Below are positions 1 to 64,000 of a stretch of DNA of 64,000 bases, in pieces (positions within the stretch are counted from its first letter, which is position 1; each line of letters opens with the position of its first letter). This DNA comes from Sphingobium sp. TKS. GTDB lineage: Bacteria > Pseudomonadota > Alphaproteobacteria > Sphingomonadales > Sphingomonadaceae. The stretch covers positions 127,001-191,000 of the forward strand of contig NZ_CP005083.1 in the NCBI RefSeq assembly GCF_001563265.1, read 5' to 3'. Position numbers and translations under genes: made by a program. The notes beneath the pieces are model-generated. The model worked only from the letters and a program-made list of their open reading frames with translations. It had not been told where the DNA came from and did no database searches.

Positions 1-54
1 CGGAGTGGATCAACAAAGCACTGCTGACAAATTAATATCAGTCCATCTGAATAT

Positions 55-1065
55 TCATTGGGTCGATAATGTCCTTGCAGGACTCTCGATTATGTCAGCG
101 CCCGGACCGTCCATTCGGGCCTCCGGCAGCGAGGGCGCTCCACTGTCATTGCCGATCTCGGCGAGGATCTCTCGGATGAACAGATGACCGGGATCCTTGT
201 CGTTTCTCTTATGCCACCACTGACAAACGATGTTGATATCGACCTCGACCGGAAGAGGGACGGCGCAAAGAGATGGTCGGCCATGGAGAAGCCACGGCAC
301 GCTTTTGTCGGGTACGGTCGCCACGAGTTCGCCCGCTTCGACGATCTCGGCGAGGACGATTGAGTGAGGGATCGAAAGCGCATCCCGTTTTTTCGATCGG
401 TCGCTTCCCAAGGCGCGTGCGATCGGATCGCTCGAAGCGCCGGGAGCCTGAACGGTAACGTGCGCCGCTCGCAGATAATTCTCGTAGCTTAGCATCGCTA
501 CCCCATTTGGAACTTGCTCGATCAATGGATGATCACTGCGCAGTAGGACGGAAAAACTGCTTGAATGGATGTGCTGGAAGCTGAAGCTGGGGTTCAGTTG
601 GAACCGGCCAATGGCGATATCGATCTCCCCGGTTTCCAAAAGATCCTCGTAGTTGACGAGTCCATGCTCGACCACGTGAATCGAGATGCCCGGCGCTGTG
701 CGGGCTAGCGTCTGCATCAGCTTTGGCAGGAAGATGATCTCGCCCACATCGGTCATGGCGATGCGAAACTGGCGCGTCGAGGTCGCCGAGTCGAAGCTCG
801 TGCTGGTGGCTACGCCGGCCCGGATGATGTTCAGGCCCAAGCCAACTGCTTCGGCGAGCAACATGGCTTTACGCGTCGGCTCCATGCCGCCGGCGCCGCG
901 CACGAACAGCGGGTCGTCGAAAAGACGGCGCATGCGGTTCAGCGCGCTGCTGACCGCCGGTTGGGAAAGGCCGAGCTTGTCTGCCGCCATCGAGACGCTC
1001 CTGTCGCGGTGGATCGCTTCGAACACCCGCAGGAGGTTAAGATCGAACGTCCGCAGATTGATCAT
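55..1065 (-). CDS. LysR-family transcriptional regulator
   Basis: This 336-aa protein has the LysR layout: an N-terminal winged helix-turn-helix (about residues 5-65, with LGLSQPAVSSALNRMRRLF as the recognition region) followed by a periplasmic-binding-protein-like effector domain. The ATG at 1065 follows a GCGAGG ribosome site and needs no revision. It diverges from the oxidoreductase gene starting near 1.2 kb, the usual position for a LysR activator of a neighbouring catabolic operon, so it probably responds to a pathway substrate or intermediate. That target assignment is inference, because I could not pick a convincing T-N11-A box in the shared intergenic region. The fold assignment is secure; the effector is unknown. 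Confidence 0.93.
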   Translation of the reverse strand: MINLRTFDLNLLRVFEAIHRDRSVSMAADKLGLSQPAVSSALNRMRRLFDDPLFVRGAGGMEPTRKAMLLAEAVGLGLNIIRAGVATSTSFDSATSTRQFRIAMTDVGEIIFLPKLMQTLARTAPGISIHVVEHGLVNYEDLLETGEIDIAIGRFQLNPSFSFQHIHSSSFSVLLRSDHPLIEQVPNGVAMLSYENYLRAAHVTVQAPGASSDPIARALGSDRSKKRDALSIPHSIVLAEIVEAGELVATVPDKSVPWLLHGRPSLCAVPLPVEVDINIVCQWWHKRNDKDPGHLFIREILAEIGNDSGAPSLPEARMDGPGADIIESPARTLSTQ

Positions 1066-1231
1066 GTGGCCTCGCTACTATTCACTGCATCAATAAACGA
1101 TCAGTCCAGTATCGATTTGTCAAGCTGCTGCCCCAAGCAGATAAGAAATTGGAGCGCACCAGATGGGCTGCGTCAGCAAACAATTTCGAGCGCGTGGCCA
1201 ACCTGCGCGCAAAAACGAGAGGGCGGGGATC

Positions 1232-2248
1232 TTGCGGCTCTGGACAGTAACTGAACCTTGGGGGCCGGAAGGCCTGACCCTGGACGAAACGGCTGATCCG
1301 ATGCCCGGCCGGGGTGAAGTTCGCGTCCGTTTGCGTGCCGCATCACTCAACTATCGCGACCTCTTGATCGTGCGCGGACGCCATGTCGGCGGCGCGCTCA
1401 AACATGGCGCTCCGATCATCCCGATCGGCGACGGCTGTGGCGTAATCGATATGGTCGGCGAGGGCGTGGAGCAGCATCAAATCGGCGATCGGGTCATCCC
1501 GCTTATGGTTCCCAACTGGCGCTCTGGTCCCGTCTCACCTGCAAAAATGGCCGGTGCGCTTGGATTGCATAGCCCCGGCCTCGCGCGCGAACTCGCCGTC
1601 TTTCCCGAGAGGCACCTTATCAAGGCGCCTTCTTACCTCTCGGACAGCGAGGCCGCTTGCCTCGCTTGCGCTGCGCTGACCGCCTGGTCGGCCTTATTCG
1701 AAGGTCCGGGATTGCGGCCCGGCGACGTCGCAGTGATCCAGGGCACAGGCAGCGTGTCGCTCGCCGTGCTGCAATTCGCGAAGGCGGCAGGTCTGCGGAC
1801 GATCGTGACCTCATCCTCCGACGACAAATTGGCCTCTGTCCTCGCTTTGGGGGCGAACCACGGAATCAACTACCGGACCGTCCCCAACTGGGCTGGCGCC
1901 GTGAGAGACCTGACCGACGGCGTCGGCGCGGACTTCGTTCTCGACATGGGCGCGGTTGGCAGCCTCTCGGAGAGTCTTCGCGCCATTCGGATGGAGGGAC
2001 AGATCGCCGTCGTCGGGATCCTCGAAGGCGGATCAGCTATAGACCCGGCCCAATTTCTGGCCAGCGCCGCAAGGATCAGGGGCATCACGGTCGGCTCGGC
2101 AGAGATGTTCGACGCGATGGTGCGGGCACTAACGCATCATGAAATTCATCCTGTCGTCGGGACGGTCCTTCCCTGGACCGAAGCCCCTGCAGCGTTCGAA
2201 ATGCTCAGCGACGGCAATCAGTTCGGAAAGATCGTCTTGGAGTTCTGA
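1232..2248 (+). CDS. Zinc-type alcohol dehydrogenase / quinone oxidoreductase-like protein (MDR family)
   Basis: A medium-chain dehydrogenase/reductase of about 338 aa. The N-terminal GroES-like domain contains SLNYRDLLIVRG, and the nucleotide-binding half has a glycine-rich turn (VIQGTGSVSLAVLQFAKAAG). No catalytic-zinc cysteine cluster is evident, so it is more like zinc-independent NAD(P)-dependent reductases of this superfamily. The frame is open with an ATG at 1163, but the TTG at 1232 follows a purine-rich AGAGGGCGGGGA stretch and gives the family-typical N-terminus, so I chose it. It opens the same-strand run and probably oxidises an alcohol or reduces an enone in the pathway. The substrate is not predictable. 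Confidence 0.85.
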   Translation: MRLWTVTEPWGPEGLTLDETADPMPGRGEVRVRLRAASLNYRDLLIVRGRHVGGALKHGAPIIPIGDGCGVIDMVGEGVEQHQIGDRVIPLMVPNWRSGPVSPAKMAGALGLHSPGLARELAVFPERHLIKAPSYLSDSEAACLACAALTAWSALFEGPGLRPGDVAVIQGTGSVSLAVLQFAKAAGLRTIVTSSSDDKLASVLALGANHGINYRTVPNWAGAVRDLTDGVGADFVLDMGAVGSLSESLRAIRMEGQIAVVGILEGGSAIDPAQFLASAARIRGITVGSAEMFDAMVRALTHHEIHPVVGTVLPWTEAPAAFEMLSDGNQFGKIVLEF

Positions 2249-2375
2249 GCAGTAACTGAGCACGTTCATATCAATATTTCGAACATGCAGGAAATGCCTG
2301 TCGAAAGAATGCTGTTTATCGTGAGGCTTTAACCGCCCCAATCGAAGAGCAGCTGCAATGGAGGGAGTTTGATTG

Positions 2376-3137
2376 GTGATGAGTCTCGAAGGAAAAACGG
2401 CGATTATTACCGGAGCGGCCGGCAATATCGGCTCGGCCACGGTGCGCTTGTTCGCCGAGCGCGGTGCTAATGTTGTAGCGATCGATCAACCGAGCAGCGA
2501 CTTCTCCAGCATTACCGGCGATGGGCCAAATCGCGCTTCCATCATCGTCCAGCCCGCCGATGCCCGGTATCCGGACCAGGTTTCGGCCTATGTCGACACG
2601 GCGATGCAGCGCTTTGGCAGGATTGACATTTTTTTCAACAATGCTGGCATCATAGGCCCGATGAAATTCATCGACGACTACACGCTCGATGATTTTCGGA
2701 CCATCATGGACATCAACGCGACCGGCGTCTTTCTGGGCCTCAAGGCCGTCCTGCCGATTATGTATCAGCAAACGTCCGGCAGCATCATCAATACCGCGAG
2801 CGTCGCTGGGATCGCCGGCTCGCAAGGCAGCATCGGCTATGTGGCATCGAAGCATGCCGTCGTCGGGCTCACGCGCGCGGCAGCACTGGAAAGTGCCGCT
2901 CGAAATGTCCGGGTCAATTGCATCGCGCCCGGACCCATCGCTGGGCCGATGATCGACTCCGTCGACCGGGGCCTAGGTCGATACGACGCTCCTGATCGCA
3001 TGGCCTACGTTCCGGCGAACCGATACGGCCGGCCAGATGAGGTTGCGCGCTTAGTCGCGTTCCTTGGCGGGGACGAGTCCGGCTTCTGTAACGGCGCCGT
3101 CTACACGATCGACGGCGCGAAGACGGCCGAGATCTGA
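2376..3137 (+). CDS. Short-chain dehydrogenase/reductase (SDR)
   Basis: A classical SDR of about 253 aa. It shows the Rossmann motif TGAAGNIG near residue 12, the FFNNAG motif near residue 87, a catalytic Ser in the INTASVAG segment, and YVASK as the YxxxK catalytic pair. TTG 2373, GTG 2376 and ATG 2379 are consecutive in-frame starts behind an AGGGAG ribosome site at 2362-2367; spacing favours the GTG. It follows the MDR gene on the same strand and precedes a TonB receptor. It should interconvert a hydroxyl and a ketone with NAD(P)(H). The family is certain, the substrate unknown. Confidence 0.92.
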   Translation: MMSLEGKTAIITGAAGNIGSATVRLFAERGANVVAIDQPSSDFSSITGDGPNRASIIVQPADARYPDQVSAYVDTAMQRFGRIDIFFNNAGIIGPMKFIDDYTLDDFRTIMDINATGVFLGLKAVLPIMYQQTSGSIINTASVAGIAGSQGSIGYVASKHAVVGLTRAAALESAARNVRVNCIAPGPIAGPMIDSVDRGLGRYDAPDRMAYVPANRYGRPDEVARLVAFLGGDESGFCNGAVYTIDGAKTAEI

Positions 3138-3274
3138 AGCCGGAGCGGTCGAGTCCGGGCGATCGCATTCGCCCAGGCCGAAAGCCTTGAGCTTCACGGA
3201 AAATATAGCCGCAGGCCAATGCCACCAGCGGACTGAACACGAAACTATCAAGACAATAAACTGGAGGGGATGTG

Positions 3275-5461
3275 ATGAGGTACTTGGCTCTTTCGACGAT
3301 GGCGAGTTGTGCTGCAATGATGATTGGAACGCCTGGATATGGGCAAACTGCTGCCCAGGGTGCCGACGCGCCGGCGCAGGGATCTGACGCGTCGCCCGAT
3401 GGCGAAGTGTCGACCACCGGTCTCGCCGACATCGTCGTGACAGCGCAGAAGAGAAGTCAATCGGCGCAGAAGACACCTGCAGCGGTCACGGCTCTCAGTA
3501 GCGAGATCCTAGTCTCTCGGGGCCTCGTCGATCTAGCAGCGATCAACAATGTCGTTCCTGGGGCTCGCTTCAACCAAGAAGGGAACAGCATGCAACTGTT
3601 CCTTCGCGGCGTTGGGTCCAATCTCGACATCGCGAATATTGAGCCGGTGGTTAACTTCAACGTCAACGGTGTCTTCATCCCCCGTGAGGGCACAAGTGCG
3701 CCCTTGTTCGATCTTGAGAGTATCGAAATATTGCCGGGACCGCAGGGCACTCTCTACGGGCGAGGTGCACTCGGCGGTGCGGTCAACGCAAACTTCAAGA
3801 GGCCAACGCACGAATTGTCGACCGACGCCATTCTTGAAGTGGGCAACTATAATCTCGTGCATGGCACGGTTACCCAGAACATACCGATTTCAGACGTCTT
3901 GGCCGTGCGTCTTGGTGGGGATTACATCTATCACGAAGGCTATATGAAGTCCGGCGCCTATTCGAAGGATGATTTCGCCGGGCGAATTGGCCTGCTCTAT
4001 GAGCCCAATCCCGACCTGAAAATCTATCTCTGGGGCCAAGGGGTCACGAAGAACGGCTCTCCCGCGAATGCGGTGAACAAGGGGCTCGATCCCGTAACCG
4101 GGCAATACAACGAAAGCGCGTTCCTGAACAAGGATCCATGGAACGACCTACGGACTCCCGCGCAAATCGCGCAAGCTCAATCGGTTCCTGGTTTGGGCGG
4201 CCTGTTTTTTCAGCCGCGAAAAGACGACCAGACCTATACCTTCCTCTCTACCGGCGGTCAGATTGACCTTCGGCTGGGCGACGGGCTCACCCTTTCCTAC
4301 ATCCCATCGTACCTCTACCTGAAATCCAGCGAGAGACACTGGAATGGCGTCCTTGAGTCACAGACCGACGCGAAATACCGTCAGGTCACGCAGGAACTGC
4401 GGCTGTCGTCGGATGGTCCGAACCTTCAATGGCTAGCCGGGATATACGCCTTCCAGCAACGCAATTCCGGCTTCATTATCCTCGCGCCGGACGTGGCGAA
4501 CCTGTTCGTCACCAATGTGCTCTACAACAGGATCCAAGGTATAGCGGGCTTTGGGCAAGCGACCTATGCGATTGCGTCGGGTTTGCGGCTTACGGTCGGC
4601 GGTCGCTATTCGATCACCGGCAAGAAGGCCAACGGCATCTCCCCCGGCGATCCAAATCAGACGCCGTACTTTTTCGATCGGACGTTCCGGCACTTCGATG
4701 TCAAAGCCGGTTTCGAATACGATATCGCGCCGCGGGTCATGGGATATTTCACCTACCAGACCGGCTATCAGGCAGGAACGTACAACGAGTTTCCGGCCAC
4801 CTCGACCCAAGACAACCTCGTCAAGCCGGCCGACCTCGACTCCTTCACAGGTGGCATAAAGAGCCGATTCCTAGACAATCGGCTGCAGGTAAATGTTGAG
4901 GGATTTTACTATAAATACACCAACCTTGTCCTTCAGTCCTTCGATCTAAGCAAAGTGTACAACGAGATTTTCAACGCGAAGCGTGTGGAGATTTACGGCG
5001 GCCAGCTTGATGTGACGTTGAGGCCGACTTCCAACGATATGATGAGCGTGTCGGTGAGTTACGCGCATGCGCGAAACAAGGACTTCGTGACCCCCGATGG
5101 CTCAAATTTCAACGGTTTGCAGCCCCCCTATGCGGCGGACTGGACGATCGTCGGCAACCTGTCACATGATTTCTCACTGCGGAACGGCTACATTCGCGCC
5201 GCGGCCGATGCGCGATACGAGAGTCGCTGGTGGGCCGATTATCTGCACAATCGCGGCACCGAACAGAAGCCAAGCGTGATCGTGAACGGATCGATCACCT
5301 ACTATTCCGAGGGTGGTCGCTGGGATCTTGGCATCTGGGCCAAGAATCTTACCAACGAGGCCAAGATTGCGGCCGCCGCAGCCAACGGCTTCCCCGGCCC
5401 TGCGTCCGGCTTCCTGATCGAACCGCGTACATTCGGCGGTCGTCTCGGGCTGCATTTCTGA
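3275..5461 (+). CDS. TonB-dependent outer-membrane receptor
   Basis: A 728-aa TonB-dependent receptor. It has an N-terminal signal peptide (MRYLALSTMASCAAMM...GYGQ), a TonB box-like DIVVTAQK, a plug domain with the PGPQGTLYGRGALGGAVN signature near residue 160, and a beta-barrel ending in a C-terminal Phe (GGRLGLHF). A GTG at 3272 directly precedes the ATG at 3275; the GGAGGGG ribosome site at 3263-3269 favours the ATG. In sphingomonads such receptors are often paired with catabolic operons and take up the substrate across the outer membrane, which fits its position among oxidoreductase genes. The ligand is unknown. Its stop overlaps an ATG at 5461 in the next frame, but that is probably not the real downstream start. 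Confidence 0.95.
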   Translation: MRYLALSTMASCAAMMIGTPGYGQTAAQGADAPAQGSDASPDGEVSTTGLADIVVTAQKRSQSAQKTPAAVTALSSEILVSRGLVDLAAINNVVPGARFNQEGNSMQLFLRGVGSNLDIANIEPVVNFNVNGVFIPREGTSAPLFDLESIEILPGPQGTLYGRGALGGAVNANFKRPTHELSTDAILEVGNYNLVHGTVTQNIPISDVLAVRLGGDYIYHEGYMKSGAYSKDDFAGRIGLLYEPNPDLKIYLWGQGVTKNGSPANAVNKGLDPVTGQYNESAFLNKDPWNDLRTPAQIAQAQSVPGLGGLFFQPRKDDQTYTFLSTGGQIDLRLGDGLTLSYIPSYLYLKSSERHWNGVLESQTDAKYRQVTQELRLSSDGPNLQWLAGIYAFQQRNSGFIILAPDVANLFVTNVLYNRIQGIAGFGQATYAIASGLRLTVGGRYSITGKKANGISPGDPNQTPYFFDRTFRHFDVKAGFEYDIAPRVMGYFTYQTGYQAGTYNEFPATSTQDNLVKPADLDSFTGGIKSRFLDNRLQVNVEGFYYKYTNLVLQSFDLSKVYNEIFNAKRVEIYGGQLDVTLRPTSNDMMSVSVSYAHARNKDFVTPDGSNFNGLQPPYAADWTIVGNLSHDFSLRNGYIRAAADARYESRWWADYLHNRGTEQKPSVIVNGSITYYSEGGRWDLGIWAKNLTNEAKIAAAAANGFPGPASGFLIEPRTFGGRLGLHF

Positions 5462-5565
5462 TGACGGATATCAAACCGACCATGATCGAGCCGGCGATCG
5501 ATGACCTTCCATGCACGAGGCGCGTCGCCGCCTCGCCTTTTTCCCAAGCTGCCAACGAGGATCCC

Positions 5566-6693
5566 ATGCGTCAGTCCCCCCTTTTCGAGCCGTTCCGCTT
5601 GAAGTCTCTATCGCTCCCCAATCGGGTGGTGATGGCCCCGATGACGATGGAGGCCAGTCCCGGCGGTGTACCGGACGACCACACCGTTCAGCATTACGCA
5701 TGCCGGGCTGCGGGCGGCACGGCCTTATTGATTACCGAAGGTACCACGATCGGTCGGCCAGCGGCGTCCCATAACGGGAACATCCCGAATTTCCATGCGG
5801 CGGACGCATTGAGCGGCTGGGCCAAGGTGGTCGAGGCGGTCCATGCGGCCGGCGGCAAGATCGCGCCGCAGCTCTGGCATGAGGGCATGGCCCGTAAGCC
5901 TGGCACGGGACCGAACTCGGAAGCGCCGTCTGAAGGACCATCGGTCGGGTCGGACGGCGGTATTGCCATGTCCGACACGGAGATCGCCGACACGTTGGAG
6001 GCGTTTGCGATCGCGGCCGGCGAGGCGAAGCGGCTCGGCTTCGATGCCGTCGAGATTCATGGCGGACACGGCTATCTGCTCGATAACTTCTTTTGGGAGA
6101 GCCAAAACAAGAGGACTGATGGCTACGGGGGCAATCATCGCAACAGGGGCCGATTTGCGGGCGAAGTGGTGCAGGCGATCCGCGCGGCCGTCGGGGAAGA
6201 TTTTCCGATCATCATGCGGTTCTCGCAGTTCAAGCTCGAGGATTATCTCGCGAAGATCGCAACCTCGCCGCAGGAACTCGAAGATTTGCTGGCGCCATGC
6301 GTCGAAGCCGGGGTGGATATGTTCCACGCTTCGCAGCGGCGGTTCTTCGAGCCGGAGTTCGAAGGCTCCAATCTGAATTTGGCGGGGTGGACCAAGAAGC
6401 TGACAGGCCTTCCGACCATTACCGTGGGATCGGTCGGCCTCAAAGGAGCAGACGCGCTGGATTCCTTGCGCGGTGGCGAGACTGGCCCCGATCGCATCGA
6501 CCGCATCGAAGAGAGGCTTGCGAACGGCGAATTCGACTTGGTTGCGGTTGGACGAGCGCTGCTGACCGATCCAACCTGGACTGAAAAGGTCAGAGAGGGC
6601 CGCTTCAGCGAAATGCTCGCATTCGATCCGGCTTCGCTGGGCCGCCGCCGTAATAATGTGGACGATTATCTCAAGGACTCCAAGGCGTCTTGA
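5566..6693 (+). CDS. NADH:flavin oxidoreductase of the Old Yellow Enzyme family
   Basis: A TIM-barrel FMN oxidoreductase of about 375 aa. Recognisable segments are FRLKSLSLPNRVVMAPMT at the N-terminus, PQLWHEG, the HGGHGYLLDNFFW active-site region and the following TDGYGG. The frame is open from 5230 and an ATG at 5461 overlaps the receptor stop. The ATG at 5566 has a GAGGA ribosome site five bases upstream and gives the usual family N-terminus and length, so I prefer it. Family members reduce activated C=C bonds or act on amines and nitro compounds. Between a TonB receptor and an aromatic hydroxylase, an enone or quinone-like substrate is plausible (inference). Confidence 0.92.
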   Translation: MRQSPLFEPFRLKSLSLPNRVVMAPMTMEASPGGVPDDHTVQHYACRAAGGTALLITEGTTIGRPAASHNGNIPNFHAADALSGWAKVVEAVHAAGGKIAPQLWHEGMARKPGTGPNSEAPSEGPSVGSDGGIAMSDTEIADTLEAFAIAAGEAKRLGFDAVEIHGGHGYLLDNFFWESQNKRTDGYGGNHRNRGRFAGEVVQAIRAAVGEDFPIIMRFSQFKLEDYLAKIATSPQELEDLLAPCVEAGVDMFHASQRRFFEPEFEGSNLNLAGWTKKLTGLPTITVGSVGLKGADALDSLRGGETGPDRIDRIEERLANGEFDLVAVGRALLTDPTWTEKVREGRFSEMLAFDPASLGRRRNNVDDYLKDSKAS

Positions 6694-6866
6694 GCACTCG
6701 ACTCTTGGGCCGCGGTCTCAATTAGATCGAATCTGCGGCCCGTAGATACCGACCCGATCGCTTCGCATCACGCTGCTATCCGTCGCGGTGATGCAGCCAG
6801 AAATTCCAACAATCTGCGGCGGCCAATCGATGGGCGCGTGGAAGTCTTGCGCACGGGAATCAGGCC

Positions 6867-8513
6867 ATGACATCAGACTATTCGAAGAACGAACTCCCGG
6901 TCATCATCGTGGGAGCTGGACCAGCGGGGCTATCGCTTGCGATCGAACTCGGCAGGCGCTCGGTCAACTGCGTTTTGATCGAGCGTAATGACCGCGCGGG
7001 TGTGGCGCCCCGAGCCAAACTGACGAATGTGCGCACCCGCGAGCATTTGCGCCGATGGGGCATCGCTGATCACCTTCGCGACGCCTCACCGCTTGGGGTA
7101 GACTATCCCGCCAACGTAATATTCGTGACGAAGCTCGCCGGACCGCTGATCACGCGATTCGAGGATACTTATTCATGCAACCCGGCTTCGAACCCTCTCT
7201 ACTCCGAACACGCCCAGTGGATTCCACAATATAAGTTGGAAACTACTCTCTTCGACTACGTCTGCACCTTGCCGAGCGTTCAAGTCCTTATGGGGACCGA
7301 GGTCGTCGGCTTCGAGCAGGAAGAGTCCAATGTGAGCGTTCGCATCTGTGACGTTGCGACGGAGACCGAGAAGACGATCTCAGCGGCATTTTTGGTAGGT
7401 GCAGACGGAGCGCGAAGCACCATCCGAGAGATGGCGGGAATTCAAATGGCCGGCACCTACGGCATGTCGAACAACTACAATACGATCTTTGAAGCACCTG
7501 GCCTCGACCAAGCCCATCCTCATGGTCCGGCGATCCAATACTGGCAGCTTAACGGCGACGTGCCGAGCACGATGGGGCCCATGGATGTCGGCGATCGCTG
7601 GTTTTTCATGCCCATGGGACTGGCCATGGGCGGGCGGTTCACGGACGAAGAAATGCCCGACGTAATCCGGCGCGCGACCGGCATAGATCTTCCTTACCGC
7701 ATATTGAGTTCAGACGCCTGGGTCGCCAGCCGGCTTCTGGCTGAACGCTATCGATCGGGTCGGGTTTTTCTGGTCGGCGATGCGTGTCACCTCCATCCGC
7801 CGTTCGGTGGTCACGGCATGAACATGGGCATCGGTGACTCCGTTGATCTAGGTTGGAAACTTGCGGCGGTTCTGCAAGGCTGGGCCGCCCTTACCCTGCT
7901 CGAGAGCTATGAGGCGGAGCGCCGGCCCGTCCATGAGCGGGTGCTGGAAGATACCGAGATCAATCACAAGACAGCACCCAACCAACTGGTGCGAGCGGGC
8001 ATCGAAGAGGACTCGATTGCCGGAGAAGCGGTACGCGCTGAAGTCGCCAGCCTGGTCAGAGAGGTCAAGCCCCGCGAGTTCTACGGCCTGAACCTCGTCT
8101 TGGGTTACAGCTACTTTGGCTCGCCGGTGATCGTCCGTGATGCGGATGATCCCACCGCCTGGGTGCCGGGGCCTGATTATATTCCATCGGCGCGCGCGGG
8201 CAGCTTGGCGCCACACCAATGGCTGGAAGACGGCAGTTCACTCTACGATCGGTTCGGCGACGGGTTTACGATGCTTCTGCTTGACCCGGAAAATCGCACG
8301 GAGGCCGGTAAGGCTGCCGACCAAGCTGAGGCTGCGGGAATTCCGTTCGAAACCGTCGAGTTGGACGATCCAGCCCTTCGCGCCCTCTACGGCGCACCAT
8401 TAGCCCTCATCAGGCCCGATCAGCATGTCGCGTGGCGCGGAGACGCCGTGCCCGCAAGCCTTCTAGACACTGTGACAGGCCGTCGGGCAGGCCTCAACGG
8501 AGACACGGAATGA
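6867..8513 (+). CDS. FAD-dependent aromatic hydroxylase (flavoprotein monooxygenase)
   Basis: A 548-aa class A flavoprotein monooxygenase. It has the FAD dinucleotide motif GAGPAG at residues 16-21, a DG-type motif (VGADGARS), the second FAD motif VFLVGDACHLHPPFGGHG, and a C-terminal extension resembling the thioredoxin-like domain of phenol or 3-hydroxyphenylpropionate hydroxylases (MhpA/PheA type). It should hydroxylate a phenolic ring with NAD(P)H and O2. Its TGA overlaps the next ATG (ATGA at 8510-8513), so it is translationally coupled to the BKACE gene. About 170 bp separate it from the OYE gene; that gap holds a GGGCCGC/GCGGCCC inverted repeat at 6707-6741 that could be a weak terminator. 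Confidence 0.93.
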   Translation: MTSDYSKNELPVIIVGAGPAGLSLAIELGRRSVNCVLIERNDRAGVAPRAKLTNVRTREHLRRWGIADHLRDASPLGVDYPANVIFVTKLAGPLITRFEDTYSCNPASNPLYSEHAQWIPQYKLETTLFDYVCTLPSVQVLMGTEVVGFEQEESNVSVRICDVATETEKTISAAFLVGADGARSTIREMAGIQMAGTYGMSNNYNTIFEAPGLDQAHPHGPAIQYWQLNGDVPSTMGPMDVGDRWFFMPMGLAMGGRFTDEEMPDVIRRATGIDLPYRILSSDAWVASRLLAERYRSGRVFLVGDACHLHPPFGGHGMNMGIGDSVDLGWKLAAVLQGWAALTLLESYEAERRPVHERVLEDTEINHKTAPNQLVRAGIEEDSIAGEAVRAEVASLVREVKPREFYGLNLVLGYSYFGSPVIVRDADDPTAWVPGPDYIPSARAGSLAPHQWLEDGSSLYDRFGDGFTMLLLDPENRTEAGKAADQAEAAGIPFETVELDDPALRALYGAPLALIRPDQHVAWRGDAVPASLLDTVTGRRAGLNGDTE

Positions 8514-9445
8514 AAAAGCGGAAAGTCATTGTCACCTGTGCAATCACAGGCTCGGTCCACACGCCGTCAATGTCGCCGTACCTTCCGATCACGCCGGATG
8601 AGATTGCGGCCTCAGCGATTGAAGCGGCCGCAGCCGGTGCCTCGGTGGTGCATCTTCACGCACGCGATCCCGAGAGCGGGAGACCAACCCAGGATCCCGA
8701 AATTTATCGCCAGTTCTTGCCCAAGATCGTCGAAGCCTGCGATGTGGTTGTGAACATCACGACGGGGGGCTCGCCGGTCCTGCCGCTCGAGGAGAGGCTG
8801 CGCCCGGCAGTCACATTCGAGCCTGAGCTTGCCTCCCTCAACATGGGCTCGATGAACTTCGGGATGTACGAGATGCTCGGGCGCTTCACCGAGTTTCGGC
8901 ACGATTGGGAACGACCCTATCTTGAAAACTCGGCCGATCTGGTTTTTCGGAACACTTTTCGGGACATCGAGTATATCCTGAAATCGTGCAGCGCCGCAGG
9001 CACGCGTTTCGAGATCGAGTGCTATGATGTGAGTCATCTCTACACGGCGGCTCACTTCCGCGATCGCGGGCTGCTCGAAGGCCCGATTTTCATTCAGACC
9101 GTATTCGGCACGCGCGGCGGCATCGGCGCGCATTACGAAGACATAGTAATGATGAAGCGCACGGCAGATCGGCTGTTCGGTGACGACTACATCTGGTCCG
9201 TGCTCGGCACAGGCCGTGGCCAAATTCCGATCGCGACGATGTCGGCGGCACTCGGCGGAAATGTCCGCGTAGGGCTGGAAGATTCGCTCTGGGACGCTCC
9301 TGGGCAGCTTGCCACAAGCAATGCCGCGCAAGTTCGACGAATGCGCACAATACTTGAAGCGCTCTCGCTCGACGTAGCGACACCGGATGAAGCACGCGAG
9401 TATCTGCAATTAAAGGGCAAGGCCGCGATGAAGATCCCGGTTTGA
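8510..9445 (+). CDS. 3-keto-5-aminohexanoate cleavage family protein (BKACE, DUF849)
   Basis: A 311-aa beta-keto acid cleavage enzyme. The start MKKRKVIVTCAITGSVHTPS and the metal-site segment VVHLHARDPESGRPT are diagnostic, and FGTRGGIGAH and LGTGRGQ occur further on. Family members use acetyl-CoA and a divalent metal to convert a beta-keto acid to acetoacetate plus an acyl-CoA. Its start overlaps the hydroxylase stop by four bases. With a thiolase once following it, the operon would end in CoA thioesters (inference). The exact beta-keto acid cannot be read from sequence. Confidence 0.9.
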   Translation: MKKRKVIVTCAITGSVHTPSMSPYLPITPDEIAASAIEAAAAGASVVHLHARDPESGRPTQDPEIYRQFLPKIVEACDVVVNITTGGSPVLPLEERLRPAVTFEPELASLNMGSMNFGMYEMLGRFTEFRHDWERPYLENSADLVFRNTFRDIEYILKSCSAAGTRFEIECYDVSHLYTAAHFRDRGLLEGPIFIQTVFGTRGGIGAHYEDIVMMKRTADRLFGDDYIWSVLGTGRGQIPIATMSAALGGNVRVGLEDSLWDAPGQLATSNAAQVRRMRTILEALSLDVATPDEAREYLQLKGKAAMKIPV

Positions 9446-9550
9446 CCTTCTCCCTTCTAACCGCATCGCTGGCGTTTCGCCAGTTCTCAGGCACCCGGCT
9501 GCTGCCGGATGAACAACGCTGCGCATCCCTCTAGTTCGAGTAAAAAGTCC

Positions 9551-10015
9551 ATGAGCGATCCTGTCGTTATCGCGAGCTACGCCCGTACCCCGATCGGCGG
9601 ACTGCAGGGTCTGCTGTCAGCTGTGACGGCTACCCGGCTCGGCTCAATCGCCGTAGGTGCTGCCGTCGAGCGCGCAAATGTAGCACCGGACGCCATCGCC
9701 CGCATCTACATGGGCTGCGTCTTGCCCGCCAACCTGGGCCAAGCTCCTGCGCGGCAGGCGGTAAGAGGGGCCGGTTTGCCCGACAGCGTCGAAGCCACCA
9801 CGGTCAACAAGATGTGTGGATCGGGCATGCAGGCCGCGATCATGGCCTTTGAGGCACTCGCCGCCGGAACTGTCGATGTCGTGATCGCGGGCGGTATGGA
9901 GAGCATGACAAACGCACCCTATCTCCTTCCCAAGCATCGCAGCGGCGCGCGCCGCGCTCGCGGAAGCAAAAGAGCCGGACAATGCGGCCGCTGCGGAGGA
10001 TGCGGCTGCATCTGA
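9551..10015 (+). pseudogene. Thiolase (acetyl-CoA C-acyltransferase), 5' fragment only
   Basis: The first 130 or so codons are a good thiolase N-terminus: SDPVVIASYARTPIGG at the start, the acyl-accepting cysteine in NKMCGSGMQAAI, then VVIAGGMESMTNAPYLLPK. After about position 9940 the similarity stops and the frame continues through unrelated Arg/Gly-rich residues to a stop at 10013-10015. A thiolase is normally near 390 aa, so two thirds are gone, including the later catalytic His and Cys. The loss coincides with mobile-element debris. The gene was probably the last of the upstream operon. An alternative ATG at 9509 exists, without a clear ribosome site. Confidence 0.88.
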
Positions 10016-10046
10016 GGCTGAGCTGCCTGTCGAAGTTGCTGCAGGC

Positions 10047-10931
10047 ATGCCTGCCGGAGAGCATAAGAAGGTCGCCAGAACCCGCGCCGCGATCCTGAAG
10101 AGTCGTTCGACGGACCGTACATCGACAGGTGGTCGCGGCAAGTTCCGGCTGCTTGTGGCGCCGACATCGGGGGAGCGCGCCTGCTGCGTGCTCGACGGTC
10201 TGGTTGCCGCCATAGAGGCCAAGGGCTGGTCCCTCGACAATACGGAACAGGGCTATGCCATCGTCGCCGACGGCGAGACCGTCGGCCTGATGATCGAGGA
10301 GAAGCTCGATCGCGTGCCGCATGTCATCACCGCAGCGGAGATCAAGGAGAAGGCGGATTATGACCGCAAATGCGCGCTGGCCGATCGCGGGATCGGCTAT
10401 CGACCATGGCGCGAACCGCCGATCCCCGAGCATGACTATGTGCCGAACGGCGAGCTCGTCCTGAAGTTCGACCGCGAATATGACGCAGGCGGTGCGCGTC
10501 GGACCTATTCCGACGGCAAGCACCAGCGGCTCGAGGACTTGATCCCAGCCGTGGTCGATACGCTCGGGGGATGGGCCGTCGCAGTGAAACGGCGGCGCGA
10601 AGAAAGAGCCGAGCAGAAGCGGCAATGGGAGGAACAGGACCGCAAGCGAAAGGACATCGAGCGGCAGGTCCGCGTGGAGGGCTACCGGATCACGTTCCTG
10701 CAACGGCAGGTCGAGCGAAAGCGCGAGATCGACGGCTCGGCTGGTCTCATCGATCTTTGGAGCGAAGCCGAGGATCCAGATTCGAAATTTGCCGAGCTGC
10801 TCGAGTTCGCGCGCCTCTACCCGAAATGGCTCGAGGCCAAGCCGTCGCTAGACGCCGTCGCCAAGCGCATTGCCGAGCTCAAGCTGATGGATGACGACGT
10901 CTACATCTACGATGCGAAGCGCCTCGACTGA
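10047..10931 (+). CDS. Hypothetical protein, probably the C-terminal part of a larger mobile-element protein
   Basis: I do not recognise this protein. The frame is open upstream to about 9936 through an Ala/Glu-rich stretch with no start codon, so this is likely a gene that lost its 5' end at the junction that also truncates the thiolase. The ATG at 10047 gives 294 aa. A compact domain (about residues 28-95, GKFRLLVAPTSGERACCVL onward) is followed by a long charged region rich in Arg, Glu and Gln that looks like a coiled coil (about residues 180-235), and a short helical tail. Its 3' end overlaps the convergent integrase remnant by about 25 bp. It may come from a plasmid or integrative element. 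Confidence 0.5.
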   Translation: MPAGEHKKVARTRAAILKSRSTDRTSTGGRGKFRLLVAPTSGERACCVLDGLVAAIEAKGWSLDNTEQGYAIVADGETVGLMIEEKLDRVPHVITAAEIKEKADYDRKCALADRGIGYRPWREPPIPEHDYVPNGELVLKFDREYDAGGARRTYSDGKHQRLEDLIPAVVDTLGGWAVAVKRRREERAEQKRQWEEQDRKRKDIERQVRVEGYRITFLQRQVERKREIDGSAGLIDLWSEAEDPDSKFAELLEFARLYPKWLEAKPSLDAVAKRIAELKLMDDDVYIYDAKRLD

Positions 10932-11525
10932 CCCTCGTCCTCCTGTGCCTGGACATTGCCGCGGAAATTGGGCTTGAGCAGCTTGGAGCCGTTGCTCAGG
11001 CGGTCGAGCTCGCCCGACCACCACTGCATCATAGTGACCCGCTCGTTCCAATATTCGCCGCGGGTATAGGCCCGGCGCACGCCGTCGCGCTCGACATGGG
11101 CCAGCTGGCGCTCGATCGCGTCGGGGTGGAATCGCCCATTTTCGTTGAGCAAGGTCGCCGCCATCGCGCGGTAGAAAGCGCAGCACATTGATGAAGTTCC
11201 GGCAGTGCGAGCGCGAGATCGTGCTCATCGGGGTATCCCTGCCGATCACCGACACAGCAAGCCTGCGGCTCGTCTCATATGCTTCGCGCGTGCGCGCACC
11301 CCATACTTGCGTCGGATCGGTCAGATATCGCTCGTAGGCATCGTCGAGGGTCAGCAGCGGCGCTTCTTCAACCGGCAACTCCGTGCTGCTGCTGATCGCA
11401 TCGCTGCTGGTCGTGCGGCGCTGCCGAAGATCGTCATGGGACGGTTCCAGCAGCGTCGGGTCAAATGGTAGACCGGCCATCGACCTGAAATGCTCAATCT
11501 CGGTTTCGACACCCGACGGGCCATT
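10907..11525 (-). pseudogene. Tyrosine recombinase (integrase) remnant, chimeric
   Basis: Two integrase pieces abut near 11165-11175 in different frames. The upstream piece (about 11175-11525, minus strand) resembles the core-binding SAM-like domain: LLTLDDAYERYLTDPTQVW, then ISRSHCRNFINVLRFLPR. The downstream piece (10907 to about 11170) contains AMAATLLNENGRFHPDAIE and EYWNERVTMMQWW, which resemble the C-terminus of DUF4102/P4-type integrases. The catalytic Arg/His-containing middle is missing, so it cannot be active. My recollection of the families suggests the two halves come from different integrase types, which would mean recombination between two elements rather than a simple deletion. 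Confidence 0.75.
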
Positions 11526-11529
11526 TGCG

Positions 11530-11628
11530 TAGCAATTTTGTGTAACAGCCAACTCGACCATTTTTCGAGGTTTTGCGGAGAGTTGCGGGCGAACTGCATG
11601 CGCATTGTGTAGCAGTTTTGTGGAGCAG
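11530..11628. repeat. Pair of imperfect 19-bp direct repeats
   Basis: TAGCAATTTTGTGTAACAG at 11530-11548 and TAGCAGTTTTGTGGAGCAG at 11610-11628 match at 16 of 19 positions and lie 80 bp apart. They sit just upstream of the integrase remnant. Spaced direct repeats there would suit recombinase arm-binding sites or iterons, but nothing else confirms this. Confidence 0.4.
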
Positions 11629-11845
11629 ACGCGCGGAGAGGACCGTCTTTGCGACGATTCTCTAGCGTTTTCCGATGTCTGGAAAAGAATGGTGCCAGAA
11701 GAACACTCCCATCGGGCACCCAAGAGGCTGATTTTCCCTGCAAACCGGCAGTGGAAAATCACCGGCACCATCAATCGCACCAACACACCGTCTGGAAAAG
11801 GCTGGATGTCCCCGGACAGGGGTAAAATTATGCCGTGACAGCCGC

Positions 11846-12016
11846 TTAGTAGTAGCCATATGGCGGGCGAAAGGCGTGATCGTTATCGTCGCCGAACAGC
11901 TTATTTTTCTCGAAACGCTGCTCGAGGCCGTCAGCCGAAAGCGCAGCCTCGCGCGAGGCCAGTCGGCGCTCGGCCAACCCCACGAATTCGGCGCCGCGGC
12001 CGGTGCGCGTTGACAT
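11846..12016 (-). CDS. Small hypothetical protein, 56 aa
   Basis: A short ORF starting MSTRTGRGAEFVGLAERR and ending RPPYGYY, with a GCGAGGAA ribosome site four bases before the ATG. It is charged and probably helical (Ala/Glu/Arg-rich middle), with a Pro/Tyr-rich tail and no signal peptide or membrane segment. The good ribosome site and coding-like composition argue for a real gene. It lies between the integrase remnant and the TetR gene and is probably part of the mobile-element debris. The function is unknown. Confidence 0.5.
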   Translation of the reverse strand: MSTRTGRGAEFVGLAERRLASREAALSADGLEQRFEKNKLFGDDNDHAFRPPYGYY

Positions 12017-12188
12017 TTCCTCGCCTCACAAATTCGCCACCAGCCATCTCAACCGATTGAGCAAGATATCTCTTCGAGCACTACATCAAGTGCCTTCGCA
12101 CTGCCGAAGCCAACGCGACAGGCTGCTCTGGCGAGCACCGCACCGCACCGCGTCCACCGGCGCACTTGCGATTAGAATATGAAAGGTG
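12017..12188. other. Intergenic region with a degenerate CAACCGATTG palindrome
   Basis: No further gene is evident here. The region contains CTCAACCGATTGAG at 12048-12061, one mismatch pair from a perfect palindrome and matching a motif found upstream of several operons in this window. Confidence 0.5.
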
Positions 12189-12212
12189 ATTATACGCCAA
12201 GTCGCATAGAAT
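12189..12212. promoter_or_regulatory. Operator site 1 for the adjacent TetR
   Basis: ATTATACGC-N6-GCATAGAAT, a 9-6-9 imperfect palindrome ending 11 bp before the TetR ATG. Related 24-bp sites occur at 12817-12840 and 12864-12887. This position would allow autoregulation. Confidence 0.7.
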
Positions 12213-12223
12213 GAGGAAATGCC

Positions 12224-12817
12224 ATGGCGCGCCCGCGAGAATTCGACGCCGATAAGGCCCTTTATGCGGCGTTGCGCCTTTTTTGGGAGCGCGGGTTCGA
12301 CGATACGTCGCTGGCGGAACTCGCAGATACGATGGGCATTGTGCGGCCCAGTTTGCAGGCCGCCTTCGGATCTAAAGAGGATTTGTATCGGCAGGCAATC
12401 GATCTTTACGGTCGGGAAGCGATGGCCTTCGTCGACGAAGCCGTCGGGAGCGATAGTGCCGCTGAGGTCTGCCGCCTGTATCTCAAGGGTTATTGCGATA
12501 TCCTGAGCGATCCCGGGACGCCACCGGGATGCTTCATGATCAAGGGCTTGGTGTCGGCGGGCCGTGGTGCCGCCGTCGCGCGGCAGGAGGGCGTGAGCAG
12601 GCAGCAGAGCTATGAAGCCTTGCTTGAACAGCGGTTTCAGGGTGCTCAGCAGAGCGGAGATTTGAGCGAGGACATCGACGCGCGCGCGCTGGCGGAAACA
12701 CTGACCGTTATCGCCAACGGCCTGGCCGTTCGTGCCGACATGGGGGCCACCCGCGCCGAACTCCATCGGCTGGCCGACTTTGTTCTTGCCAACCTTTTGA
12801 TTCCAAGCGCGCAATGA
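12224..12817 (+). CDS. TetR-family transcriptional regulator
   Basis: A 197-aa TetR repressor with an N-terminal helix-turn-helix (ALRLFWERGFDDTSLAELADTM, then KEDLYRQAIDLYG) and a helical ligand domain of the group that includes many quinone- and electrophile-responsive repressors. ATG 12224 follows a GAGGAA ribosome site. It is directly upstream of, and co-directional with, a WrbA-like quinone reductase, and copies of one palindrome flank it on both sides. It most likely represses itself and the reductase until an inducer appears. That control is inferred from the repeated operator; the inducer is not known. Confidence 0.93.
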   Translation: MARPREFDADKALYAALRLFWERGFDDTSLAELADTMGIVRPSLQAAFGSKEDLYRQAIDLYGREAMAFVDEAVGSDSAAEVCRLYLKGYCDILSDPGTPPGCFMIKGLVSAGRGAAVARQEGVSRQQSYEALLEQRFQGAQQSGDLSEDIDARALAETLTVIANGLAVRADMGATRAELHRLADFVLANLLIPSAQ

Positions 12818-12840
12818 TTCTATGCCGACATGCATAAAAC
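12817..12840. promoter_or_regulatory. Operator site 2, between tetR and the WrbA-like gene
   Basis: ATTCTATGC-N6-GCATAAAAC starts at the last base of the TetR stop codon. The left arm is identical to that of site 3 and to the reverse complement of the right arm of site 1. Confidence 0.65.
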
Positions 12841-12863
12841 AGATTGACGGCCTGACATGTTGG

Positions 12864-12887
12864 ATTCTATGCGACTTTGCATATTAT
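12864..12887. promoter_or_regulatory. Operator site 3, upstream of the WrbA-like gene
   Basis: ATTCTATGC-N6-GCATATTAT, 16 bp before the WrbA-like ATG, where bound repressor would block transcription. Its centre lies 47 bp from that of site 2. Confidence 0.72.
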
Positions 12888-12903
12888 CCTGCGGAGTTGT
12901 GCG

Positions 12904-13578
12904 ATGTCGGAATCGATCAAAGTGGCGATCGTGTATCACAGTGCGTTCGGACACACTCGCCGTATCGCGGAAGCCGTGGCACGGGGAGCTGAAACGATCG
13001 AACGAACCATCGCGACACTGGTGGCGGTTGAGGACGTGGCCGATCATTGGGATCTTATGGATGCCGCGGATGCCATCATCATGGGCGGCCCCACGTATAT
13101 GGGCAGCCTTTCGGCGCAGTTCAAAACCTTCATGGATGCAACGTCGCGTGTGCAATATGTGGAAAAGCGATGGGACGGTAAGATCGCCGCGGGTTTTACC
13201 AACGGCGGCTCCCGCGGGGGCGACAAGCAAAACTCACTTATCCAGCTTATGACGTTCGCAGCGCAACATCAGATGCACTGGGTGGGACTGGGTCTGAGCT
13301 ATGGCAACAATCGCGCGAATACCAATGACGAAATTCTCAATCGCGATACCTACTCGATCGGTATGGCCGGCCAGTCGAACATCGACCAGGGCAGTGACGT
13401 GGCGCCGCCCCCATCCGACCTGCGCACCGCGGAATATCTGGGTCGGCATGTGGCTGATTTCACCCAGATCGTGGCGGCTGGCCGCAAGGCACTTAACCGG
13501 CCGACGCTTCCCGATGGACCGGGGGGTGCCGAAATCCATGATCCTGAACGGCGCGGCATTGACGAGATCGCCGTCTGA
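12904..13578 (+). CDS. WrbA-like flavodoxin-family NAD(P)H:quinone oxidoreductase
   Basis: A 224-aa flavodoxin-like protein. The FMN phosphate loop region reads IVYHSAFGHTRRIAEAV, followed by IIMGGPTYMGSLSAQFKTF and the FTNGGSRGGDKQ loop, all typical of WrbA-type two-electron quinone reductases. The open frame begins at 12877, but ATG 12904 has a GCGGAG ribosome site and gives the family N-terminus. The C-terminus is slightly longer than in typical WrbA. Two TetR-type operator copies lie directly upstream, so it is probably induced by quinones or related electrophiles. WrbA itself rather than a related flavodoxin reductase is likely but not certain. Confidence 0.85.
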   Translation: MSESIKVAIVYHSAFGHTRRIAEAVARGAETIERTIATLVAVEDVADHWDLMDAADAIIMGGPTYMGSLSAQFKTFMDATSRVQYVEKRWDGKIAAGFTNGGSRGGDKQNSLIQLMTFAAQHQMHWVGLGLSYGNNRANTNDEILNRDTYSIGMAGQSNIDQGSDVAPPPSDLRTAEYLGRHVADFTQIVAAGRKALNRPTLPDGPGGAEIHDPERRGIDEIAV

Positions 13579-13596
13579 CCGCAGCGCTTGGCCGCG

Positions 13597-14301
13597 TCAG
13601 CGCGAGAAATCGCGCAGCCGAGCGCCGCTGTGCGCCGCGATTTCCAATGCGGGAAGGTTGGTGAGAACGATCGCGCCGTTGCGGATTGACAGCCATCCTT
13701 GCTCCTGAAACCTTTGCAGCATCCGGTTTACGGTTTGCCGTGTCGTTCCTACCATTGCTGCCAGTTCGGATTGTGATAGCCGGGTCGACAGGGCAATGCC
13801 TTCCGTATTCGTCTCCCCGAAGGTCTGGGCAATGTCCGTAAGTCGCTGGGCCAGCCGGAAAGAGACTTCGTTGAGCGTCGCACCGGCAAAATGGTCGCTA
13901 AGCAATCGCATGTGCCGCGACAGCAGCTTCAACAGCGCGCTGTTGATTTCGAAATGAGTGAGCCGTAATCGGTCAATAGTCGTGCGATCTAACAATTGTA
14001 GCTCGACATCTTCGTGGGCGTCCGCCGTCTGCGGGCGCGGCTCGCCGTCGATGACACTGCTGGTACCAAAGCAATCGCCAGGCCCGAACAACTGGTAGAG
14101 CAAATCGCGCCCATCCTCACCCATCACCGACAGGCGGACGGAGCCTGAGACGATGCGGAACATTTCATGTCCTTCATCGCCCTGGGCGTAAATAAGCGCC
14201 CCTGCTTTCACGTGACGCCGACAGGCTGCGCCTAGCAGCGCGCGTGCGGTATCCTCGGGTAACCATTGAACGATATCAAAAGGAGCAAAACGCGGCGCCA
14301 T
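13597..14301 (-). CDS. Crp/Fnr-family transcriptional regulator
   Basis: This regulator has a cyclic-nucleotide-binding-like beta-roll (about residues 15-120, ALIYAQGDEGHEMFRIVSG) and a C-terminal Crp-type helix-turn-helix (LSQSELAAMVGTTRQTVNRM). The N-terminal region shows no cluster of cysteines, so an Fnr iron-sulfur sensor is unlikely. ATG 14301 gives about 234 aa; a GTG at 14319 is an alternative and neither has a clear ribosome site. It is downstream of, and co-directional with, the hydroxyacid dehydrogenase gene, so the two may be cotranscribed. It may control that gene and the divergent ferredoxin oxidoreductase (inference). Confidence 0.9.
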   Translation of the reverse strand: MAPRFAPFDIVQWLPEDTARALLGAACRRHVKAGALIYAQGDEGHEMFRIVSGSVRLSVMGEDGRDLLYQLFGPGDCFGTSSVIDGEPRPQTADAHEDVELQLLDRTTIDRLRLTHFEINSALLKLLSRHMRLLSDHFAGATLNEVSFRLAQRLTDIAQTFGETNTEGIALSTRLSQSELAAMVGTTRQTVNRMLQRFQEQGWLSIRNGAIVLTNLPALEIAAHSGARLRDFSR

Positions 14302-14332
14302 GCGACAATGATCAACCACTTGGCAGAACTGG

Positions 14333-15490
14333 TCAAGCGAACGCGCTCAACCCTACGATGCTCCGGTCCAGCTCCCCCAGGCTGCGCGCGCCACTCAATA
14401 CCATGCAACGTTCAACTTCATCACGAAGGAGCAAGATCGCGCGTTCAACGCCTTGGCTTCCCGCAGCCGCGAGGCCGTAGAGATAGGGGCGACCGATGGA
14501 ACAGGCGTCCGCGCCCAGCGCGAGCGCTTTGACGATATGGGAACCGCGCCGGATGCCGCCATCGCAGATGATTTTCGCGCGTCCACCCAGCGCATCGGCA
14601 ATCGGCGCGATCTGATCGATCGGCGCGGCGGCGGACTCAAGCTGCCTTCCGCCGTGGTTCGACACCATGATGATATCGGCACCGGCATCAACCGCGTTAC
14701 GGGCATCGTCCGATCGCAAGATGCCCTTGATCGCAAGCGGGCCGTTCCAGCGCGCTGCGAGCCAATCCACGTCCTTCCAGGTCAATGAGCGATCGAACTG
14801 GCCGTTGACATATTCTTGCAGAGACGTTGTCCCCCCAGACATTGCAGTAACGCGGTGCGCGACGTTGACGAAATCGAATTTGCGACCGAATAATGCGGGG
14901 ATCGACCACCGTGGCTTGGAGGCGAACCCAAGGAACCCTTGGGGTGTCAGCCGGGGCGGCAAGGTAAGCCCGTGCAGAAGATCGCGCTCCCGCTTGCCCG
15001 CCATGGGCGTATCCACCGTCAGCACCAGGCCATCGTAGCCTCCGGCACGCGCGCGCTCCACGAACTCCTCGGTTAGCCCGCGGTCTTTGAAAATATAGAT
15101 TTGAAACAACTTCGGCGCCCGCATCGCGTGCCCGAACTCCTCTATTGTCGTCGTACCGAGAGTGGAGAGGCAATAGGGGATGCCAGAAGCGGATGCGGCT
15201 TGCGCGACCGCGAGCTCTGCATCGTGGTGGAAGAGGCGTGTCAAGCCGGTGGGAGAAAGGATCAGTGGAAACGGTATGCAATGTCCGAAGATTTCGGTTT
15301 CCGTGCTGACGGTGGATACGTCTGTGAGCATCCTGGGCAGCAGCTCGTACCGATCGAAGGCCGCGGTCGATCGGCGCAGCGCCACCTCGTCTTCCGCTCC
15401 GCCGTCGATGTAATCGAATATGGGGCGCGGCAACATACGGTGGGCGCCCCTCCGCAACGCTTCGATATTGTGCCAGCGATTTTCGCGCAT
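14333..15490 (-). CDS. FMN-dependent alpha-hydroxy-acid dehydrogenase (LldD/mandelate dehydrogenase family)
   Basis: A 385-aa TIM-barrel flavoprotein of the lactate/mandelate/glycolate oxidase family. Features include FDYIDGGAEDEVALRRS at the N-terminus, SPTGLTRLFHHDAE, the LTVDTPMAGKRERD segment, the active-site SNHGGRQLES and the phosphate-binding CDGGIRRGSHIVKAL. It should oxidise an L-2-hydroxy acid to the 2-oxo acid. ATG 15490 follows a strong GGGAGGAG site; an in-frame ATG at 15610 is less likely. It diverges from a gene for a 2-oxoacid:ferredoxin oxidoreductase, so hydroxy acid to 2-oxo acid to acyl-CoA is a natural sequence (inference). Confidence 0.93.
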   Translation of the reverse strand: MRENRWHNIEALRRGAHRMLPRPIFDYIDGGAEDEVALRRSTAAFDRYELLPRMLTDVSTVSTETEIFGHCIPFPLILSPTGLTRLFHHDAELAVAQAASASGIPYCLSTLGTTTIEEFGHAMRAPKLFQIYIFKDRGLTEEFVERARAGGYDGLVLTVDTPMAGKRERDLLHGLTLPPRLTPQGFLGFASKPRWSIPALFGRKFDFVNVAHRVTAMSGGTTSLQEYVNGQFDRSLTWKDVDWLAARWNGPLAIKGILRSDDARNAVDAGADIIMVSNHGGRQLESAAAPIDQIAPIADALGGRAKIICDGGIRRGSHIVKALALGADACSIGRPYLYGLAAAGSQGVERAILLLRDEVERCMVLSGARSLGELDRSIVGLSAFA

Positions 15491-15535
15491 AAAGGCTCCT
15501 CCCTGCGCAAGGTCTAAATCAAACGACACGAGGAT

Positions 15536-15555
15536 GCTGTCATCCGGATGACAGC
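15536..15555. promoter_or_regulatory. Perfect 20-bp palindrome between divergent genes
   Basis: GCTGTCATCCGGATGACAGC is a perfect inverted repeat. It lies 46 bp upstream of the hydroxyacid dehydrogenase start and 44 bp upstream of the ferredoxin oxidoreductase start. A shared operator for the two divergent promoters is the simplest reading. The regulator is unknown; the Crp-family protein two genes away is a candidate. Confidence 0.65.
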
Positions 15556-15598
15556 GCTCTTTTACGCAAAGCATTACGATGGTCCCAGGAGAGACCGA

Positions 15599-18500
15599 AT
15601 GGACAAACATGCCCCCGTTTCGCTAGAAGACAAATGGGCTATCACGCGCGGCCGCATCCTGTTGAACGGGACGCAAGCGCTGGTCCGCGTCCTTTTGTCG
15701 CAGGCGTGGCTGGATCAGTGTGCCGGGCTTAGGACGGCCGGCTATATCAGCGGGTATCGCGGCTCGCCGCTCGGCAACGTGGACACCACGCTTTGGTCTG
15801 TCGGTAAACGCCTCGAACAGGCGGGTATCCGGTTTCAGCCTGGCGTCAACGAGGATTTGGCAGTCACCGCTATCGCGGGCACGCAGCAGATCGATCAGGT
15901 CCCCGGCGCGCGCTACGATGGGGTATATTCCGCGTGGTATGGTAAAGGCCCCGGGGTCGACCGATCCGGTGATGCCTTCAAGCACGGCAATTACGCGGGC
16001 GCCCATCGCAACGGCGGGGTCGTGCTTTTCTACGGCGACGATCACTCGGGCAAATCCTCCACCGTGGCGTACCAGAGCGAACAGGCGATCGCGGCGAACC
16101 TGATCCCGTCCTTCTATCCCGCGGATGTCGGCGAAATATTGCACTTTGGTTTGCTGGCTCTCGCATTGTCACGCCATTCGGGAACCTGGGCTGCGGTGAA
16201 ATGCGTAACAGAAGTTGTGGAACAGACCGCGTCTGTCGACATCGATCTCGATACGTTCGCGCCGATTATGCCCGCGATCCCTGCTGTGCCGCCTGAAGGG
16301 CTGCACGCGAAGGTCCGACCGTTCAATCCGCTGCGTGCCGAACAGATCGTAGTGGAATACCGCTTGCCGTCGGTCATACCATTCGTGCGCGCGAACGGGA
16401 TCGACCGCACGATATTTCGCGCGCCCGAGCCGCGCCTTGCGATCGTGAGTGCGGGCAAGAGTTACGGAGACGTGCGGCAGGCGCTGGCGCTGTTGGAAAT
16501 CGACGAGGCGCGCGCGACGGCTCTGGGCATCTCGCTATTCAAAGTCGGTTGCATTTGGCCGCTTGATGCTGAAAGCATCGCCGCATTCGCGCGCGGGCAC
16601 GACACGTTGCTGATTGTCGAGGAAAAGAGGAGCTTTATCGAGGCTCAGACGGCCTCGGCGCTGGTCAACGACCCAGCAGCGCCTCGCCTCATCGGCAAGG
16701 CGGACGAGGCGGGTGCTCCGTTGCTCTCGTCCGTCACGCCGCTACAACCCGAGGACATCGCGCGGGTCATTGCGGATCGCCTGAAACGGCTCGGGGTGGA
16801 ATTCAATGCGCTCGCGCCGGGGCGCGGGGCGGCGCCCGCCGGGGGCAATACGCTGCCTACCTTGCGCACGCCCTATTTCTGTTCCGGATGCCCGCACAAC
16901 CGATCGACGCGGATCCCCGATGGGAGCCTCTCGATGACCGGCATTGGCTGTCACACGATGGCGGCCTTCGCCACGCCCGAAAAAGCGTTGCTGCCGACGC
17001 AAATGGGCGGCGAGGGTCTTAACTGGACGGGGCTGGCACCTTTTACCGACACGCCGCACATGTTCCAGAACATGGGAGACGGCACCTATTACCATTCCGG
17101 CACGCTCGCGATCCGGGCCGCCGTCGCGTCCGGCGCCAACATGACCTACAAGATCCTCTATAACGACGCGGTGGCGATGACCGGGGGACAGCCGATCGAT
17201 GGGCCAATATCGGTCGCGAAGATCGCGCACCAGGTGCTTCACGAAGGGGTGAAGCGGGTTGTCCTGCTCAGCGACAATCCCGATTTGCACCGGCGCGACC
17301 GCGCCATGCCCGCCGCCGTCGCAATCCATCACCGGGACGCGCTCGAGCGCATCCAGCGCGAATTGCGGGAGACGCAGGGCTGCACGGTCCTGATCTACGA
17401 GCAGACCTGTGCGGCGGAAAAACGCAGGCGCCGCAAACGCGGCGAGCTTCCCGATCCTCCCAAGCGCATGTTCATTGCGGAGGATGTCTGCGAAGGGTGC
17501 GGAGACTGCACCGTCCAGTCGAGCTGCATGAGCATCATGCCGAAGGAAACCGCGTTCGGCCGCAAGCGGACGATCGATCAGTCCAGCTGTAACAAGGATT
17601 ATAGCTGCGCAGACGGCTTTTGTCCGTCGTTCATCACCGTGCGCGATGCCGAACCTGTTCGGCCCCGCGGCGCGGATATCGACGATACGCTGTTTGAGGG
17701 CCTGCCTGAGCCGCGCCGGGTCGAAGGATCCTGGAACATCATGGTTGCGGGCGTCGGCGGCACGGGCGTTATCACCGTCGGTGCGTTGATTGCCATGGCG
17801 GCGCATGTCGAGGGACGAGCCGTCTCGTTGTTCGACATGACCGGTCTCGCGCAAAAAAATGGGGCGGTCTTTAGCCACATACGGGTTGCCGCTACGTCCG
17901 GCGAAATACGCACGCAAAGACTCGGCCGCGGCGAGGCAGACCTTCTGATCGCTTTCGACCTGATCGCAGCGCTCTCGTCCGACGCAATCGCCACCTTGCG
18001 GCATGGCCACACACGCGTTCTTGCCAACAGCTTCGTGATGCCGACGGCCGCATTCCAGAGCGACCGCGATGCCCCGTCGGAGGCAGAAATCCTGATGGCG
18101 CGCCTCATCGCCAGCGCGGGCGAAGACCGTTGCATTCAGATCGATGCGGCCGCGCTGGCACGCCGCATCACCGGGGATACGATGGCGGCGAACCTCGTCC
18201 TGCTGGGCATGGCCGCCCAATCCGGCCTGCTGCCGGTATCGACCGTCGCGCTGGAACGCGCCATTATGCTGAACGGGGTTGCGGTAAAGGCCAACATCAC
18301 GGCCATGCGCCTGGGCCGCGTGCTTGTCGCGGACGCAGCCCGCTTGGACCATCTCACGGCCGACCGGGCGGATCGCGCTGTGACTCCGCAGACGTTCGAA
18401 GACATTGTGACCCATCGTTCCGCGCATCTTTCGCGCTATCAGGACGACGTCCTTGCCAAACGGTATCGCGATAAAATGGCGGTCGTCCACGAAGCGGAGC

Positions 18501-19066
18501 AGCGGGCCGCCGCCCGGTCCGAGGCGCTCTCACGCGTGGTTGCGGTGAACTATGCGAGGCTTCTGGCGATCAAGGATGAATATGAGGTGGCGCGGATGCT
18601 GACGGATCCGGTGCTGCGGCGGAGCCTGTCAGAAACGTTCGGAGACGGCGCGCGACTGAGCTTCAACATGGCACCGCCGTTTTTACCTGGCCGGGCGGCG
18701 AACGGCCGACCACGCAAGCGGGAAATTCCCTGGTGGCTTGCTTTCCCGGCGCTACGACTGCTGGCCCAAATGCGGGGATTGCGCGGAACCGCGCTCGATA
18801 TCTTCGGCAGCACTGCAGAGCGCCGACGAGAGCGCGCCTTGTTGCGGGATTACGAGGCGCTTGTCGATCGCACGGTCGCGCGTCTTTCCGCCGACAATCT
18901 TGCGGCAGCAACCAGGCTGCTGGACGAAGTCTCTGCGGTGCGGGGATATGGCCCCGTGAAGGACGAGGCCATGTCGCGGTATTTCGACAAAATTCGCGCC
19001 GACGAACGTCTTTTCAGTGACGGAGACGCGCTGGATCAGCCTGACGTGGCAGCTTTTGCGACGTAA
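15599..19066 (+). CDS. Indolepyruvate ferredoxin oxidoreductase family protein, fused subunits
   Basis: A 1155-aa protein joining the subunits of indolepyruvate (2-oxoacid) ferredoxin oxidoreductase in one chain. The first part has the pyrimidine-binding and transketolase-like regions (GYISGYRGSPLG), the middle has CSGCPHNRST and GIGCHTMAAF before the TPP-binding GDGTYYHSG, then a ferredoxin-like CEGCGDCTVQSSC, and the C-terminal gamma-like domain (GVGGTGVITVGALI). Start ATG 15599 has a GGAGAG site; an earlier ATG at 15548 lies inside the palindrome and is less likely. The reaction is oxidative decarboxylation of an aryl or branched 2-oxo acid to acyl-CoA. Fused forms occur in aerobic Proteobacteria. 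The substrate is inferred only as far as aryl-pyruvate-like. Confidence 0.93.
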   Translation: MDKHAPVSLEDKWAITRGRILLNGTQALVRVLLSQAWLDQCAGLRTAGYISGYRGSPLGNVDTTLWSVGKRLEQAGIRFQPGVNEDLAVTAIAGTQQIDQVPGARYDGVYSAWYGKGPGVDRSGDAFKHGNYAGAHRNGGVVLFYGDDHSGKSSTVAYQSEQAIAANLIPSFYPADVGEILHFGLLALALSRHSGTWAAVKCVTEVVEQTASVDIDLDTFAPIMPAIPAVPPEGLHAKVRPFNPLRAEQIVVEYRLPSVIPFVRANGIDRTIFRAPEPRLAIVSAGKSYGDVRQALALLEIDEARATALGISLFKVGCIWPLDAESIAAFARGHDTLLIVEEKRSFIEAQTASALVNDPAAPRLIGKADEAGAPLLSSVTPLQPEDIARVIADRLKRLGVEFNALAPGRGAAPAGGNTLPTLRTPYFCSGCPHNRSTRIPDGSLSMTGIGCHTMAAFATPEKALLPTQMGGEGLNWTGLAPFTDTPHMFQNMGDGTYYHSGTLAIRAAVASGANMTYKILYNDAVAMTGGQPIDGPISVAKIAHQVLHEGVKRVVLLSDNPDLHRRDRAMPAAVAIHHRDALERIQRELRETQGCTVLIYEQTCAAEKRRRRKRGELPDPPKRMFIAEDVCEGCGDCTVQSSCMSIMPKETAFGRKRTIDQSSCNKDYSCADGFCPSFITVRDAEPVRPRGADIDDTLFEGLPEPRRVEGSWNIMVAGVGGTGVITVGALIAMAAHVEGRAVSLFDMTGLAQKNGAVFSHIRVAATSGEIRTQRLGRGEADLLIAFDLIAALSSDAIATLRHGHTRVLANSFVMPTAAFQSDRDAPSEAEILMARLIASAGEDRCIQIDAAALARRITGDTMAANLVLLGMAAQSGLLPVSTVALERAIMLNGVAVKANITAMRLGRVLVADAARLDHLTADRADRAVTPQTFEDIVTHRSAHLSRYQDDVLAKRYRDKMAVVHEAEQRAAARSEALSRVVAVNYARLLAIKDEYEVARMLTDPVLRRSLSETFGDGARLSFNMAPPFLPGRAANGRPRKREIPWWLAFPALRLLAQMRGLRGTALDIFGSTAERRRERALLRDYEALVDRTVARLSADNLAAATRLLDEVSAVRGYGPVKDEAMSRYFDKIRADERLFSDGDALDQPDVAAFAT

Positions 19067-19132
19067 AAAGCGACGGGAGCGGGAAACTTATGCCTGCTAT
19101 CTGGCGCGGCACTGGCACAGTTCTCATTTCCG

Positions 19133-19807
19133 TCAATCATCGTCCTCAGGGACGTCGCAGTGCGTTTCGAATGCCGCCGTCGAGATGGTGACGACCTCAT
19201 CAATCATTCGGTTGATCGTTTTCTCGTTCAGCCGGGGTGCTCCAAAGCGAAACGGGGCCAGCGCAGCAAGGCCCACCGTCAGGCTCAACATTTCATAGAT
19301 ACGGTTTCGCGACACATTGGGAAATAGCTTGGCGAGTGCATCGACATAGAGTTCGCGGACGGGCGCTATGCGATCCTGAAGCAGCGTGACGGCAATATCG
19401 GGCACAACGAGGTGCAAGCTAGCCACGATTCGTAAGTAGTTGTAACCCGTCTCACTTCCCGATTCCCGCAAGTGCGCCCCGAGATAAGCCGTCATCAGCG
19501 CGCGAATGTGATCATGCTGATTAAGATCAATGGGGATGTTGTGGAACCCGGAGATGCGGGTTGCTTGAATCCGCGACAACGCTTCTTCGAGAACCGCGCA
19601 ATATAGCGATTCTTTCGAGCCAAAATAATAGTTTACGGTAGAATTATTGACGCCGACCTCGCGCTGGATCGCGCGTTGACTGGCGCCTTGGAACCCATGC
19701 TCCGCGAAGTGGCGCGCAGCGACTCGGATCAGCCGGTCTCTGATGTTCGATGTGTCATTCTCGTCCATTGGTTGCCGTAGTTGCGTTTCGATTTTCAATT
19801 CTGACAT
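19133..19807 (-). CDS. TetR-family transcriptional regulator
   Basis: A TetR-family repressor of about 224 aa. The helix-turn-helix region reads ASQRAIQREVGVNNSTVNYYF followed by GSKESLY, and the longer C-terminal domain resembles the CecR/DUF1956 group. In-frame starts exist at 19852, 19807 and 19768; I chose 19807, which is preceded by CCAGG. It diverges from a TonB receptor, and the intergenic region holds the perfect palindrome TTCAACCGGTTGAA. Related sites near four other genes make this protein the leading candidate for a regulon-wide repressor (inference). Confidence 0.9.
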   Translation of the reverse strand: MSELKIETQLRQPMDENDTSNIRDRLIRVAARHFAEHGFQGASQRAIQREVGVNNSTVNYYFGSKESLYCAVLEEALSRIQATRISGFHNIPIDLNQHDHIRALMTAYLGAHLRESGSETGYNYLRIVASLHLVVPDIAVTLLQDRIAPVRELYVDALAKLFPNVSRNRIYEMLSLTVGLAALAPFRFGAPRLNEKTINRMIDEVVTISTAAFETHCDVPEDDD

Positions 19808-19942
19808 CCTGGTTTCATGCTGCAAAAGCGCCGGCAAGAAAAGGCAAAACACCTGCCAACCGCTCGAAACAGGAAACTCTCTCCGTCTCAGTGGCCGTCA
19901 CCGTGACAAAAATGGCCTTGACACCGCACGCTCTTGAGATCA

Positions 19943-19956
19943 TTCAACCGGTTGAA
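19943..19956. promoter_or_regulatory. Perfect palindrome TTCAACCGGTTGAA, candidate TetR operator
   Basis: This 14-bp perfect inverted repeat lies between the divergent TetR and TonB receptor genes, 42 bp before the receptor ATG. It is the best match to a motif found at five other places in the window (12048, 31533, 31649, 43803, 43971). Confidence 0.75.
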
Positions 19957-19998
19957 AGTGGGGCTTGGATAAATGAGCCCTCGAAATGGGGAGGATAT

Positions 19999-22269
19999 AT
20001 GATCCGGCTATTTTCTTCGGTAGGTGTGGCCGCGCTGGCGATCGGGGCCGCAACGGCGGCGAACGCGCAGGCTGCGGCCCCGGAATCCACGAGCTCGCAG
20101 ACGGCGGCGCCCGTCGACAATTTGATCGGGGACATAGTCGTCACCGCTCAAAAGCGCTCGGAATCGCTGCAAAGAGTCCCTGTCGCGGTGACCGCCGTTA
20201 CCGGAGCGGAGCTTGCGCGTAGCGGGATTACCGATCTGGCCGGTGTCACGGCGGTAGTTCCAAACCTTAATCTTGGGCAGCAACTGGGTGTCGCCAAGAT
20301 AGCACTTCGCGGTATCGGGCTGGAAAACATCTCGGCAGGTGCCGAAGGTAGTATCGCTTTCCATGTCGATGGAGTGTTCATCTCACGCTCGATCGCGGCA
20401 TTGTCGAGCTTCTATGATATCCAGCAGGTCGAAGTGCTGCGCGGCCCGCAGGGCACGCTTTACGGCCGGAACGCCACCGGCGGATCGATCAACATCACGA
20501 CACGCAGCCCGACGCAGGATCTGAGCGGGTACGCACGAGTGACTGTGGGCAATTATGCGCGTGTCACGACCGAAGGCGCCATCAGCGGCGCGATCATTCC
20601 CGGTGTGCTTGCGGCACGAATCGCGTTTCAAACCCAGGACCACAACGGTTATGGCCGAAATATCGTCACGGGTACGCGAATCGATGATCAGAACACGCGC
20701 GGCTTTCGCGGTAGCCTGCTTTTCACGCCGTCCGATCGACTGACGGTTGATGTCAAGGCGGACTATTTTCGCGAAAGCGATCGTTCGGGCGCGTATCACT
20801 ATTTCGGCGCGGGCGGGTTTGACCTTGCCGGCAATCCGGTTGTTCCCACAGGTTTGACGTCGGGCGGCACCGTTCCGGCCAACGTCCGCGACATTAGCAA
20901 TGATAGCGACCCCAGCAATAATGTGAAGTTCTGGGGCGTGAGCGGTAAGATCAGCTACGAGCTGTCGGATTCGGTCCAGTTGAGCTCGCTCACGGCGTTC
21001 CGGCGGACGGATTACACCACGCTAGCGGATCTCGATTCCACGAGTGCGAAGCTGGCGCCGACCACCCAGTTCGAGCGGGATCGGCAGTTGAGCCAGGAAT
21101 TCCAGCTTTCCGGAAAAGCGGACCGTTTAAACTGGCTCGTCGGCCTCTATTACTTTCATGAAAACGATGCCGGCGCGATCGATATTCCGTTTAACAATCA
21201 CATCGTCGGGTTTCCTCTCCCGGGAACTTTCGTACAGGGGTTCTACGGCGGCGGCGTGATCAAGACCGACGCGCTCGCCGCGTTCGGCCAGGCGACCTAC
21301 GAAGTGGTTGACAATCTGCGTCTAACGCTCGGCGCGCGCTACAGCACTGAAAAGAAGACCAACCAGGATCAGGTTCTTTTCGACTTCCTGACGCCTTACA
21401 ATCCCGCGACGCGCGCGCCGTTCACGTTGCCTGAGCGGAGCAAGCGGTTCAAGTCATTCACGCCGCGCATCGCTCTAGACTATCAGGCCACGCCTGATGT
21501 GTTGGTGTATGGTTCCTGGTCGAAAGGCTTCAAATCCGGAACGTACAACCTCGGCACCGGTCAGGCGCCGGTCAACCCCGAAAAGGTCAGCGCGTTCGAG
21601 GCGGGTCTGAAGTCGACGTTGCTCGATCGCCGCCTGCGACTGAACCTCGCCGGATTCCACTACAAGTATAAGGATCTTCAGGTCGGTAAAGTTGTGCAGA
21701 CGGTGTTGAATCTCGAAAATGCCGCAACGGCCAACATCTATGGTCTCGAGGCCGAGGTTCTGGCCAAAATCACGCCGCAGTTCGAAGTGACACTGAACGG
21801 CGCTTGGTTGCACGCGCGCTTCGACAATTACATCTCCTCCGATGCTGCGCGTCCGGCAGGCGACGGATCGGGTGTGCTCGATCCCACCACGCATTTGCCG
21901 GCGTTCAATCTGCACGGAAACAGGCTTTCGCAGTCGCCTGACTTCACCTTTTTCATTGCGCCGCAATATACAATTCCCACCGACGCGGGCAGTTTCGCCC
22001 TACGTGGCGAGTTGAGCTGGAGGGACAAGGTCTTTTTCACGCCGTTTAACGTAAATGCCACGAGCCAGGCAGCGAATGCGCGCGTCAACTTGTTCCTGAA
22101 CTGGGAGTCCAATAACAGCAAGGTTACTGCATCGCTGTTCGTGAAGAACCTCACCAACAAGACCATTATCGGCAACTCCTACGTCAGCACCTCGCTCGTC
22201 GGCTTTCCGGTGAATGGCTATCTCGAGGAACCTCGCACTTGGGGTGCGACAGTCGGGTATAAGTTTTGA
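19999..22269 (+). CDS. TonB-dependent outer-membrane receptor
   Basis: A 756-aa TonB-dependent receptor with a signal peptide (MIRLFSSVGVAALAIGAAT...ANAQ), TonB box-like GDIVVTAQKRSES, plug signature RGPQGTLYGRNATGGSINI near residue 150, and a barrel ending in Phe (ATVGYKF). The open frame starts at 19750, but ATG 19999 has a GGGGAGGA site and gives the signal peptide at the N-terminus. A TetR gene diverges from it across a perfect palindrome, so it is probably substrate-induced. It is followed by an MFS transporter, so the pair could carry a compound across both membranes. Confidence 0.95.
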   Translation: MIRLFSSVGVAALAIGAATAANAQAAAPESTSSQTAAPVDNLIGDIVVTAQKRSESLQRVPVAVTAVTGAELARSGITDLAGVTAVVPNLNLGQQLGVAKIALRGIGLENISAGAEGSIAFHVDGVFISRSIAALSSFYDIQQVEVLRGPQGTLYGRNATGGSINITTRSPTQDLSGYARVTVGNYARVTTEGAISGAIIPGVLAARIAFQTQDHNGYGRNIVTGTRIDDQNTRGFRGSLLFTPSDRLTVDVKADYFRESDRSGAYHYFGAGGFDLAGNPVVPTGLTSGGTVPANVRDISNDSDPSNNVKFWGVSGKISYELSDSVQLSSLTAFRRTDYTTLADLDSTSAKLAPTTQFERDRQLSQEFQLSGKADRLNWLVGLYYFHENDAGAIDIPFNNHIVGFPLPGTFVQGFYGGGVIKTDALAAFGQATYEVVDNLRLTLGARYSTEKKTNQDQVLFDFLTPYNPATRAPFTLPERSKRFKSFTPRIALDYQATPDVLVYGSWSKGFKSGTYNLGTGQAPVNPEKVSAFEAGLKSTLLDRRLRLNLAGFHYKYKDLQVGKVVQTVLNLENAATANIYGLEAEVLAKITPQFEVTLNGAWLHARFDNYISSDAARPAGDGSGVLDPTTHLPAFNLHGNRLSQSPDFTFFIAPQYTIPTDAGSFALRGELSWRDKVFFTPFNVNATSQAANARVNLFLNWESNNSKVTASLFVKNLTNKTIIGNSYVSTSLVGFPVNGYLEEPRTWGATVGYKF

Positions 22270-22275
22270 AGCCAT

Positions 22276-22312
22276 GGTGCCGTGACCTGTCACGCAGGCC
22301 GGTCACGGCACC
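22276..22312 (+). terminator. Hairpin after the TonB receptor gene
   Basis: GGTGCCGTGACC and GGTCACGGCACC form a perfect 12-bp stem around a 13-nt loop, starting 7 bp after the stop codon. There is no clear T run, so it could be a terminator or an RNA-stabilising hairpin that reduces expression of the next gene. Confidence 0.6.
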
Positions 22313-22399
22313 GCCGTCGCAGATTTCTGGCCCGCCCCCTTGGCAGCTTGGCCGCAGCCCGGCACGTCTGACCGGTATGAAATGAAAGCGAGGATGCCG

Positions 22400-23686
22400 A
22401 TGGAAATGGCCAGCGATTTTCGCCAGCATTGGCGGACGCTCGCGGGCTGCACCATCGCCGCCTCCATCGGCACGTTCGGGCTGCATAGTTATACCAGTGG
22501 CGCTTTCGTGCCTGAACTCGCGAAGCATGCTGGCTTCACGCGCGGCGAGATGTCGCTTGCCACCCTGATCTTGTGCGCGACGATTGCCGTGAGCGCCCCG
22601 TTCGTCGGTGCCTTGATGGACCGCTATGGCGCCCTGAGGATCGTTAGCGTTGCTGTCGTGGGTGAAGCGGCGGCCTTTGCCTTGCTTGGTCTGATCCGGG
22701 CGAACTTTCCGTCCTATGCGTCGGGCATCTTCATTCTCGCGGTGTTGGGCGTCGGTACGACGCCGCCTGGCTTTGCCAGAATGGTGACTGCGCGCTTCGA
22801 TCGATCGCGCGTGCTGGCGCTCGGCGTGCTGATCAGCGGTCTTTGTGTGGTCGCGATCGCCGGTCCGGTCTGGATGACGGCCGTGATCCAACATCTTGGT
22901 TGGCGAGGGGGCTATTTCGCGCTGGCCGGGCTTGTGCTTCTACTTGGAGGCGGCGGCGTGCTTCTGACTAGGAGCGACGGCACGATGCCGGAGGCGCAGG
23001 GCAACACAGATGAGTCCCAAAGCCGCGCCAGAGCGGGCGGCTACGCGCCGTTGCGGCGCCCGCTCTTCTGGATGATGCTTCTGGGCTTTGCCGCCCCGGC
23101 GGTGTTTTGTGGAGGATATATACTCCACTTGATCACGTTGCTGCGGGAGCGCGGTTTCAGCCGAGGCGAAGCAGCGCAGATCCAGGCGCTTATCGGCGTG
23201 GCCGTGCTGGCCGGGCGGTTGGGATCGGGGTGGGCCCTCGACCACTTCCCCGCGCAGCGCGTCGCCGCTTGCACAGCTTTCGTTTCCGGTCTGGCCTGCG
23301 CCTTATTGCTTCAATCCGACCCGGTGCTTTTGTGCATCGCTGCGCTAGGCATCGGCCTGACCATCGGCGCAGAACTGGACGTGATGGCCTATCTCCTTTC
23401 CCGGTATTTTGGCCTCGACAGCTTCGGACGACTGTACGCTTTGGCTTATGCCTGCCTGATCACGTCGGCGGGCGTCAGCCCGGTGCTGATCAATTGGATT
23501 GCCGATTTCGGCGGTGGATACGGCGCTGCGCTCATCACGTCGACAATCGGCACGATATCCGGAGCGGCCGTTCTGATGCTCTTGCCCAATCCGCCGGTGT
23601 CGGCGGCATGGGGCACGATCGCTGAGACTTCGTCTCGGCACCGCCTTGCCGACCCCGTGGACCCTGCCACGGTGGCGGAGACATGA
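22400..23686 (+). CDS. MFS transporter
   Basis: A 428-aa major facilitator with about 12 hydrophobic segments. After the first helix the loop contains the family motif-A-like GALMDRYGALRI, and a long central cytoplasmic loop (TRSDGTMPEAQGNTDESQ) separates the two halves. The open frame begins at 22340; ATG 22400 has a GCGAGG site at good spacing. It follows the TonB receptor and precedes the hydrolase module, which fits inner-membrane uptake of the pathway substrate. Export cannot be excluded. Confidence 0.9.
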   Translation: MEMASDFRQHWRTLAGCTIAASIGTFGLHSYTSGAFVPELAKHAGFTRGEMSLATLILCATIAVSAPFVGALMDRYGALRIVSVAVVGEAAAFALLGLIRANFPSYASGIFILAVLGVGTTPPGFARMVTARFDRSRVLALGVLISGLCVVAIAGPVWMTAVIQHLGWRGGYFALAGLVLLLGGGGVLLTRSDGTMPEAQGNTDESQSRARAGGYAPLRRPLFWMMLLGFAAPAVFCGGYILHLITLLRERGFSRGEAAQIQALIGVAVLAGRLGSGWALDHFPAQRVAACTAFVSGLACALLLQSDPVLLCIAALGIGLTIGAELDVMAYLLSRYFGLDSFGRLYALAYACLITSAGVSPVLINWIADFGGGYGAALITSTIGTISGAAVLMLLPNPPVSAAWGTIAETSSRHRLADPVDPATVAET

Positions 23687-23712
23687 CATTGGGCGGCTCA
23701 GCCGGAAACATA

Positions 23713-23725
23713 AGAGTTGACCTGC
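23713..23725 (+). promoter_or_regulatory. AGAGTTGACCTGC element upstream of amidohydrolase A
   Basis: The same 13 bp occurs at 31593-31605 upstream of the paralogous amidohydrolase. It contains TTGACC, which could be a -35 box, but I see no convincing -10 at 17 bp. It could also be an activator site. Confidence 0.35.
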
Positions 23726-23768
23726 TCATGCCGCTTGTCGGTCCAACTTCAGTTTTGAGGAGAGTTTG

Positions 23769-25244
23769 ATGTCTGGCCAAAAGAAAACGCTGATCCGTGG
23801 TGCATCGATTGTCAGCATGGATTCGGCGATCGGCGATCTTCCGCGCGGTGATATCCTGATCGTCGATGATCGCATCGTCGAGGTCGCGCCATCGATTTCG
23901 GCCGACGACGCCGAAATCATCGATGCGACCGGCATGATCGCCAGTCCCGGCTTCGTCGATACCCACCGCCACGTCTGGCAGACGCAGCTGAAGGGCGTGG
24001 CGATCGACTGGAGCCTGTTCGACTATAGCTGTCTGATGCGGTCGATGTATTCGATCTGCTATGAAGCCGACGATGCCTATCTGGGCAACTATGTCGGCGC
24101 GCTCGATGCCATCAACGCCGGCATCACGTCGATCGTCGACCACAGCCATTTGCAGATCACGCCCGAGCATTCGGATGGGCTCGTCAAGGGACTGAAGGAC
24201 GCCGGTATTCGCGGCGTGATGTGTTACGGTCTGTATCGCAACCCCAAGTACAAGCCGGGCGACACGCTCACAGTTGCGCAGGTGGTGGACGAAGTCTCCG
24301 GCCCGCTCGAAGAGTTTCACAAGGTCAATGCGACGCGTGTGCGGGACCAGCATTTTTCGTCAAACGACGGGCTGCTGCGGTTCGGGATCGCCGCGAGCGA
24401 GTTCGTCGTGTCGCCAGGTCCGGAGCCGGTGCTCGAGGAGATGGCGTGGGTACGGACGCTGGATCCCGCGCTCGTCAGCATTCACATCGGGTTCGGTGTG
24501 AACGAAGGGTTCCGCGTCGTTCCCCTGCTCCACGAACATGGCATGCTGGGCGATGACCTCCTCTTCGTTCACGGGGCGCACCTTACCGACTACGATCTGG
24601 CGCTGCTCAAGCAGCATGGCGGATGGCTGTCGACCACGCCCGAGACCGAATTGCAGATGGGCATGGGCTATCCCGTGCTGGAGCGCGTGGTGGAAAGCGG
24701 CAGCACGCCCTCGCTCGGCATCGACATCGCCTCGAACTTCGCGGGCGACATGTTCGCGCAGATGCGCCTGATGCTCCAGACCATGCGCTTCCGCCATTAT
24801 GAGATCGCGAACGCGGGCCTCCCGGTCGCGTCACGCTATGCGGCGCGCAAGATGCTCGAATTCGCCACGCTCGGTGGTGCGCGGGTGATGGGGATGGACA
24901 GCTACACCGGCAGCATCACGCCCGGAAAGAAAGCCGATCTCCTTCTGACGCGGATGGACAGCGTCAATATGAGCCCCGTCATCGATCCCATCGCGGCGCT
25001 AGTCTTCTATGCCGATGCGGGCGACATCGATTCCGTCTGGGTCGATGGCGTGGCGCGCAAGCGGCACGGCAAGCTGACGGGGCTGGACTGGTCGGCCGTC
25101 CGCTCCAGCCTGGTGACCTCGCGGAACGGCATTTACGAGAAGTTCCGCAAGATTCCCGAGCAGCAGATCCGGGACTATTGGTCGCCCCTCTGGAAGATCG
25201 AAATGCCCGCCATCGAGCTTCCGCTTGCCACGGCGGGGGCATGA
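23769..25244 (+). CDS. Amidohydrolase-family metal-dependent hydrolase (module A)
   Basis: A 491-aa member of the ATZ/TRZ-cytosine deaminase-like amidohydrolases. The N-terminal beta-sandwich (TLIRGASIVSMDSAIGD) leads to the metal motif DTHRH (His66 and His68), further His in VDHSHLQ and VHGAHLTD, and an Asp in SLGIDIASNFAG. The family hydrolyses C-N bonds of cyclic or exocyclic amides or deaminates heteroaromatics, but the substrate cannot be deduced. ATG 23769 follows TTGAGGAGAG. Its stop overlaps the start of the fumarylacetoacetase-like gene by four bases. A paralogue with patchy near-identity lies at 31761. Confidence 0.92.
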   Translation: MSGQKKTLIRGASIVSMDSAIGDLPRGDILIVDDRIVEVAPSISADDAEIIDATGMIASPGFVDTHRHVWQTQLKGVAIDWSLFDYSCLMRSMYSICYEADDAYLGNYVGALDAINAGITSIVDHSHLQITPEHSDGLVKGLKDAGIRGVMCYGLYRNPKYKPGDTLTVAQVVDEVSGPLEEFHKVNATRVRDQHFSSNDGLLRFGIAASEFVVSPGPEPVLEEMAWVRTLDPALVSIHIGFGVNEGFRVVPLLHEHGMLGDDLLFVHGAHLTDYDLALLKQHGGWLSTTPETELQMGMGYPVLERVVESGSTPSLGIDIASNFAGDMFAQMRLMLQTMRFRHYEIANAGLPVASRYAARKMLEFATLGGARVMGMDSYTGSITPGKKADLLLTRMDSVNMSPVIDPIAALVFYADAGDIDSVWVDGVARKRHGKLTGLDWSAVRSSLVTSRNGIYEKFRKIPEQQIRDYWSPLWKIEMPAIELPLATAGA

Positions 25245-26545
25245 CTGTGGCTCTCGATCATACGCATGACGCCGCAGCCAGGAGCTGGATCGAAGCCGCC
25301 AATGGGGAGGGGGCCGATTTTCCGATCCAGAACCTGCCGCTTGGCGTGTTCTCGACTGGGTCGGCAGGTCCGCGTTGCGGCGTGGCGATCGGCGATCAGA
25401 TTCTGGATCTGAAGCTGGCCGCGGAGCGCGAGTTGATCGAAGGTCCAGCGGCCGCGACGCTGTCGGTTGAAAACCTCGATCGTCTGTTCGCGCTCGGGCG
25501 CCCAGCGATGCGTGCGCTTCGTCATGCCGTGTTCGCGCTGCTCCGTGAGGACAATGACCGGCGCGACGGCAGCCTGCTGCACCCGATGCGGGATTGCACC
25601 CTGCTCCTGCCGACGTCCGTTCGCAGCTTTACCGATTTCTACGTCGGCATTCATCATGCAATTCGTTGCGCGGACGTTCTTGGGCAAGGCGAGAACCCGC
25701 TTCCGCCCAATTATCACACAATGCCGCTTGGGTATAACGGGCGTGCATCCACCGTCCGCGTAAGCGGGGAAAATGTCCGTCGGCCGATCGGGATGCGCAA
25801 GCCCATCGGTCAGCCGCAGTCAAGCTTCGGTGCCTGCGAATGGCTCGATTTCGAACTGGAAATGGGATTCTACATCGGCCCCGGAAATCCCGTCGGCGAG
25901 CCGGTGGCGATCGATCAGGCAGAAGACCAGGTAGTCGGCTATTGCCTGCTCAACGACTGGTCGGCGCGCGACATCCAGTTGTTCGAGATGGCGCCGCTCG
26001 GGGCCTTTAATTCCAAGAGCCTCAGCACCTCGATTTCCCCCTGGGTCGTCACCGCCGACGCCCTGGAGCCGTTCCGGATCGCGCCGATGAAACGCCTGCC
26101 TGGCGCGGGGCCGGTCCCGGCCTATCTGGATGGGGCAGCGGATCAGGAATGCGGCGGCATCGACGTCACGCTAACCGCGACGCTGTCCACCGCCGCCATG
26201 CGCGCGGCGGGCGCACCGGCGGCCCATCTGCTCGAAACCGGATCGCGCTATCTTTATTGGACCTGCGCGCAGATGGTGGCGCAGCAGTCCGTCACAGGGT
26301 GCTGCCTGATGCCGGGAGACCTGATCGGCACGGGCACGATCTCCGGACCTGATCAGGCCAGTTACGCCAGCCTGTTCGAACTGTCGGTCGGAGGGCGGGA
26401 GCCGCTCGTTCTCCCCAACGGCGAACGGCGGATGTTCCTCGAGGATGGCGACGAGGTCAGCTTTACAGGCCGGTGCAGCCGTGACGGGTTTGTCCCGATC
26501 GGCTTCGGAGCCTGCTCCGCCCAGATCCTGCCGGCGCTCGCGTGA
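25241..26545 (+). CDS. Fumarylacetoacetase-like hydrolase (module A)
   Basis: A 434-aa two-domain protein like fumarylacetoacetase (FahA). It has the N-terminal FPIQNLPLGVF signature, YNGRASTVRVSG, metal-binding acidic residues in LDFELEMGFYIG, and LLNDWSARDIQ. FahA cleaves the C-C bond of acylated 1,3-diketo acids. The tyrosine-pathway partners (homogentisate dioxygenase, maleylacetoacetate isomerase) are absent here, so a different 1,3-dicarbonyl substrate is more likely. ATG 25241 overlaps the amidohydrolase stop. The paralogue at 33279 is similar along its whole length. Confidence 0.92.
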   Translation: MTVALDHTHDAAARSWIEAANGEGADFPIQNLPLGVFSTGSAGPRCGVAIGDQILDLKLAAERELIEGPAAATLSVENLDRLFALGRPAMRALRHAVFALLREDNDRRDGSLLHPMRDCTLLLPTSVRSFTDFYVGIHHAIRCADVLGQGENPLPPNYHTMPLGYNGRASTVRVSGENVRRPIGMRKPIGQPQSSFGACEWLDFELEMGFYIGPGNPVGEPVAIDQAEDQVVGYCLLNDWSARDIQLFEMAPLGAFNSKSLSTSISPWVVTADALEPFRIAPMKRLPGAGPVPAYLDGAADQECGGIDVTLTATLSTAAMRAAGAPAAHLLETGSRYLYWTCAQMVAQQSVTGCCLMPGDLIGTGTISGPDQASYASLFELSVGGREPLVLPNGERRMFLEDGDEVSFTGRCSRDGFVPIGFGACSAQILPALA

Positions 26546-26621
26546 GGCGAGCGCGAAGGATTGTCACGCACCGCGCGGGCCACTTGCAGGAACGTAACTC
26601 TTTGATTCGATCGGATAACGC

Positions 26622-26909
26622 ATGACCATCTACATCGTCAGCGCCATGGATAAACACGACGAGCGCCTCTATGCCGAATATGAGGCGGATGCCCACGCGA
26701 CCTTCGCCGGGCATGACGATATCGAAATTCTGGCCATCTCCGATCACGTCCGCGCCATCGAGGGCGAGCCACCGGGACAACGTATGGTTCTGATCCGCGC
26801 TGCGGACGAGGCAGCGTTCGACCGCTGGTACCACTCGCCCGCGTACCAAGCCGCGAAAGCGAAGCGGCTTGCCGCCTCGCATGCCCGGTTCACGGTGATG
26901 TTGGACTAG
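26622..26909 (+). CDS. DUF1330-family small protein
   Basis: A 95-aa protein with the ferredoxin-like dimeric alpha/beta-barrel pattern of DUF1330 or related domains (IYIVSAMDKHDERLY at the start, WYHSPAYQAAKAKRL near the end). Such proteins are often small isomerase or monooxygenase-like partners in catabolic operons, but no reaction can be assigned. It lies 76 bp after the fumarylacetoacetase-like gene and 22 bp before the MBL-fold gene, so it probably belongs to the same operon. Module B has no equivalent. Confidence 0.8.
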   Translation: MTIYIVSAMDKHDERLYAEYEADAHATFAGHDDIEILAISDHVRAIEGEPPGQRMVLIRAADEAAFDRWYHSPAYQAAKAKRLAASHARFTVMLD

Positions 26910-26931
26910 CCAAGACTTCTTGGAGATATTT

Positions 26932-27936
26932 GTGACGCAAACGTATGAAAAAGGCATGTTTCAGCTCGCCAATGGCTGCTGGGCGTGGCTTCAGCCCGAT
27001 GGTGGCTGGGGGTGGAGCAACGCCGGGTTGATCACCGACGGCGGCTGCTCGATGCTTGTCGACACCTTGTACGACCTAAAGATGACGCGCGAGATGCTTG
27101 CCCGGATGCGCGACACGACGCCTGCAGCTCGCACCATCGATATTCTTGTCAATTCGCACGCGGATGGTGACCACACCTTCGGAAATCAGCTCGTCAGCGG
27201 CGCCCGGATCATCGCGTCCGCCGCGACGGTCGATGAATTCTTCAAGGTGACGCCCGAGACACATCAGCGTATCATCGAAAACGCCGATTTCATGGGAGAC
27301 GGCGCGAAATATGTCGCCGGGTTCATCCGCGACCATGGCTTCACGTTCAGCGACATCACACTGACGCCGCCGACTGAAAGCTACGACCGGGAAGCGATGG
27401 TCAAGGTGGGGGACAAGGACGTGCGCCTGATCAACGTCGGGCCGGCGCATACGGCTGGCGATACGCTGGTGCATTCCATCGCCGACCGCGTCGTCTATAC
27501 CGGCGACATCCTGTTTCTCGGCGTGCATCCGGCGATCTGGGATGGCTCGCTGTCGCGCTGGGTGGAAGCCTGCGACGCGATCCTCGGGCTTGATGTGGAT
27601 GTGATCGTTCCTGGTCACGGCCCTCTGACCGACAAGGCCGGAGTGGCTTTGTTCAAGACATATCTCCAGACCGTGGAGCACGAAACGCGCTTGCGCTTCG
27701 AGGCGGGCATGAGCGTCGAGCAAGCCGCCGCCGACATCCGCTTCGAGCCGCCGTTCGACGCGTGGATTGTCCCCGAGCGGATCGTCGGCAGCGTCAATTT
27801 CCTTTACCGGGAGTGGGGCAGCCCGCTTGCCGAAAACGATTACATGGAAGTGTTCGGCATGGTGGCGCGCTATGCGGACCGGCGGGCAAGATGCCTCGCC
27901 GGGCAGCACGTCGCAGGCTGCGGCCACGCGCACTGA
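26932..27936 (+). CDS. MBL-fold metallo-hydrolase (module A)
   Basis: A 334-aa metallo-beta-lactamase-fold protein. The metal motif reads SHADGDH, so the second His of the usual HxHxDH is Asp (His76, Asp78, Asp80, His81). PAHTAGD, GDILFLGVHPAIW and PGHGP follow at the expected spacing. Related families with HxDGDH or HxNGDH exist and are probably hydrolases or lyases of small molecules; this is not an antibiotic resistance gene. GTG 26932 has GGAG six bases upstream; a TTG at 26920 is an alternative. The paralogue at 30510 keeps the same substitution. Confidence 0.88.
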   Translation: MTQTYEKGMFQLANGCWAWLQPDGGWGWSNAGLITDGGCSMLVDTLYDLKMTREMLARMRDTTPAARTIDILVNSHADGDHTFGNQLVSGARIIASAATVDEFFKVTPETHQRIIENADFMGDGAKYVAGFIRDHGFTFSDITLTPPTESYDREAMVKVGDKDVRLINVGPAHTAGDTLVHSIADRVVYTGDILFLGVHPAIWDGSLSRWVEACDAILGLDVDVIVPGHGPLTDKAGVALFKTYLQTVEHETRLRFEAGMSVEQAAADIRFEPPFDAWIVPERIVGSVNFLYREWGSPLAENDYMEVFGMVARYADRRARCLAGQHVAGCGHAH

Positions 27937-27954
27937 ACCGGGGACACAGGATTG

Positions 27955-28882
27955 TCAGCCACTCGCCGTAAGCAGCGATCCCTGCGGATCCCTGCCAGGC
28001 GCCAGCGCGGCCCAGCGATCCTCCTCACCCAGCAAGCTGCGGCGAAGGTAAGCGAGCGTCACGTCCTGGACCAGCCTTACGCGATCTGGATTTTCGTCGC
28101 TGGTCTCCACGACCTCATAGCCCGATATGCCGCCGAGCATATGTTCGCCGCCATGCAGCGTGAGAAGCGCCTTGCTGCCGGGCGACAGGTAGAAGGGATC
28201 GTAGAACCAGTCGGGACCACGCACGGTGAGCGGTGATCGATCGGCATCGCCCGCGACCATCAATGTCGGGCAATCCATGTGCGTGAACGCCGTGTCGAGG
28301 TACGGCGTGGCCCGTCGTCCAAGGTCGCTCAGGTCGCTGCCGCCCCGGCCGCCTGACGCCAGCAGGATGCCGCAGGCGACGCGGGTGTCGGACATATCCT
28401 CGTCCGCGTCTGACGCCGCCATGCGTGCGCCCGGCAGCATGCTGGTCATCTGCCCGCCGAACGAATGGCCGACGGCGGCGAGGCGGGTGATATCGGCGCG
28501 ATCTGGCAGGCCGGGCACCTGGTGCATGATATCGGCCAGACGATCGATAACCGTTTTTGCGTCCGCGACCCGGATGCCAGATTGCCGGTCGCCGTGGATC
28601 ATCCTCCGCCAGGCCGAGCCGCCGCGCATCAAGGTACGTGAGCTGCACGACCGCGAAACCGTGCGCTGCCCAATAGTCCGCAAGGGGCGCATAACCGTCC
28701 ATCGAGGATCCGAATCCGTGCGAGAACAGCACGACCGGCAACCCCGTTCCCGCAACGGGCGCGGATATCCGAAGCTGAATGTCCTCACCACGGTTGCCGC
28801 CGGGAATCCGGATCGAGCGCACCGAAAGGATCGGCACTGGCGAGTCCATGTTGGCGTCGCGCGGAATCCACGGGCCGGGCAT
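27955..28882 (-). pseudogene. Alpha/beta hydrolase, disrupted by a one-base frameshift
   Basis: The N-terminal part (from ATG 28882, AAGGAG site) reads VVLFSHGFGSSMDGY...LGLAEDDPRRPAIWH. It then leaves frame near 28569-28573, where the expected continuation RVADAKTVIDRLADI appears in another frame and runs through the nucleophile elbow GHSFGG to the stop at 27955. Removing one C or G from the CATCCGGG stretch restores a complete hydrolase of about 308 aa. It is either a pseudogene or a homopolymer sequencing error. It diverges from the HxlR regulator across a perfect palindrome, so it was probably that regulator's target. Confidence 0.85.
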
Positions 28883-28936
28883 AGGCAACTCCTTGGCGGG
28901 CGACCGCCGACCCCTGCCATGACGCTGGCGGGCCGA

Positions 28937-28955
28937 TGGTCTACATTGTAGACCA
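28937..28955. promoter_or_regulatory. Perfect 9-1-9 palindrome, candidate HxlR operator
   Basis: TGGTCTACATTGTAGACCA is a perfect inverted repeat around a single T. It lies between the divergent alpha/beta hydrolase (start 28882) and HxlR gene (start 29015). HxlR/DUF24 repressors bind short palindromes of this sort near their own promoters. Confidence 0.75.
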
Positions 28956-29014
28956 GCTCTAGTTATGGGATCGCGGGCGCGGCACAAGAACGCATATTTT
29001 GGAGACTAGGTCAC

Positions 29015-29401
29015 ATGGAGATGCCTTTGCGGCCGACTGTGCTGCCCGATTGCACCGGCGTCGGCGACGTCCTGTCACGCATCGGCGACAAATGGTCGGT
29101 GCAGATCATTGTCGTGCTGCATGACAGCGCGCAGCGCTTCAACGGCGTGAAGCGGGGCGTGCCCGGAATCTCGCAGCAGATGCTCACCCGCACGCTCAGG
29201 AACCTCGAACGGGATGGCCTGGTCGATCGCACTGTCCGCGCGAGCAAGCCGCCCCAGGTCGAATACGTGCTGACGCCGCTCGGGCGGTCCCTTGCCGGGC
29301 CCGTGCGCGCGCTTGCGGCCTGGGCGATCGAGCATCGCGCGGCGATATGCGACAGCCGAACGACGTTCGATGCGAGCGAGGACGAAAACGCGCATCGATA
29401 G
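29015..29401 (+). CDS. HxlR-family transcriptional regulator
   Basis: A 128-aa winged-helix protein of the HxlR/DUF24 family. It has an N-terminal cysteine (Cys13 in [10 protein letters not shown]), [34 protein letters not shown] as recognition helix, and LTPLGRSL. In YodB- and QorR-type members a Cys at this place senses quinones or diamide, so a redox or quinone-sensing role is plausible. It faces the broken hydrolase across a perfect palindrome and is convergent with a quinone oxidoreductase gene. An in-frame ATG at 29021 is an alternative start. Confidence 0.92.
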
Positions 29402-29438
29402 CAGGCGCGGCGCTGGATGCCGGGCCTGCTTTTTCTCG

Positions 29439-30413
29439 TTACCGCGGATCGATGATGGTCGAGCCGATGGTCTGGCGGTTTTCCAAGGCGACATGCGCCT
29501 TGGCGGTTTCCGTAAGCGGGAAACGCTGACCGACCTTGATCTTGAGGACGCCCTTGGCGGCCAGATCGTACATGGCGGCGGCAGCCTTCAGCGCGACCTG
29601 GCGGTCGGTGTAATGCGTCGGCAGGATCGGGCGCGCCAGATACAAGGCCTTGGGCGCCAGGGTGTCGAAGATATCGTCGATCGAGACGCGGCCGGACGAG
29701 TGGCCGAAATTGACCATCAGGCCCCAGGTGCGCAGGCAATCGAGCGAGCCTTGGAACGTGTCCTTGCCGACGGAATCGTAAACGACGTCTACGCCCTTGC
29801 CGCCGGTGATCTCCTTCACGCGCTCGACGAAATTCTCGGTCTTGTTGTCGATGACGTAATCCGCCCCGCTTTCACGCGCGAGCGCGACCTTTTCTTCGGA
29901 GCTCACGGTCGCGATCACGGTGGCGCCGATATGCTTTGCCCATTGGACCGCGATCTGCCCGACGCCGCCCGCTGCGCCATGGAACAGGATCGTCTCGCCC
30001 GGCTGGAGCTTGTGCGTCATGTGGAAGAGATAATAGACCGTCATGCCCTTCAGCGTGATCGCGGCGGCCGTGTCGAAATCGACGCCATCGGGAATAGGAA
30101 ACACGATCGAGGCGGCGACGTTCCGTTCTTCGGAGAAGGCGCCCGTGGCACCCATGTACGCGACGCGGGCACCGAGTTTGAATTCCGTGACGCCGGCGCC
30201 GACCTCCGTGACGACGCCCGCCGCTTCCTGTCCCAGCACGAAGGGCGTGGGAATATCGTAATGGCCCTCGCGGATCAGCACATCGACGAAGTTCAGGCCG
30301 ATGGCTTCATGCCGCACCTTGATCTCGCCCGCGCCGGGCGGGGGCACATCCCAATCCTCCACCTGCATTTTGTCGGCGCCGCCGACTTCGTTCATCACGA
30401 TCACTTTCGTCAT
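29439..30413 (-). CDS. NADPH:quinone oxidoreductase (MDR family)
   Basis: A 324-aa zinc-independent quinone oxidoreductase resembling Qor. Seen are NFVDVLIREGHYDIPTPFV, VLGQEAAGVV, the NADPH-binding HGAAGGVGQIAVQWAKHIG and VVYDSVGKDTFQGSL. It should reduce quinones or enones with NADPH in the cytoplasm. Its 3' end is 38 bp from the convergent HxlR regulator, recalling qor-HxlR pairs where the regulator senses quinones. It lies upstream of nothing on its own strand, so it is probably monocistronic. Confidence 0.93.
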   Translation of the reverse strand: MTKVIVMNEVGGADKMQVEDWDVPPPGAGEIKVRHEAIGLNFVDVLIREGHYDIPTPFVLGQEAAGVVTEVGAGVTEFKLGARVAYMGATGAFSEERNVAASIVFPIPDGVDFDTAAAITLKGMTVYYLFHMTHKLQPGETILFHGAAGGVGQIAVQWAKHIGATVIATVSSEEKVALARESGADYVIDNKTENFVERVKEITGGKGVDVVYDSVGKDTFQGSLDCLRTWGLMVNFGHSSGRVSIDDIFDTLAPKALYLARPILPTHYTDRQVALKAAAAMYDLAAKGVLKIKVGQRFPLTETAKAHVALENRQTIGSTIIDPR

Positions 30414-30509
30414 TCACTTTTCCTTTCAGATGCCAGATCTTCATCCTTCGCCCGGACTGGTCGGGCGGAGCGAATGAGGGCCGGGGCGGCTGGGGAACCA
30501 CGGGGTCGG

Positions 30510-31511
30510 TCAATGCTGGTGGTTGCTGTCCGAGCACCCGCAGGCCGCCACCGCCGGGTTGTCGGCGGCCATTTTCGCGACGAGACCGAAAATCTCGAGG
30601 AAGTCCGTCCGCGCGTCAGGGTTGCCCCATTCGCGGTAGAGGAAGTTGACGCTCCCGACCAAGCGCTCCGGCAGCAGCCAGTCGTCATAGGGCGGTGGAA
30701 AGGCGATGTCGGCCGCCGCCTGCTCCACCGACATGCCCGCCTCGAAACGCTTGCGTGTTTCCGTCTCCAGGATTTCGATGTAGCGCTTGAAGGTTCTTAC
30801 CCCCTGCTTGTCCGTCACCGGGCCGTGTCCGGGCACGACCAGGTCCACGTCGAGGGACAGGATGTGATCGCAAGCGGCCGACCAGCCCTGGATCGACCCT
30901 TCCCAGATCGCCGGATGCACGCCGATGAACAGGATGTCTGCCGTGAAGACGACCCGATCCTGAACGCTGTGGACCAGCGTGTCGCCGGCGGTATGCGCCG
31001 GGCCGACATTGTAGAGAAGCACATCCTTGTCGCCCACCTTGAGGGCGTGGCGGCGATCGTATGTTTCCGTGGGCGGCGTGAACTCGACGCCGGTGAAATC
31101 AAAGCCATTGCCGCGAACGAAGCCCGCGACATACTTTGCACCTTCGCCCAGGACCTCGGCATTTTCGACCATGGCCTGCGCCTTGTCTGGTGTCAGCCCC
31201 GTGAATTCGCGCGCGGTCTCCTGCGAGGCAATGATGCGTGCGCCCCGCACAAGCTGGTTGCCGAAGGTGTGATCGGCGTCGGCGTGGGAGTTGACGAGGA
31301 TGTCGATCGTCGCTGCGGAGGGCGACGCATCGCGCATGGCCGCAAGCATCTCGGCAGTCGATGCCAGATCAAAGAGCGTGTCGACCAATAGCGATTGTCC
31401 GCCGTCGACGATCAGGCCGGCGTTGGAAAAACCCCAGCCTCCATCGGGCTGTAGCCAAGCCCAACTGCCGCTGCCCAGATCCCTCAGCCCCTTACTATAT
31501 TCCGCAGCCAT
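30510..31511 (-). CDS. MBL-fold metallo-hydrolase (module B)
   Basis: A 333-aa paralogue of the MBL protein at 26932, colinear throughout (WAWLQPDGGWGFSNAGL, SHADADHTFGNQLV, PAHTAGDTLVHS, GVHPAIWEGS, PGHGPVTDKQGV). The His-to-Asp change in the metal motif (HxDxDH, His76/Asp78/Asp80/His81) is conserved, so it is a family feature rather than decay. It is transcribed away from amidohydrolase B, and its start is 22 bp from a CAATCGGTTG palindrome. It probably acts on the same class of intermediate as its paralogue. Confidence 0.9.
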   Translation of the reverse strand: MAAEYSKGLRDLGSGSWAWLQPDGGWGFSNAGLIVDGGQSLLVDTLFDLASTAEMLAAMRDASPSAATIDILVNSHADADHTFGNQLVRGARIIASQETAREFTGLTPDKAQAMVENAEVLGEGAKYVAGFVRGNGFDFTGVEFTPPTETYDRRHALKVGDKDVLLYNVGPAHTAGDTLVHSVQDRVVFTADILFIGVHPAIWEGSIQGWSAACDHILSLDVDLVVPGHGPVTDKQGVRTFKRYIEILETETRKRFEAGMSVEQAAADIAFPPPYDDWLLPERLVGSVNFLYREWGNPDARTDFLEIFGLVAKMAADNPAVAACGCSDSNHQH

Positions 31512-31532
31512 ATTCCTCTCCTACAGCATTAT

Positions 31533-31546
31533 ATCAATCGGTTGAA
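31533..31546. promoter_or_regulatory. ATCAATCGGTTGAA palindrome upstream of MBL gene B
   Basis: The right half GGTTGAA matches the perfect site at 19943 exactly and the left half has two changes. It ends 22 bp from the MBL start codon on the minus strand, a typical repressor position. Confidence 0.6.
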
Positions 31547-31592
31547 TGACATGCCGACAGGCTTGTGCTCCGCCCGGACAAGCTACGATATT

Positions 31593-31605
31593 AGAGTTGA
31601 CCTGC
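31593..31605 (+). promoter_or_regulatory. AGAGTTGACCTGC element upstream of amidohydrolase B
   Basis: Identical to the 13 bp at 23713-23725. It sits 168 bp before the amidohydrolase ATG, compared with 56 bp in module A. Confidence 0.35.
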
Positions 31606-31648
31606 GGCAACGCACTTGACTCATAACACCACAATGTTCATCAATACA

Positions 31649-31662
31649 ACCAACCGATTGAA
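31649..31662. promoter_or_regulatory. ACCAACCGATTGAA site upstream of amidohydrolase B
   Basis: It shares 17 identical bases (31646-31662) with the site at 43968-43984 upstream of scoA. A further partial copy, AACTGGTTGG, follows at 31665-31674. The core CAACCGATTG has one mismatch pair. Confidence 0.6.
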
Positions 31663-31760
31663 AGAACTGGTTGGCTATCCGCTTTTTCCGGCGTTTCGGT
31701 TGCGAACGGTTCAATCCGCGGAACGTCCGCGCTTGAGGCCAAGGGTGAGAGGAAGGCTGA

Positions 31761-33221
31761 ATGGAAATGCGTAGAACGCTAATTCGTGGCGCCGCCATCG
31801 TCTCCATGGATCTCGCCATCGGCGATCTGCCGCGTGGCGACATTCTGATCGAGGGAAACCGCATCGTTGGTGTTGCCCCAGTTATAGAAGTGGGGGATGC
31901 CGAGACCGTCGATGCCGAAGGAATGATCGCGAGCCCGGGCTTCGTCGATACACACCGGCACGTCTGGCAGACGCAGCTAAAGGGCGTGGCAATAGACTGG
32001 AGCCTGTTCGACTATATCTGCCTCATGCGAAGCATGTACTCCGTTTGCTACACGCCGGAAGATGCGTATCTTGGCAATTACTTCGGAACGCTCGACGCCA
32101 TCAATGCCGGCGTCACTTCCATTGTCGATCATAGCCATTTACAGATCACGCCCGAACATTCCGATGCGTTGGCCAAGGGCATGCTGGATTCGGGGATTCG
32201 CGGCGTGTTCTGCTACGGCGCATATCGTAACCCGAAATACATGCCCGGAGATTTGCTAACCCCTGAGGCGATCATCAACGACATTGCCGGCCCGCTGGAG
32301 GATTTCCACCGGCGCAATGCTCCACGCGTGCGCGAGAAATATTTCCCGTCCAACGACGGTCTGGTCCGCTTCGGGATCGCCTCGAGCGAATTCCCGACCG
32401 CCGCGCTGGCCGAGCCGATGCTGGAGGAATTGGCCTGGGCGCGCACGCTCGATCCTGCCGTGATCAGCATGCACGCGGGCGTGGGCGTGAACGAGCATTT
32501 CCGGATGGTTCCGATCCTGCACGAGCACGGCCAGCTGGGCAACGATCTGCTGTTCGTGCACGGCGCGCACCTGACCGATGAGGACCTGGTCCTGTTGCGC
32601 GACCATGGCGGCTGGCTGTCGACGACGCCCGAGACCGAATTGCAGATGGGCATGGGCTATCCCGTGCTGGAGCGCGTAGCGGCGAGCGGCAGCACGCCCT
32701 CGCTCGGCATCGATATCGCATCGAACTTTGCGGGCGACATGTTCGCGCAGATGCGCCTGATGCTTCAGGCCATGCGCTTCCGCCATTTCGAGCATGCGAA
32801 TGCCGGCCTGCCGGCGGCGTCGCGCTATGCCGCGCGCAAGATGCTCGAATTCGCGACCATCGGCGGCGCGACCGTGATGGGTCTGGAGACGATCACGGGG
32901 AGCCTGACGCCGGGCAAGCGCGCCGACATCATCCTGACCCGCACCGACAGCGTTCATATGAGCCCCGTATTCGATCCCGTCGCGGCGCTGGTCTTCTACG
33001 CGGATGCGGCGGACGTCGATTCCGTCTGGATTGACGGTATCGCTCGCAAGCGCGGCGGCAGGCTCGTCGGCGTCGACTGGCCTGCGGGCCACGCTGCCCT
33101 CTCGGCCTCGCGCGATGCGATCTACGCGAAGTTCGGCCAGATTTCGGAGCGCGAAATCCGTGCCACCTGGGCGCCGCTTTGGGGGCTCGAAACGCGGGCC
33201 ATGGACCCGGCTGACGCATAG
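31761..33221 (+). CDS. Amidohydrolase-family metal-dependent hydrolase (module B)
   Basis: A 486-aa paralogue of the enzyme at 23769, with the same metal ligands (DTHRH, VDHSHLQ, VHGAHLTD, SLGIDIASNFAG). Nucleotide similarity is uneven: 53 bases at 32625-32677 are identical to 24636-24688 while the 5' parts differ clearly, which points to gene conversion or strong local constraint. It is divergent from MBL gene B, and the shared 250-bp region carries two copies of the CAACCG-type palindrome. It is followed by a fumarylacetoacetase-like gene after 57 bp, not by the overlap seen in module A. Confidence 0.92.
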   Translation: MEMRRTLIRGAAIVSMDLAIGDLPRGDILIEGNRIVGVAPVIEVGDAETVDAEGMIASPGFVDTHRHVWQTQLKGVAIDWSLFDYICLMRSMYSVCYTPEDAYLGNYFGTLDAINAGVTSIVDHSHLQITPEHSDALAKGMLDSGIRGVFCYGAYRNPKYMPGDLLTPEAIINDIAGPLEDFHRRNAPRVREKYFPSNDGLVRFGIASSEFPTAALAEPMLEELAWARTLDPAVISMHAGVGVNEHFRMVPILHEHGQLGNDLLFVHGAHLTDEDLVLLRDHGGWLSTTPETELQMGMGYPVLERVAASGSTPSLGIDIASNFAGDMFAQMRLMLQAMRFRHFEHANAGLPAASRYAARKMLEFATIGGATVMGLETITGSLTPGKRADIILTRTDSVHMSPVFDPVAALVFYADAADVDSVWIDGIARKRGGRLVGVDWPAGHAALSASRDAIYAKFGQISEREIRATWAPLWGLETRAMDPADA

Positions 33222-33278
33222 CCGGTCTAATCACGCATTTACGAATTCGCACAAAAACGGTAGTTTTCTGGAGGATTT

Positions 33279-34571
33279 ATGGACTATACGCACGAAGCGG
33301 CACGCAGGAGCTGGGTCGCTTCGGCCAATGACGCGACGACTGACTTCCCGCTGCAAAACCTGCCGCTTGGAATTTTCCGTGTCGCCGACGGCCCGGCACG
33401 TTGCGGCGTGGCGATCGGCGACAAGGTATTCAATCTTTCCCGCGCCGCGCAGGACGACCTGCTGGATGGCACGTTCGCTTTTCTGGCTGCCGCCGAGAGT
33501 CTCGATCCCTTGTTCGCGATGGGGCGGCAGGCGCTGACCAGCCTACGGCACCAGGTTTTCGACCTGCTGGACAGTGGGAGCGCGACATTGCCGGGCGAGC
33601 GCAGAGAATCCTATCTCCACCCAATGACGGAATGCACGATGCTGCTCCCGGGCGGCATCCGCAGCTATACGGATTATGTCGCCAGCGTGCATCACATCGC
33701 GCGGTGCAGCCGCATCATGAGCCTGCCCAACGAAATCCCCATCAACTATAAATGGCAGCCGCTGGCTTATAACGGCCGCGCCTCGACCGTCCGCGTCAGC
33801 GGCCAGGCCGTCCGTCGTCCGTCCGGCAACAAGGGCCAGCTGGCGCCCGGCGCCACGCCCGAGTTCGGCCCCACCGACCAGCTCGACTTCGAGCTGGAGC
33901 TCGGCTTCTTCATCGGCGCGGGCAACCCGATCGGCGAGCCGGTTCCGGTCGCCAGGGCGAGCGAGCAAGTGGCCGGCTTCGTCCTGCTGAACGACTGGTC
34001 GGCGCGCGATCTGCAATTCTGGGAGTTCGCCCCGCTCGGGCCGAACATCTGCAAGAATTTCTGCACGTCGATTTCTCCGTGGGTGCTCACCCCCGATGCG
34101 CTCGAGCCATTCCGCTGTGCGCTGCCGCAGCGCTTGGCGGAGGATCCTCGCCCCGCATTCCTCGACGACGAGGCAGACATGGCGCGCGGCGGCTTCGACA
34201 TCGCGATGACGGCGCTGCTGCAAACGGACGCCATGCGCCGAAACAGCGAAGAGGCGACTGCGATCATTTCGACCAATGCCAATCACTTCTATTGGTCGGT
34301 CGCGCAGATGATCGCGGCGCAGACGGTGACGGGCTGCGCGCAGGATCCTGGCGACCTGATCGGTGCGGGGACGGCATCCGGCCCGGAAGACGCGCAATCC
34401 GGATGTTTGCTGGAGCGGACATATGGTGGCGCCAACCCTATCCACTTGCCCAATGGAGAAACGCGTACCTATTTGCAGGGCGGTGACGTGGTGACGTTCC
34501 GCGGCCGCTGCGCGCGCGACGGATATCGCAGCATCGGCTTTGGAGAATGCGTCGGCCAGGTGATCGACTGA
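33279..34571 (+). CDS. Fumarylacetoacetase-like hydrolase (module B)
   Basis: A 430-aa FahA-like protein, a full-length paralogue of the one at 25241 (FPLQNLPLGIF, AYNGRASTVRVSG, LDFELELGFFIGAGNPIGE, LLNDWSARDLQF, TSISPWVLTPDALEPFR). Metal-binding acidic residues are kept. ATG 33279 has TGGAGGA upstream. Its stop overlaps the next start (TGATG at 34569-34573), coupling it to the acetoacetate decarboxylase-like gene. C-C cleavage of a 1,3-dicarbonyl followed by decarboxylation would be a logical pair (inference). Confidence 0.92.
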   Translation: MDYTHEAARRSWVASANDATTDFPLQNLPLGIFRVADGPARCGVAIGDKVFNLSRAAQDDLLDGTFAFLAAAESLDPLFAMGRQALTSLRHQVFDLLDSGSATLPGERRESYLHPMTECTMLLPGGIRSYTDYVASVHHIARCSRIMSLPNEIPINYKWQPLAYNGRASTVRVSGQAVRRPSGNKGQLAPGATPEFGPTDQLDFELELGFFIGAGNPIGEPVPVARASEQVAGFVLLNDWSARDLQFWEFAPLGPNICKNFCTSISPWVLTPDALEPFRCALPQRLAEDPRPAFLDDEADMARGGFDIAMTALLQTDAMRRNSEEATAIISTNANHFYWSVAQMIAAQTVTGCAQDPGDLIGAGTASGPEDAQSGCLLERTYGGANPIHLPNGETRTYLQGGDVVTFRGRCARDGYRSIGFGECVGQVID

Positions 34572-35377
34572 TGCGGTTCCTGGAAAACATCCGATACCGC
34601 ATGCCGGTGTCGTTCGGCCCGGCGCCCGGCCCGCGCCAGCAAGTGGGCGGCGCGCGCGTCGTCGATCCCATGGCGCGCGTGCAAGGCGTCTCGACCCGGT
34701 TCCTCACCGATGCCGACAAGCTGGAGGCGCTTCTGCCGCCGGGCATGAGCCTCGACGGGGAGCCGGTCGTCACGGTCGAATTGCTGTTCCTCACCGAGCT
34801 CGCCTGGCTGGCGGGGCGCGGGTACAACAGCCTGGGTGTGAAGTTTCCCGTCGTCTGCAAGGGCCGGACGGAGACGGTACGCGGCCCCTATCTCTCCGTC
34901 CTATGGGAGAACATGGCCGATCCGATGATCACCGGCCGAGAGGAGCTCGGATATGCCAAGCTCTATTGCGAAATCGATCAACCGGCGATCTCGAAAGACC
35001 GGCAGCGCTACGCCGCAAGCTGGCAGCGCCACCGCTTTTTCGAGATGGAGCTGACGGATATCGCGCCATCCAGCGATTTGCCGAACCGCGAAGGCGACGG
35101 CCTGTTGCACTACCGCTATGTCCCGGCGATCGGTCGGCCCGGGGTGGCGGATTTCGCCGGGCCGACGCTCTCGCCACCGTCCCCGCATGTCGAATTGCTC
35201 GATCACAAGACGGCGCAGGGCCAGCTCCGCTTCATACGTTCGTCCTTCGAAGAGCTGCCGACGCTGGTGCATATCGTGAATGCCCTGGCCGGTCTTCCGA
35301 TCGTCGAATACCGCGGCGCCAGCATCACCGAATGGCGGCAGGACGCGGAGTTTGCAAACCAGCGCCTGGTGGATTGA
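34571..35377 (+). CDS. Acetoacetate decarboxylase-like protein
   Basis: A 268-aa protein of the acetoacetate decarboxylase-like superfamily (RMPVSFGPAPGPRQQ near the N-terminus; VVTVELLFLTELAWLAG; GREELGYAKLYCEI, the region that carries the active site in true decarboxylases). Relatives include decarboxylases and hydratase- or aldolase-like enzymes using a Schiff-base lysine, and Lys in GYAKLY may be that residue. ATG 34571 overlaps the stop of the fumarylacetoacetase-like gene. It is probably the next step in module B; the exact reaction is uncertain. Confidence 0.82.
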   Translation: MRFLENIRYRMPVSFGPAPGPRQQVGGARVVDPMARVQGVSTRFLTDADKLEALLPPGMSLDGEPVVTVELLFLTELAWLAGRGYNSLGVKFPVVCKGRTETVRGPYLSVLWENMADPMITGREELGYAKLYCEIDQPAISKDRQRYAASWQRHRFFEMELTDIAPSSDLPNREGDGLLHYRYVPAIGRPGVADFAGPTLSPPSPHVELLDHKTAQGQLRFIRSSFEELPTLVHIVNALAGLPIVEYRGASITEWRQDAEFANQRLVD

Positions 35378-35434
35378 AGCGTCGAACCTTTCCCGGACTT
35401 GCCATGAACTCCAGACCCATCGAAGGATTTTGAA

Positions 35435-36562
35435 ATGACGCAAGCTTTTGCTGGCCTACAGTTGCAGTCGACCGTTTCCTCGGAAGGAGTTCTGACTCTG
35501 GATCTGGCCAAGGGCAATTGGGCAGATCCGGCCGCGGGCGAGATCATCGTCCGTATCGAAGCGTCACCGCTCAACCCGTCGGATCTCGCCAACGTCTTCG
35601 GTCCGGCGGATCTTTCGACGCTCGAAAGCGGAAAAACGGACGCTGGCCCGGTGCTGACCGCGCGCATTCCGGCCGGTGCGATGGGTGGGCTGGCAGCGCG
35701 TATCGGCCAGCCCCTGGTTGGCGGCAACGAGGGCGCCGGCACGGTGGTGGTGGCGGGATCTGGTGCTGAGCATTTACTTGGTAAGCTGGTGGGTACGTTC
35801 GGTGGCAGAATGTATGCCCAATATCGCAAGCTCCCGGTGGCCGACTGCATCCCCTTGCCGGAAGGCGCGACCGCGCAACAGGGCGCGGCGATGTTCATCA
35901 ACCCGCTCACGGCGCTTTGCTTCGTGGAAACCATGAAGGCCGAAGGGCACAGCGCGATTGTGCATTTCGCGGCGGCGTCAAGCCTCGGGCAGATGCTCAA
36001 TCGCATCTGCCTCAAAGACGGCGTTCCACTCGTCAACGTGGTCCGGTCCGCGGAGCAGGTGGCGCTCCTGCGTTCCGCAGGGGCCGAGCATGTCCTGAAT
36101 TCGTCCGATCCGGATTTCATCTCCCAGCTCATCGATGCCGTGGAAGCGACCGGCGCGACGCTGGCGTTCGATCCGATCGGCGGCGGCCGCCAGGCCGCGC
36201 AGGTCCTCGACGCGATGGAGAAGGCCGCGCTGCGCAAGATGACTAGCTACGACCGTTATGGATCGGGCAAGTTCAAGCAGGTCTATATCTACGGCATGCT
36301 CGACAGCGCGCCCGTGGTGATTGACGGCTGGTTCGGTTATGCCTGGTCGGTCGGCGGGTGGCTGTTCTCCTATTCGCTCGCAAGACTCGGCGCCGATGGT
36401 GCGGCACGGCTGAAGCAGCGCATTGCGGACGAACTCACGACCACCTTCGCCAATTCCTATATTGACGAATTGACCTTCGAAACGATGCTCCAGCCCGATA
36501 ACGTCCGCGCTTTCATGCGACGGTCGACCGGAGGAAAGTATCTCCTCCGCCCTCAGGGCTGA
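35435..36562 (+). CDS. Zinc-binding dehydrogenase-like oxidoreductase (MDR family)
   Basis: A 375-aa MDR protein. It has SPLNPSDLANVFG in the GroES-like domain, LVGGNEGAGTVV, and an atypical coenzyme region (VHFAAASSLGQMLNRICL) in place of the usual GxGxxG. It lies 57 bp after the decarboxylase-like gene with an AAGGA ribosome site, in the same operon. It probably reduces or oxidises a carbonyl or enone intermediate with NAD(P)(H). The weak glycine motif leaves the cofactor preference open. Confidence 0.85.
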   Translation: MTQAFAGLQLQSTVSSEGVLTLDLAKGNWADPAAGEIIVRIEASPLNPSDLANVFGPADLSTLESGKTDAGPVLTARIPAGAMGGLAARIGQPLVGGNEGAGTVVVAGSGAEHLLGKLVGTFGGRMYAQYRKLPVADCIPLPEGATAQQGAAMFINPLTALCFVETMKAEGHSAIVHFAAASSLGQMLNRICLKDGVPLVNVVRSAEQVALLRSAGAEHVLNSSDPDFISQLIDAVEATGATLAFDPIGGGRQAAQVLDAMEKAALRKMTSYDRYGSGKFKQVYIYGMLDSAPVVIDGWFGYAWSVGGWLFSYSLARLGADGAARLKQRIADELTTTFANSYIDELTFETMLQPDNVRAFMRRSTGGKYLLRPQG

Positions 36563-36589
36563 TATCGTCGCCGTGATACGACAAGCTCG

Positions 36590-37660
36590 ATGTCTGCAAT
36601 CTTTCTTCCTCGCGCGATGCGGATCGGCGGCGGTGCGCTGAACGAACTGCCCGCCGCATTGGCGCAACTTGGGCTAAAGGCACCTGCAATCCTGACTGAC
36701 GGGTTCCTGGGGAGCAATGGTGCGCTCGACCGGCTGTTGACGATCCTGGCCGACGCCGGGATCGATGCACGCGCTTATCGCGACGTTATCGCCGATCCTA
36801 CGGTCGCTTCCGTGAACATGGCGGTCGATTTTGTCATCGGGGGCAGTCATGATTGCATTATTGGCTTTGGCGGCGGCAGCCCGATCGACACGGCAAAGGC
36901 AGTCACCGTCCTGGCCGCCCGAGGTGGCACCATGCGCGAGCGCAAGGCGCCGCATCAGGAAGACGAACCCGGTTTTCCCGTGATTGCGATCCCGACAACG
37001 GCAGGCACAGGCTCTGAAGCGACGCGGTTTACGATCATCACGGACAAGACGAACGACGAGAAAATGCTTTGTGCTGGTCTCGCCTATCTGCCCGTGCTAG
37101 CAATCGTCGATTACGAACTCACCCTAACGAAGCCGCTGCGCCTTACCGCGGATACCGGTCTCGATGCGCTCACGCATGCCGTCGAAGCGTATGTTTCCCG
37201 GCTTGCCAACCCTTTCTCAGACAGCATGGCGCTCGCCGCGATGGCAGCAATCTGGCCGAATCTGCGCCGCGTATGCGAGTATCCTGCTGATCGCCCCGCG
37301 CGCGAGGCGATGATGGTCGGCTCGCTGCAGGCTGGGATCGCTTTTTCCAATTCCTCCGTGGCATTGGTTCACGGTATGAGCCGGCCGCTTGGCGCGCATT
37401 TCCATATCGCGCACGGACTTTCAAACGTTATGCTCCTGCCCGTAGTGACGGCGTGGTCGGCACCTTCGGCGCTAGGTCGCTACGCAGATTGCGCGCGTGC
37501 GATGGGGCTGGCGGAAACGGGGGAAGGAGACCAGTCGACCGTGGCGTGTCTTGTCGAGGCACTGCGCGATGCTAACCGAGAGCTTTCAGTCCCGAGCCCC
37601 AGAACATACGGGATTGATGAAGCGCGCTGGATCGAACTCTTGCCGTTGATGGGGGGATAG
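36590..37660 (+). CDS. Iron-containing alcohol dehydrogenase, C-terminus cut by an amber codon
   Basis: A group III alcohol dehydrogenase of 356 aa. NAD binding is shown by GFGGGSPIDTAKAV and IPTTAGTGSEATRF; metal ligands lie in DTGLDALTHAVEAY and in the GMSRPLGAHFHIAHGLSNV helix. It stops at TAG 37658-37660. The same frame then continues for 28 codons (ALASGSPGNNPR...LYREAWA) to TGA at 37747, exactly the usual C-terminal tail of the family, so the stop looks like a nonsense mutation (for example CAG to TAG). The catalytic core is intact, so activity may survive. Confidence 0.9.
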   Translation: MSAIFLPRAMRIGGGALNELPAALAQLGLKAPAILTDGFLGSNGALDRLLTILADAGIDARAYRDVIADPTVASVNMAVDFVIGGSHDCIIGFGGGSPIDTAKAVTVLAARGGTMRERKAPHQEDEPGFPVIAIPTTAGTGSEATRFTIITDKTNDEKMLCAGLAYLPVLAIVDYELTLTKPLRLTADTGLDALTHAVEAYVSRLANPFSDSMALAAMAAIWPNLRRVCEYPADRPAREAMMVGSLQAGIAFSNSSVALVHGMSRPLGAHFHIAHGLSNVMLLPVVTAWSAPSALGRYADCARAMGLAETGEGDQSTVACLVEALRDANRELSVPSPRTYGIDEARWIELLPLMGG

Positions 37661-37796
37661 GCGCTGGCTTCCGGCTCTCCCGGCAACAATCCCCGAATAC
37701 CAGACCACGATGCGATCCAGTCGCTTTATCGCGAAGCGTGGGCCTGATCTTGGGCACTATAAAGGGCGAGAGCGAAGGGAATGAGGAAACCGCTCA

Positions 37797-38740
37797 ATGG
37801 TGAGCACTAGAATCGTGACCGTTGCCAGCATGTTTGGCCGGTCGGTCACCGAAGAGATGTTTCGTCATGCCCCGTTTCTGAGATTCTTGCCGGTTTCTTT
37901 TGCCGCAGAGTCCACGCTTCCCCCCGGAATCGAAATCCTGCTGGCCATGCCTGTGAACTTTCAGCCCGGCCACAGGCAAAGTCCCCGACCGGTCGGATGG
38001 CCCTCCGGTTGCGCTGGGTTCATTTGCCCTCGTCCGGTCTGGACGGCTACCCTAGCTGGATGCTTGAGGATGTTATCGTCACGTGAGCGCCCAATGTTTC
38101 AGGCTCGTCGCTGGCGGAATATGCGCTCGCGGCCATCCTAACGGTGACGAAGAATCTTCCTGCGTTGTGGATTGATTCCGCAGAGCGTTGGCAGAGGCAG
38201 TGGGTTCCGATGGTAGCTGGTTCGGCGCTCGGCATCGTGGGCTTCGGAGATATCGGCCGCGAACTGACGTCGCGCGCTTTGGCTTTCGGAATGACTGTCA
38301 GCGTACTGCGCAAGTCTACTGATCCGTTGCCGGATGGTGTCCATCGTGCCGCCGATCTCGAAGAGTTGCTGGCGACATGCGACCATGTGGTCCTGGCGGC
38401 ACCAGCGACCGAACAGACCAGGCACATGATCAATGCGGAGACGTTGGCCAAAGCAAAACCGGGCCTGCATCTGATCAATGTCGCTAGGGGTTCGTTGATC
38501 GACAATAAAGCGCTGCTTCGCGCTCTTGATGCGGGGAAAGTCGGTCATGCCACGCTGGACGTGACTGATCCCGAGCCGCTGCCCAAGGAGCATCGTTTCT
38601 ACACCCACCCCAGAGTTCGGCTTTCGCCCCATACAGCAGCGGCGAGCATCGACATGATGAATAAACTCGCCAAGCAGTTTGTTGAAAACGTCAAACGTTT
38701 CAGCTGCGGCGAAGCTCCTAACGGCTTGGCCCTCGATTGA
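37797..38740 (+). pseudogene. D-isomer-specific 2-hydroxyacid dehydrogenase, frameshifted and with an in-frame stop
   Basis: The N-terminus starts at ATG 37797 and runs to RPVGWPSG. The expected continuation LRWVHLPSSGLDGYPSWM is in another frame; adding one T near 38009-38010 would restore it. A TGA inside VIVT-stop-APNVSGSSLAEYALA then interrupts it again near 38084. The remainder is a good NAD-binding domain (LGIVGFGDIGRE; INVARGSLIDNKALLRALD; the HTAAAS histidine segment) ending at 38740. Two independent lesions make it a true pseudogene. The enzyme would have reduced a 2-oxo acid or oxidised a D-2-hydroxy acid. Confidence 0.88.
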
Positions 38741-38847
38741 TGAGCGACATCGAAACGTCGGCCTTCGTTCCAAATTACAACGTAGCTGAAGTCCGACTCT
38801 GGCCTCGACGACGCTTATGGGACAGCGGTGCCGGTGCCGGACATCTA

Positions 38848-40357
38848 TTACTCAAATTCATACAGACAGGTCGCTCCCGCTCGAACTTGCGCGTTGAGAC
38901 CCAGCGCCTCGGGAACGATATGGGCAAGATACCATTGCGTGGTAGCCAGCTTGGATCGCAGGAAAGGTGTCCGGCCATTGTCGGATGCACTTTGCGCTGC
39001 CGCCCTGTTCTGTCGCTCCATAAGCCAGGCGCAGACCATTACCGACGTCATCGTGAGAAAGGGCGCGCTGGCGGCCAGACGGTCGTAGATCGGCGCGGCG
39101 AGTAACCATTGGGCCAAGTCGGCAACCTTACTGGCCAGTCGGATCAAGCCCAGGTCCTGCGCTTCGGTTTGCACATCGGCGACGAGGGCTTTCATCGCTG
39201 CACCGTTATTTCCGGTTAGCTTGCGACCGACGAGATCCGCCGCCTGGATGCCAGTGATGCCCAGACGCGTGCGATCCATTTCCGCTGCCGACGCATAAAG
39301 CAGGGCGCGGATAGCCTCTGTTTGCGCGCGCATGCGGCGCACATGGGGATGCTCGATAATTGTCACAGGCGTGGGCGAGCCGCTGCTGACGCGTGCCGAT
39401 TGCACCCGCTCGCGCGCATATGCAAACGCAGCCTGCGTCGCGCGTTCGGCTACCGACACGCCCTGAAGACCCACATTGATGCGGGCGTTGTTCATCATCG
39501 TGAACATGGCGCGCATGCCAGCCCCCTCCTCACCGATCAACCACCCCTGGCATTCGTCATGATCGCCATAGATCATCACACATGTAGGCGAGGCGTGAAT
39601 TCCGAGTTTGTGTTCGATCGACGCGCAACGCAGATCGTTGCGGGTGCCGTCGGAAAGCACCTTGGGCACGAGAAACAAAGAAATGCCCTTGGTGCCCGTT
39701 GGGGCGCCGGGCGTGCGGGCGAGGACAAGGTGAATAATGTTATCGGTCAGGTCATGCTCACCGAAGGTGATAAAGATTTTGGTGCCCTTAATTCGCCAAC
39801 CGCCGTCTCCGGCTGGCGTTGCGGTCGTGCGTAGCGCGCCTACGTCGCTTCCCGCCTGCGGTTCGGTCAGGTTCATGGTGCCCGGCCCATTCCCCTGAAA
39901 CCTAGCTTCGGCAGGTAGACCTCCTGTTGCTCCGGCGATCCGTGGTGCACCAACGCCTCGATCACGCCGGCGGTTAGCATCGGACAAAGCGAGAGGGAAG
40001 GTTGGCGGCACCCAGGCTCTCCGAAACGGCCATGCCGAGCGCAGTCGGCAGGCCCTGCCCGCCAAACTCGTGCGGTGCAGTCAGCGTGCCCCACCCGCCA
40101 TTAACATAGCTATGATATGCGTCGTGAAAGCCTCCCGGCATCGCAACTGAGCCATCCGACCATTGGGCACCCACCGTGTCGCCAAGCCGATTTAGCGGTG
40201 CCCATTTGCCTGCGGCCAGCGCGCCGGCACCTTCAAGAATGGCGTCGGTCATCTTGGCATCAGCCGTGCTGAACTGCTCGTGCGCGGCGAGCGCTGGGAA
40301 CCCTGCGACGTGGTCAAGAACGAAGCGCTGTTCGGTAAGAGGTGGTTCAAACGTCAT
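38848..40357 (-). pseudogene. Acyl-CoA dehydrogenase with three small frameshifts
   Basis: From ATG 40357 (MTFEPPLTEQRFVLDHV) the frame runs through HEFGGQGLP and SESLGAANL, shifts near 39996-40002, continues in another frame through CPMLTAGVIEALVHHGSPE, and shifts again near 39901 and 39881. There, removing one G from each of two runs restores VSGEWAGTMNLTEPQAGSD. The rest (NLTEPQAGSDVGALRT, FITFGEHDLTDNIIHLVLA, GIHASPTC) is a long DmdC-like acyl-CoA dehydrogenase to the stop at 38848. All three indels are in short base runs, so sequencing error is possible. It is the last gene of the fadB-thiolase operon. Confidence 0.88.
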
Positions 40358-40401
40358 GGCAATCCCATAGCTATCAGAAAGGATGATCGGGTGCGTTGGG
40401 G

Positions 40402-41583
40402 TCAGGTGCGTTCCCAAATTGCCGACATTCCTTGGCCACCGCCAATGCACATGGTGGTCAGCGCCAGGCGGCCTCCGGTACGGTGAAGTTCGTGCACAGC
40501 CTTTGTGGTGATGATCGCGCCGGTGCCGCCGATCGGATGGCCGAGCGCAATGCCACTGCCGTTGGGATTGACCTTCGCCGAATCGAAGCCGAGCTCGCGT
40601 GCGACGGCGCAGGCCTGCGCAGCGAACGCCTCGTTCGCCTCGACTACATCGAGATCGTTCACCGAGAGGCCCGCGCGTGCCAATGCATTGTGCGTGGCCG
40701 GCACCGGGCCGATTCCCATATATGCGGGATCTACCCCGGCATAACCATAGGCAACCAGCCGGGCCAATGGGGTCAGACCATGAGCCCTTACCGCTTCTCC
40801 GCTGGCGAGGACTACCGCCGCCGCACCGTCGTTGATGCCGGAGGCATTGCCCGCCGTCACTGTGCCGTGCTCTTTCTGGAATGCTGGCCTGAGGCTAGTG
40901 AAATCTGACAGCTTCGCATCCCGGCGAACATACTCGTCGGTGTCGAAGTTGACCGTGCCTTTTCGGCCTTTGATCTCGACCGCCACAATCTGATCCTTGA
41001 AGCGGCCCTCCTCGATTGCGCGGGCTGCCCGAGTCTGGCTTTCGAGCGCCAGAGCATCCTGATCTTCCCGGCTTATGCCGTAGCGCTTGGCGACGTTTTC
41101 GGCGGTTACACCCATGTGGTATTGGTGAAAGGGATCGGACAGAGCGCCGGTCAACTCATCGATCAGAGCGGCGTCTCCCATACGCTGGCCCCAGCGCACC
41201 GCCGGCGCGAAGAAGGCAGCGCGGCTCATCACATCGACCCCGCCCGCCAGCGCGACGTCGCAATCGCCGGCAATGATGGTGTGGGCGGCCGAGATGATCG
41301 CCTGCAGGCCAGAAGCACATAGCCGGTTGACGGTGAACGCGGGCACTTCTTGCGGAACGCCAGCCGTGATGGCGGCGATGCGCGCGACATATGCGTCGCG
41401 CGGCTCGGTCTAGAGAACTGAACCAAGCGTGACGCGGCCGATTTGGCTGGGATCGATACCCGCCCGCTCGATCGCGGCGCGCGCCGGGACAGCGGCCAGT
41501 TCGCCTGGGCTTTGATCCTTGAGCGAGCCGCCATAGCTGCCAATGGCGGTATGAACGGCTGAAACGAGATAAACATCAACCAA
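40402..41583 (-). pseudogene. Acetyl-CoA acyltransferase (thiolase) interrupted by an amber codon
   Basis: A thiolase with all catalytic parts: active-site Cys in NRLCASGLQAI, GNASGINDGAAAVVLASGE, NEAFAAQACAV, the His in LGHPIGGTGA and the Cys in TTMCIGGGQG. It starts at TTG 41583 (GGAG site) and is broken by TAG at 41410-41412 within VTLGSVL-stop-TEPRDAYV; homologues have a sense codon before TEPRD, so CAG to TAG is the simplest change. Restart inside the gene could not give an active enzyme because the first strand-helix unit would be missing. It lies between the fadB-like and acyl-CoA dehydrogenase genes. Confidence 0.9.
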
Positions 41584-41608
41584 GGTGCATTCTCCAAATC
41601 GGTTCGAA

Positions 41609-43678
41609 TTAGATGTTGAGATCGGCGAAGCTTCCGCCGGTAGCGGCAAGCTTCGTCAACAGGGGAGCGGGGGTCCATGCCCAGCCATGGCGACCCGCAG
41701 TCAAGGTCGAGATGCGATCGAGCACTTGGGCGAGCCCCATGGCGTCGGCCTGAAAAAGCGGGCCACCGCGTTCGCGGGCAAAGCCATAACCAGTGAGCCA
41801 CACCATATCGACATCGACCGGGCGATAAGCGATGCCCTCGCCGACGATCCGCGCGCCCTCATTGATCAGAGCAAGCAAGCACCGACTTACGATTTCCACG
41901 TCCCCGATTTCGCGGCGTTCGATGTCGATTTCCGCCGAGTAGGCGACGATCAGGTGATCAATCTCGGGGTCGATTTCCGGCGTTTGTCCGTCGGGATACC
42001 GATATATCCCTTTGCCCGTTTTCTGTCCGAAGCGGCCCAATTCGCAAATGCGGTCGATCACTCCGGAATAGGGTCGGTCGGGATGTTCGACAGCGCGGCG
42101 CTTACGGCTCGCCCAGCCGATATCCTGTCCGGCAAGGTCCATAGTACGACATGGCCCCATGGCAAAGCCCCAGCGCTCGAGTACCGAATCTATCTGCCGC
42201 GGGAGAGCACCTTCTTCGAGCAGAAAACAGACCTGACGCAGATACTCTTCAAACATGCGATTGCCGATGAAGCCATCGCACACTCCTGACGCAACGCCGA
42301 CCTTGCCGATACGCTTTGCGAGCGACATGGCGGTGGCAAGGACTTCGGGGCGAGTATCGCGCCCTCGCACCACTTCCAGCAGCCGCATGATGTTAGCTGG
42401 CGAAAAGAAGTGTAGCCCCACCACTCGGCCCGGATCTGCAACCAGCCCCGCGATCGCGTCGAGGTCGAGTGTCGAGGTATTGCTCCCTAGGATAGTATTG
42501 GCGCGGGTTACGCGATCCAGCTCGGCAAAGACCTGCTGCTTGACGGCCATATCCTCGAACACCGCCTCGATCACGAGATCGGCGTCGCCCAGCGCCGATA
42601 TGGCGTTGGTCGGCGTCAGCCTCGCGATTCGCGCGTCGGCGGTCTCGGTGGAAATGCGGCCCTTTTCGGCGTCGCGGCGGGTGGTCCGGCTGATTGTCGC
42701 GACCGCCTTGGCAAGACCGTCCTCACGCGGTTCAACAAGCGTAACTGGGAGATCGGCATTCAGCAGCGCGATGGCGATGCCTGTGCCCATTAGTCCGCCG
42801 CCCAGAACACCGACCTGTCTGATCGGCAAAGTCGCGGGCTTTGCAGGATTTCCCGGGATGCGCGCCACCTGCCGTTCGCCAAAAAAGGCATGGCGCATTG
42901 CGCGCGAGGTTTCGCTGGCGAGCAGCTCGGCAAACAGGGCCTTTTCCACCGCCAGACCCGGAACATAGTCGGGTGTGATGGCGGCCACGCAATCGCAAAT
43001 GCGAGCCGGAGCGGCACTCAACGCATCGGGGCGCAGGCGCGCGCGAAGGGCCGCCACGGCCTCGGCGCCATCGGCGGGCGGCGGCAGCGCGCCGGTGCGG
43101 CGAAGCGCAGGCGTTGTCTGCGCCGCCAACGTTTGTGCGATATTCTCGATCCCATCATCCACGAGATGGTCAATCAGTCCTGCTACCAACGCAGTCTCGG
43201 CGGTTACGGGTTGGCCAGAGATCATCATGTCGAGCGCTCGGGCCGCGCCGGTCAGTCGCGGCAGGCGCTGGGTTCCACCCGCGCCGGGGAGCAAGCCAAG
43301 AGTGACTTCCGGCAGTCCGAGTCGCGCGGAGTGATCTGCCACGCGGAAATGACAGGCCAGTGCGAGTTCGAGTCCTCCGCCAATGCATGCGCCTGAAATG
43401 GCGGCAACAACCGGCTTGGTACAGGCCTCGACCCGATTGACTAGGTCCTGAAAACTTGGCTGGCCGCCCATGTCATCCAATGCGAACTCTCGAATGTCCG
43501 CCCCCCCAGAAAATAGACCTCCCGCGCCTCGGATGACGATCATCCGCACTGTTGCGTTGGCTTCCGCAGCCTCCAGCCCGGCCAGCAGCGCCTCCCGGAC
43601 CGGCCGGCTAAGCGCGTTGACCGCGCCATTGTGCAAAACAATCTCGAGGACGTCGTCGCGCAAAGTCTGCCTTGTCAC
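41609..43678 (-). CDS. Bifunctional enoyl-CoA hydratase / 3-hydroxyacyl-CoA dehydrogenase (FadB/FadJ-like)
   Basis: A 689-aa fusion of an N-terminal crotonase domain (GGLFSGGADIREF oxyanion loop; CIGGGLELALACHFR; LGLPEVTLGLLPGAGGTQR) and a C-terminal 3-hydroxyacyl-CoA dehydrogenase (GVLGGGLMGTGIAIALLNA NAD site; GLHFFSPANIMRLLEVV; GFIGNRMF). It catalyses hydration and NAD-dependent oxidation in beta-oxidation. The start is GTG 43678 with a GAGGGG site. It is the first and only intact gene of a three-gene minus-strand operon and is divergent from scoAB. Palindromes at 43803 and 43971 lie in the shared upstream region. Confidence 0.93.
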   Translation of the reverse strand: MTRQTLRDDVLEIVLHNGAVNALSRPVREALLAGLEAAEANATVRMIVIRGAGGLFSGGADIREFALDDMGGQPSFQDLVNRVEACTKPVVAAISGACIGGGLELALACHFRVADHSARLGLPEVTLGLLPGAGGTQRLPRLTGAARALDMMISGQPVTAETALVAGLIDHLVDDGIENIAQTLAAQTTPALRRTGALPPPADGAEAVAALRARLRPDALSAAPARICDCVAAITPDYVPGLAVEKALFAELLASETSRAMRHAFFGERQVARIPGNPAKPATLPIRQVGVLGGGLMGTGIAIALLNADLPVTLVEPREDGLAKAVATISRTTRRDAEKGRISTETADARIARLTPTNAISALGDADLVIEAVFEDMAVKQQVFAELDRVTRANTILGSNTSTLDLDAIAGLVADPGRVVGLHFFSPANIMRLLEVVRGRDTRPEVLATAMSLAKRIGKVGVASGVCDGFIGNRMFEEYLRQVCFLLEEGALPRQIDSVLERWGFAMGPCRTMDLAGQDIGWASRKRRAVEHPDRPYSGVIDRICELGRFGQKTGKGIYRYPDGQTPEIDPEIDHLIVAYSAEIDIERREIGDVEIVSRCLLALINEGARIVGEGIAYRPVDVDMVWLTGYGFARERGGPLFQADAMGLAQVLDRISTLTAGRHGWAWTPAPLLTKLAATGGSFADLNI

Positions 43679-43802
43679 CTATTCCCCTCCGCAGTGCGTC
43701 CGCGACCACACTTCCGCTGGCTTGCAGAAGGCGACCGTCTCCATGTGTGGCTAACCGCCACGCGCTTGCCATCAACCTCCTGTCAGCGTTTGGCCACTGT
43801 AT

Positions 43803-43816
43803 TTCAACTGGTTGAA
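43803..43816. promoter_or_regulatory. TTCAACTGGTTGAA palindrome upstream of the fadB-like gene
   Basis: One base pair from a perfect palindrome and one base from the site at 19943-19956. It lies 125 bp from the fadB-like start codon. Confidence 0.68.
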
Positions 43817-43970
43817 TGTGTGTATATGCCGATGTTGTCAAGGTAGCTGGCCCACTCTGCCGCAGATCAGGTGCTAATAAGCACTAACTACCAGTTTATG
43901 CTCTATTTTATCTCGCATAGCTTTAGCCGCTAAGGTCGTGGCTACACGATGATCGCAGAACGGTTTGACA

Positions 43971-43984
43971 ACCAACCGATTGAA
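43971..43984. promoter_or_regulatory. ACCAACCGATTGAA site upstream of scoA
   Basis: It ends 31 bp before the scoA ATG. Seventeen bases (43968-43984) are identical to 31646-31662 upstream of amidohydrolase B. Confidence 0.65.
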
Positions 43985-44015
43985 TATAAAAAGGCCTCAT
44001 TAGGAGGCGATAGCT

Positions 44016-44726
44016 ATGCAAAAGGTTTATGCCGACGCTGAGGCGGCATTGTCAGGGGTCCTTCAGAGCGGCCTGTTGATCGCTGCCGGCGGCTTTGGGC
44101 AGTGTGGAATTCCGGAGCGACTCCTGGACGCGATCCTGGCTTCAGGTTTTAAAGATCTCACATTCGTATCCAATAACGCCGGCATCGATGGCGAGGGCAT
44201 CGGTAAATTGCTGGCAACGAGGCAAGTCAAAAAAATGATTTGTTCCTACATAGGGGACAACAAAGAGTTCGAGCGGCAATATCTTGCAGGCGAACTGGAA
44301 GTGGACCTTTGTCCCCAGGGCACTCTTGCCGAAAAGCTGCGGGCTGGCGGCGCGGGCATACCCGGCTTTTACACTAAGACGGGAGTCGGTACCGTGGTTG
44401 CGGAAGGAAAAGAGATCAGGGAATTCGCCGGCGAGGAATATATCCTTGAGCACAGCATCGTAGCGGACGTGTCCCTCATCAAGGCTTGGAAAGCGGATGA
44501 GGCGGGTAACCTCATATTTCGAAAGACTGCGCGCAACTTCAACCACCCTGCTGCCACGGCTGGAAAATTGTGCATTGCAGAGGTTGAGGAAATTGTGCCG
44601 GTCGGAAACATCGATGGAGACGCAATTCACCTTCCCGGCATCTACGTGGATCGAATAATTCTCGGTGCTCCATATGACAAAAAGATCGAGCAGCGCACCG
44701 TACGGAAGAGGGAGCTTGCCGCATGA
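44016..44726 (+). CDS. scoA: 3-oxoacid CoA-transferase subunit A
   Basis: The 236-aa alpha subunit of a family I CoA-transferase. It contains the glycine-rich [16 protein letters not shown] and [16 protein letters not shown], and [17 protein letters not shown]. With ScoB it moves CoA from succinyl-CoA to acetoacetate or a similar 3-oxoacid. ATG 44016 has a strong TTAGGAGG site. It overlaps scoB by four bases (ATGA at 44723-44726). Acetoacetate is an expected product of both the BKACE and a fumarylacetoacetase-type hydrolase, which would explain the gene here. The sequence fits SCOT better than other CoA-transferases, but substrate range is inferred. Confidence 0.92.
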
Positions 44727-45355
44727 GCTGGACACGCGATGAAATGGCCGCGCGTGCGGCCCGGGAATTACAGGACGGTTTTTACGTAAATCTTGGCATC
44801 GGCATACCGACGTTGGTGGCGAACCATATTCCATCGGGGGTCCAGGTCACGCTTCAGTCGGAAAACGGGATGCTCGGCATCGGGCCGTTCCCATATGAAG
44901 GCGAAGAGGATGCGGATCTTATCAACGCCGGAAAGCAAACCGTGTCCGAACTCCCCGGCACCTCTTACTTTTCATCGGCTGACAGTTTCGCGATGATCCG
45001 TGGGGGGCATATCGACCTTGCCGTTTTGGGGGCGATGGAGGTCGCAGAAAACGGCGATATCGCCAACTGGACGGTCCCAGGCAAGATGGTAAAGGGCATG
45101 GGCGGCGCGATGGACCTTGTCGCTGGCGTCAAAAATATCATCGTCGTGATGGAGCATGTGTCGAAGAACGGCGCTCCGAAATTCACGCGCGCGTGCACGC
45201 TGCCGCTGACGGGAAAAAACGTCGTCAGCACGATTGTCACGGATCTCGCGTACTTTCGTCGTTCGGATCGGACATCTCCGTTCAAGTTAATCGAATGCGC
45301 GCCCGGCGTTTCTAAGGACGAAATTCGCAGTAAAACGACTGCGTATTTTGATTAA
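44723..45355 (+). CDS. scoB: 3-oxoacid CoA-transferase subunit B
   Basis: The 210-aa beta subunit. [17 protein letters not shown] is near the N-terminus and the catalytic Glu is in [13 protein letters not shown], followed by [14 protein letters not shown] [16 protein letters not shown]. It forms the active enzyme with ScoA. The coding sequence is complete, ending at TAA 45353-45355 exactly where a truncated integrase gene begins on the other strand. That suggests the recombination that cut the integrase happened at the end of this gene. Confidence 0.93.
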
Positions 45356-46117
45356 TGTTTCCTCCCACTCGGCCTTGCGCAACTCTCCCGGCCGGACGAA
45401 CAGGTGGGGTGACAGCCGCAAAGCGATCGCGGTGATTTCGTGACCCGTATAACCATCAATCGCGCGCAGAAGCGCGCCAGCCTCCTTCGGCGTCGTGATC
45501 GCGGCAAGATGCTGGACCTTCGGGGTGATGAGCGCGCCACGCAGGTCAGCGGCGACGTCGCGATCCGCCCGAGCGGTCGCGATTGCATAGCGGAACACCC
45601 GACTGAGTACGCTGCGCATCCGACGCGCACTTTCGTAGCGCCCGGTCGCCTCCACCTTGCGCAGGACGGCCAGGACTTCCTGCGGTGATATCTTCGAGAC
45701 CGGAAGGTTGCCGATCATCGGATAGGCCATGCCGAGCAGCCATCGAATCTTGTCAAGCGTGATCGGCGCGCGGCCCTCCCGTTCATTCTTCGCCACCCAT
45801 TCTTCTGCGATCGTCTTGAATGCGTTGTCCGCCGCCACTTTGCGCGCGAGGTTCTCGACCCTTTTCTCGGCGGTGGGATCGAGGCCGGCGGCGATCTGCT
45901 CCCGCGCCTTATCGCGCCGCTGGCGCGCCATGGCGATTCCCACTTCGGGCCAGGCGCCGAAATAGAGCGTCTTCTGCCGGCCAAGGTGCCGGTAGTTCAT
46001 GCGCCAGAGTTTCGTGCCGTTTGTCTGGACGACGAGGTACAGCCCATCGGAGTCGGCCGCCTTGTAGGCCTTGTCTTTGGGTTTCGCGTTGGTGATCTGG
46101 ATGTGATTCAGTGCCAT
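45356..46117 (-). pseudogene. Tyrosine integrase (DUF4102/P4 type), 3' end missing
   Basis: Starting at ATG 46117 (MALNHIQITNAKPKDKAYK), the protein has the DUF4102 arm-binding domain (GLYLVVQTNGTKLWRMNYR; LYFGAWPEVGIAMARQ), the core-binding domain (ITLDKIRWLLGMAYPMIG) and the first catalytic Arg region (RPGELRKAEWEE). Similarity ends near 45356; the frame then runs antisense into scoB to 45287. The catalytic HxxR and Tyr segment is absent, so it is inactive. Its 5' side faces the 3' end of a tRNA-Leu gene 174 bp away, the standard position of a tRNA-targeting integrase at an island end. Confidence 0.88.
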
Positions 46118-46145
46118 GATGGTGCCAGCTCCAAAGGGCTTGCCG

Positions 46146-46178
46146 GCACCATCAAAAACACCATCATTTTGATGGTGC
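46146..46178. repeat. 12-bp inverted repeat upstream of the integrase
   Basis: GCACCATCAAAA and TTTTGATGGTGC form a perfect stem with a 9-nt loop, 29 bp upstream of the integrase start. It could be an operator, a recombination-related site or a transcription hairpin. The CCGGCACCATCAA core also occurs at 11762-11774, upstream of the other integrase remnant. Confidence 0.55.
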
Positions 46179-46290
46179 TGCCGATGGATTCGGGTGGATG
46201 AGCCCGGATTCCATTTGGCGATTTTCACTGAAAATATGCTGTAAAACCAGCCGCTTGCTGGACCTTCCCGGACGTTGCCGGAAAGGCCTC

Positions 46291-46377
46291 TGGTGCCCAG
46301 AAGAGGACTCGAACCTCCACGACCTTGCGATCGCCAGCACCTGAAGCTGGTGCGTCTACCAATTCCGCCATCTGGGC
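46291..46377 (-). tRNA. tRNA-Leu (anticodon CAG)
   Basis: Read on the minus strand it begins GCCCAGATGGCGGAATTGG and ends with an encoded CCA (87 nt with CCA). The acceptor stem GCCCAGA/TCTGGGC pairs fully, the anticodon stem CCAGC/GCTGG encloses TTCAGGT with anticodon CAG, there is a long variable arm as expected for leucine, and GGTTCGAGTCC is the T arm. Its 3' end faces the truncated integrase, so it is the likely attachment site of the accessory region to the left. Confidence 0.96.
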
Positions 46378-46518
46378 ACGGGGTAGGAGCGCGCAACTAG
46401 CCGCTGGCCGGAGGGCTGTCAATCACGGCAGCCGCATTATTTTTATTTTTCTGGTTTCCCGGCCAAGAGCTTTTTACGGCCCTTTTTTCAGGCTCCTGCC
46501 GCTGAACTGGAGAATCGC

Positions 46519-47274
46519 ATGGAACGCCCCGATGTCGCGCCGCCCGCCCTATATGCTCGCCCGGACGGGGTACGGCTTGCCTATCGCCATCGGCCTGGAA
46601 CGGGGCCTATGATCGTCTTCCTGCCCGGCTATATGTCCGACATGGAAGGCGGCAAGGCGGTGGCGCTGGATGGCTGGGCGCAGGGTCAGGGCCGGGCGAT
46701 GCTTCGGCTCGACTATGCCGGCAATGGCGCGAGCGAGGGCCGGTTCGAGGATGGCACGCTGGCGAGCTGGCGCGACGATGCGCTGCTGCTGATCGATTCG
46801 CTGACGCCGGGCCCGGTCGTGCTGGTCGGGTCTTCCATGGGCGGGTGGCTGGCGCTGCTGATCGCGCTGGCGCGGCCGGAGCGGGTCGTGGGGCTGGTCG
46901 GCATCGCGGCGGCGCCGGATTTCACGCAATGGGGCTTTACCGATTCGGACAAGGCGCTGCTGGCGACGGAGGGCCGGATCGTCGAGCCGACCTCCTATGG
47001 CGACGATCCCTATGTCACCACGCTTGCTTTCTGGGAATCCGGCCAATCGCTCCGGCTGCTGGAGGGGGAGATTGCGATCGATTGCCCGGTGCGGCTGTTG
47101 CATGGGCAGGACGATCCCGACGTTCCGTGGCAGACGGCGCTGCGCATCGCGGAGCGGCTGCGTTCATCCGATGTGCAGACGCTGCTGATTAAGGATGGCG
47201 ACCATCGTCTTTCCCGTGACCCGGATATCGCCCTGTTGATCCGCACCGTCGCCAGCCTGTTGGACAGCCTCTGA
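46519..47274 (+). CDS. Alpha/beta hydrolase
   Basis: A 251-aa alpha/beta hydrolase. The nucleophile elbow is GSSMGGW, with an acid in LLHGQDDPDVP and His in KDGDHRLSRD. It resembles cytosolic esterase or thioesterase-like proteins near glyoxalase and TPR genes in sphingomonads. Its TGA overlaps the ATG of the TPR protein (TGATG at 47272-47276). It is the first gene right of the tRNA and looks like normal chromosome. The substrate is unknown. Confidence 0.88.
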   Translation: MERPDVAPPALYARPDGVRLAYRHRPGTGPMIVFLPGYMSDMEGGKAVALDGWAQGQGRAMLRLDYAGNGASEGRFEDGTLASWRDDALLLIDSLTPGPVVLVGSSMGGWLALLIALARPERVVGLVGIAAAPDFTQWGFTDSDKALLATEGRIVEPTSYGDDPYVTTLAFWESGQSLRLLEGEIAIDCPVRLLHGQDDPDVPWQTALRIAERLRSSDVQTLLIKDGDHRLSRDPDIALLIRTVASLLDSL

Positions 47275-48146
47275 TGCCCTTTCTGCTCCCGCTGCTGCTG
47301 CTCGCCCCGCAGGCCTATGATCCGGAGATCGAGGCGGTGATGAACCGCAAGAGGAAGGAAAAGGCGGAAGCCGCGGCCTCCGCTTCGGCCGCCGCCCCTC
47401 CGGCGCGGGCGGCGGCGAGCGATGGCCGCATCCCGGTGCCGGACAAATATGCCGCGAAATTCCAGGCCTGCCTGGATCAGGCGATCGAGGCGCCGGACAA
47501 GGCCGTCGTCTTCGCGCAGCAATGGCGGATCGACGGCGGGAGCTTCTATGCGCGCAACTGCATGGGCTTTGCCTATGCCCGCGCCGAACGCTGGGCGCCC
47601 GCCATCGTCTCCTTCGAGCAGGGGGCCGACGAAGCCGAACGCAATGGAGAAATGGTGCAGAGCGGGCGGCTCTGGGCGCAGGCGGGCAATGCCGCGCTGG
47701 CGGGCGGGGATGCCGCCAAGGCACGCGACGATTTCGATGCGGCACTGGTGCGTGGTCTGCCCGACGGCGTGGAGAAGGGCGAGGTCCATCTGGACCGCGC
47801 CCGCGCGCTGGTGGCGCTGAACGATGCCAAGGGCGCCCGCGATTCACTCGACATCGCGCTGGAGCAGGTGCCGCAAGACCCGCTCGCCTGGCTGCTCTCG
47901 GCCACTTTGGCCCGCCGCTCGGGGGAACTGAAGCTGGCGCAGGCGCATGTTGCGCGGGCGGTGCAGCTTGCGCCCGACGATGCCTCGGTCGCGCTGGAGG
48001 AGGGCAATATCGCCATCCTCACCGATCAGGAGGACGTGGCCCGCTCCGCCTGGCAGCGCGCGGTGAAGCTGGCGGCACAGTCGCCTGCGGGGAAGGCGGC
48101 CGCCGACAATCTTTCCCGCTTGCCTGCGCCGAAACCCGCCAACTGA
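47274..48146 (+). CDS. Tetratricopeptide-repeat protein
   Basis: A 290-aa protein. A short hydrophobic N-terminus (MPFLLPLLLLAP) suggests export or anchoring, then an Ala-rich charged linker (about residues 20-50) and several helical repeats with the Ala/Gly/Tyr spacing of TPRs (ARNCMGFAYARAERWAPAI; LAQAHVARAVQLAPDDA). It is translationally coupled to the hydrolase before it. The role is probably protein-protein interaction in the envelope; the partner is unknown. Confidence 0.8.
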   Translation: MPFLLPLLLLAPQAYDPEIEAVMNRKRKEKAEAAASASAAAPPARAAASDGRIPVPDKYAAKFQACLDQAIEAPDKAVVFAQQWRIDGGSFYARNCMGFAYARAERWAPAIVSFEQGADEAERNGEMVQSGRLWAQAGNAALAGGDAAKARDDFDAALVRGLPDGVEKGEVHLDRARALVALNDAKGARDSLDIALEQVPQDPLAWLLSATLARRSGELKLAQAHVARAVQLAPDDASVALEEGNIAILTDQEDVARSAWQRAVKLAAQSPAGKAAADNLSRLPAPKPAN

Positions 48147-48172
48147 TTGGCCGATACTGAAGCTTGGTCCTT

Positions 48173-48877
48173 TTAATTGAGGTAGAAATCGACGGTCGTG
48201 ACGACGCGCACCTTCTTATAGGGCGTGTCGCTCGCCCCGTCGGCCTCGCCATCGCGGGCATCGATCGAGAAATAGCCCTGGGTCGCGCTCTTGATGCCAC
48301 CGACGCTGGCGCCGCTGTCGTGGGCGAACTGTTCGGCGGCGGCGCGAGCGTCCTTGGTGGCGGCGGCGACCATTTGCGGCTTCACGTCATTGAGCCTGGT
48401 GAAGCTGTAGCGCATGCCCGACCCTTCCTGCAGCGTCACGCCGCGCCGGACCAGGTCGAACTGCTGGGCCACGGCGCGCTGGGCGCGGGCGATATCGGTC
48501 GTGCGCAGCAGCATGCGCTGGGTGATGGTGATCGTGTTGACGCCATTGTTGATATATTGATTGACCCCCGCGCCGGTCGCGGTCAGCGCGTCGGGCCGGA
48601 AGCCGAGGCTGGTGAAATAAGCGCGCAGTTCCTTCGTATTATTGTCGATCTGGGCGCGAACGGCAGGCAGGTCGAAGCCGGTGGCGGAATAGCTGATCGA
48701 CCAGGTGGCGAGGTCGGCGGTCACATCCTTTTCCGCCAGCCCGCGCACGGTGACGGAGCGGTCCGCCGCCTTGGCCCGTTTCAGCCCGTCGCCCAGCAGA
48801 TAGCCGCCGCTGACGATTCCCAGGGCCAGCAATCCCGCGCAGCCGAGCAACAGCTTGTCATGATAGGCCAGGTCCAT
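48173..48877 (-). CDS. SIMPL (DUF541) domain protein
   Basis: A 234-aa protein with an N-terminal membrane anchor (KLLLGCAGLLALGIVSGGYLL) and a SIMPL domain (SVTVRGLAEKDVTADLATW; FDLVRRGVTLQEGSGMRYSF; VVTTVDFYLN at the end). SIMPL proteins are periplasmic and membrane-associated; some respond to oxidative stress or bind signalling complexes. It is convergent with the TPR gene. No catalytic residues are expected. Family membership is confident, the function is not. Confidence 0.88.
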   Translation of the reverse strand: MDLAYHDKLLLGCAGLLALGIVSGGYLLGDGLKRAKAADRSVTVRGLAEKDVTADLATWSISYSATGFDLPAVRAQIDNNTKELRAYFTSLGFRPDALTATGAGVNQYINNGVNTITITQRMLLRTTDIARAQRAVAQQFDLVRRGVTLQEGSGMRYSFTRLNDVKPQMVAAATKDARAAAEQFAHDSGASVGGIKSATQGYFSIDARDGEADGASDTPYKKVRVVTTVDFYLN

Positions 48878-48981
48878 GCATGCCTCCCTCTTCCTTCCAT
48901 GCCCAACGCATCTTATCTTGGGGATGTTCCTAGGATTTCAGAGATGAACCGTTGCTTTATGGCGACGAATGGAGTGAGCAA

Positions 48982-49416
48982 TTGCCCAAATATCTGCACA
49001 CGATGATCCGCGTGACCGACGTTGACCGGACGGTCGCCTTTTTCCGGCTGCTGGGCCTGGAGGAACAAAAGCGCTTCGACAATGCGCAGGGGCGGTTCAC
49101 CCTGGTCTTCCTCGCCGCGCCGGGGGATGAGGAGGCGCAGGTCGAACTGACCTATAATTGGCCAGCCGAGGACGGCACCCCGCCGGAGGCCTATGGCGGC
49201 GGCCGCAATTTCGGGCATCTCGCCTATCGGGTCGAGAATATCTATGAGACCTGCCAGCGGCTGATGGATGCGGGCGTCACCATCAACCGCCCGCCGCGCG
49301 ACGGGCACATGGCCTTCGTGCGGACGCCGGACAATATTTCGATCGAAATCTTGCAGGACGGGCATCTGGAACCGGCCGAACCCTGGGCGTCCATGCCCAA
49401 TAAGGGAGTCTGGTAA
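48982..49416 (+). CDS. gloA: Lactoylglutathione lyase (glyoxalase I family)
   Basis: A vicinal-oxygen-chelate protein of about 144 aa. It begins LPKYLHTMIRVTDVDRTVAFF, with FTLVFLAAPGDEEAQVELTYN, HLAYRVENIYETCQRLMDAG and FVRTPDNISIEILQ. Metal ligands expected of glyoxalase I (His8-type, Glu, His, Glu) fall in these segments. TTG 48982 has GGAG upstream; an in-frame TTG at 48952 is less likely. Glyoxalase II starts five bases after its stop, so the two form a methylglyoxal detoxification operon. Confidence 0.88.
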   Translation: MPKYLHTMIRVTDVDRTVAFFRLLGLEEQKRFDNAQGRFTLVFLAAPGDEEAQVELTYNWPAEDGTPPEAYGGGRNFGHLAYRVENIYETCQRLMDAGVTINRPPRDGHMAFVRTPDNISIEILQDGHLEPAEPWASMPNKGVW

Positions 49417-49420
49417 GGTC

Positions 49421-50155
49421 ATGCTGGAAGTCGTCCGCATCCCCGTACTCAACGACAATTATGTCTGGCTGCTGCACGACGATGCCAGCGGGGAGACGGT
49501 GGCGGTCGATCCCGCCGTCGCGGAACCCGTGCTGGAGGTGGCAAGGCTGAGGGGCTGGACCATCGGCCAGATCTGGAACACGCACTGGCATGGCGATCAT
49601 GTCGGCGGCAATGCGGCGATCGAAGCCGCGGCAGAGGCATGGGGCGGCTGCACCATCACCGGCCCGGCGGCCGAGGCTGAGAAGATCGGCACGCTCGACC
49701 GTGTGGTGGGGGAGGGCGACAGCGTCCGCATCGGCCATCATCAGGCCGCGGTGCTGGAGGTGCCTGCTCATACGGCCGGCCATATCGCCTATCATCTGGC
49801 GGACGATCATCTGCTGTTCGTGGGGGACACGCTGTTCGCCATGGGCTGTGGCCGGTTGTTCGAGGGGACGCCCGCTCAGATGTTCGCCAATATGCAGCGC
49901 TTCGCGGCCTTGCCGGACGATACGGCGGTCTATTGCGCGCATGAATATACGCAATCCAATGGCCGTTTCGCGTTGACGGTGGAGCCGGACAATGCGGCCT
50001 TGCGCGCCCGTATGGCGGAGGTCGACGCGGCGCGGGCGCGGGGCGAGGCCACGGTGCCGACCAGCATCGGGCAGGAGCGCGCGACCAATGTCTTCATGCG
50101 CGCCCGCAATGTCGCGCAACTGGCCGAACGGCGCGCGGCCAAGGATGCGGCGTGA
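49421..50155 (+). CDS. gloB: Hydroxyacylglutathione hydrolase (glyoxalase II)
   Basis: A 244-aa metallo-beta-lactamase-fold enzyme with the classical THWHGDHVGG motif (HxHxDH), PAHTAGHIAYHL, GDTLFAMGCGRLFEG and YCAHEYTQSN, the standard glyoxalase II set. It hydrolyses S-lactoylglutathione to lactate and glutathione. The frame is open upstream; ATG 49421, with AAGG before it, gives MLEVVRIPVLNDNYVW, the family N-terminus. It directly follows the glyoxalase I gene. Unlike the two MBL proteins in the island, the second metal His is present. Confidence 0.95.
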   Translation: MLEVVRIPVLNDNYVWLLHDDASGETVAVDPAVAEPVLEVARLRGWTIGQIWNTHWHGDHVGGNAAIEAAAEAWGGCTITGPAAEAEKIGTLDRVVGEGDSVRIGHHQAAVLEVPAHTAGHIAYHLADDHLLFVGDTLFAMGCGRLFEGTPAQMFANMQRFAALPDDTAVYCAHEYTQSNGRFALTVEPDNAALRARMAEVDAARARGEATVPTSIGQERATNVFMRARNVAQLAERRAAKDAA

Positions 50156-50210
50156 CGGTTTTCGCGCCGTTCCATCGTCTTGGAAGCGGGGACGAATGAG
50201 GAGAGGTGTC

Positions 50211-50627
50211 ATGCGCTCTTGGATGTTGCGCTCCGGGCTATGTCTGGGGCCGCTGCTGCTGGCGGGCTGCTCCGGCAGCTATGAGCCGCCCAAGCTGACC
50301 GAAAAGCAGACCAGCGAATTGGAACGCGCTCTGGCCGGCAAGGTGGCGGGCGAAAAGACGAGCTGCGTCAATCGCGTATCGCAGGCCAATCTGACGGCGA
50401 TCAGCAACAGCGTGCTGCTCTATCGGGTGAGCGGGCGGCTGGTCTATCGCAACGATCTGATCGGCAGTTGTTCCGGCCTGTCGCGGGGCGACACGCTGAT
50501 CATCAAGACCTGGGGATCGCAATATTGCCGCGGCGACATGGCGACCAGCGCGGACCTGACGACGGGCATGGTGACGGGAAATTGCGCGCTGGGGGACTTC
50601 ACGCCCTATCGATCGCCGGGCAAATAA
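50211..50627 (+). CDS. Putative lipoprotein
   Basis: A 138-aa protein with a lipoprotein signal sequence: basic start, hydrophobic core and lipobox LLLAGC (Cys near residue 20). The mature part has three to four further Cys (TSCVNR, GSCSG, QYCRGD, GNCALG), so disulfides are likely. ATG 50211 follows a GAGGAGAGG site. It was probably acquired or kept with the glyoxalase operon (same strand, 55 bp gap). I do not recognise a domain beyond the lipobox. Confidence 0.8.
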   Translation: MRSWMLRSGLCLGPLLLAGCSGSYEPPKLTEKQTSELERALAGKVAGEKTSCVNRVSQANLTAISNSVLLYRVSGRLVYRNDLIGSCSGLSRGDTLIIKTWGSQYCRGDMATSADLTTGMVTGNCALGDFTPYRSPGK

Positions 50628-50630
50628 GGC

Positions 50631-52409
50631 TCACCCCTTGTACAGCGCGTCCAGCCGTTCCTGATAGCGGGCGCGGATGACATGACGGCGGATCTTCATC
50701 GACGGCGTCATCTCGCTATTGTCGATGGTGAAGGGTTCGTCTGCCAGGATGAAGCGCCGCACCCGCTCGATCACGGACAGATCGTCATTCACCCGGTCGA
50801 CCGCCCCGCGCAGCGCCGCCTGATAGGCCGGATCGTTGCCGATCCCGTCGACGCTGCATCCCTGCGCCTGCGCCCATTCCCGCGTCCATTCGGCATCGGG
50901 CACCAGCAGCCCCACCAGATGCGGACGGCGGTCGCCATAGACCATCGCCTGCCCGATCTCCGGCTGGAGCGTCAGTATCCCTTCCACCTTCTGGGGCGAG
51001 ACATTGTCGCCCTTGTCGTTGACGATCAGATCCTTCTTGCGATCGGTGATGCGGATGCGGCCCTTGGCGTCGATCTCGCCAATGTCGCCGGTGTGCAGCC
51101 AGCCATTTTGCAGCGCCTTCTCCGTTTCCGCCGGATTGCGCCAATAGCCGTGCATCACCAGTTCGCCGCGCACGAGAATCTCGCCATCCTCCGCGATCCG
51201 TACTTCGACGCCGTCGAGTGGCGGGCCGACCGTATCCATCGCAATCCCGGCGCGGGGGCGGTTGCAACTGATCACCGGCCCGGCCTCGGTCTGGCCATAG
51301 CCCTGGAGCAGCGTCAGTCCCATCGCATCGAAGAACAGGCCGACATCGGGGTTGAGCGGGGCGCCGCCCGACACCAGCGCCTTCATCCGCCCGCCGAAGC
51401 GCGTCGCGATCTTGGGCTTGAGCGTGTGGGACAGCAGCGCCTTCATAGGCAGGTCGAGCAGCGATTTCTGTCCGCGCTGTTCCTTCGCCGCGATGCGCAG
51501 CGCCTGACCCAGCAGATAGGCGGGGAATTTGCCCTGCTTCTCGATCGACTTGATGATGCGGGTGCGCAGCACTTCGAACAGGCGGGGGACGACGACCATG
51601 ATGGTCGGGCGCGTTTCCTCGATATTGCTGGCCAGCTTTTCCAGCCCCTCCGCATAATAGATCTGCCCCGCCAGCATGATCGGCATGAACTGGCCGCCGC
51701 TATGCTCATAGGCGTGGGAGAGGGGAAGGAAGGAGAGGAACACCTCCTCGCCCCATCCGAAATCCTCCTCCAGCAGCCGGCCTGCCCCCTCGATATTGCA
51801 GAGGATGGAGCCATGATGCTGCATCACCCCGCGAGGGGCGCCGCCCGTGCCGCTGGTGTAGATGATGCAGGCCAGATCGTCGCGCCCCGCCGTCTGGCTG
51901 GCGGCGCAGGCGTCGATGTCGGTGGGATAATGGGCGATCAGGTCGCTCCACACATGGCAGGCGACGCTGCCCTGCGCGCCCCGCAGCGGCTCCATGCCGA
52001 TGACGAAGCTCGCCTGCGACCGCAGCACGGCGGGCATCAGATTCTGCGCCAGCTTCGCGGTGGAGACGATGACGGCGCGGGCGCCGCTGTCGGTCAGGAT
52101 ATGCTGGTGATCGCGCGTGGTGTTGGTGGTGTAGGTCGGCACCGTGACGCAGCCCGCCGCCATGATGGCGAGGTCCGCGATGCAGAATTCCGGCCGGTTC
52201 TCGCTGACCAGCATCACCGGGTCGCCCGGTTTCAACCCTTGCGCCTGCAACGCGCTGGCGAGCGAGGCGATGTCATGGGCGACCTCGGTCCAGCTCAGCG
52301 ATTGCCATTGGCCCGCCACCTTGCGCCAGAGGAAGGGCGCGTCGCCCATCGCCCTGGCCCGGGCAAAGAACATGGTCACCAGATTGGGAAAACGCTCGAT
52401 CGCCCTCAA
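50631..52409 (-). CDS. Long-chain acyl-CoA synthetase (AMP-dependent)
   Basis: A 592-aa ANL-superfamily ligase. It has the P-loop IIYTSGTGGAPRGV, the PLSHAYEHSGG segment, YGQTEAGPVIS, HTGDIGEIDAKGRIRI and the C-terminal Lys segment (MTPSMKIRRH). It activates fatty acids to acyl-CoA. TTG 52409 starts the gene with a GAGGAG site at good spacing. The nearest relatives are AMP-forming long-chain ligases of the FAA1/FadD15 type. Convergent with the lipoprotein (3-bp gap). Not part of the island. Confidence 0.93.
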   Translation of the reverse strand: MRAIERFPNLVTMFFARARAMGDAPFLWRKVAGQWQSLSWTEVAHDIASLASALQAQGLKPGDPVMLVSENRPEFCIADLAIMAAGCVTVPTYTTNTTRDHQHILTDSGARAVIVSTAKLAQNLMPAVLRSQASFVIGMEPLRGAQGSVACHVWSDLIAHYPTDIDACAASQTAGRDDLACIIYTSGTGGAPRGVMQHHGSILCNIEGAGRLLEEDFGWGEEVFLSFLPLSHAYEHSGGQFMPIMLAGQIYYAEGLEKLASNIEETRPTIMVVVPRLFEVLRTRIIKSIEKQGKFPAYLLGQALRIAAKEQRGQKSLLDLPMKALLSHTLKPKIATRFGGRMKALVSGGAPLNPDVGLFFDAMGLTLLQGYGQTEAGPVISCNRPRAGIAMDTVGPPLDGVEVRIAEDGEILVRGELVMHGYWRNPAETEKALQNGWLHTGDIGEIDAKGRIRITDRKKDLIVNDKGDNVSPQKVEGILTLQPEIGQAMVYGDRRPHLVGLLVPDAEWTREWAQAQGCSVDGIGNDPAYQAALRGAVDRVNDDLSVIERVRRFILADEPFTIDNSEMTPSMKIRRHVIRARYQERLDALYKG

Positions 52410-52738
52410 AACGGCATCTCCTCACTCGCGGCGCGTCTCCGGCGCGCTTCTTCGCCCGATCGGCAGGCTATAACCGCGCCAAGCCGTAACGGCCATGATT
52501 TTTAGCGGATTTCCTGAGATTCGCTTTGGGGTGTGGGCGGATTGATTCAGGATGGAAATAGGGTGGATAGGGGACGGTCTGCCTAGCGCTGCTTTTCTTG
52601 AAGCACATCGTGCTCCTGCGAAGGCAGGAGCCCAGATCCTAAGGTGCGATGATCCACCAGGGGCAGAACTGGGTTCCTGCCTTCGCAGGAACACGGATTC
52701 GCTCAATGGCAGCTAGCGGCCATCTCCGTCGACCTATC
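52410..52738. repeat. Intergenic region with REP-like hairpin repeats
   Basis: No gene is evident. CTCCTGCGAAGGCAGGAG at 52612-52629 and a related inverse copy TTCCTGCCTTCGCAGGAA at 52675-52692 form short stems with GAAG or TTCG loops. Another copy lies at 62089. These look like the small dispersed hairpins common in sphingomonad genomes. Confidence 0.65.
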
Positions 52739-53758
52739 CTAATCGAACAATCCATCCTGAACATTGGACGGCGGGTTCAGCCCCAGATGCTTCCAGCCGG
52801 GCCCATTCAGGCAGCGCCCCCGTGCGGTACGGGCGATCAGGCCGAGCTGGATGAGAAAAGGCTCGATCACTTCCTCGATCGTGTCGCGGGCTTCGGAAAG
52901 GCCCGCCGCCAGCGTTTCGACGCCCACCGGCCCGCCGCGGTAGATGTCCGCGATCATCATCAGATAGCGCCGGTCCATCAGGTCGAGGCCGAGATGGTCG
53001 ACCTCCAGCCGGGTCAGCGCGGCGTCGGCCACCCTGGCGTCCACGGCTGGCGCCCCCGCCACATTGGCGAAATCGCGCACCCGCCGCAGCAGCCGCCCGG
53101 AAATGCGCGGCGTGCCCCGCGATCGCCGGGCGATCTCCACCGCGCCGTCGGAGGTGATGGCGAGGTCGAGCAGCCGCGCCGCACGCCGCACGACCAGTTC
53201 CAGCTCGTCGACGGTGTAGAATTGCAGCCGCACCGGAATGCCGAAGCGGTCGCGCAAGGGCGTCGTCAGCAGGCCTTGCCGCGTGGTCGCGCCGACCAGG
53301 GTGAAAGGCGGCAGGTCGATCCGCACCGAGCGGGCGGAGGGGCCTTCCCCGATCATCAGGTCGAGCGCCCGGTCCTCCATGGCGGGGTAGAGCACTTCCT
53401 CGACAGCCGGATTGAGCCGGTGAATCTCATCGACGAAGAGGACGTCGCCCTCGTCCAGATTGGTGAGCAGCGCGGCCAGATCGCCCGATTTGGCGATCAC
53501 CGGACCGGATGTGGCGCGGAACCCCACACCCATTTCGCGGGCGACGATCTGCGCCAGCGTCGTCTTGCCCAGGCCGGGCGGGCCGAAGAAGAGCACATGG
53601 TCCAGCGCTTCGCCGCGCCCCTTGGCGGCCTCGATGAAGATGCGCAGATTTTCGCGCGCCGCCTGCTGGCCGATGAATTCGGCCAGCGACTTGGGGCGCA
53701 ACGCGGCGTCGGCATCTTCGATGCGACGCGTGGAGGAGATCAGGCGGTCTTCGCTCAT
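52739..53758 (-). CDS. ruvB: Holliday junction branch migration helicase RuvB
   Basis: A 339-aa AAA+ ATPase. Walker A is [14 protein letters not shown], Walker B FVDEIHRL, sensor 1 [10 protein letters not shown], and the C-terminal winged helix carries [12 protein letters not shown]. It drives branch migration with RuvA at Holliday junctions. Its start overlaps the ruvA stop by four bases (ATGA at 53755-53758), so the two are coupled. No ruvC is directly adjacent in this window. Confidence 0.98.
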
Positions 53759-54363
53759 TTCGCCGCTTTCCTGAGAGCGAGGCGGACCAGAGCGTCAAGC
53801 GAGGCGTCTTCGCCCAGTTCCTCTTCGGCGGAGGCGACGGCGCTGCTGGCTTCGGCGGGCCTGAAGCCCAGATTCTGCAGCGCGGAGATTGCATCGGCGC
53901 CATGGCCGCCGGTCGGCACGACCGCAAATCCCCCGCCGACCGCGCCGGTGGGCATGGGCACTGCGCCGATCTTGTCCTTCAACTCATTGGCGATGCGCTG
54001 GGCGAGCTTGGGGCCGACGCCATTGGCCCGCGCGATCATCGCCTTGTCCCCGGTCGCCACGGCGCGATGCAATTCCGCCGGTTCGAGCGCGGAGAGGATG
54101 GCCAGCGCCACCCGCGAACCCACGCCCTGCACGCCGGTCAGCAGGCGGAACCAGTCGCGTTCCTCCGCCCGGGCGAAGCCGACGAGGCGGATCGCATCGG
54201 CCGACACCAGCATTTCGGTGTGGATCGTCACCGCCTCCCCCACCGGCCCCAGCGCGGCGAGCGTGCGGGAGGAGGCGCCGACCAGATAGCCGACCCCGCC
54301 CACATCGATGATGGCATGGTCCAGGCCGGTGCTGTCCAGCCGTCCCTTGAGTTTTGCGATCAT
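53755..54363 (-). CDS. ruvA: Holliday junction branch migration protein RuvA
   Basis: A 202-aa RuvA with an N-terminal OB fold ([19 protein letters not shown]), helix-hairpin-helix segments ([33 protein letters not shown]) and a C-terminal domain III ([18 protein letters not shown]) that contacts RuvB. It binds Holliday junctions. It is the first gene of the ruvA-ruvB pair here, with no intact neighbour on the same strand upstream. Confidence 0.98.
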
Positions 54364-54501
54364 GCGCCCCGCCCTTTGGTCATGATCTGTTCCTTACGGG
54401 CCTCTCCCGCGCCGCGCCAGTCAAAAGCGATGGGGGACGGCACCATTTGCGGACCCATGCGTAGAGCAGCGGCGGGGATATGCCAAAAGGAACCGTTTTT
54501 C

Positions 54502-55077
54502 ATGTCGATGCAGGCGCCGCTGCTGGACCCCAAGGATTTCGAATATCCCGCGATCATGCTGTCGGGCATTGTCGATCACGGCATGTATCTGCATTTCCGC
54601 AACTGCCTGTCGTCGGCGCCGCAGCAGGGACTGGTGGTGGTGGAGATCGCCACCCTGGGCGGCGATCCGGAGATTGCGCGGATGATGGGGGAGGATATCC
54701 GCTTTCATTCCGACCTCTATCCAGACCGGCGGCTGGTGTTTCTGGGCAAGACGGCGGTCTATTCGGCGGGCGTGACCTTCATGGGCTTCTTCGCCGCGGA
54801 AAACCGCTATCTGGCGCGGGGAACGCGGCTGATGATCCATGAGCGGATCATCACGCGGGACATCCATCTGGAAGGACCGCTATCGACCTGCATCGCCTCG
54901 CTCAAGGCGACGCTGCATGAGATCGAGGCGTCGATCGCGATCCAGAATGAAGGCTTTGCGAACCTGATCCTGGGATCGCGGGTGTCGATGGAGGAGCTGC
55001 GGACGCGCGCGCCCGAAAACTGGTATCTGGAGGCGAATGAGGCGCAGGCGCTGGGGCTGATCGCGGCGGTGATATAA
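54502..55077 (+). CDS. ClpP-like serine protease family protein
   Basis: A 191-aa protein of the ClpP/crotonase fold. The candidate nucleophile is Ser in TAVYSAGVTFMGFF and the His in LMIHERII, matching the ClpP Ser-His order, though the usual GQAAS motif is replaced. The canonical chromosomal clpP with clpX is not nearby, so this is probably a divergent, possibly specialised or even inactive homologue. ATG 54502 or the in-frame 54508 is possible. It is divergent from ruvA. Substrate and partners are unknown. Confidence 0.8.
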   Translation: MSMQAPLLDPKDFEYPAIMLSGIVDHGMYLHFRNCLSSAPQQGLVVVEIATLGGDPEIARMMGEDIRFHSDLYPDRRLVFLGKTAVYSAGVTFMGFFAAENRYLARGTRLMIHERIITRDIHLEGPLSTCIASLKATLHEIEASIAIQNEGFANLILGSRVSMEELRTRAPENWYLEANEAQALGLIAAVI

Positions 55078-55101
55078 AGCGGCTTGTGCGGGGCGCCGAT
55101 T

Positions 55102-55746
55102 ATGCCTTTGATGCGCGGCATGATCCGGTCGCAAATCTTCCCCTGGCGTTATGGCATGTTCCTGACCCTGCTGGCGAGCATGGCGCCGTTCGGGTTCCTG
55201 CTGCCCTGGCATGAGGCGGTGATGGCGGGATTCGACGTCGCGGCGCTGGCGTTCATTCTGTCCGCATGGCCATTGTTCGACGCCGATCCGGATTCGATGC
55301 GGCGCAAGGCGGCGGACAATGACGCGAACCGGCAATTGATGCTGCTGCTGACCGCGATCGTTTCGGTGGTGATCCTGATCGCCGTGGGTGTCGCGGTCAG
55401 CCAGCATGGCGGGCCGAAGGGGCCAGTGATTGCGTTGCTGCTGGGGACGCTGGCGCTGGCCTGGCTGTTTTCCAACCTCGTCTATGCGATGCACTATGCG
55501 CATATCTTCTATCTGGCCGGCGAAAAGGGCGGGGATAGCGGCGGGCTGGATTTCCCCGATACGCGGGAGCCGGGCTATTGGGATTTCCTCTATTTCGCCT
55601 TCACGCTGGGGATGACGTTCCAGACGTCCGACGTGGCGGTGACGAATCGGGGGATGCGGCAGACGGCGCTGTTCCATTGTCTGGCGGCGTTCGTGTTCAA
55701 CCTGGGGATATTGGCGTTCACGATCAATGTGCTCGGAGGGGGGTAA
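55102..55746 (+). CDS. DUF1345 membrane protein
   Basis: An integral membrane protein of about 214 aa with five to six hydrophobic segments (FLTLLASMAPFGFLLPW; VVILIAVGVAVS; VIALLLGTLALAWLF; AAFVFNLGILAFTINVL) and the DUF1345 middle motif around YWDFLYFAFTLGMTFQTSDV. Open from TTG 55084; ATG 55102 chosen. It follows the ClpP-like gene by 25 bp. DUF1345 has no established reaction. Confidence 0.88.
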   Translation: MPLMRGMIRSQIFPWRYGMFLTLLASMAPFGFLLPWHEAVMAGFDVAALAFILSAWPLFDADPDSMRRKAADNDANRQLMLLLTAIVSVVILIAVGVAVSQHGGPKGPVIALLLGTLALAWLFSNLVYAMHYAHIFYLAGEKGGDSGGLDFPDTREPGYWDFLYFAFTLGMTFQTSDVAVTNRGMRQTALFHCLAAFVFNLGILAFTINVLGGG

Positions 55747-56016
55747 TCGGGGGCACCGGAAGAGGGTTTTGGCCAATTGCTGACGCGTGATATCCGTTCG
55801 GGCTGAGCCCTTCGTCTGCCTGCCAAGGCAGGCGCTCAGGATAAACTTGCCTTCGGCAAGTCGAAGCCCTCAGCCGAGCGGAGCGAGGCTCCCATGCTTC
55901 GCCTTCGCTCAGCAGAGCCCTTCGACAAGCTCAGGGCAAACGGAAACGGAAGGTCCACCTTCCACCCCAATCCGGACCTTCGGGGGTTGTTTACCAATTT
56001 TCGCTAACGCGGCGGC
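55747..56016. repeat. REP-like inverted repeats
   Basis: About 270 bp without a gene. It contains the stem GCCTGCC-AA-GGCAGGC around 55815-55833 and CCTTCGACAAGCTCAGG at 55920-55936, a sequence frequently dispersed in sphingomonad genomes. A partial copy (GGCTTCGACAAGCTTTGG) is near 59684-59701. Confidence 0.6.
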
Positions 56017-57318
56017 ATGAGCGACAATGCCGATCCCTGTCCGAAATCCGCCGTCAGCCACGGCGTCGGCATAGCCGGGCTGGTGGGATTGGGGCTTTGG
56101 ACGCTGGTGGCGCGGCATTATGGGATGAATGGGCCGAATGCGGGCTTTGCCGCCGTGGCGGCCTGTGGCGTGCCGATGGTGCTGTGGTCGCTGCTGGTCG
56201 ACAAGGTGCATCGGCGCGCATCGACCGGGATCGACTGGACCGCGCCGGCGCGGCCCTGGCGGTCGGTGCTGGACGTCAGCATCGTCAAGATCGCGGGATT
56301 GTGGGCGACATGGCTCGCCATCGCGGTCTTTTATTGCGTTGCCCGTTGGTATTGGAGCGGGGATTACCGCTTTTCCATGGATCTGTTCAGGGGGGCGGCG
56401 CCCTGGTTGCTGGCGGCGTCGGCGCCTTATGTGATCTGGCTGGACCGGCGGCTGGTCGAGCCCAAGGATGCGAGTTACGCCTTCGGCCAATGGGTGATCG
56501 GTGGGGCGGCGGGGGTGCCGGATCGCGTCGAGGTCGCCCATCATGCGCGGGCCTGGGCGGTGAAGGGCTTTTTCCTGGCCTTCATGCTGTCGATCGTGCC
56601 GGGCAATTTCGCCAGCGTGGTGGAATGGCGGATCGAGGACGCCTTCAGCCATCCGGTGGCTTTGGCCGGGTTCCTGATCGCAGTCATGTTCATGATCGAC
56701 GTCTGTATGGCGACCGTGGGCTATTTGCTGACGTTGAAGCCGCTGGATTCGCATATCCGCACGGCCAATCCGCTGCTGGCCGGGTGGGTGGCGGCGCTGA
56801 TCTGCTACCCCCCCTTCGTGCTGATGGGGAATGGCGGGCCGCTCGATTATCATGCGGGCGGGGCGGAGTGGGATGTCTGGACGCAGGGGCATGGCGTCTT
56901 GCAATGGATTCTGGGCGGATGGTTGGTGTTGCTGACCGCTGTCTATGCCTGGGCGACGGTGGCTTTCGGGTTGCGCTTTTCCAACCTGACGCATCGGGGG
57001 ATTTTGACGCACGGCCCTTATCGCTGGACGCGGCATCCGGCCTATCTGTCGAAAAATCTCTTCTGGTGGTTTTCCGCGCTGCCGTTTCTGAGCGTGTCGG
57101 GAAGTTTGACCGATGTCGTGCGGAACTCGGCGCTGCTGGCGGTGACCAATGCGGTCTATTTTTGGCGCGCGAAGACCGAGGAGGCGCATCTGCGGGCGGA
57201 TGCGGAGTATCGGGCCTATAGTGACTGGATGGAACGGAACGGCGCGGTGCCGCGGTTTTTTGCCTGGGTCGTGGGGCGGAAGGTTCGGCAGGGAGGCGGG
57301 GTTCAGCCTGCGGAGTGA
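56017..57318 (+). CDS. Integral membrane protein with C-terminal isoprenylcysteine methyltransferase-like domain
   Basis: A 433-aa polytopic membrane protein. Several hydrophobic helices precede a C-terminal segment with THGPYRWTRHPAYLSKNLFWW and EEAHLRADAEYRAYSDW, the SAM-binding pattern of ICMT/PEMT-type integral membrane methyltransferases. It may methylate a lipid or small isoprenoid, but the acceptor is unknown. It converges on gshA across a strong terminator. Confidence 0.8.
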   Translation: MSDNADPCPKSAVSHGVGIAGLVGLGLWTLVARHYGMNGPNAGFAAVAACGVPMVLWSLLVDKVHRRASTGIDWTAPARPWRSVLDVSIVKIAGLWATWLAIAVFYCVARWYWSGDYRFSMDLFRGAAPWLLAASAPYVIWLDRRLVEPKDASYAFGQWVIGGAAGVPDRVEVAHHARAWAVKGFFLAFMLSIVPGNFASVVEWRIEDAFSHPVALAGFLIAVMFMIDVCMATVGYLLTLKPLDSHIRTANPLLAGWVAALICYPPFVLMGNGGPLDYHAGGAEWDVWTQGHGVLQWILGGWLVLLTAVYAWATVAFGLRFSNLTHRGILTHGPYRWTRHPAYLSKNLFWWFSALPFLSVSGSLTDVVRNSALLAVTNAVYFWRAKTEEAHLRADAEYRAYSDWMERNGAVPRFFAWVVGRKVRQGGGVQPAE

Positions 57319-57348
57319 GCGTTACGCAACACCCTCATTCATAAGGCG

Positions 57349-57383
57349 TTTTATCCTTCTCCCATCAAGGGAGAAGGATAAAA
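57349..57383. terminator. Bidirectional terminator between convergent genes
   Basis: TTTTATCCTTCTCCC and its complement GGGAGAAGGATAAAA form a perfect 15-bp stem with a 5-nt loop and A/T runs at both outer ends. It sits between the membrane protein stop (57318) and the gshA stop (57387). Confidence 0.88.
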
Positions 57384-57386
57384 TCG

Positions 57387-58760
57387 TCAGAAGCTTTCTT
57401 CGGCGTAGATTTTGCTGAGGTCGCCTTGCCATTCGCCATGATAGCGGGCGAGCAGGCGTTCGGCGTGGGTCTGGCCCGACGCCACGATCTCGTCCAGCGG
57501 GGCGAGATAGCCGGTTTCGTTGTCGCCTGAGGCATTGAGCCGGGCGCGGGCGGAAAGGCCGCTACGGGCGATGTTGAGGACTTCGCCTGCTATGTCGCGC
57601 AGCTTGCGCCCGCCTGCGATGGGGGCGTCGAGGGCCAGTTTCGGCACGGAATCGCGCAGAACCTGCCGTTCCTCCATGCTCCAGTCCTTGACCAGATCCC
57701 AGGCAGCGTCGAGCGCGCCTTCATCATAGAGCAGGCCGACCCACAAAGCGGGCAGCGCGCAGATGCGGTTCCAGGGGCCGCCGTCCGCGCCGCGCATTTC
57801 GAGGAAGCTCTTCATCCGCACTTCGGGGAAGGCGGTGGAGAGATGGTCTTCCCAATCCTTCTCCGTCGGCTTTTCGCCGGGAAGGACGGCCAGCTTGCCT
57901 TCAAGGAAATCGCGGAAGCTGTGGCCCGCGGCGTCGATATAGCCGCCGTCGCGATAGACGAAATACATCGGCACATCGAGCGCATAGTCGGCATAGCGTT
58001 CATAGCCGAAGCCGTCCTCGAACACGAAGGGCAGCATGCCGGTGCGGCCGGGGTCGGTGTCCGACCAGATATGGCTGCGGTAGGAGAGGAAGCCGTTGGG
58101 CCGCCCTTCCGTGAAGGGGGAGTTGGCGAACAGCGCGGTCGCCAGCGGCTGGAGGGCCAGGGAGACGCGGAACTTCTTCACCATGTCCGCCTCGCTGCCA
58201 TAGTCGAGGTTGGTCTGGATGGTGCAGGTGCGCAGCATCATGTCGAGGCCCATCGACCCCACGCGCGGCATGTGGCGCAGCATGATGTCGTAGCGGCCCT
58301 TGGGCATGATGGGCAGCTCTTCGCGCGTCTTGTCCGGCCACATGCCCAGGCCCAGGAAACCCAGGCCCAGCATGTCGCCCACATATTTCACCTGTTCCAG
58401 ATGGCGGCTGGTTTCCGCGCAGGTCTGGTGCAGATTTTCCAGCGGCGCGCCCGACAGTTCGAGCTGCCCCGCCGGTTCCAGGCTGATCGTGCCGTCGGTG
58501 CCGGAAAGGGCGATGATATTCTCGCCCTCGAACACCGGATTCCAGCCATAGCGGGTGAGCCCGATCAGCAGCGTGTGGATGCCGCCCCGCTCGTCATAGC
58601 TGGGGGCGTGATGATCCTTGCGGCTATAGACGAATTTCTCATGCTCGGTGCCGATGCGCCAGCGATCCTTGGGCTTGGCGCCCTTGGCGAAGGCCGCGAT
58701 CAACTGGTCGCGGCTCTCGATGATGGGATCGTCGCCCCCTGAGTCTGTTCTGGTGCTCAT
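57387..58760 (-). CDS. gshA: Glutamate-cysteine ligase (plant/alphaproteobacterial type)
   Basis: A protein of about 457 aa with the segments of class III glutamate-cysteine ligase: RIGTEHEKFVYS (Glu metal ligands), SLEPAGQLELSGAPLEN, PKGRYDIMLRHMP and YEERGGIHT-like YDERGGIHT. It joins Glu and Cys, the first step of glutathione synthesis. ATG 58760 (GGCGGGGC just upstream) was chosen over 58793. The glyoxalase genes nearby use its product. Confidence 0.95.
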   Translation of the reverse strand: MSTRTDSGGDDPIIESRDQLIAAFAKGAKPKDRWRIGTEHEKFVYSRKDHHAPSYDERGGIHTLLIGLTRYGWNPVFEGENIIALSGTDGTISLEPAGQLELSGAPLENLHQTCAETSRHLEQVKYVGDMLGLGFLGLGMWPDKTREELPIMPKGRYDIMLRHMPRVGSMGLDMMLRTCTIQTNLDYGSEADMVKKFRVSLALQPLATALFANSPFTEGRPNGFLSYRSHIWSDTDPGRTGMLPFVFEDGFGYERYADYALDVPMYFVYRDGGYIDAAGHSFRDFLEGKLAVLPGEKPTEKDWEDHLSTAFPEVRMKSFLEMRGADGGPWNRICALPALWVGLLYDEGALDAAWDLVKDWSMEERQVLRDSVPKLALDAPIAGGRKLRDIAGEVLNIARSGLSARARLNASGDNETGYLAPLDEIVASGQTHAERLLARYHGEWQGDLSKIYAEESF

Positions 58761-58871
58761 GCCCCGCCTTAATCTATCCCCCGGTTGCGGCAAAGGCGCA
58801 ACGTTCGGCGCTCAAATAGGCTGCGTTGATGACGGCTTCAATCCCATTGCGGAATGAAACCCGAAAGCAGG

Positions 58872-59618
58872 TCATTTCCAGTCGCCGTTTATCGTCATCC
58901 AGGCCGTGGTCGCGGCGATGGCGGCGGTTTCGGCGCGCAGGATGCGGGGGCCAAGCGAAACGGGCACGGATTTGGGGTGGGCGCGGATCGCATCGCGTTC
59001 GGCGGGGTCGAAGCCGCCTTCGGGGCCGATCAGGAAAGCGGCGGGGCCGGCATGGGCTTTCAGCGTATCCGCCAGCGGTTCGCCGCCGGTTTCGTCCGCG
59101 AAGAACAGCCAGCGGTCGCCGGGCCAATCCCTGAGCAGCGCGTCGAGCTTTGTCATTTCATGGAGGTCGGGGAGGGCGGTGCGCCCGCATTGTTCGGCGG
59201 CCTCGACCAGATGGGCGTGGAGGCGGTCGAGGTTCAGCTTGTCCACCACGGCGCGGCGGGTGAGCACGGGTTGCAGCCGCGCCACGCCCAGTTCGCAGGC
59301 CTTTTCCGCGATCAGGTCGATGCGGCCCTTCTTGATCGGCGCGCAGCAGAGCCAGAAATCAGGGACGGCTTCGGGTGGCCTGGTCTGGCTGATGACCTCC
59401 AGCACCAGGTCTCGTTTGCGGATGTCGCGGGCTTTCGCCGCCCATTCGCCCGAGCGGCCGTCGAACAGCAGGACGATATCGTCCGCCTTCACCCGCATCA
59501 CGCTGATGAGATAATGGGCCGGATTGCCGTCGACCGGCACGGCGACGCCCTCGCCCAACGGGGTCTCTACGTGGAGGCGCGGGGCGCTTTGTGGCGGCCA
59601 GGCGGGGGTTGCGGTCAT
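58872..59618 (-). CDS. rsmE: 16S rRNA (uracil1498-N3)-methyltransferase
   Basis: A 248-aa SPOUT methyltransferase. It has a PUA-like N-terminus (RLHVETPLGEGVAVPVDG), QCGRTALPDLHEM, and the knotted C-terminal FLIGPEGGFDPAERDAI and ILRAETAAIAATT, which bind SAM. It methylates U1498 of 16S rRNA. ATG 59618 was chosen; a longer open frame reaches 60179 in antisense to ubiA and is not real. It is divergent from ubiA. Confidence 0.95.
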   Translation of the reverse strand: MTATPAWPPQSAPRLHVETPLGEGVAVPVDGNPAHYLISVMRVKADDIVLLFDGRSGEWAAKARDIRKRDLVLEVISQTRPPEAVPDFWLCCAPIKKGRIDLIAEKACELGVARLQPVLTRRAVVDKLNLDRLHAHLVEAAEQCGRTALPDLHEMTKLDALLRDWPGDRWLFFADETGGEPLADTLKAHAGPAAFLIGPEGGFDPAERDAIRAHPKSVPVSLGPRILRAETAAIAATTAWMTINGDWK

Positions 59619-59714
59619 TTTGTCTCTTCCATTTGGGACGCGCTTGTCGGCGCGACGTTCTTCCCTAAAGAGAAGGGGAGGGCTTCGACAAGCTTTGGCC
59701 CGAACGGAGTTGGT

Positions 59715-60617
59715 GTGAATCAGACGATCGTCCCCGACAGCGAAGCGCGTGGTTTGGTTGCGCGCCTGCCCGATGTTCCGCGTGCTCTGGCCTTGCTGGC
59801 GCGGTTCGACCGGCCGATCGGCTGGTGGTTGCTGTTCTGGCCGGGCGCCTGGGCGGTGGCGTTGGCAGGGGAGGGCTGGGCGCATTGGCCGCTGATCCTG
59901 TGGTTGCTGCTGGGCAGCGTCGCCATGCGTGGGGCCGGATGCGTGTTCAACGATATCGTAGACCGCGATCTGGACCGTCAGGTGGCGCGGACGGCTTCGC
60001 GGCCTTTGGCGAGCGGGGCGGTGTCGCTGAAGACCGCCTGGGCCTGGCTGTCGGCGCTCTGTCTGGTCGGGCTGGTGGTGCTGCTGCAACTGCATCTTCA
60101 TGCGCAGCTCGTGGCGCTTGGGTCGCTGGCGCTGGTGGCGGCCTATCCCTTCATGAAGCGGATTAGCGGATGGCCGCAAATATGGCTGGGGCTGGTCTTT
60201 TCCTGGGCCGCGCTGGTCGGGTGGACCGAGGTGGCGGGGACTCTCACCGTACCGGGACTATTGCTCTATGGCGGCTGCATCTTCTGGGTGGTGGGCTACG
60301 ACACCATCTATGCGTTGCAGGACCGGGAGGATGACGCGCTGATCGGCATCGGATCGAGCGCCCTGTCGATGGGCAGCCATGTGCGGGGGGGGGTGACGCT
60401 TTGCTATGCGCTGGCCTTGGCGTTGTGGGGGAGTGCGATCTGGCAGGTCCGGCCGCAGGGGCTGGCGTTGCTGGCGCTGCTGCCGATGGCGGCGCATCTG
60501 GGCTGGCAGGTGGCGACTTTGAAGGAGGATGGCGTCGATCCCCTGGCGAAATTCCGGTCCAATCGCTTTGCCGGGCTGCTGATGTTCCTTGGCTGCCTGG
60601 TGGTAGGCAGCGCATGA
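59715..60617 (+). CDS. ubiA: 4-hydroxybenzoate polyprenyltransferase
   Basis: A 300-aa membrane prenyltransferase with two acidic motifs, NDIVDRDLDRQVA and YALQDREDD, and about eight or nine transmembrane helices. It attaches the polyprenyl tail to 4-hydroxybenzoate in ubiquinone synthesis. GTG 59715 is preceded by a GGAG site and gives a normal N-terminus; the frame is open far upstream. It overlaps the PLD gene by four bases (ATGA). Confidence 0.95.
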   Translation: MNQTIVPDSEARGLVARLPDVPRALALLARFDRPIGWWLLFWPGAWAVALAGEGWAHWPLILWLLLGSVAMRGAGCVFNDIVDRDLDRQVARTASRPLASGAVSLKTAWAWLSALCLVGLVVLLQLHLHAQLVALGSLALVAAYPFMKRISGWPQIWLGLVFSWAALVGWTEVAGTLTVPGLLLYGGCIFWVVGYDTIYALQDREDDALIGIGSSALSMGSHVRGGVTLCYALALALWGSAIWQVRPQGLALLALLPMAAHLGWQVATLKEDGVDPLAKFRSNRFAGLLMFLGCLVVGSA

Positions 60618-62071
60618 GCGCCCCCCGGCCGGGAGAGGATTGCTGGCGCATCGAGCGCGCCTCGAAGGCGAGCGTGATCGTCGATGCGGATGCCTATTTC
60701 CGCCACGCCCGCGCGGCGATGATGAAGGCGAAGAAGCGGATCATGCTGATCGGCTGGGACTTCGACGCCGCGATCAGCCTGATTCGTGAGGATGAGGCGG
60801 CCGATGGCGCGCCCGTGGTCATCGGGGATTTCATAAGCTGGCTGGTGGAACGGACGCCGGAGCTGGAAATCTTCCTGCTGCGCTGGGACGTGGGGGCGAT
60901 GAAGTCGATGGTGCGGCCGTCGAACCTGTTCACCACCGTCCGGTGGATGGCCAATTCGCGCATCACCGTGAAGCTGGACAGCCATCATCCGACGGCGGCT
61001 TCGCATCATCAGAAGATCGTGGTGATCGACGATTGCTTCGCCTTTTGTGGCGGGATCGACATGACGGCGGACCGCTGGGACACGCGGCATCACCGCGACG
61101 ACGATCCGGGACGGCGGCATCCGGACGGGTCGGCCTATGGGCCGTGGCATGATGCGACGACGGCCTTGCAGGGGCCGGTCGCGGCGGCGCTGGGTGACCA
61201 TGCGCGGGCGCGGTGGAAAGGCGCGGGCGGCGAGGAACTCGCGCCGGTCGAGGGCGTGGAGGATTGTTGGCCCGATGCGCTGCCGGTGCAGTTCGAGGAT
61301 GTCGACGTCGCCATTTCCCGCTCCGCCCCGGAGATGGAGGATCAGGAGCCGCTCTTCGAGATCGAGCGGCTATATGTGAACCAGATCGCGTCGGCCCGAC
61401 GATATATTTACGCGGAGAGTCAGTATTTCGCGTCCCGCCGTATTGCCGAGGCGATCGCGGCACGGCTGGGCGAGGAAGACGGGCCGGAAATCGTCATCGT
61501 GAACCCCGATCAGGCCGATGGCTGGCTGGAGCAGCAGGCGATGGACACGGCGCGAGCGCGGCTGTTCGAGGCGTTGAAGGCGCGGGATGCATATGGGCGC
61601 TTCCGGCTCTACCATCCTTTCACCGCGCGAGGGGAGCCGATCTATGTCCATGCCAAGGTGCTGATCGTCGATGATCGGGTGCTGCGGGTCGGGTCGTCCA
61701 ATATGAACAACCGCTCGATGCGGCTGGATACCGAATGCGACGTGACGATCGATGCGGCGCTGCCGGCCAATGCGGGGCGGGAGGATGCGATCCGGGGGAT
61801 TCGCGACGATCTTGTAGCCGAGCATCTGGATTTGCCGGTCGAGCGGGTGGCGGCGGTGATTGCCGAGCGCGGCTTGATTGCGGCGATCGAGCAGTTGCGG
61901 GACAAGGCGGGGCGGACCTTGCGGCCCTATGTGACGCCGGATCTGAGCGATGTACAGGCATGGCTGGCGGACAATGAGGTGCTGGACCCCGAGGGACCGG
62001 GCGAGATGTTGGAGCCGATTGCCGAGAGGGGATTATTCCGGCGGATGCGCGGATGGATGGAGCGCGGGTAA
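60614..62071 (+). CDS. Phospholipase D-family protein (cardiolipin synthase-like)
   Basis: A protein of about 485 aa with two HKD-type motifs. The first is HHQKIVVIDDCFAFCGGID and the second HAKVLIVDDRVLRVGSSNMNNRS. It probably acts on phospholipids as a phospholipase or transphosphatidylase, but distinction from cardiolipin synthase is not possible here. ATG 60614 overlaps the ubiA stop. No N-terminal transmembrane helices are seen, so it is less like classical Cls. Confidence 0.92.
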   Translation: MSAPRPGEDCWRIERASKASVIVDADAYFRHARAAMMKAKKRIMLIGWDFDAAISLIREDEAADGAPVVIGDFISWLVERTPELEIFLLRWDVGAMKSMVRPSNLFTTVRWMANSRITVKLDSHHPTAASHHQKIVVIDDCFAFCGGIDMTADRWDTRHHRDDDPGRRHPDGSAYGPWHDATTALQGPVAAALGDHARARWKGAGGEELAPVEGVEDCWPDALPVQFEDVDVAISRSAPEMEDQEPLFEIERLYVNQIASARRYIYAESQYFASRRIAEAIAARLGEEDGPEIVIVNPDQADGWLEQQAMDTARARLFEALKARDAYGRFRLYHPFTARGEPIYVHAKVLIVDDRVLRVGSSNMNNRSMRLDTECDVTIDAALPANAGREDAIRGIRDDLVAEHLDLPVERVAAVIAERGLIAAIEQLRDKAGRTLRPYVTPDLSDVQAWLADNEVLDPEGPGEMLEPIAERGLFRRMRGWMERG

Positions 62072-62088
62072 ACCGGATAATGGTGGGT

Positions 62089-62107
62089 GCTCCTGCGAAG
62101 GCAGGAG
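62089..62107. repeat. Copy of the GCTCCTGCGAAGGCAGGAGC hairpin
   Basis: CTCCTGCGAAGGCAGGAGC here repeats the element seen twice in the 52410-52738 intergenic region. It falls between the PLD gene and the smc stop, and could serve as a terminator hairpin for both. Confidence 0.6.
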
Positions 62108-62116
62108 CACGTAGCT

Positions 62117-64000
62117 TTACTCCGCCGCCAGCAGCGCCTCAGCCCCGCCCAAATTCACCGAGACGAGGCGGCTCACCCCTCGCTCCACCATCGTCACGCC
62201 GAACAGGCGGTGCATGCGGGCCATCGTCACCGCATTGTGGCTGACGATCAGATAGCGCGTGTCGGTCTGCCCCACCATCACGTCGAGCAGATCGCAGAAG
62301 CGCTCCACATTAGCGTCGTCCAGCGGGGCGTCGACTTCGTCCAGCACGCAGATCGGGGCGGGGTTCGTCAGGAACAGGCCGAAGATCAGCGCGACGGCGG
62401 TGAGCGCTTGTTCGCCGCCAGAGAGCAGGGTGAGCGCGGCCAGCTTCTTGCCCGGCGGCTGGGCCATGATCTCCAGCCCCGCTTCCAAGGGATCGTCGCT
62501 GTCGATCAGTTCCAGATGCGCTTGGCCGCCGTTGAAGAGGGTGGTGAAGAGGCGGCGGAAATGGCCGTCCACCGCCTCGAACGCGGCGAGCAGGCGCTGG
62601 CGGCCCTCGCGGTTCAAACTGCCGATGGAACCGCGCAGGCGGTTGATGGCCTGGCTCAGTTCCTCGCTTTCGGCGCGGCTGTTGGCCTGGGTCGCTTCCA
62701 GTTCCTCCAGTTCCTGCGCGGCGACGAGGTTGACCGGGCCGATGCGTTCGCGCTCGGTAACGAGGCGGTCATGCTCGGCCTGTTCGGTCTGTGCGATGCG
62801 GATGTCGGCGCTGGCGAAGCCCAATTTCTCCGGCAGGACCGGGGGTGGGCATTCGAAGCGTTCGCCCGAAAGGCGGTTGGTTTCGACGCGCTTTTCGTCA
62901 GCCGCTTCGGCGCGGGCGACGGCGGTGGCGCGGGCTTCGCGGCATCCGGCGAGGGTTTCGCCAGCTTGGGCGGCGCGCTGCTCGGCGGTGCGCAGGGCGG
63001 CTTCGGCTTCGCTTTCCTCGCGGCGGGCGGTGTCGGCGGCTTGGGTCAGTGCGTCGCCTTGTTCGCCAAGCGTCGCGATGGCGGCGGCGAGCTGGTCCGG
63101 CTGCTCCGCAATGTCGGCGCGTTCCTGGGCGATGGCCTCGTTACGGTCGACCATGGCGGCGATGCGCTTGGCGGCTTCGCCTGCGCGGGCGCGCCAGCCC
63201 TTGGCCTCGGCATCGGCGGCGGCCATGCGTTCGCGGTCGCTGGCCAGAGCGCGGTCGGCCAGCGCCTGGTCGGCCTGAAGCTGGCTGACGGCAAGGCGGG
63301 CCTTTTCGCTGGCCTGTTGCAGCGTGGTGGCGAGGGTGCGGGTTTCCTCTCCGTCCGGCATGGCGGCGCGGGCGACTTGTGCCTTGTCGTGTTCGGCTTC
63401 AGCGGCGTCGAGGTCGGCGCGGGCTTCGGCCAGCCGTTCCTCAATCGCTTCGCGGCGGCCGGATAGGCGTTCGAGCGCGGTCGCGGCTTCGTCGGCGGCG
63501 CGCAGGGCGGTGCGCAGGCGCTGGTCGGCATTGGAGAGTTGCGTACGGCCGGTGGCAAGGGTCTGGGCTGCTTCGCGCTCGCAGGCGGCGGCAGAGTCCT
63601 GCGCCATGCGGCCGGCATCGACCTCGGCCTCAATGGCGGGACGGGCGGCGGCGATGGCGTCGAGGCGGTTGATGCGAATCAGGCGCTCGGCGGCGGCTGC
63701 GCCGCCTTCGATGGCGAGATAGCCGTCCCAGCGGCGGAGCTGGCCGTCCTTGGTGACGATCCGTTGGCCTACGGCGAGGGGATGGCCTTCGTCACTGTCC
63801 GTGACCGCGACCTGCGCAAGGCGGCGGGCAAGTTCCGGCGGCGCGGTCACATGGGTGGACAGCGCCGTGCAGCCCGCGGGCAGTGCGGGATCGCTGTCGA
63901 GCGGGGCGGCGCCTGCCCAGCGGCGTTTGCCTGTGGTGGCGATAGGGGCTTCCAGATCGTCGCCCAGCGCGGCGGCCAGGGCGCGTTCATAGCCGGGGGC
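62117..64000 (-). CDS. smc: Chromosome segregation protein SMC, C-terminal part (cut by the window edge)
   Basis: About 628 residues of the SMC chain. At the right edge the protein begins within the hinge (GYERALAAALGDDLEAP), followed by long Ala/Glu/Arg-rich coiled coil, then the C-terminal ATPase head with the ABC signature LLSGGEQALTAVALIFG and Walker B VLDEVDAPLDDANVERF. The first half lies beyond 64000. SMC compacts and segregates the chromosome with ScpAB. Confidence 0.93.
   Translation of the reverse strand, partial: APGYERALAAALGDDLEAPIATTGKRRWAGAAPLDSDPALPAGCTALSTHVTAPPELARRLAQVAVTDSDEGHPLAVGQRIVTKDGQLRRWDGYLAIEGGAAAAERLIRINRLDAIAAARPAIEAEVDAGRMAQDSAAACEREAAQTLATGRTQLSNADQRLRTALRAADEAATALERLSGRREAIEERLAEARADLDAAEAEHDKAQVARAAMPDGEETRTLATTLQQASEKARLAVSQLQADQALADRALASDRERMAAADAEAKGWRARAGEAAKRIAAMVDRNEAIAQERADIAEQPDQLAAAIATLGEQGDALTQAADTARREESEAEAALRTAEQRAAQAGETLAGCREARATAVARAEAADEKRVETNRLSGERFECPPPVLPEKLGFASADIRIAQTEQAEHDRLVTERERIGPVNLVAAQELEELEATQANSRAESEELSQAINRLRGSIGSLNREGRQRLLAAFEAVDGHFRRLFTTLFNGGQAHLELIDSDDPLEAGLEIMAQPPGKKLAALTLLSGGEQALTAVALIFGLFLTNPAPICVLDEVDAPLDDANVERFCDLLDVMVGQTDTRYLIVSHNAVTMARMHRLFGVTMVERGVSRLVSVNLGGAEALLAAE

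What the first reader, a model, noticed from the sequence alone, without database searches (positions are those of the whole stretch)
23769..37747. Two paralogous modules: amidohydrolase + fumarylacetoacetase-like + MBL-fold
Module A (23769-27936) and module B (30510-37747) share three paralogous enzymes but differ in gene order, orientation and extra genes (DUF1330 in A; acetoacetate decarboxylase-like, MDR and Fe-ADH in B). This combination matches no standard pathway I can name. The chemistry (C-N hydrolysis, C-C cleavage of 1,3-dicarbonyls, decarboxylation) suggests breakdown of a polyketide- or acylphloroglucinol-like compound. The two sets may act on different side chains or stereoisomers.
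Basis: inference. Interest (0 to 1): 0.72.

Follow-up and report, generated by a model that had tools for sequence, protein, structure and literature searches.

The report
Twin beta-dicarbonyl hydrolase gene sets
A bacterium carries two diverged copies of a three-enzyme gene set that recurs in related bacteria, is separate from its normal tyrosine pathway, and probably helps break 1,3-dicarbonyl pieces out of aromatic compounds whose identity is still unknown.

Summary
Modules A (23769-27936) and B (30510-37660) encode the same three enzyme types: amidohydrolase (AH, 74% identical), fumarylacetoacetase-like (FAH, 51%) and MBL-fold (67%). They are old paralogs. The trio recurs: four short contigs apparently carry all three, as do loci of Sphingomonas Root710, Sphingobium and Parvibaculum. 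Of 29 other Alphaproteobacterial MBL genes, 9 have a PF01557 gene within 1.5 kb (0.2 expected). The window's FAHs group apart from the organism's own tyrosine FahA, which lies in an hmgA-fahA-maiA-type operon. They keep catalytic and metal residues but lose two substrate-contact residues. AH has the atrazine-hydrolase fold and metal ligands but lacks the deaminase glutamate (121 of 122 homologs), so C-N hydrolysis is poorly supported. Neighbours that recur at some loci (BKACE, 3-oxoacid CoA-transferase, thiolase, PF04199 cyclase, VanA-type Rieske oxygenase, acyl-CoA ligase) suggest phenolic breakdown via beta-keto acids. Best reading, about 0.5: AH and FAH are successive metal-dependent hydrolases of a ring-derived 1,3-dicarbonyl. 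Against: most MBL loci (20 of 29) and most AH loci (17 of 26) lack a nearby FAH. None of our ten literature searches listed a paper assigning the set a substrate. Substrate and chemistry are inferred.

The parts
14333..15610 (-). FMN-dependent alpha-hydroxyacid dehydrogenase (PF01070), possible pathway partner
   Evidence: 43% to the hydroxyacid oxidase near AH and IOR in Rhodococcus opacus
15548..19066 (+). indolepyruvate ferredoxin oxidoreductase family protein (IOR)
   Evidence: IOR also precedes AH in Sphingomonas Root710 L009 (72% id) and adjoins AH in R. opacus L094 (40%)
19133..19852 (-). TetR regulator
19750..22269 (+). probable TonB-dependent receptor
   Evidence: 26% tblastn match to the gene annotated TonB-dependent receptor in L092; clusters with ORFs at 7 other AH loci (family F4); no Pfam search was run on this ORF
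22340..23686 (+). MFS transporter
23769..25244 (+). AH_A, amidohydrolase, NF006056/PRK08204 subfamily
   Evidence: (448.1 bits, cut-off 391)
25241..26545 (+). FAH_A, fumarylacetoacetase-like, overlaps the AH_A stop (ATGA)
   Evidence: (TIGR01266 428.4 bits, cut-off 375.3)
26622..26909 (+). DUF1330 protein
26920..27936 (+). MBL_A, MBL-fold metallohydrolase
27955..28987 (-). alpha/beta-hydrolase-like gene read in two overlapping frames, probably disrupted
   Evidence: weak PF07224 match below cut-off
29439..30413 (-). MDR1, quinone-reductase-like medium-chain dehydrogenase
   Evidence: 324.7 bits, cut-off 348
30510..31511 (-). MBL_B, MBL-fold metallohydrolase, divergent from AH_B
31761..33221 (+). 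AH_B, amidohydrolase
   Evidence: (454.3 bits, cut-off 391)
33279..34571 (+). FAH_B, fumarylacetoacetase-like
34547..35377 (+). acetoacetate-decarboxylase-like protein (PF06314)
35435..36562 (+). MDR2, medium-chain dehydrogenase; 42% to an MDR beside AH in Croceicoccus
36590..37660 (+). Fe-dependent alcohol dehydrogenase, cut by an in-frame TAG about 29 codons early
44016..45355 (+). CoA-transferase subunits A and B (PF01144 twice); subunit A 68% to that in the second Root710 AH/FAH/MBL cluster

Best explanation
A duplicated catabolic gene set for the 1,3-dicarbonyl (beta-keto) stage of an aromatic plant or polyketide-type compound. Proposed route: (1) TonB/MFS uptake; (2) removal of methyl groups or side chains by other genes; (3) AH, an atrazine-hydrolase-fold metalloenzyme that has lost the deaminase glutamate, opens or cleaves a ring-derived 1,3-dicarbonyl by metal-activated water; (4) FAH cuts the open 1,3-diketone (retro-Claisen C-C hydrolysis) into an acid and a beta-keto acid; (5) MBL hydrolyses an ester, lactone or thioester intermediate; (6) the beta-keto acid is consumed by CoA-transferase plus thiolase here (BKACE at some relatives' loci, perhaps the ADC-like protein in module B). 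Shown: gene content, paralogy, recurrence, FAH grouping, residue changes. Inferred: every reaction, the order and the substrate.
For: Recurrence: 9 of 29 non-own MBL genes have a listed PF01557 place within 1.5 kb, 0.2 expected. AH, FAH and MBL together at Root710, Sphingobium and Parvibaculum loci. Four short contig lengths shared by AH, MBL and FAH clusters. FAH group apart from FahA; positions of mouse-FAH R142 and Y244 changed in 13 of 13 linked FAHs, catalytic and metal positions kept. Deaminase Glu absent in 121 of 122 AH homologs. Beta-keto-acid enzymes: BKACE in L011, L012 and 5 of 29 MBL loci; CoA-transferase in the window, L010 and L187. VanA-type Rieske in L185 and L187. Precedent: a PF04199-type 'cyclase' cleaves dihydrophloroglucinol by retro-Claisen hydrolysis in a cluster with a BKACE (PMC10470551, passages).
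Against: No activity, expression or substrate data. In 20 of 29 MBL loci no FAH was found within 9 kb, and 8 of 29 have a GST-type neighbour instead. FAH lay within 9 kb in 9 and MBL in 7 of 26 AH loci (some contigs end early). Across all 80 named AH loci the window's own FAH and MBL queries matched 5 and 9, so the link is confined to the closer AH relatives. None of the 29 MBL loci has this AH subfamily nearby; 4 have a different amidohydrolase, from two family labels only. FAH partners are mostly the short form. The Root710 FAH, which is linked, falls outside the 24-row FAH group; that group has only 80% support and the linked label needs 3 changes on the tree. R142 is also lost in many FAHs outside the group. 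The window's BKACE lies 14 kb upstream and its VanA_C genes on other contigs.
Confidence: 0.5

Rival explanations
1. AH is a non-canonical ring-cleaving oxygenase of amidohydrolase fold, and FAH hydrolyses its ring-fission product, as proposed for KpiC and KpiD in 4-hydroxypyridine breakdown.
For: KpiC (PF01979, 475 aa) is reported as an extradiol dioxygenase with an FAH-family protein KpiD in the same cluster (PMC7356986: passages and section 3.4). AH lacks the deaminase Glu. No ring-cleavage dioxygenase family was matched among the module genes given to Pfam.
Against: KpiC's closest characterised relative is enamidase, whereas AH's nearest solved relatives are atrazine hydrolase and deaminases. 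The KpiC sequence was not compared.
Confidence: 0.15
2. One reading: AH hydrolyses a C-N bond (cyclic amide, enamine or N-heterocycle) and FAH then acts on the product.
For: The fold and nearest solved relatives are deaminases and atrazine hydrolases; metal ligands H65, H67, H238, D318 are kept.
Against: Glu at the AtzA E246 position is absent in 121 of 122 homologs and 80 of 80 loci. No amidase or heterocycle-specific family was matched among the module genes given to Pfam.
Confidence: 0.15
3. Loose catabolic island: FAH and MBL are linked to each other, but AH is only a frequent passenger, and no single three-step pathway exists.
For: Three different amidohydrolase types accompany MBL-FAH in different bacteria. 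In G398, G503, G519, G592 and G669 AH lies on another contig than MBL.
Against: AH-FAH adjacency is kept in both modules, in Root710 L009 and in Parvibaculum L029, L031 and L033. AH and MBL co-occur across 384 genomes (5 of 10 against 24 of 374, Fisher p 0.0003, not corrected for kinship).
Confidence: 0.15

Closest known systems
Fumarylacetoacetase of tyrosine catabolism (FahA, TIGR01266)
   Same: Family, catalytic and metal residues; FAH_A passes the equivalog cut-off (FAH_B was not given to that search).
   Different: Separate group in the tree, no hmgA/maiA beside it, R142 and Y244 positions changed; the organism has its own FahA operon.
Atrazine chlorohydrolase / triazine-guanine deaminase branch of the amidohydrolases (AtzA, TrzN)
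   Same: Predicted fold and metal-ligand pattern.
   Different: Catalytic-Glu position is not Glu; E210 after strand 4 is invariant in the 122 closer homologs.
Anaerobic phloroglucinol cluster of Clostridium scatologenes (PGR, DPGC, TfD, TAL)
   Same: Retro-Claisen hydrolase with BKACE, dehydrogenase and thiolase; some relatives of our set have PF04199 cyclase or BKACE genes.
   Different: The words amidohydrolase and metallo do not occur in the paper's main text; the pathway is anaerobic; no PF04199 match among the window module genes given to Pfam.
kpi cluster for 4-hydroxypyridine in Arthrobacter IN13
   Same: An amidohydrolase-family protein plus an FAH-family protein in one catabolic cluster.
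   Different: No MBL gene in the part of Table 1 seen; KpiC nearest to enamidase; KpiD (288 aa) is of the short form.
Sphingomonad lignin pathway to vanilloyl acetic acid (VceA/VceB)
   Same: Sphingomonads and methoxyaromatic beta-keto acid chemistry (PMC11837543, passages).
   Different: No VceA or VceB sequence was compared; that VceA resembles BKACE is recalled only.

Membership tests
Tyrosine-pathway fumarylacetoacetase | Catalytic and metal residues (mouse D126, H133, E199, E201, D233, K253, E364; roles recalled) | tested here: met
   Conserved in FAH_A, FAH_B and all 13 linked FAHs
Tyrosine-pathway fumarylacetoacetase | Substrate-contact R142 and Y244 (roles recalled) | tested here: not met
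   G/M in FAH_A, S/F in FAH_B; 0 of 13 linked keep either; own FahA keeps both; of 106 other rows 51 keep R and 43 keep Y
Tyrosine-pathway fumarylacetoacetase | Operon with hmgA and maiA | tested here: not met
   Not among the module genes; HgmA, FahA and GST genes lie together on contig C2
ATZ/TRZ-type deaminases and aminohydrolases | HxH, His and Asp metal ligands | tested here: met
   H65, H67, D318 in 121 of 122 (1 gap each), H238 in 122 of 122; all four in 80 of 80 loci
ATZ/TRZ-type deaminases and aminohydrolases | Catalytic Glu of the HxxE motif (AtzA E246; role recalled) | tested here: not met
   Glu in 1 of 122 proteins (P0105) and 0 of 80 loci
Canonical zinc MBL hydrolases | HxHxDH motif | tested here: not met
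   Second His is Asp in 81 and Asn in 40 of 121 rows (one row repeats MBL_B); other ligands kept
Phloroglucinol degradation cluster | PF04199-type dihydrophloroglucinol cyclohydrolase | tested here: not met
   No match among the module genes given to Pfam; present in L030 by Pfam and in L019, L020, L135 by tblastn
Phloroglucinol degradation cluster | BKACE (triacetate lyase type) | tested here: inconclusive
   BKACE at 8507-9445 passes NF053538 (523.6 bits, cut-off 430; ORF from 8432) but lies 14 kb upstream of module A
kpi 4-hydroxypyridine cluster | KpiC orthology of AH | not tested
   KpiC sequence was not obtained

The most novel reading that the evidence does not exclude
AH is a retired deaminase turned C-C hydrolase: an amidohydrolase-fold enzyme that hydrolytically opens a ring-derived (dearomatised) cyclic 1,3-diketone without oxygen, feeding FAH. 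Aerobic sphingomonads would then have a hydrolytic polyphenol-ring route analogous to, but of different enzyme families from, the anaerobic phloroglucinol pathway.
Probability: 0.2. Interest if true: 0.75.

Novelty: new variant of a known kind. Interest (0 to 1): 0.5.

Why it matters
Automatic annotation calls relatives of these genes fumarylacetoacetase and deaminase-like proteins (names), which hides a recurrent set that is probably neither. If the set is a 1,3-dicarbonyl route, it would fill a gap in how aerobic bacteria finish off plant phenolics or polyketides, add a new reaction to the amidohydrolase superfamily, and give a handle (FAH group plus AH without Glu) for finding such pathways in metagenomes.

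Tried and rejected
(1) Tyrosine/homogentisate pathway: rejected for the modules, because HgmA, FahA and GST genes lie together elsewhere. (2) Polyketide cyclase role of MBL (JGI calls some relatives 'cyclase'): two Streptomyces plasmid loci with about 36% MBL homologs showed no annotated polyketide synthase within 8 kb; the paper search was swamped by the word stem 'activ'. (3) Cupin shared by the Root710 and R. opacus loci (a beta-diketone dioxygenase idea): the two cupins gave no blastp match at 1e-5. (4) Curcumin route: the Sphingobium reductases reach 298 and 289 bits against a cut-off of 440 for the CurA model, so it stays a lead. (5) Syringate/vanillate O-demethylase: the Root710 GCV_T protein scores 494 bits against a cut-off of 800 (DesA) and 428 against 580 (LigM), so family-like only. 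(6) Literature: ten searches were answered; none listed a paper that by title or abstract start assigns this three-gene set a substrate. Three papers were opened: PMC10470551 and PMC11837543 by passages, PMC7356986 by passages and section 3.4.
Full report
What is there. The two modules exist as described and share three paralogous enzymes: AH 73.7%, FAH 51.2%, MBL 66.8% identical. In module A AH_A and FAH_A overlap by an ATGA, followed by DUF1330 and MBL_A on the same strand. In module B MBL_B is divergent, and AH_B-FAH_B are followed by ADC-like, MDR and Fe-ADH genes.

Not the tyrosine enzyme. FAH_A passes the NCBIfam fumarylacetoacetase cut-off (428.4 against 375.3; FAH_B was not given to that call). 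The genome has 14 PF01557 places, among them a FahA beside HgmA and a GST on another contig; FAH_A and FAH_B are 48% and 43% identical to it. A tree of 124 FAHs puts FAH_A, FAH_B and 13 'linked' FAHs in one 24-row group, split from 98 rows that include the organism's FahA (support 80 and 98; midpoint root). 'Linked' means that the FAH cluster shares its longest-contig length with an AH or MBL cluster; that equal length means the same contig is an inference. One of them is the PP1Y chromosome and one a 654-kb contig, where distance is unknown. Against a clean grouping: the Root710 FAH, which does sit between AH and MBL, and the EMRT-2 FAH fall outside both sides on long branches, and the linked label needs 3 changes (32 of 500 shuffles as low). 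Catalytic and metal positions are kept. The positions of mouse R142 and Y244 are changed in 13 of 13 linked FAHs; among the 106 other database rows 51 keep R and 43 keep Y, so the loss is not unique to the group. Residue roles are recalled.

The amidohydrolase. Both copies pass the subfamily model NF006056 'hypothetical protein'. An AlphaFold model (mean pLDDT 87) matches AtzA, TrzN and deaminases. Metal ligands are conserved. The position aligned to AtzA's E246 is Glu in 1 of 122 proteins (120 database hits plus AH_A and AH_B) and 0 of 80 loci. E210, just after strand 4, is invariant in the 122 proteins, but in the 80 loci it is E in 30 and G in 48. The role of E246 is recalled. This argues against an ordinary deaminase but does not show what the enzyme does.

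The MBL. Its HxHxDH motif has Asp (81) or Asn (40) in place of the second His in 121 rows, one of which repeats MBL_B; the other ligands are kept. The best solved relatives by sequence are an MBL protein without stated function (8d2z) and chlorothalonil dehalogenase (6uxu).

Recurrence. In a draw of 385 Alphaproteobacterial genomes MBL occurs in 30, the window's own included. In 9 of the other 29 a PF01557 place lies within 1.5 kb (its listing was cut, so 9 is a lower bound). With 163 PF01557 places in these genomes 0.2 is expected (P about 2e-13 if genomes were independent, which they are not). In 4 of 29 a PF01979 gene of another subfamily lies within 4 kb (0.57 expected, P 0.002), and 5 of 29 have a BKACE within about 6 kb. 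These 4 and 5 carry only two family labels (f102, f120), so they are few independent events. In the other 20 of 29 no FAH was found within 9 kb, and 8 of 29 have a GST-type gene near: this MBL has other partners too. The AH subfamily occurs in 11 of 385 (E 1e-90) and in 2 of 298 genomes of the window's family (E 1e-100), own genome included both times. Of 26 named AH loci (L009-L034) 9 have FAH and 7 MBL within 9 kb; across all 80 named AH loci (L009-L088) the window's own FAH and MBL queries matched in 5 and 9. Contig lengths 53835, 22550, 36496 and 15855 appear in the AH, MBL and FAH lists alike, as does the PP1Y chromosome (3911486; distance unknown); 246267 carries a 94% AH_A, a 91% AH_B and a 73% FAH_B relative, so the two-copy state is probably not unique. 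Only the best 120 hits of each list were visible.

Neighbours. Sphingomonas Root710 (L009) has IOR, FAD-linked oxidase, TetR, TonB, AH, FAH and MBL in an order like the window's 15548-27936. R. opacus plasmid L094 has FAD oxidase, hydroxyacid oxidase, IOR, AH and short FAH together, with MBL 11 kb away. Two Sphingobium loci have MBL, TonB, FAH, BKACE, a CurA-like reductase and AH. The second Root710 cluster (L030/L187) has CoA-transferase, thiolase, VanA-type Rieske, MBL, FAH, a DesA/LigM-like protein, AH and PF04199 cyclase. Croceicoccus (L010/L185) has thiolase, CoA-transferase, AH and MDR2-like, and about 13 kb on Fe-ADH (77% to the window's), FAH, MBL, acyl-CoA ligase and VanA-type Rieske. 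A Novosphingobium EMRT-2 plasmid has VOC, FAD oxidoreductase, FAH, MBL, long FAH and an amidohydrolase without significant similarity to AH. The window has a CoA-transferase pair at 44016-45355, a BKACE at 8507-9445, and a VOC plus short FAH just upstream. The genome's three VanA_C places lie on contigs C2 and C8, not C1.

Reading. At several of these loci a beta-keto-acid-consuming enzyme (CoA-transferase/thiolase or BKACE) lies near FAH; module B has an ADC-like protein. O-demethylase-type genes in two clusters suggest methoxylated phenolics. In the anaerobic phloroglucinol pathway a 'cyclase' family enzyme does retro-Claisen ring opening in a cluster with a BKACE, and its authors note the likeness of amide C-N and diketone C-C hydrolysis (PMC10470551, passages). 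In 4-hydroxypyridine breakdown an amidohydrolase-family protein is reported as a ring-cleaving dioxygenase with a proposed FAH-family partner (PMC7356986). From these, AH as a ring-opening or diketone-cleaving enzyme and FAH as a C-C hydrolase is the best-supported reading at about 0.5; the substrate is open. IOR with a hydroxyacid dehydrogenase suggests that one product is a 2-hydroxy or 2-oxo acid (inference).

Verdict. Real, recurrent in a limited set of bacteria, probably mis-annotated, and without an assigned substrate in our ten searches; chemistry unproven. It is built from known enzyme superfamilies, hence a new variant of a known kind.

Noticed in passing
window 36590-37747: Fe-ADH gene has an in-frame TAG at 37658-37660, about 29 codons before the end seen in a Croceicoccus relative.
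   Followed up: partly
window 27955-28987 (-): Alpha/beta-hydrolase-like gene split over two overlapping frames, probably disrupted.
   Followed up: no
window 37797-41801: Hydroxyacid dehydrogenase, acyl-CoA dehydrogenase and thiolase ORFs each lack an N-terminal part or domain in their Pfam matches, suggesting decay or sequence errors downstream of module B.
   Followed up: no
window 55-10015 and L098:16994-18794: A second catabolic cluster: VOC-family protein and short FAH just upstream of the window, LysR, ADH, SDR, TonB receptor, OYE-type reductase, FAD hydroxylase (PRK06126), BKACE over the 3,5-dioxohexanoate model cut-off, then a truncated thiolase.
   Followed up: partly
G000:C1:956969-957544 and C1:2529370-2529945: Two PF01557 places with identical scores and frame lengths, possibly a duplicated gene in the genome.
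   Followed up: no
L147, L155, L156, L158: MBL, FAH, an amidohydrolase of another subfamily and BKACE together in other Alphaproteobacteria. L156 also has DHDPS-family, GNAT and SGL-lactonase genes by Pfam; L155 shares these families by clustering only.
   Followed up: partly
L132-L134, L136-L138, L140, L159: The same MBL family sits near a GST-type gene, without FAH, in 8 of 29 anonymous genomes, often with CMD-type genes: a second, unexplored context.
   Followed up: no
window 49268-50155: Glyoxalase II-like protein (HAGH_C plus Lactamase_B).
   Followed up: no
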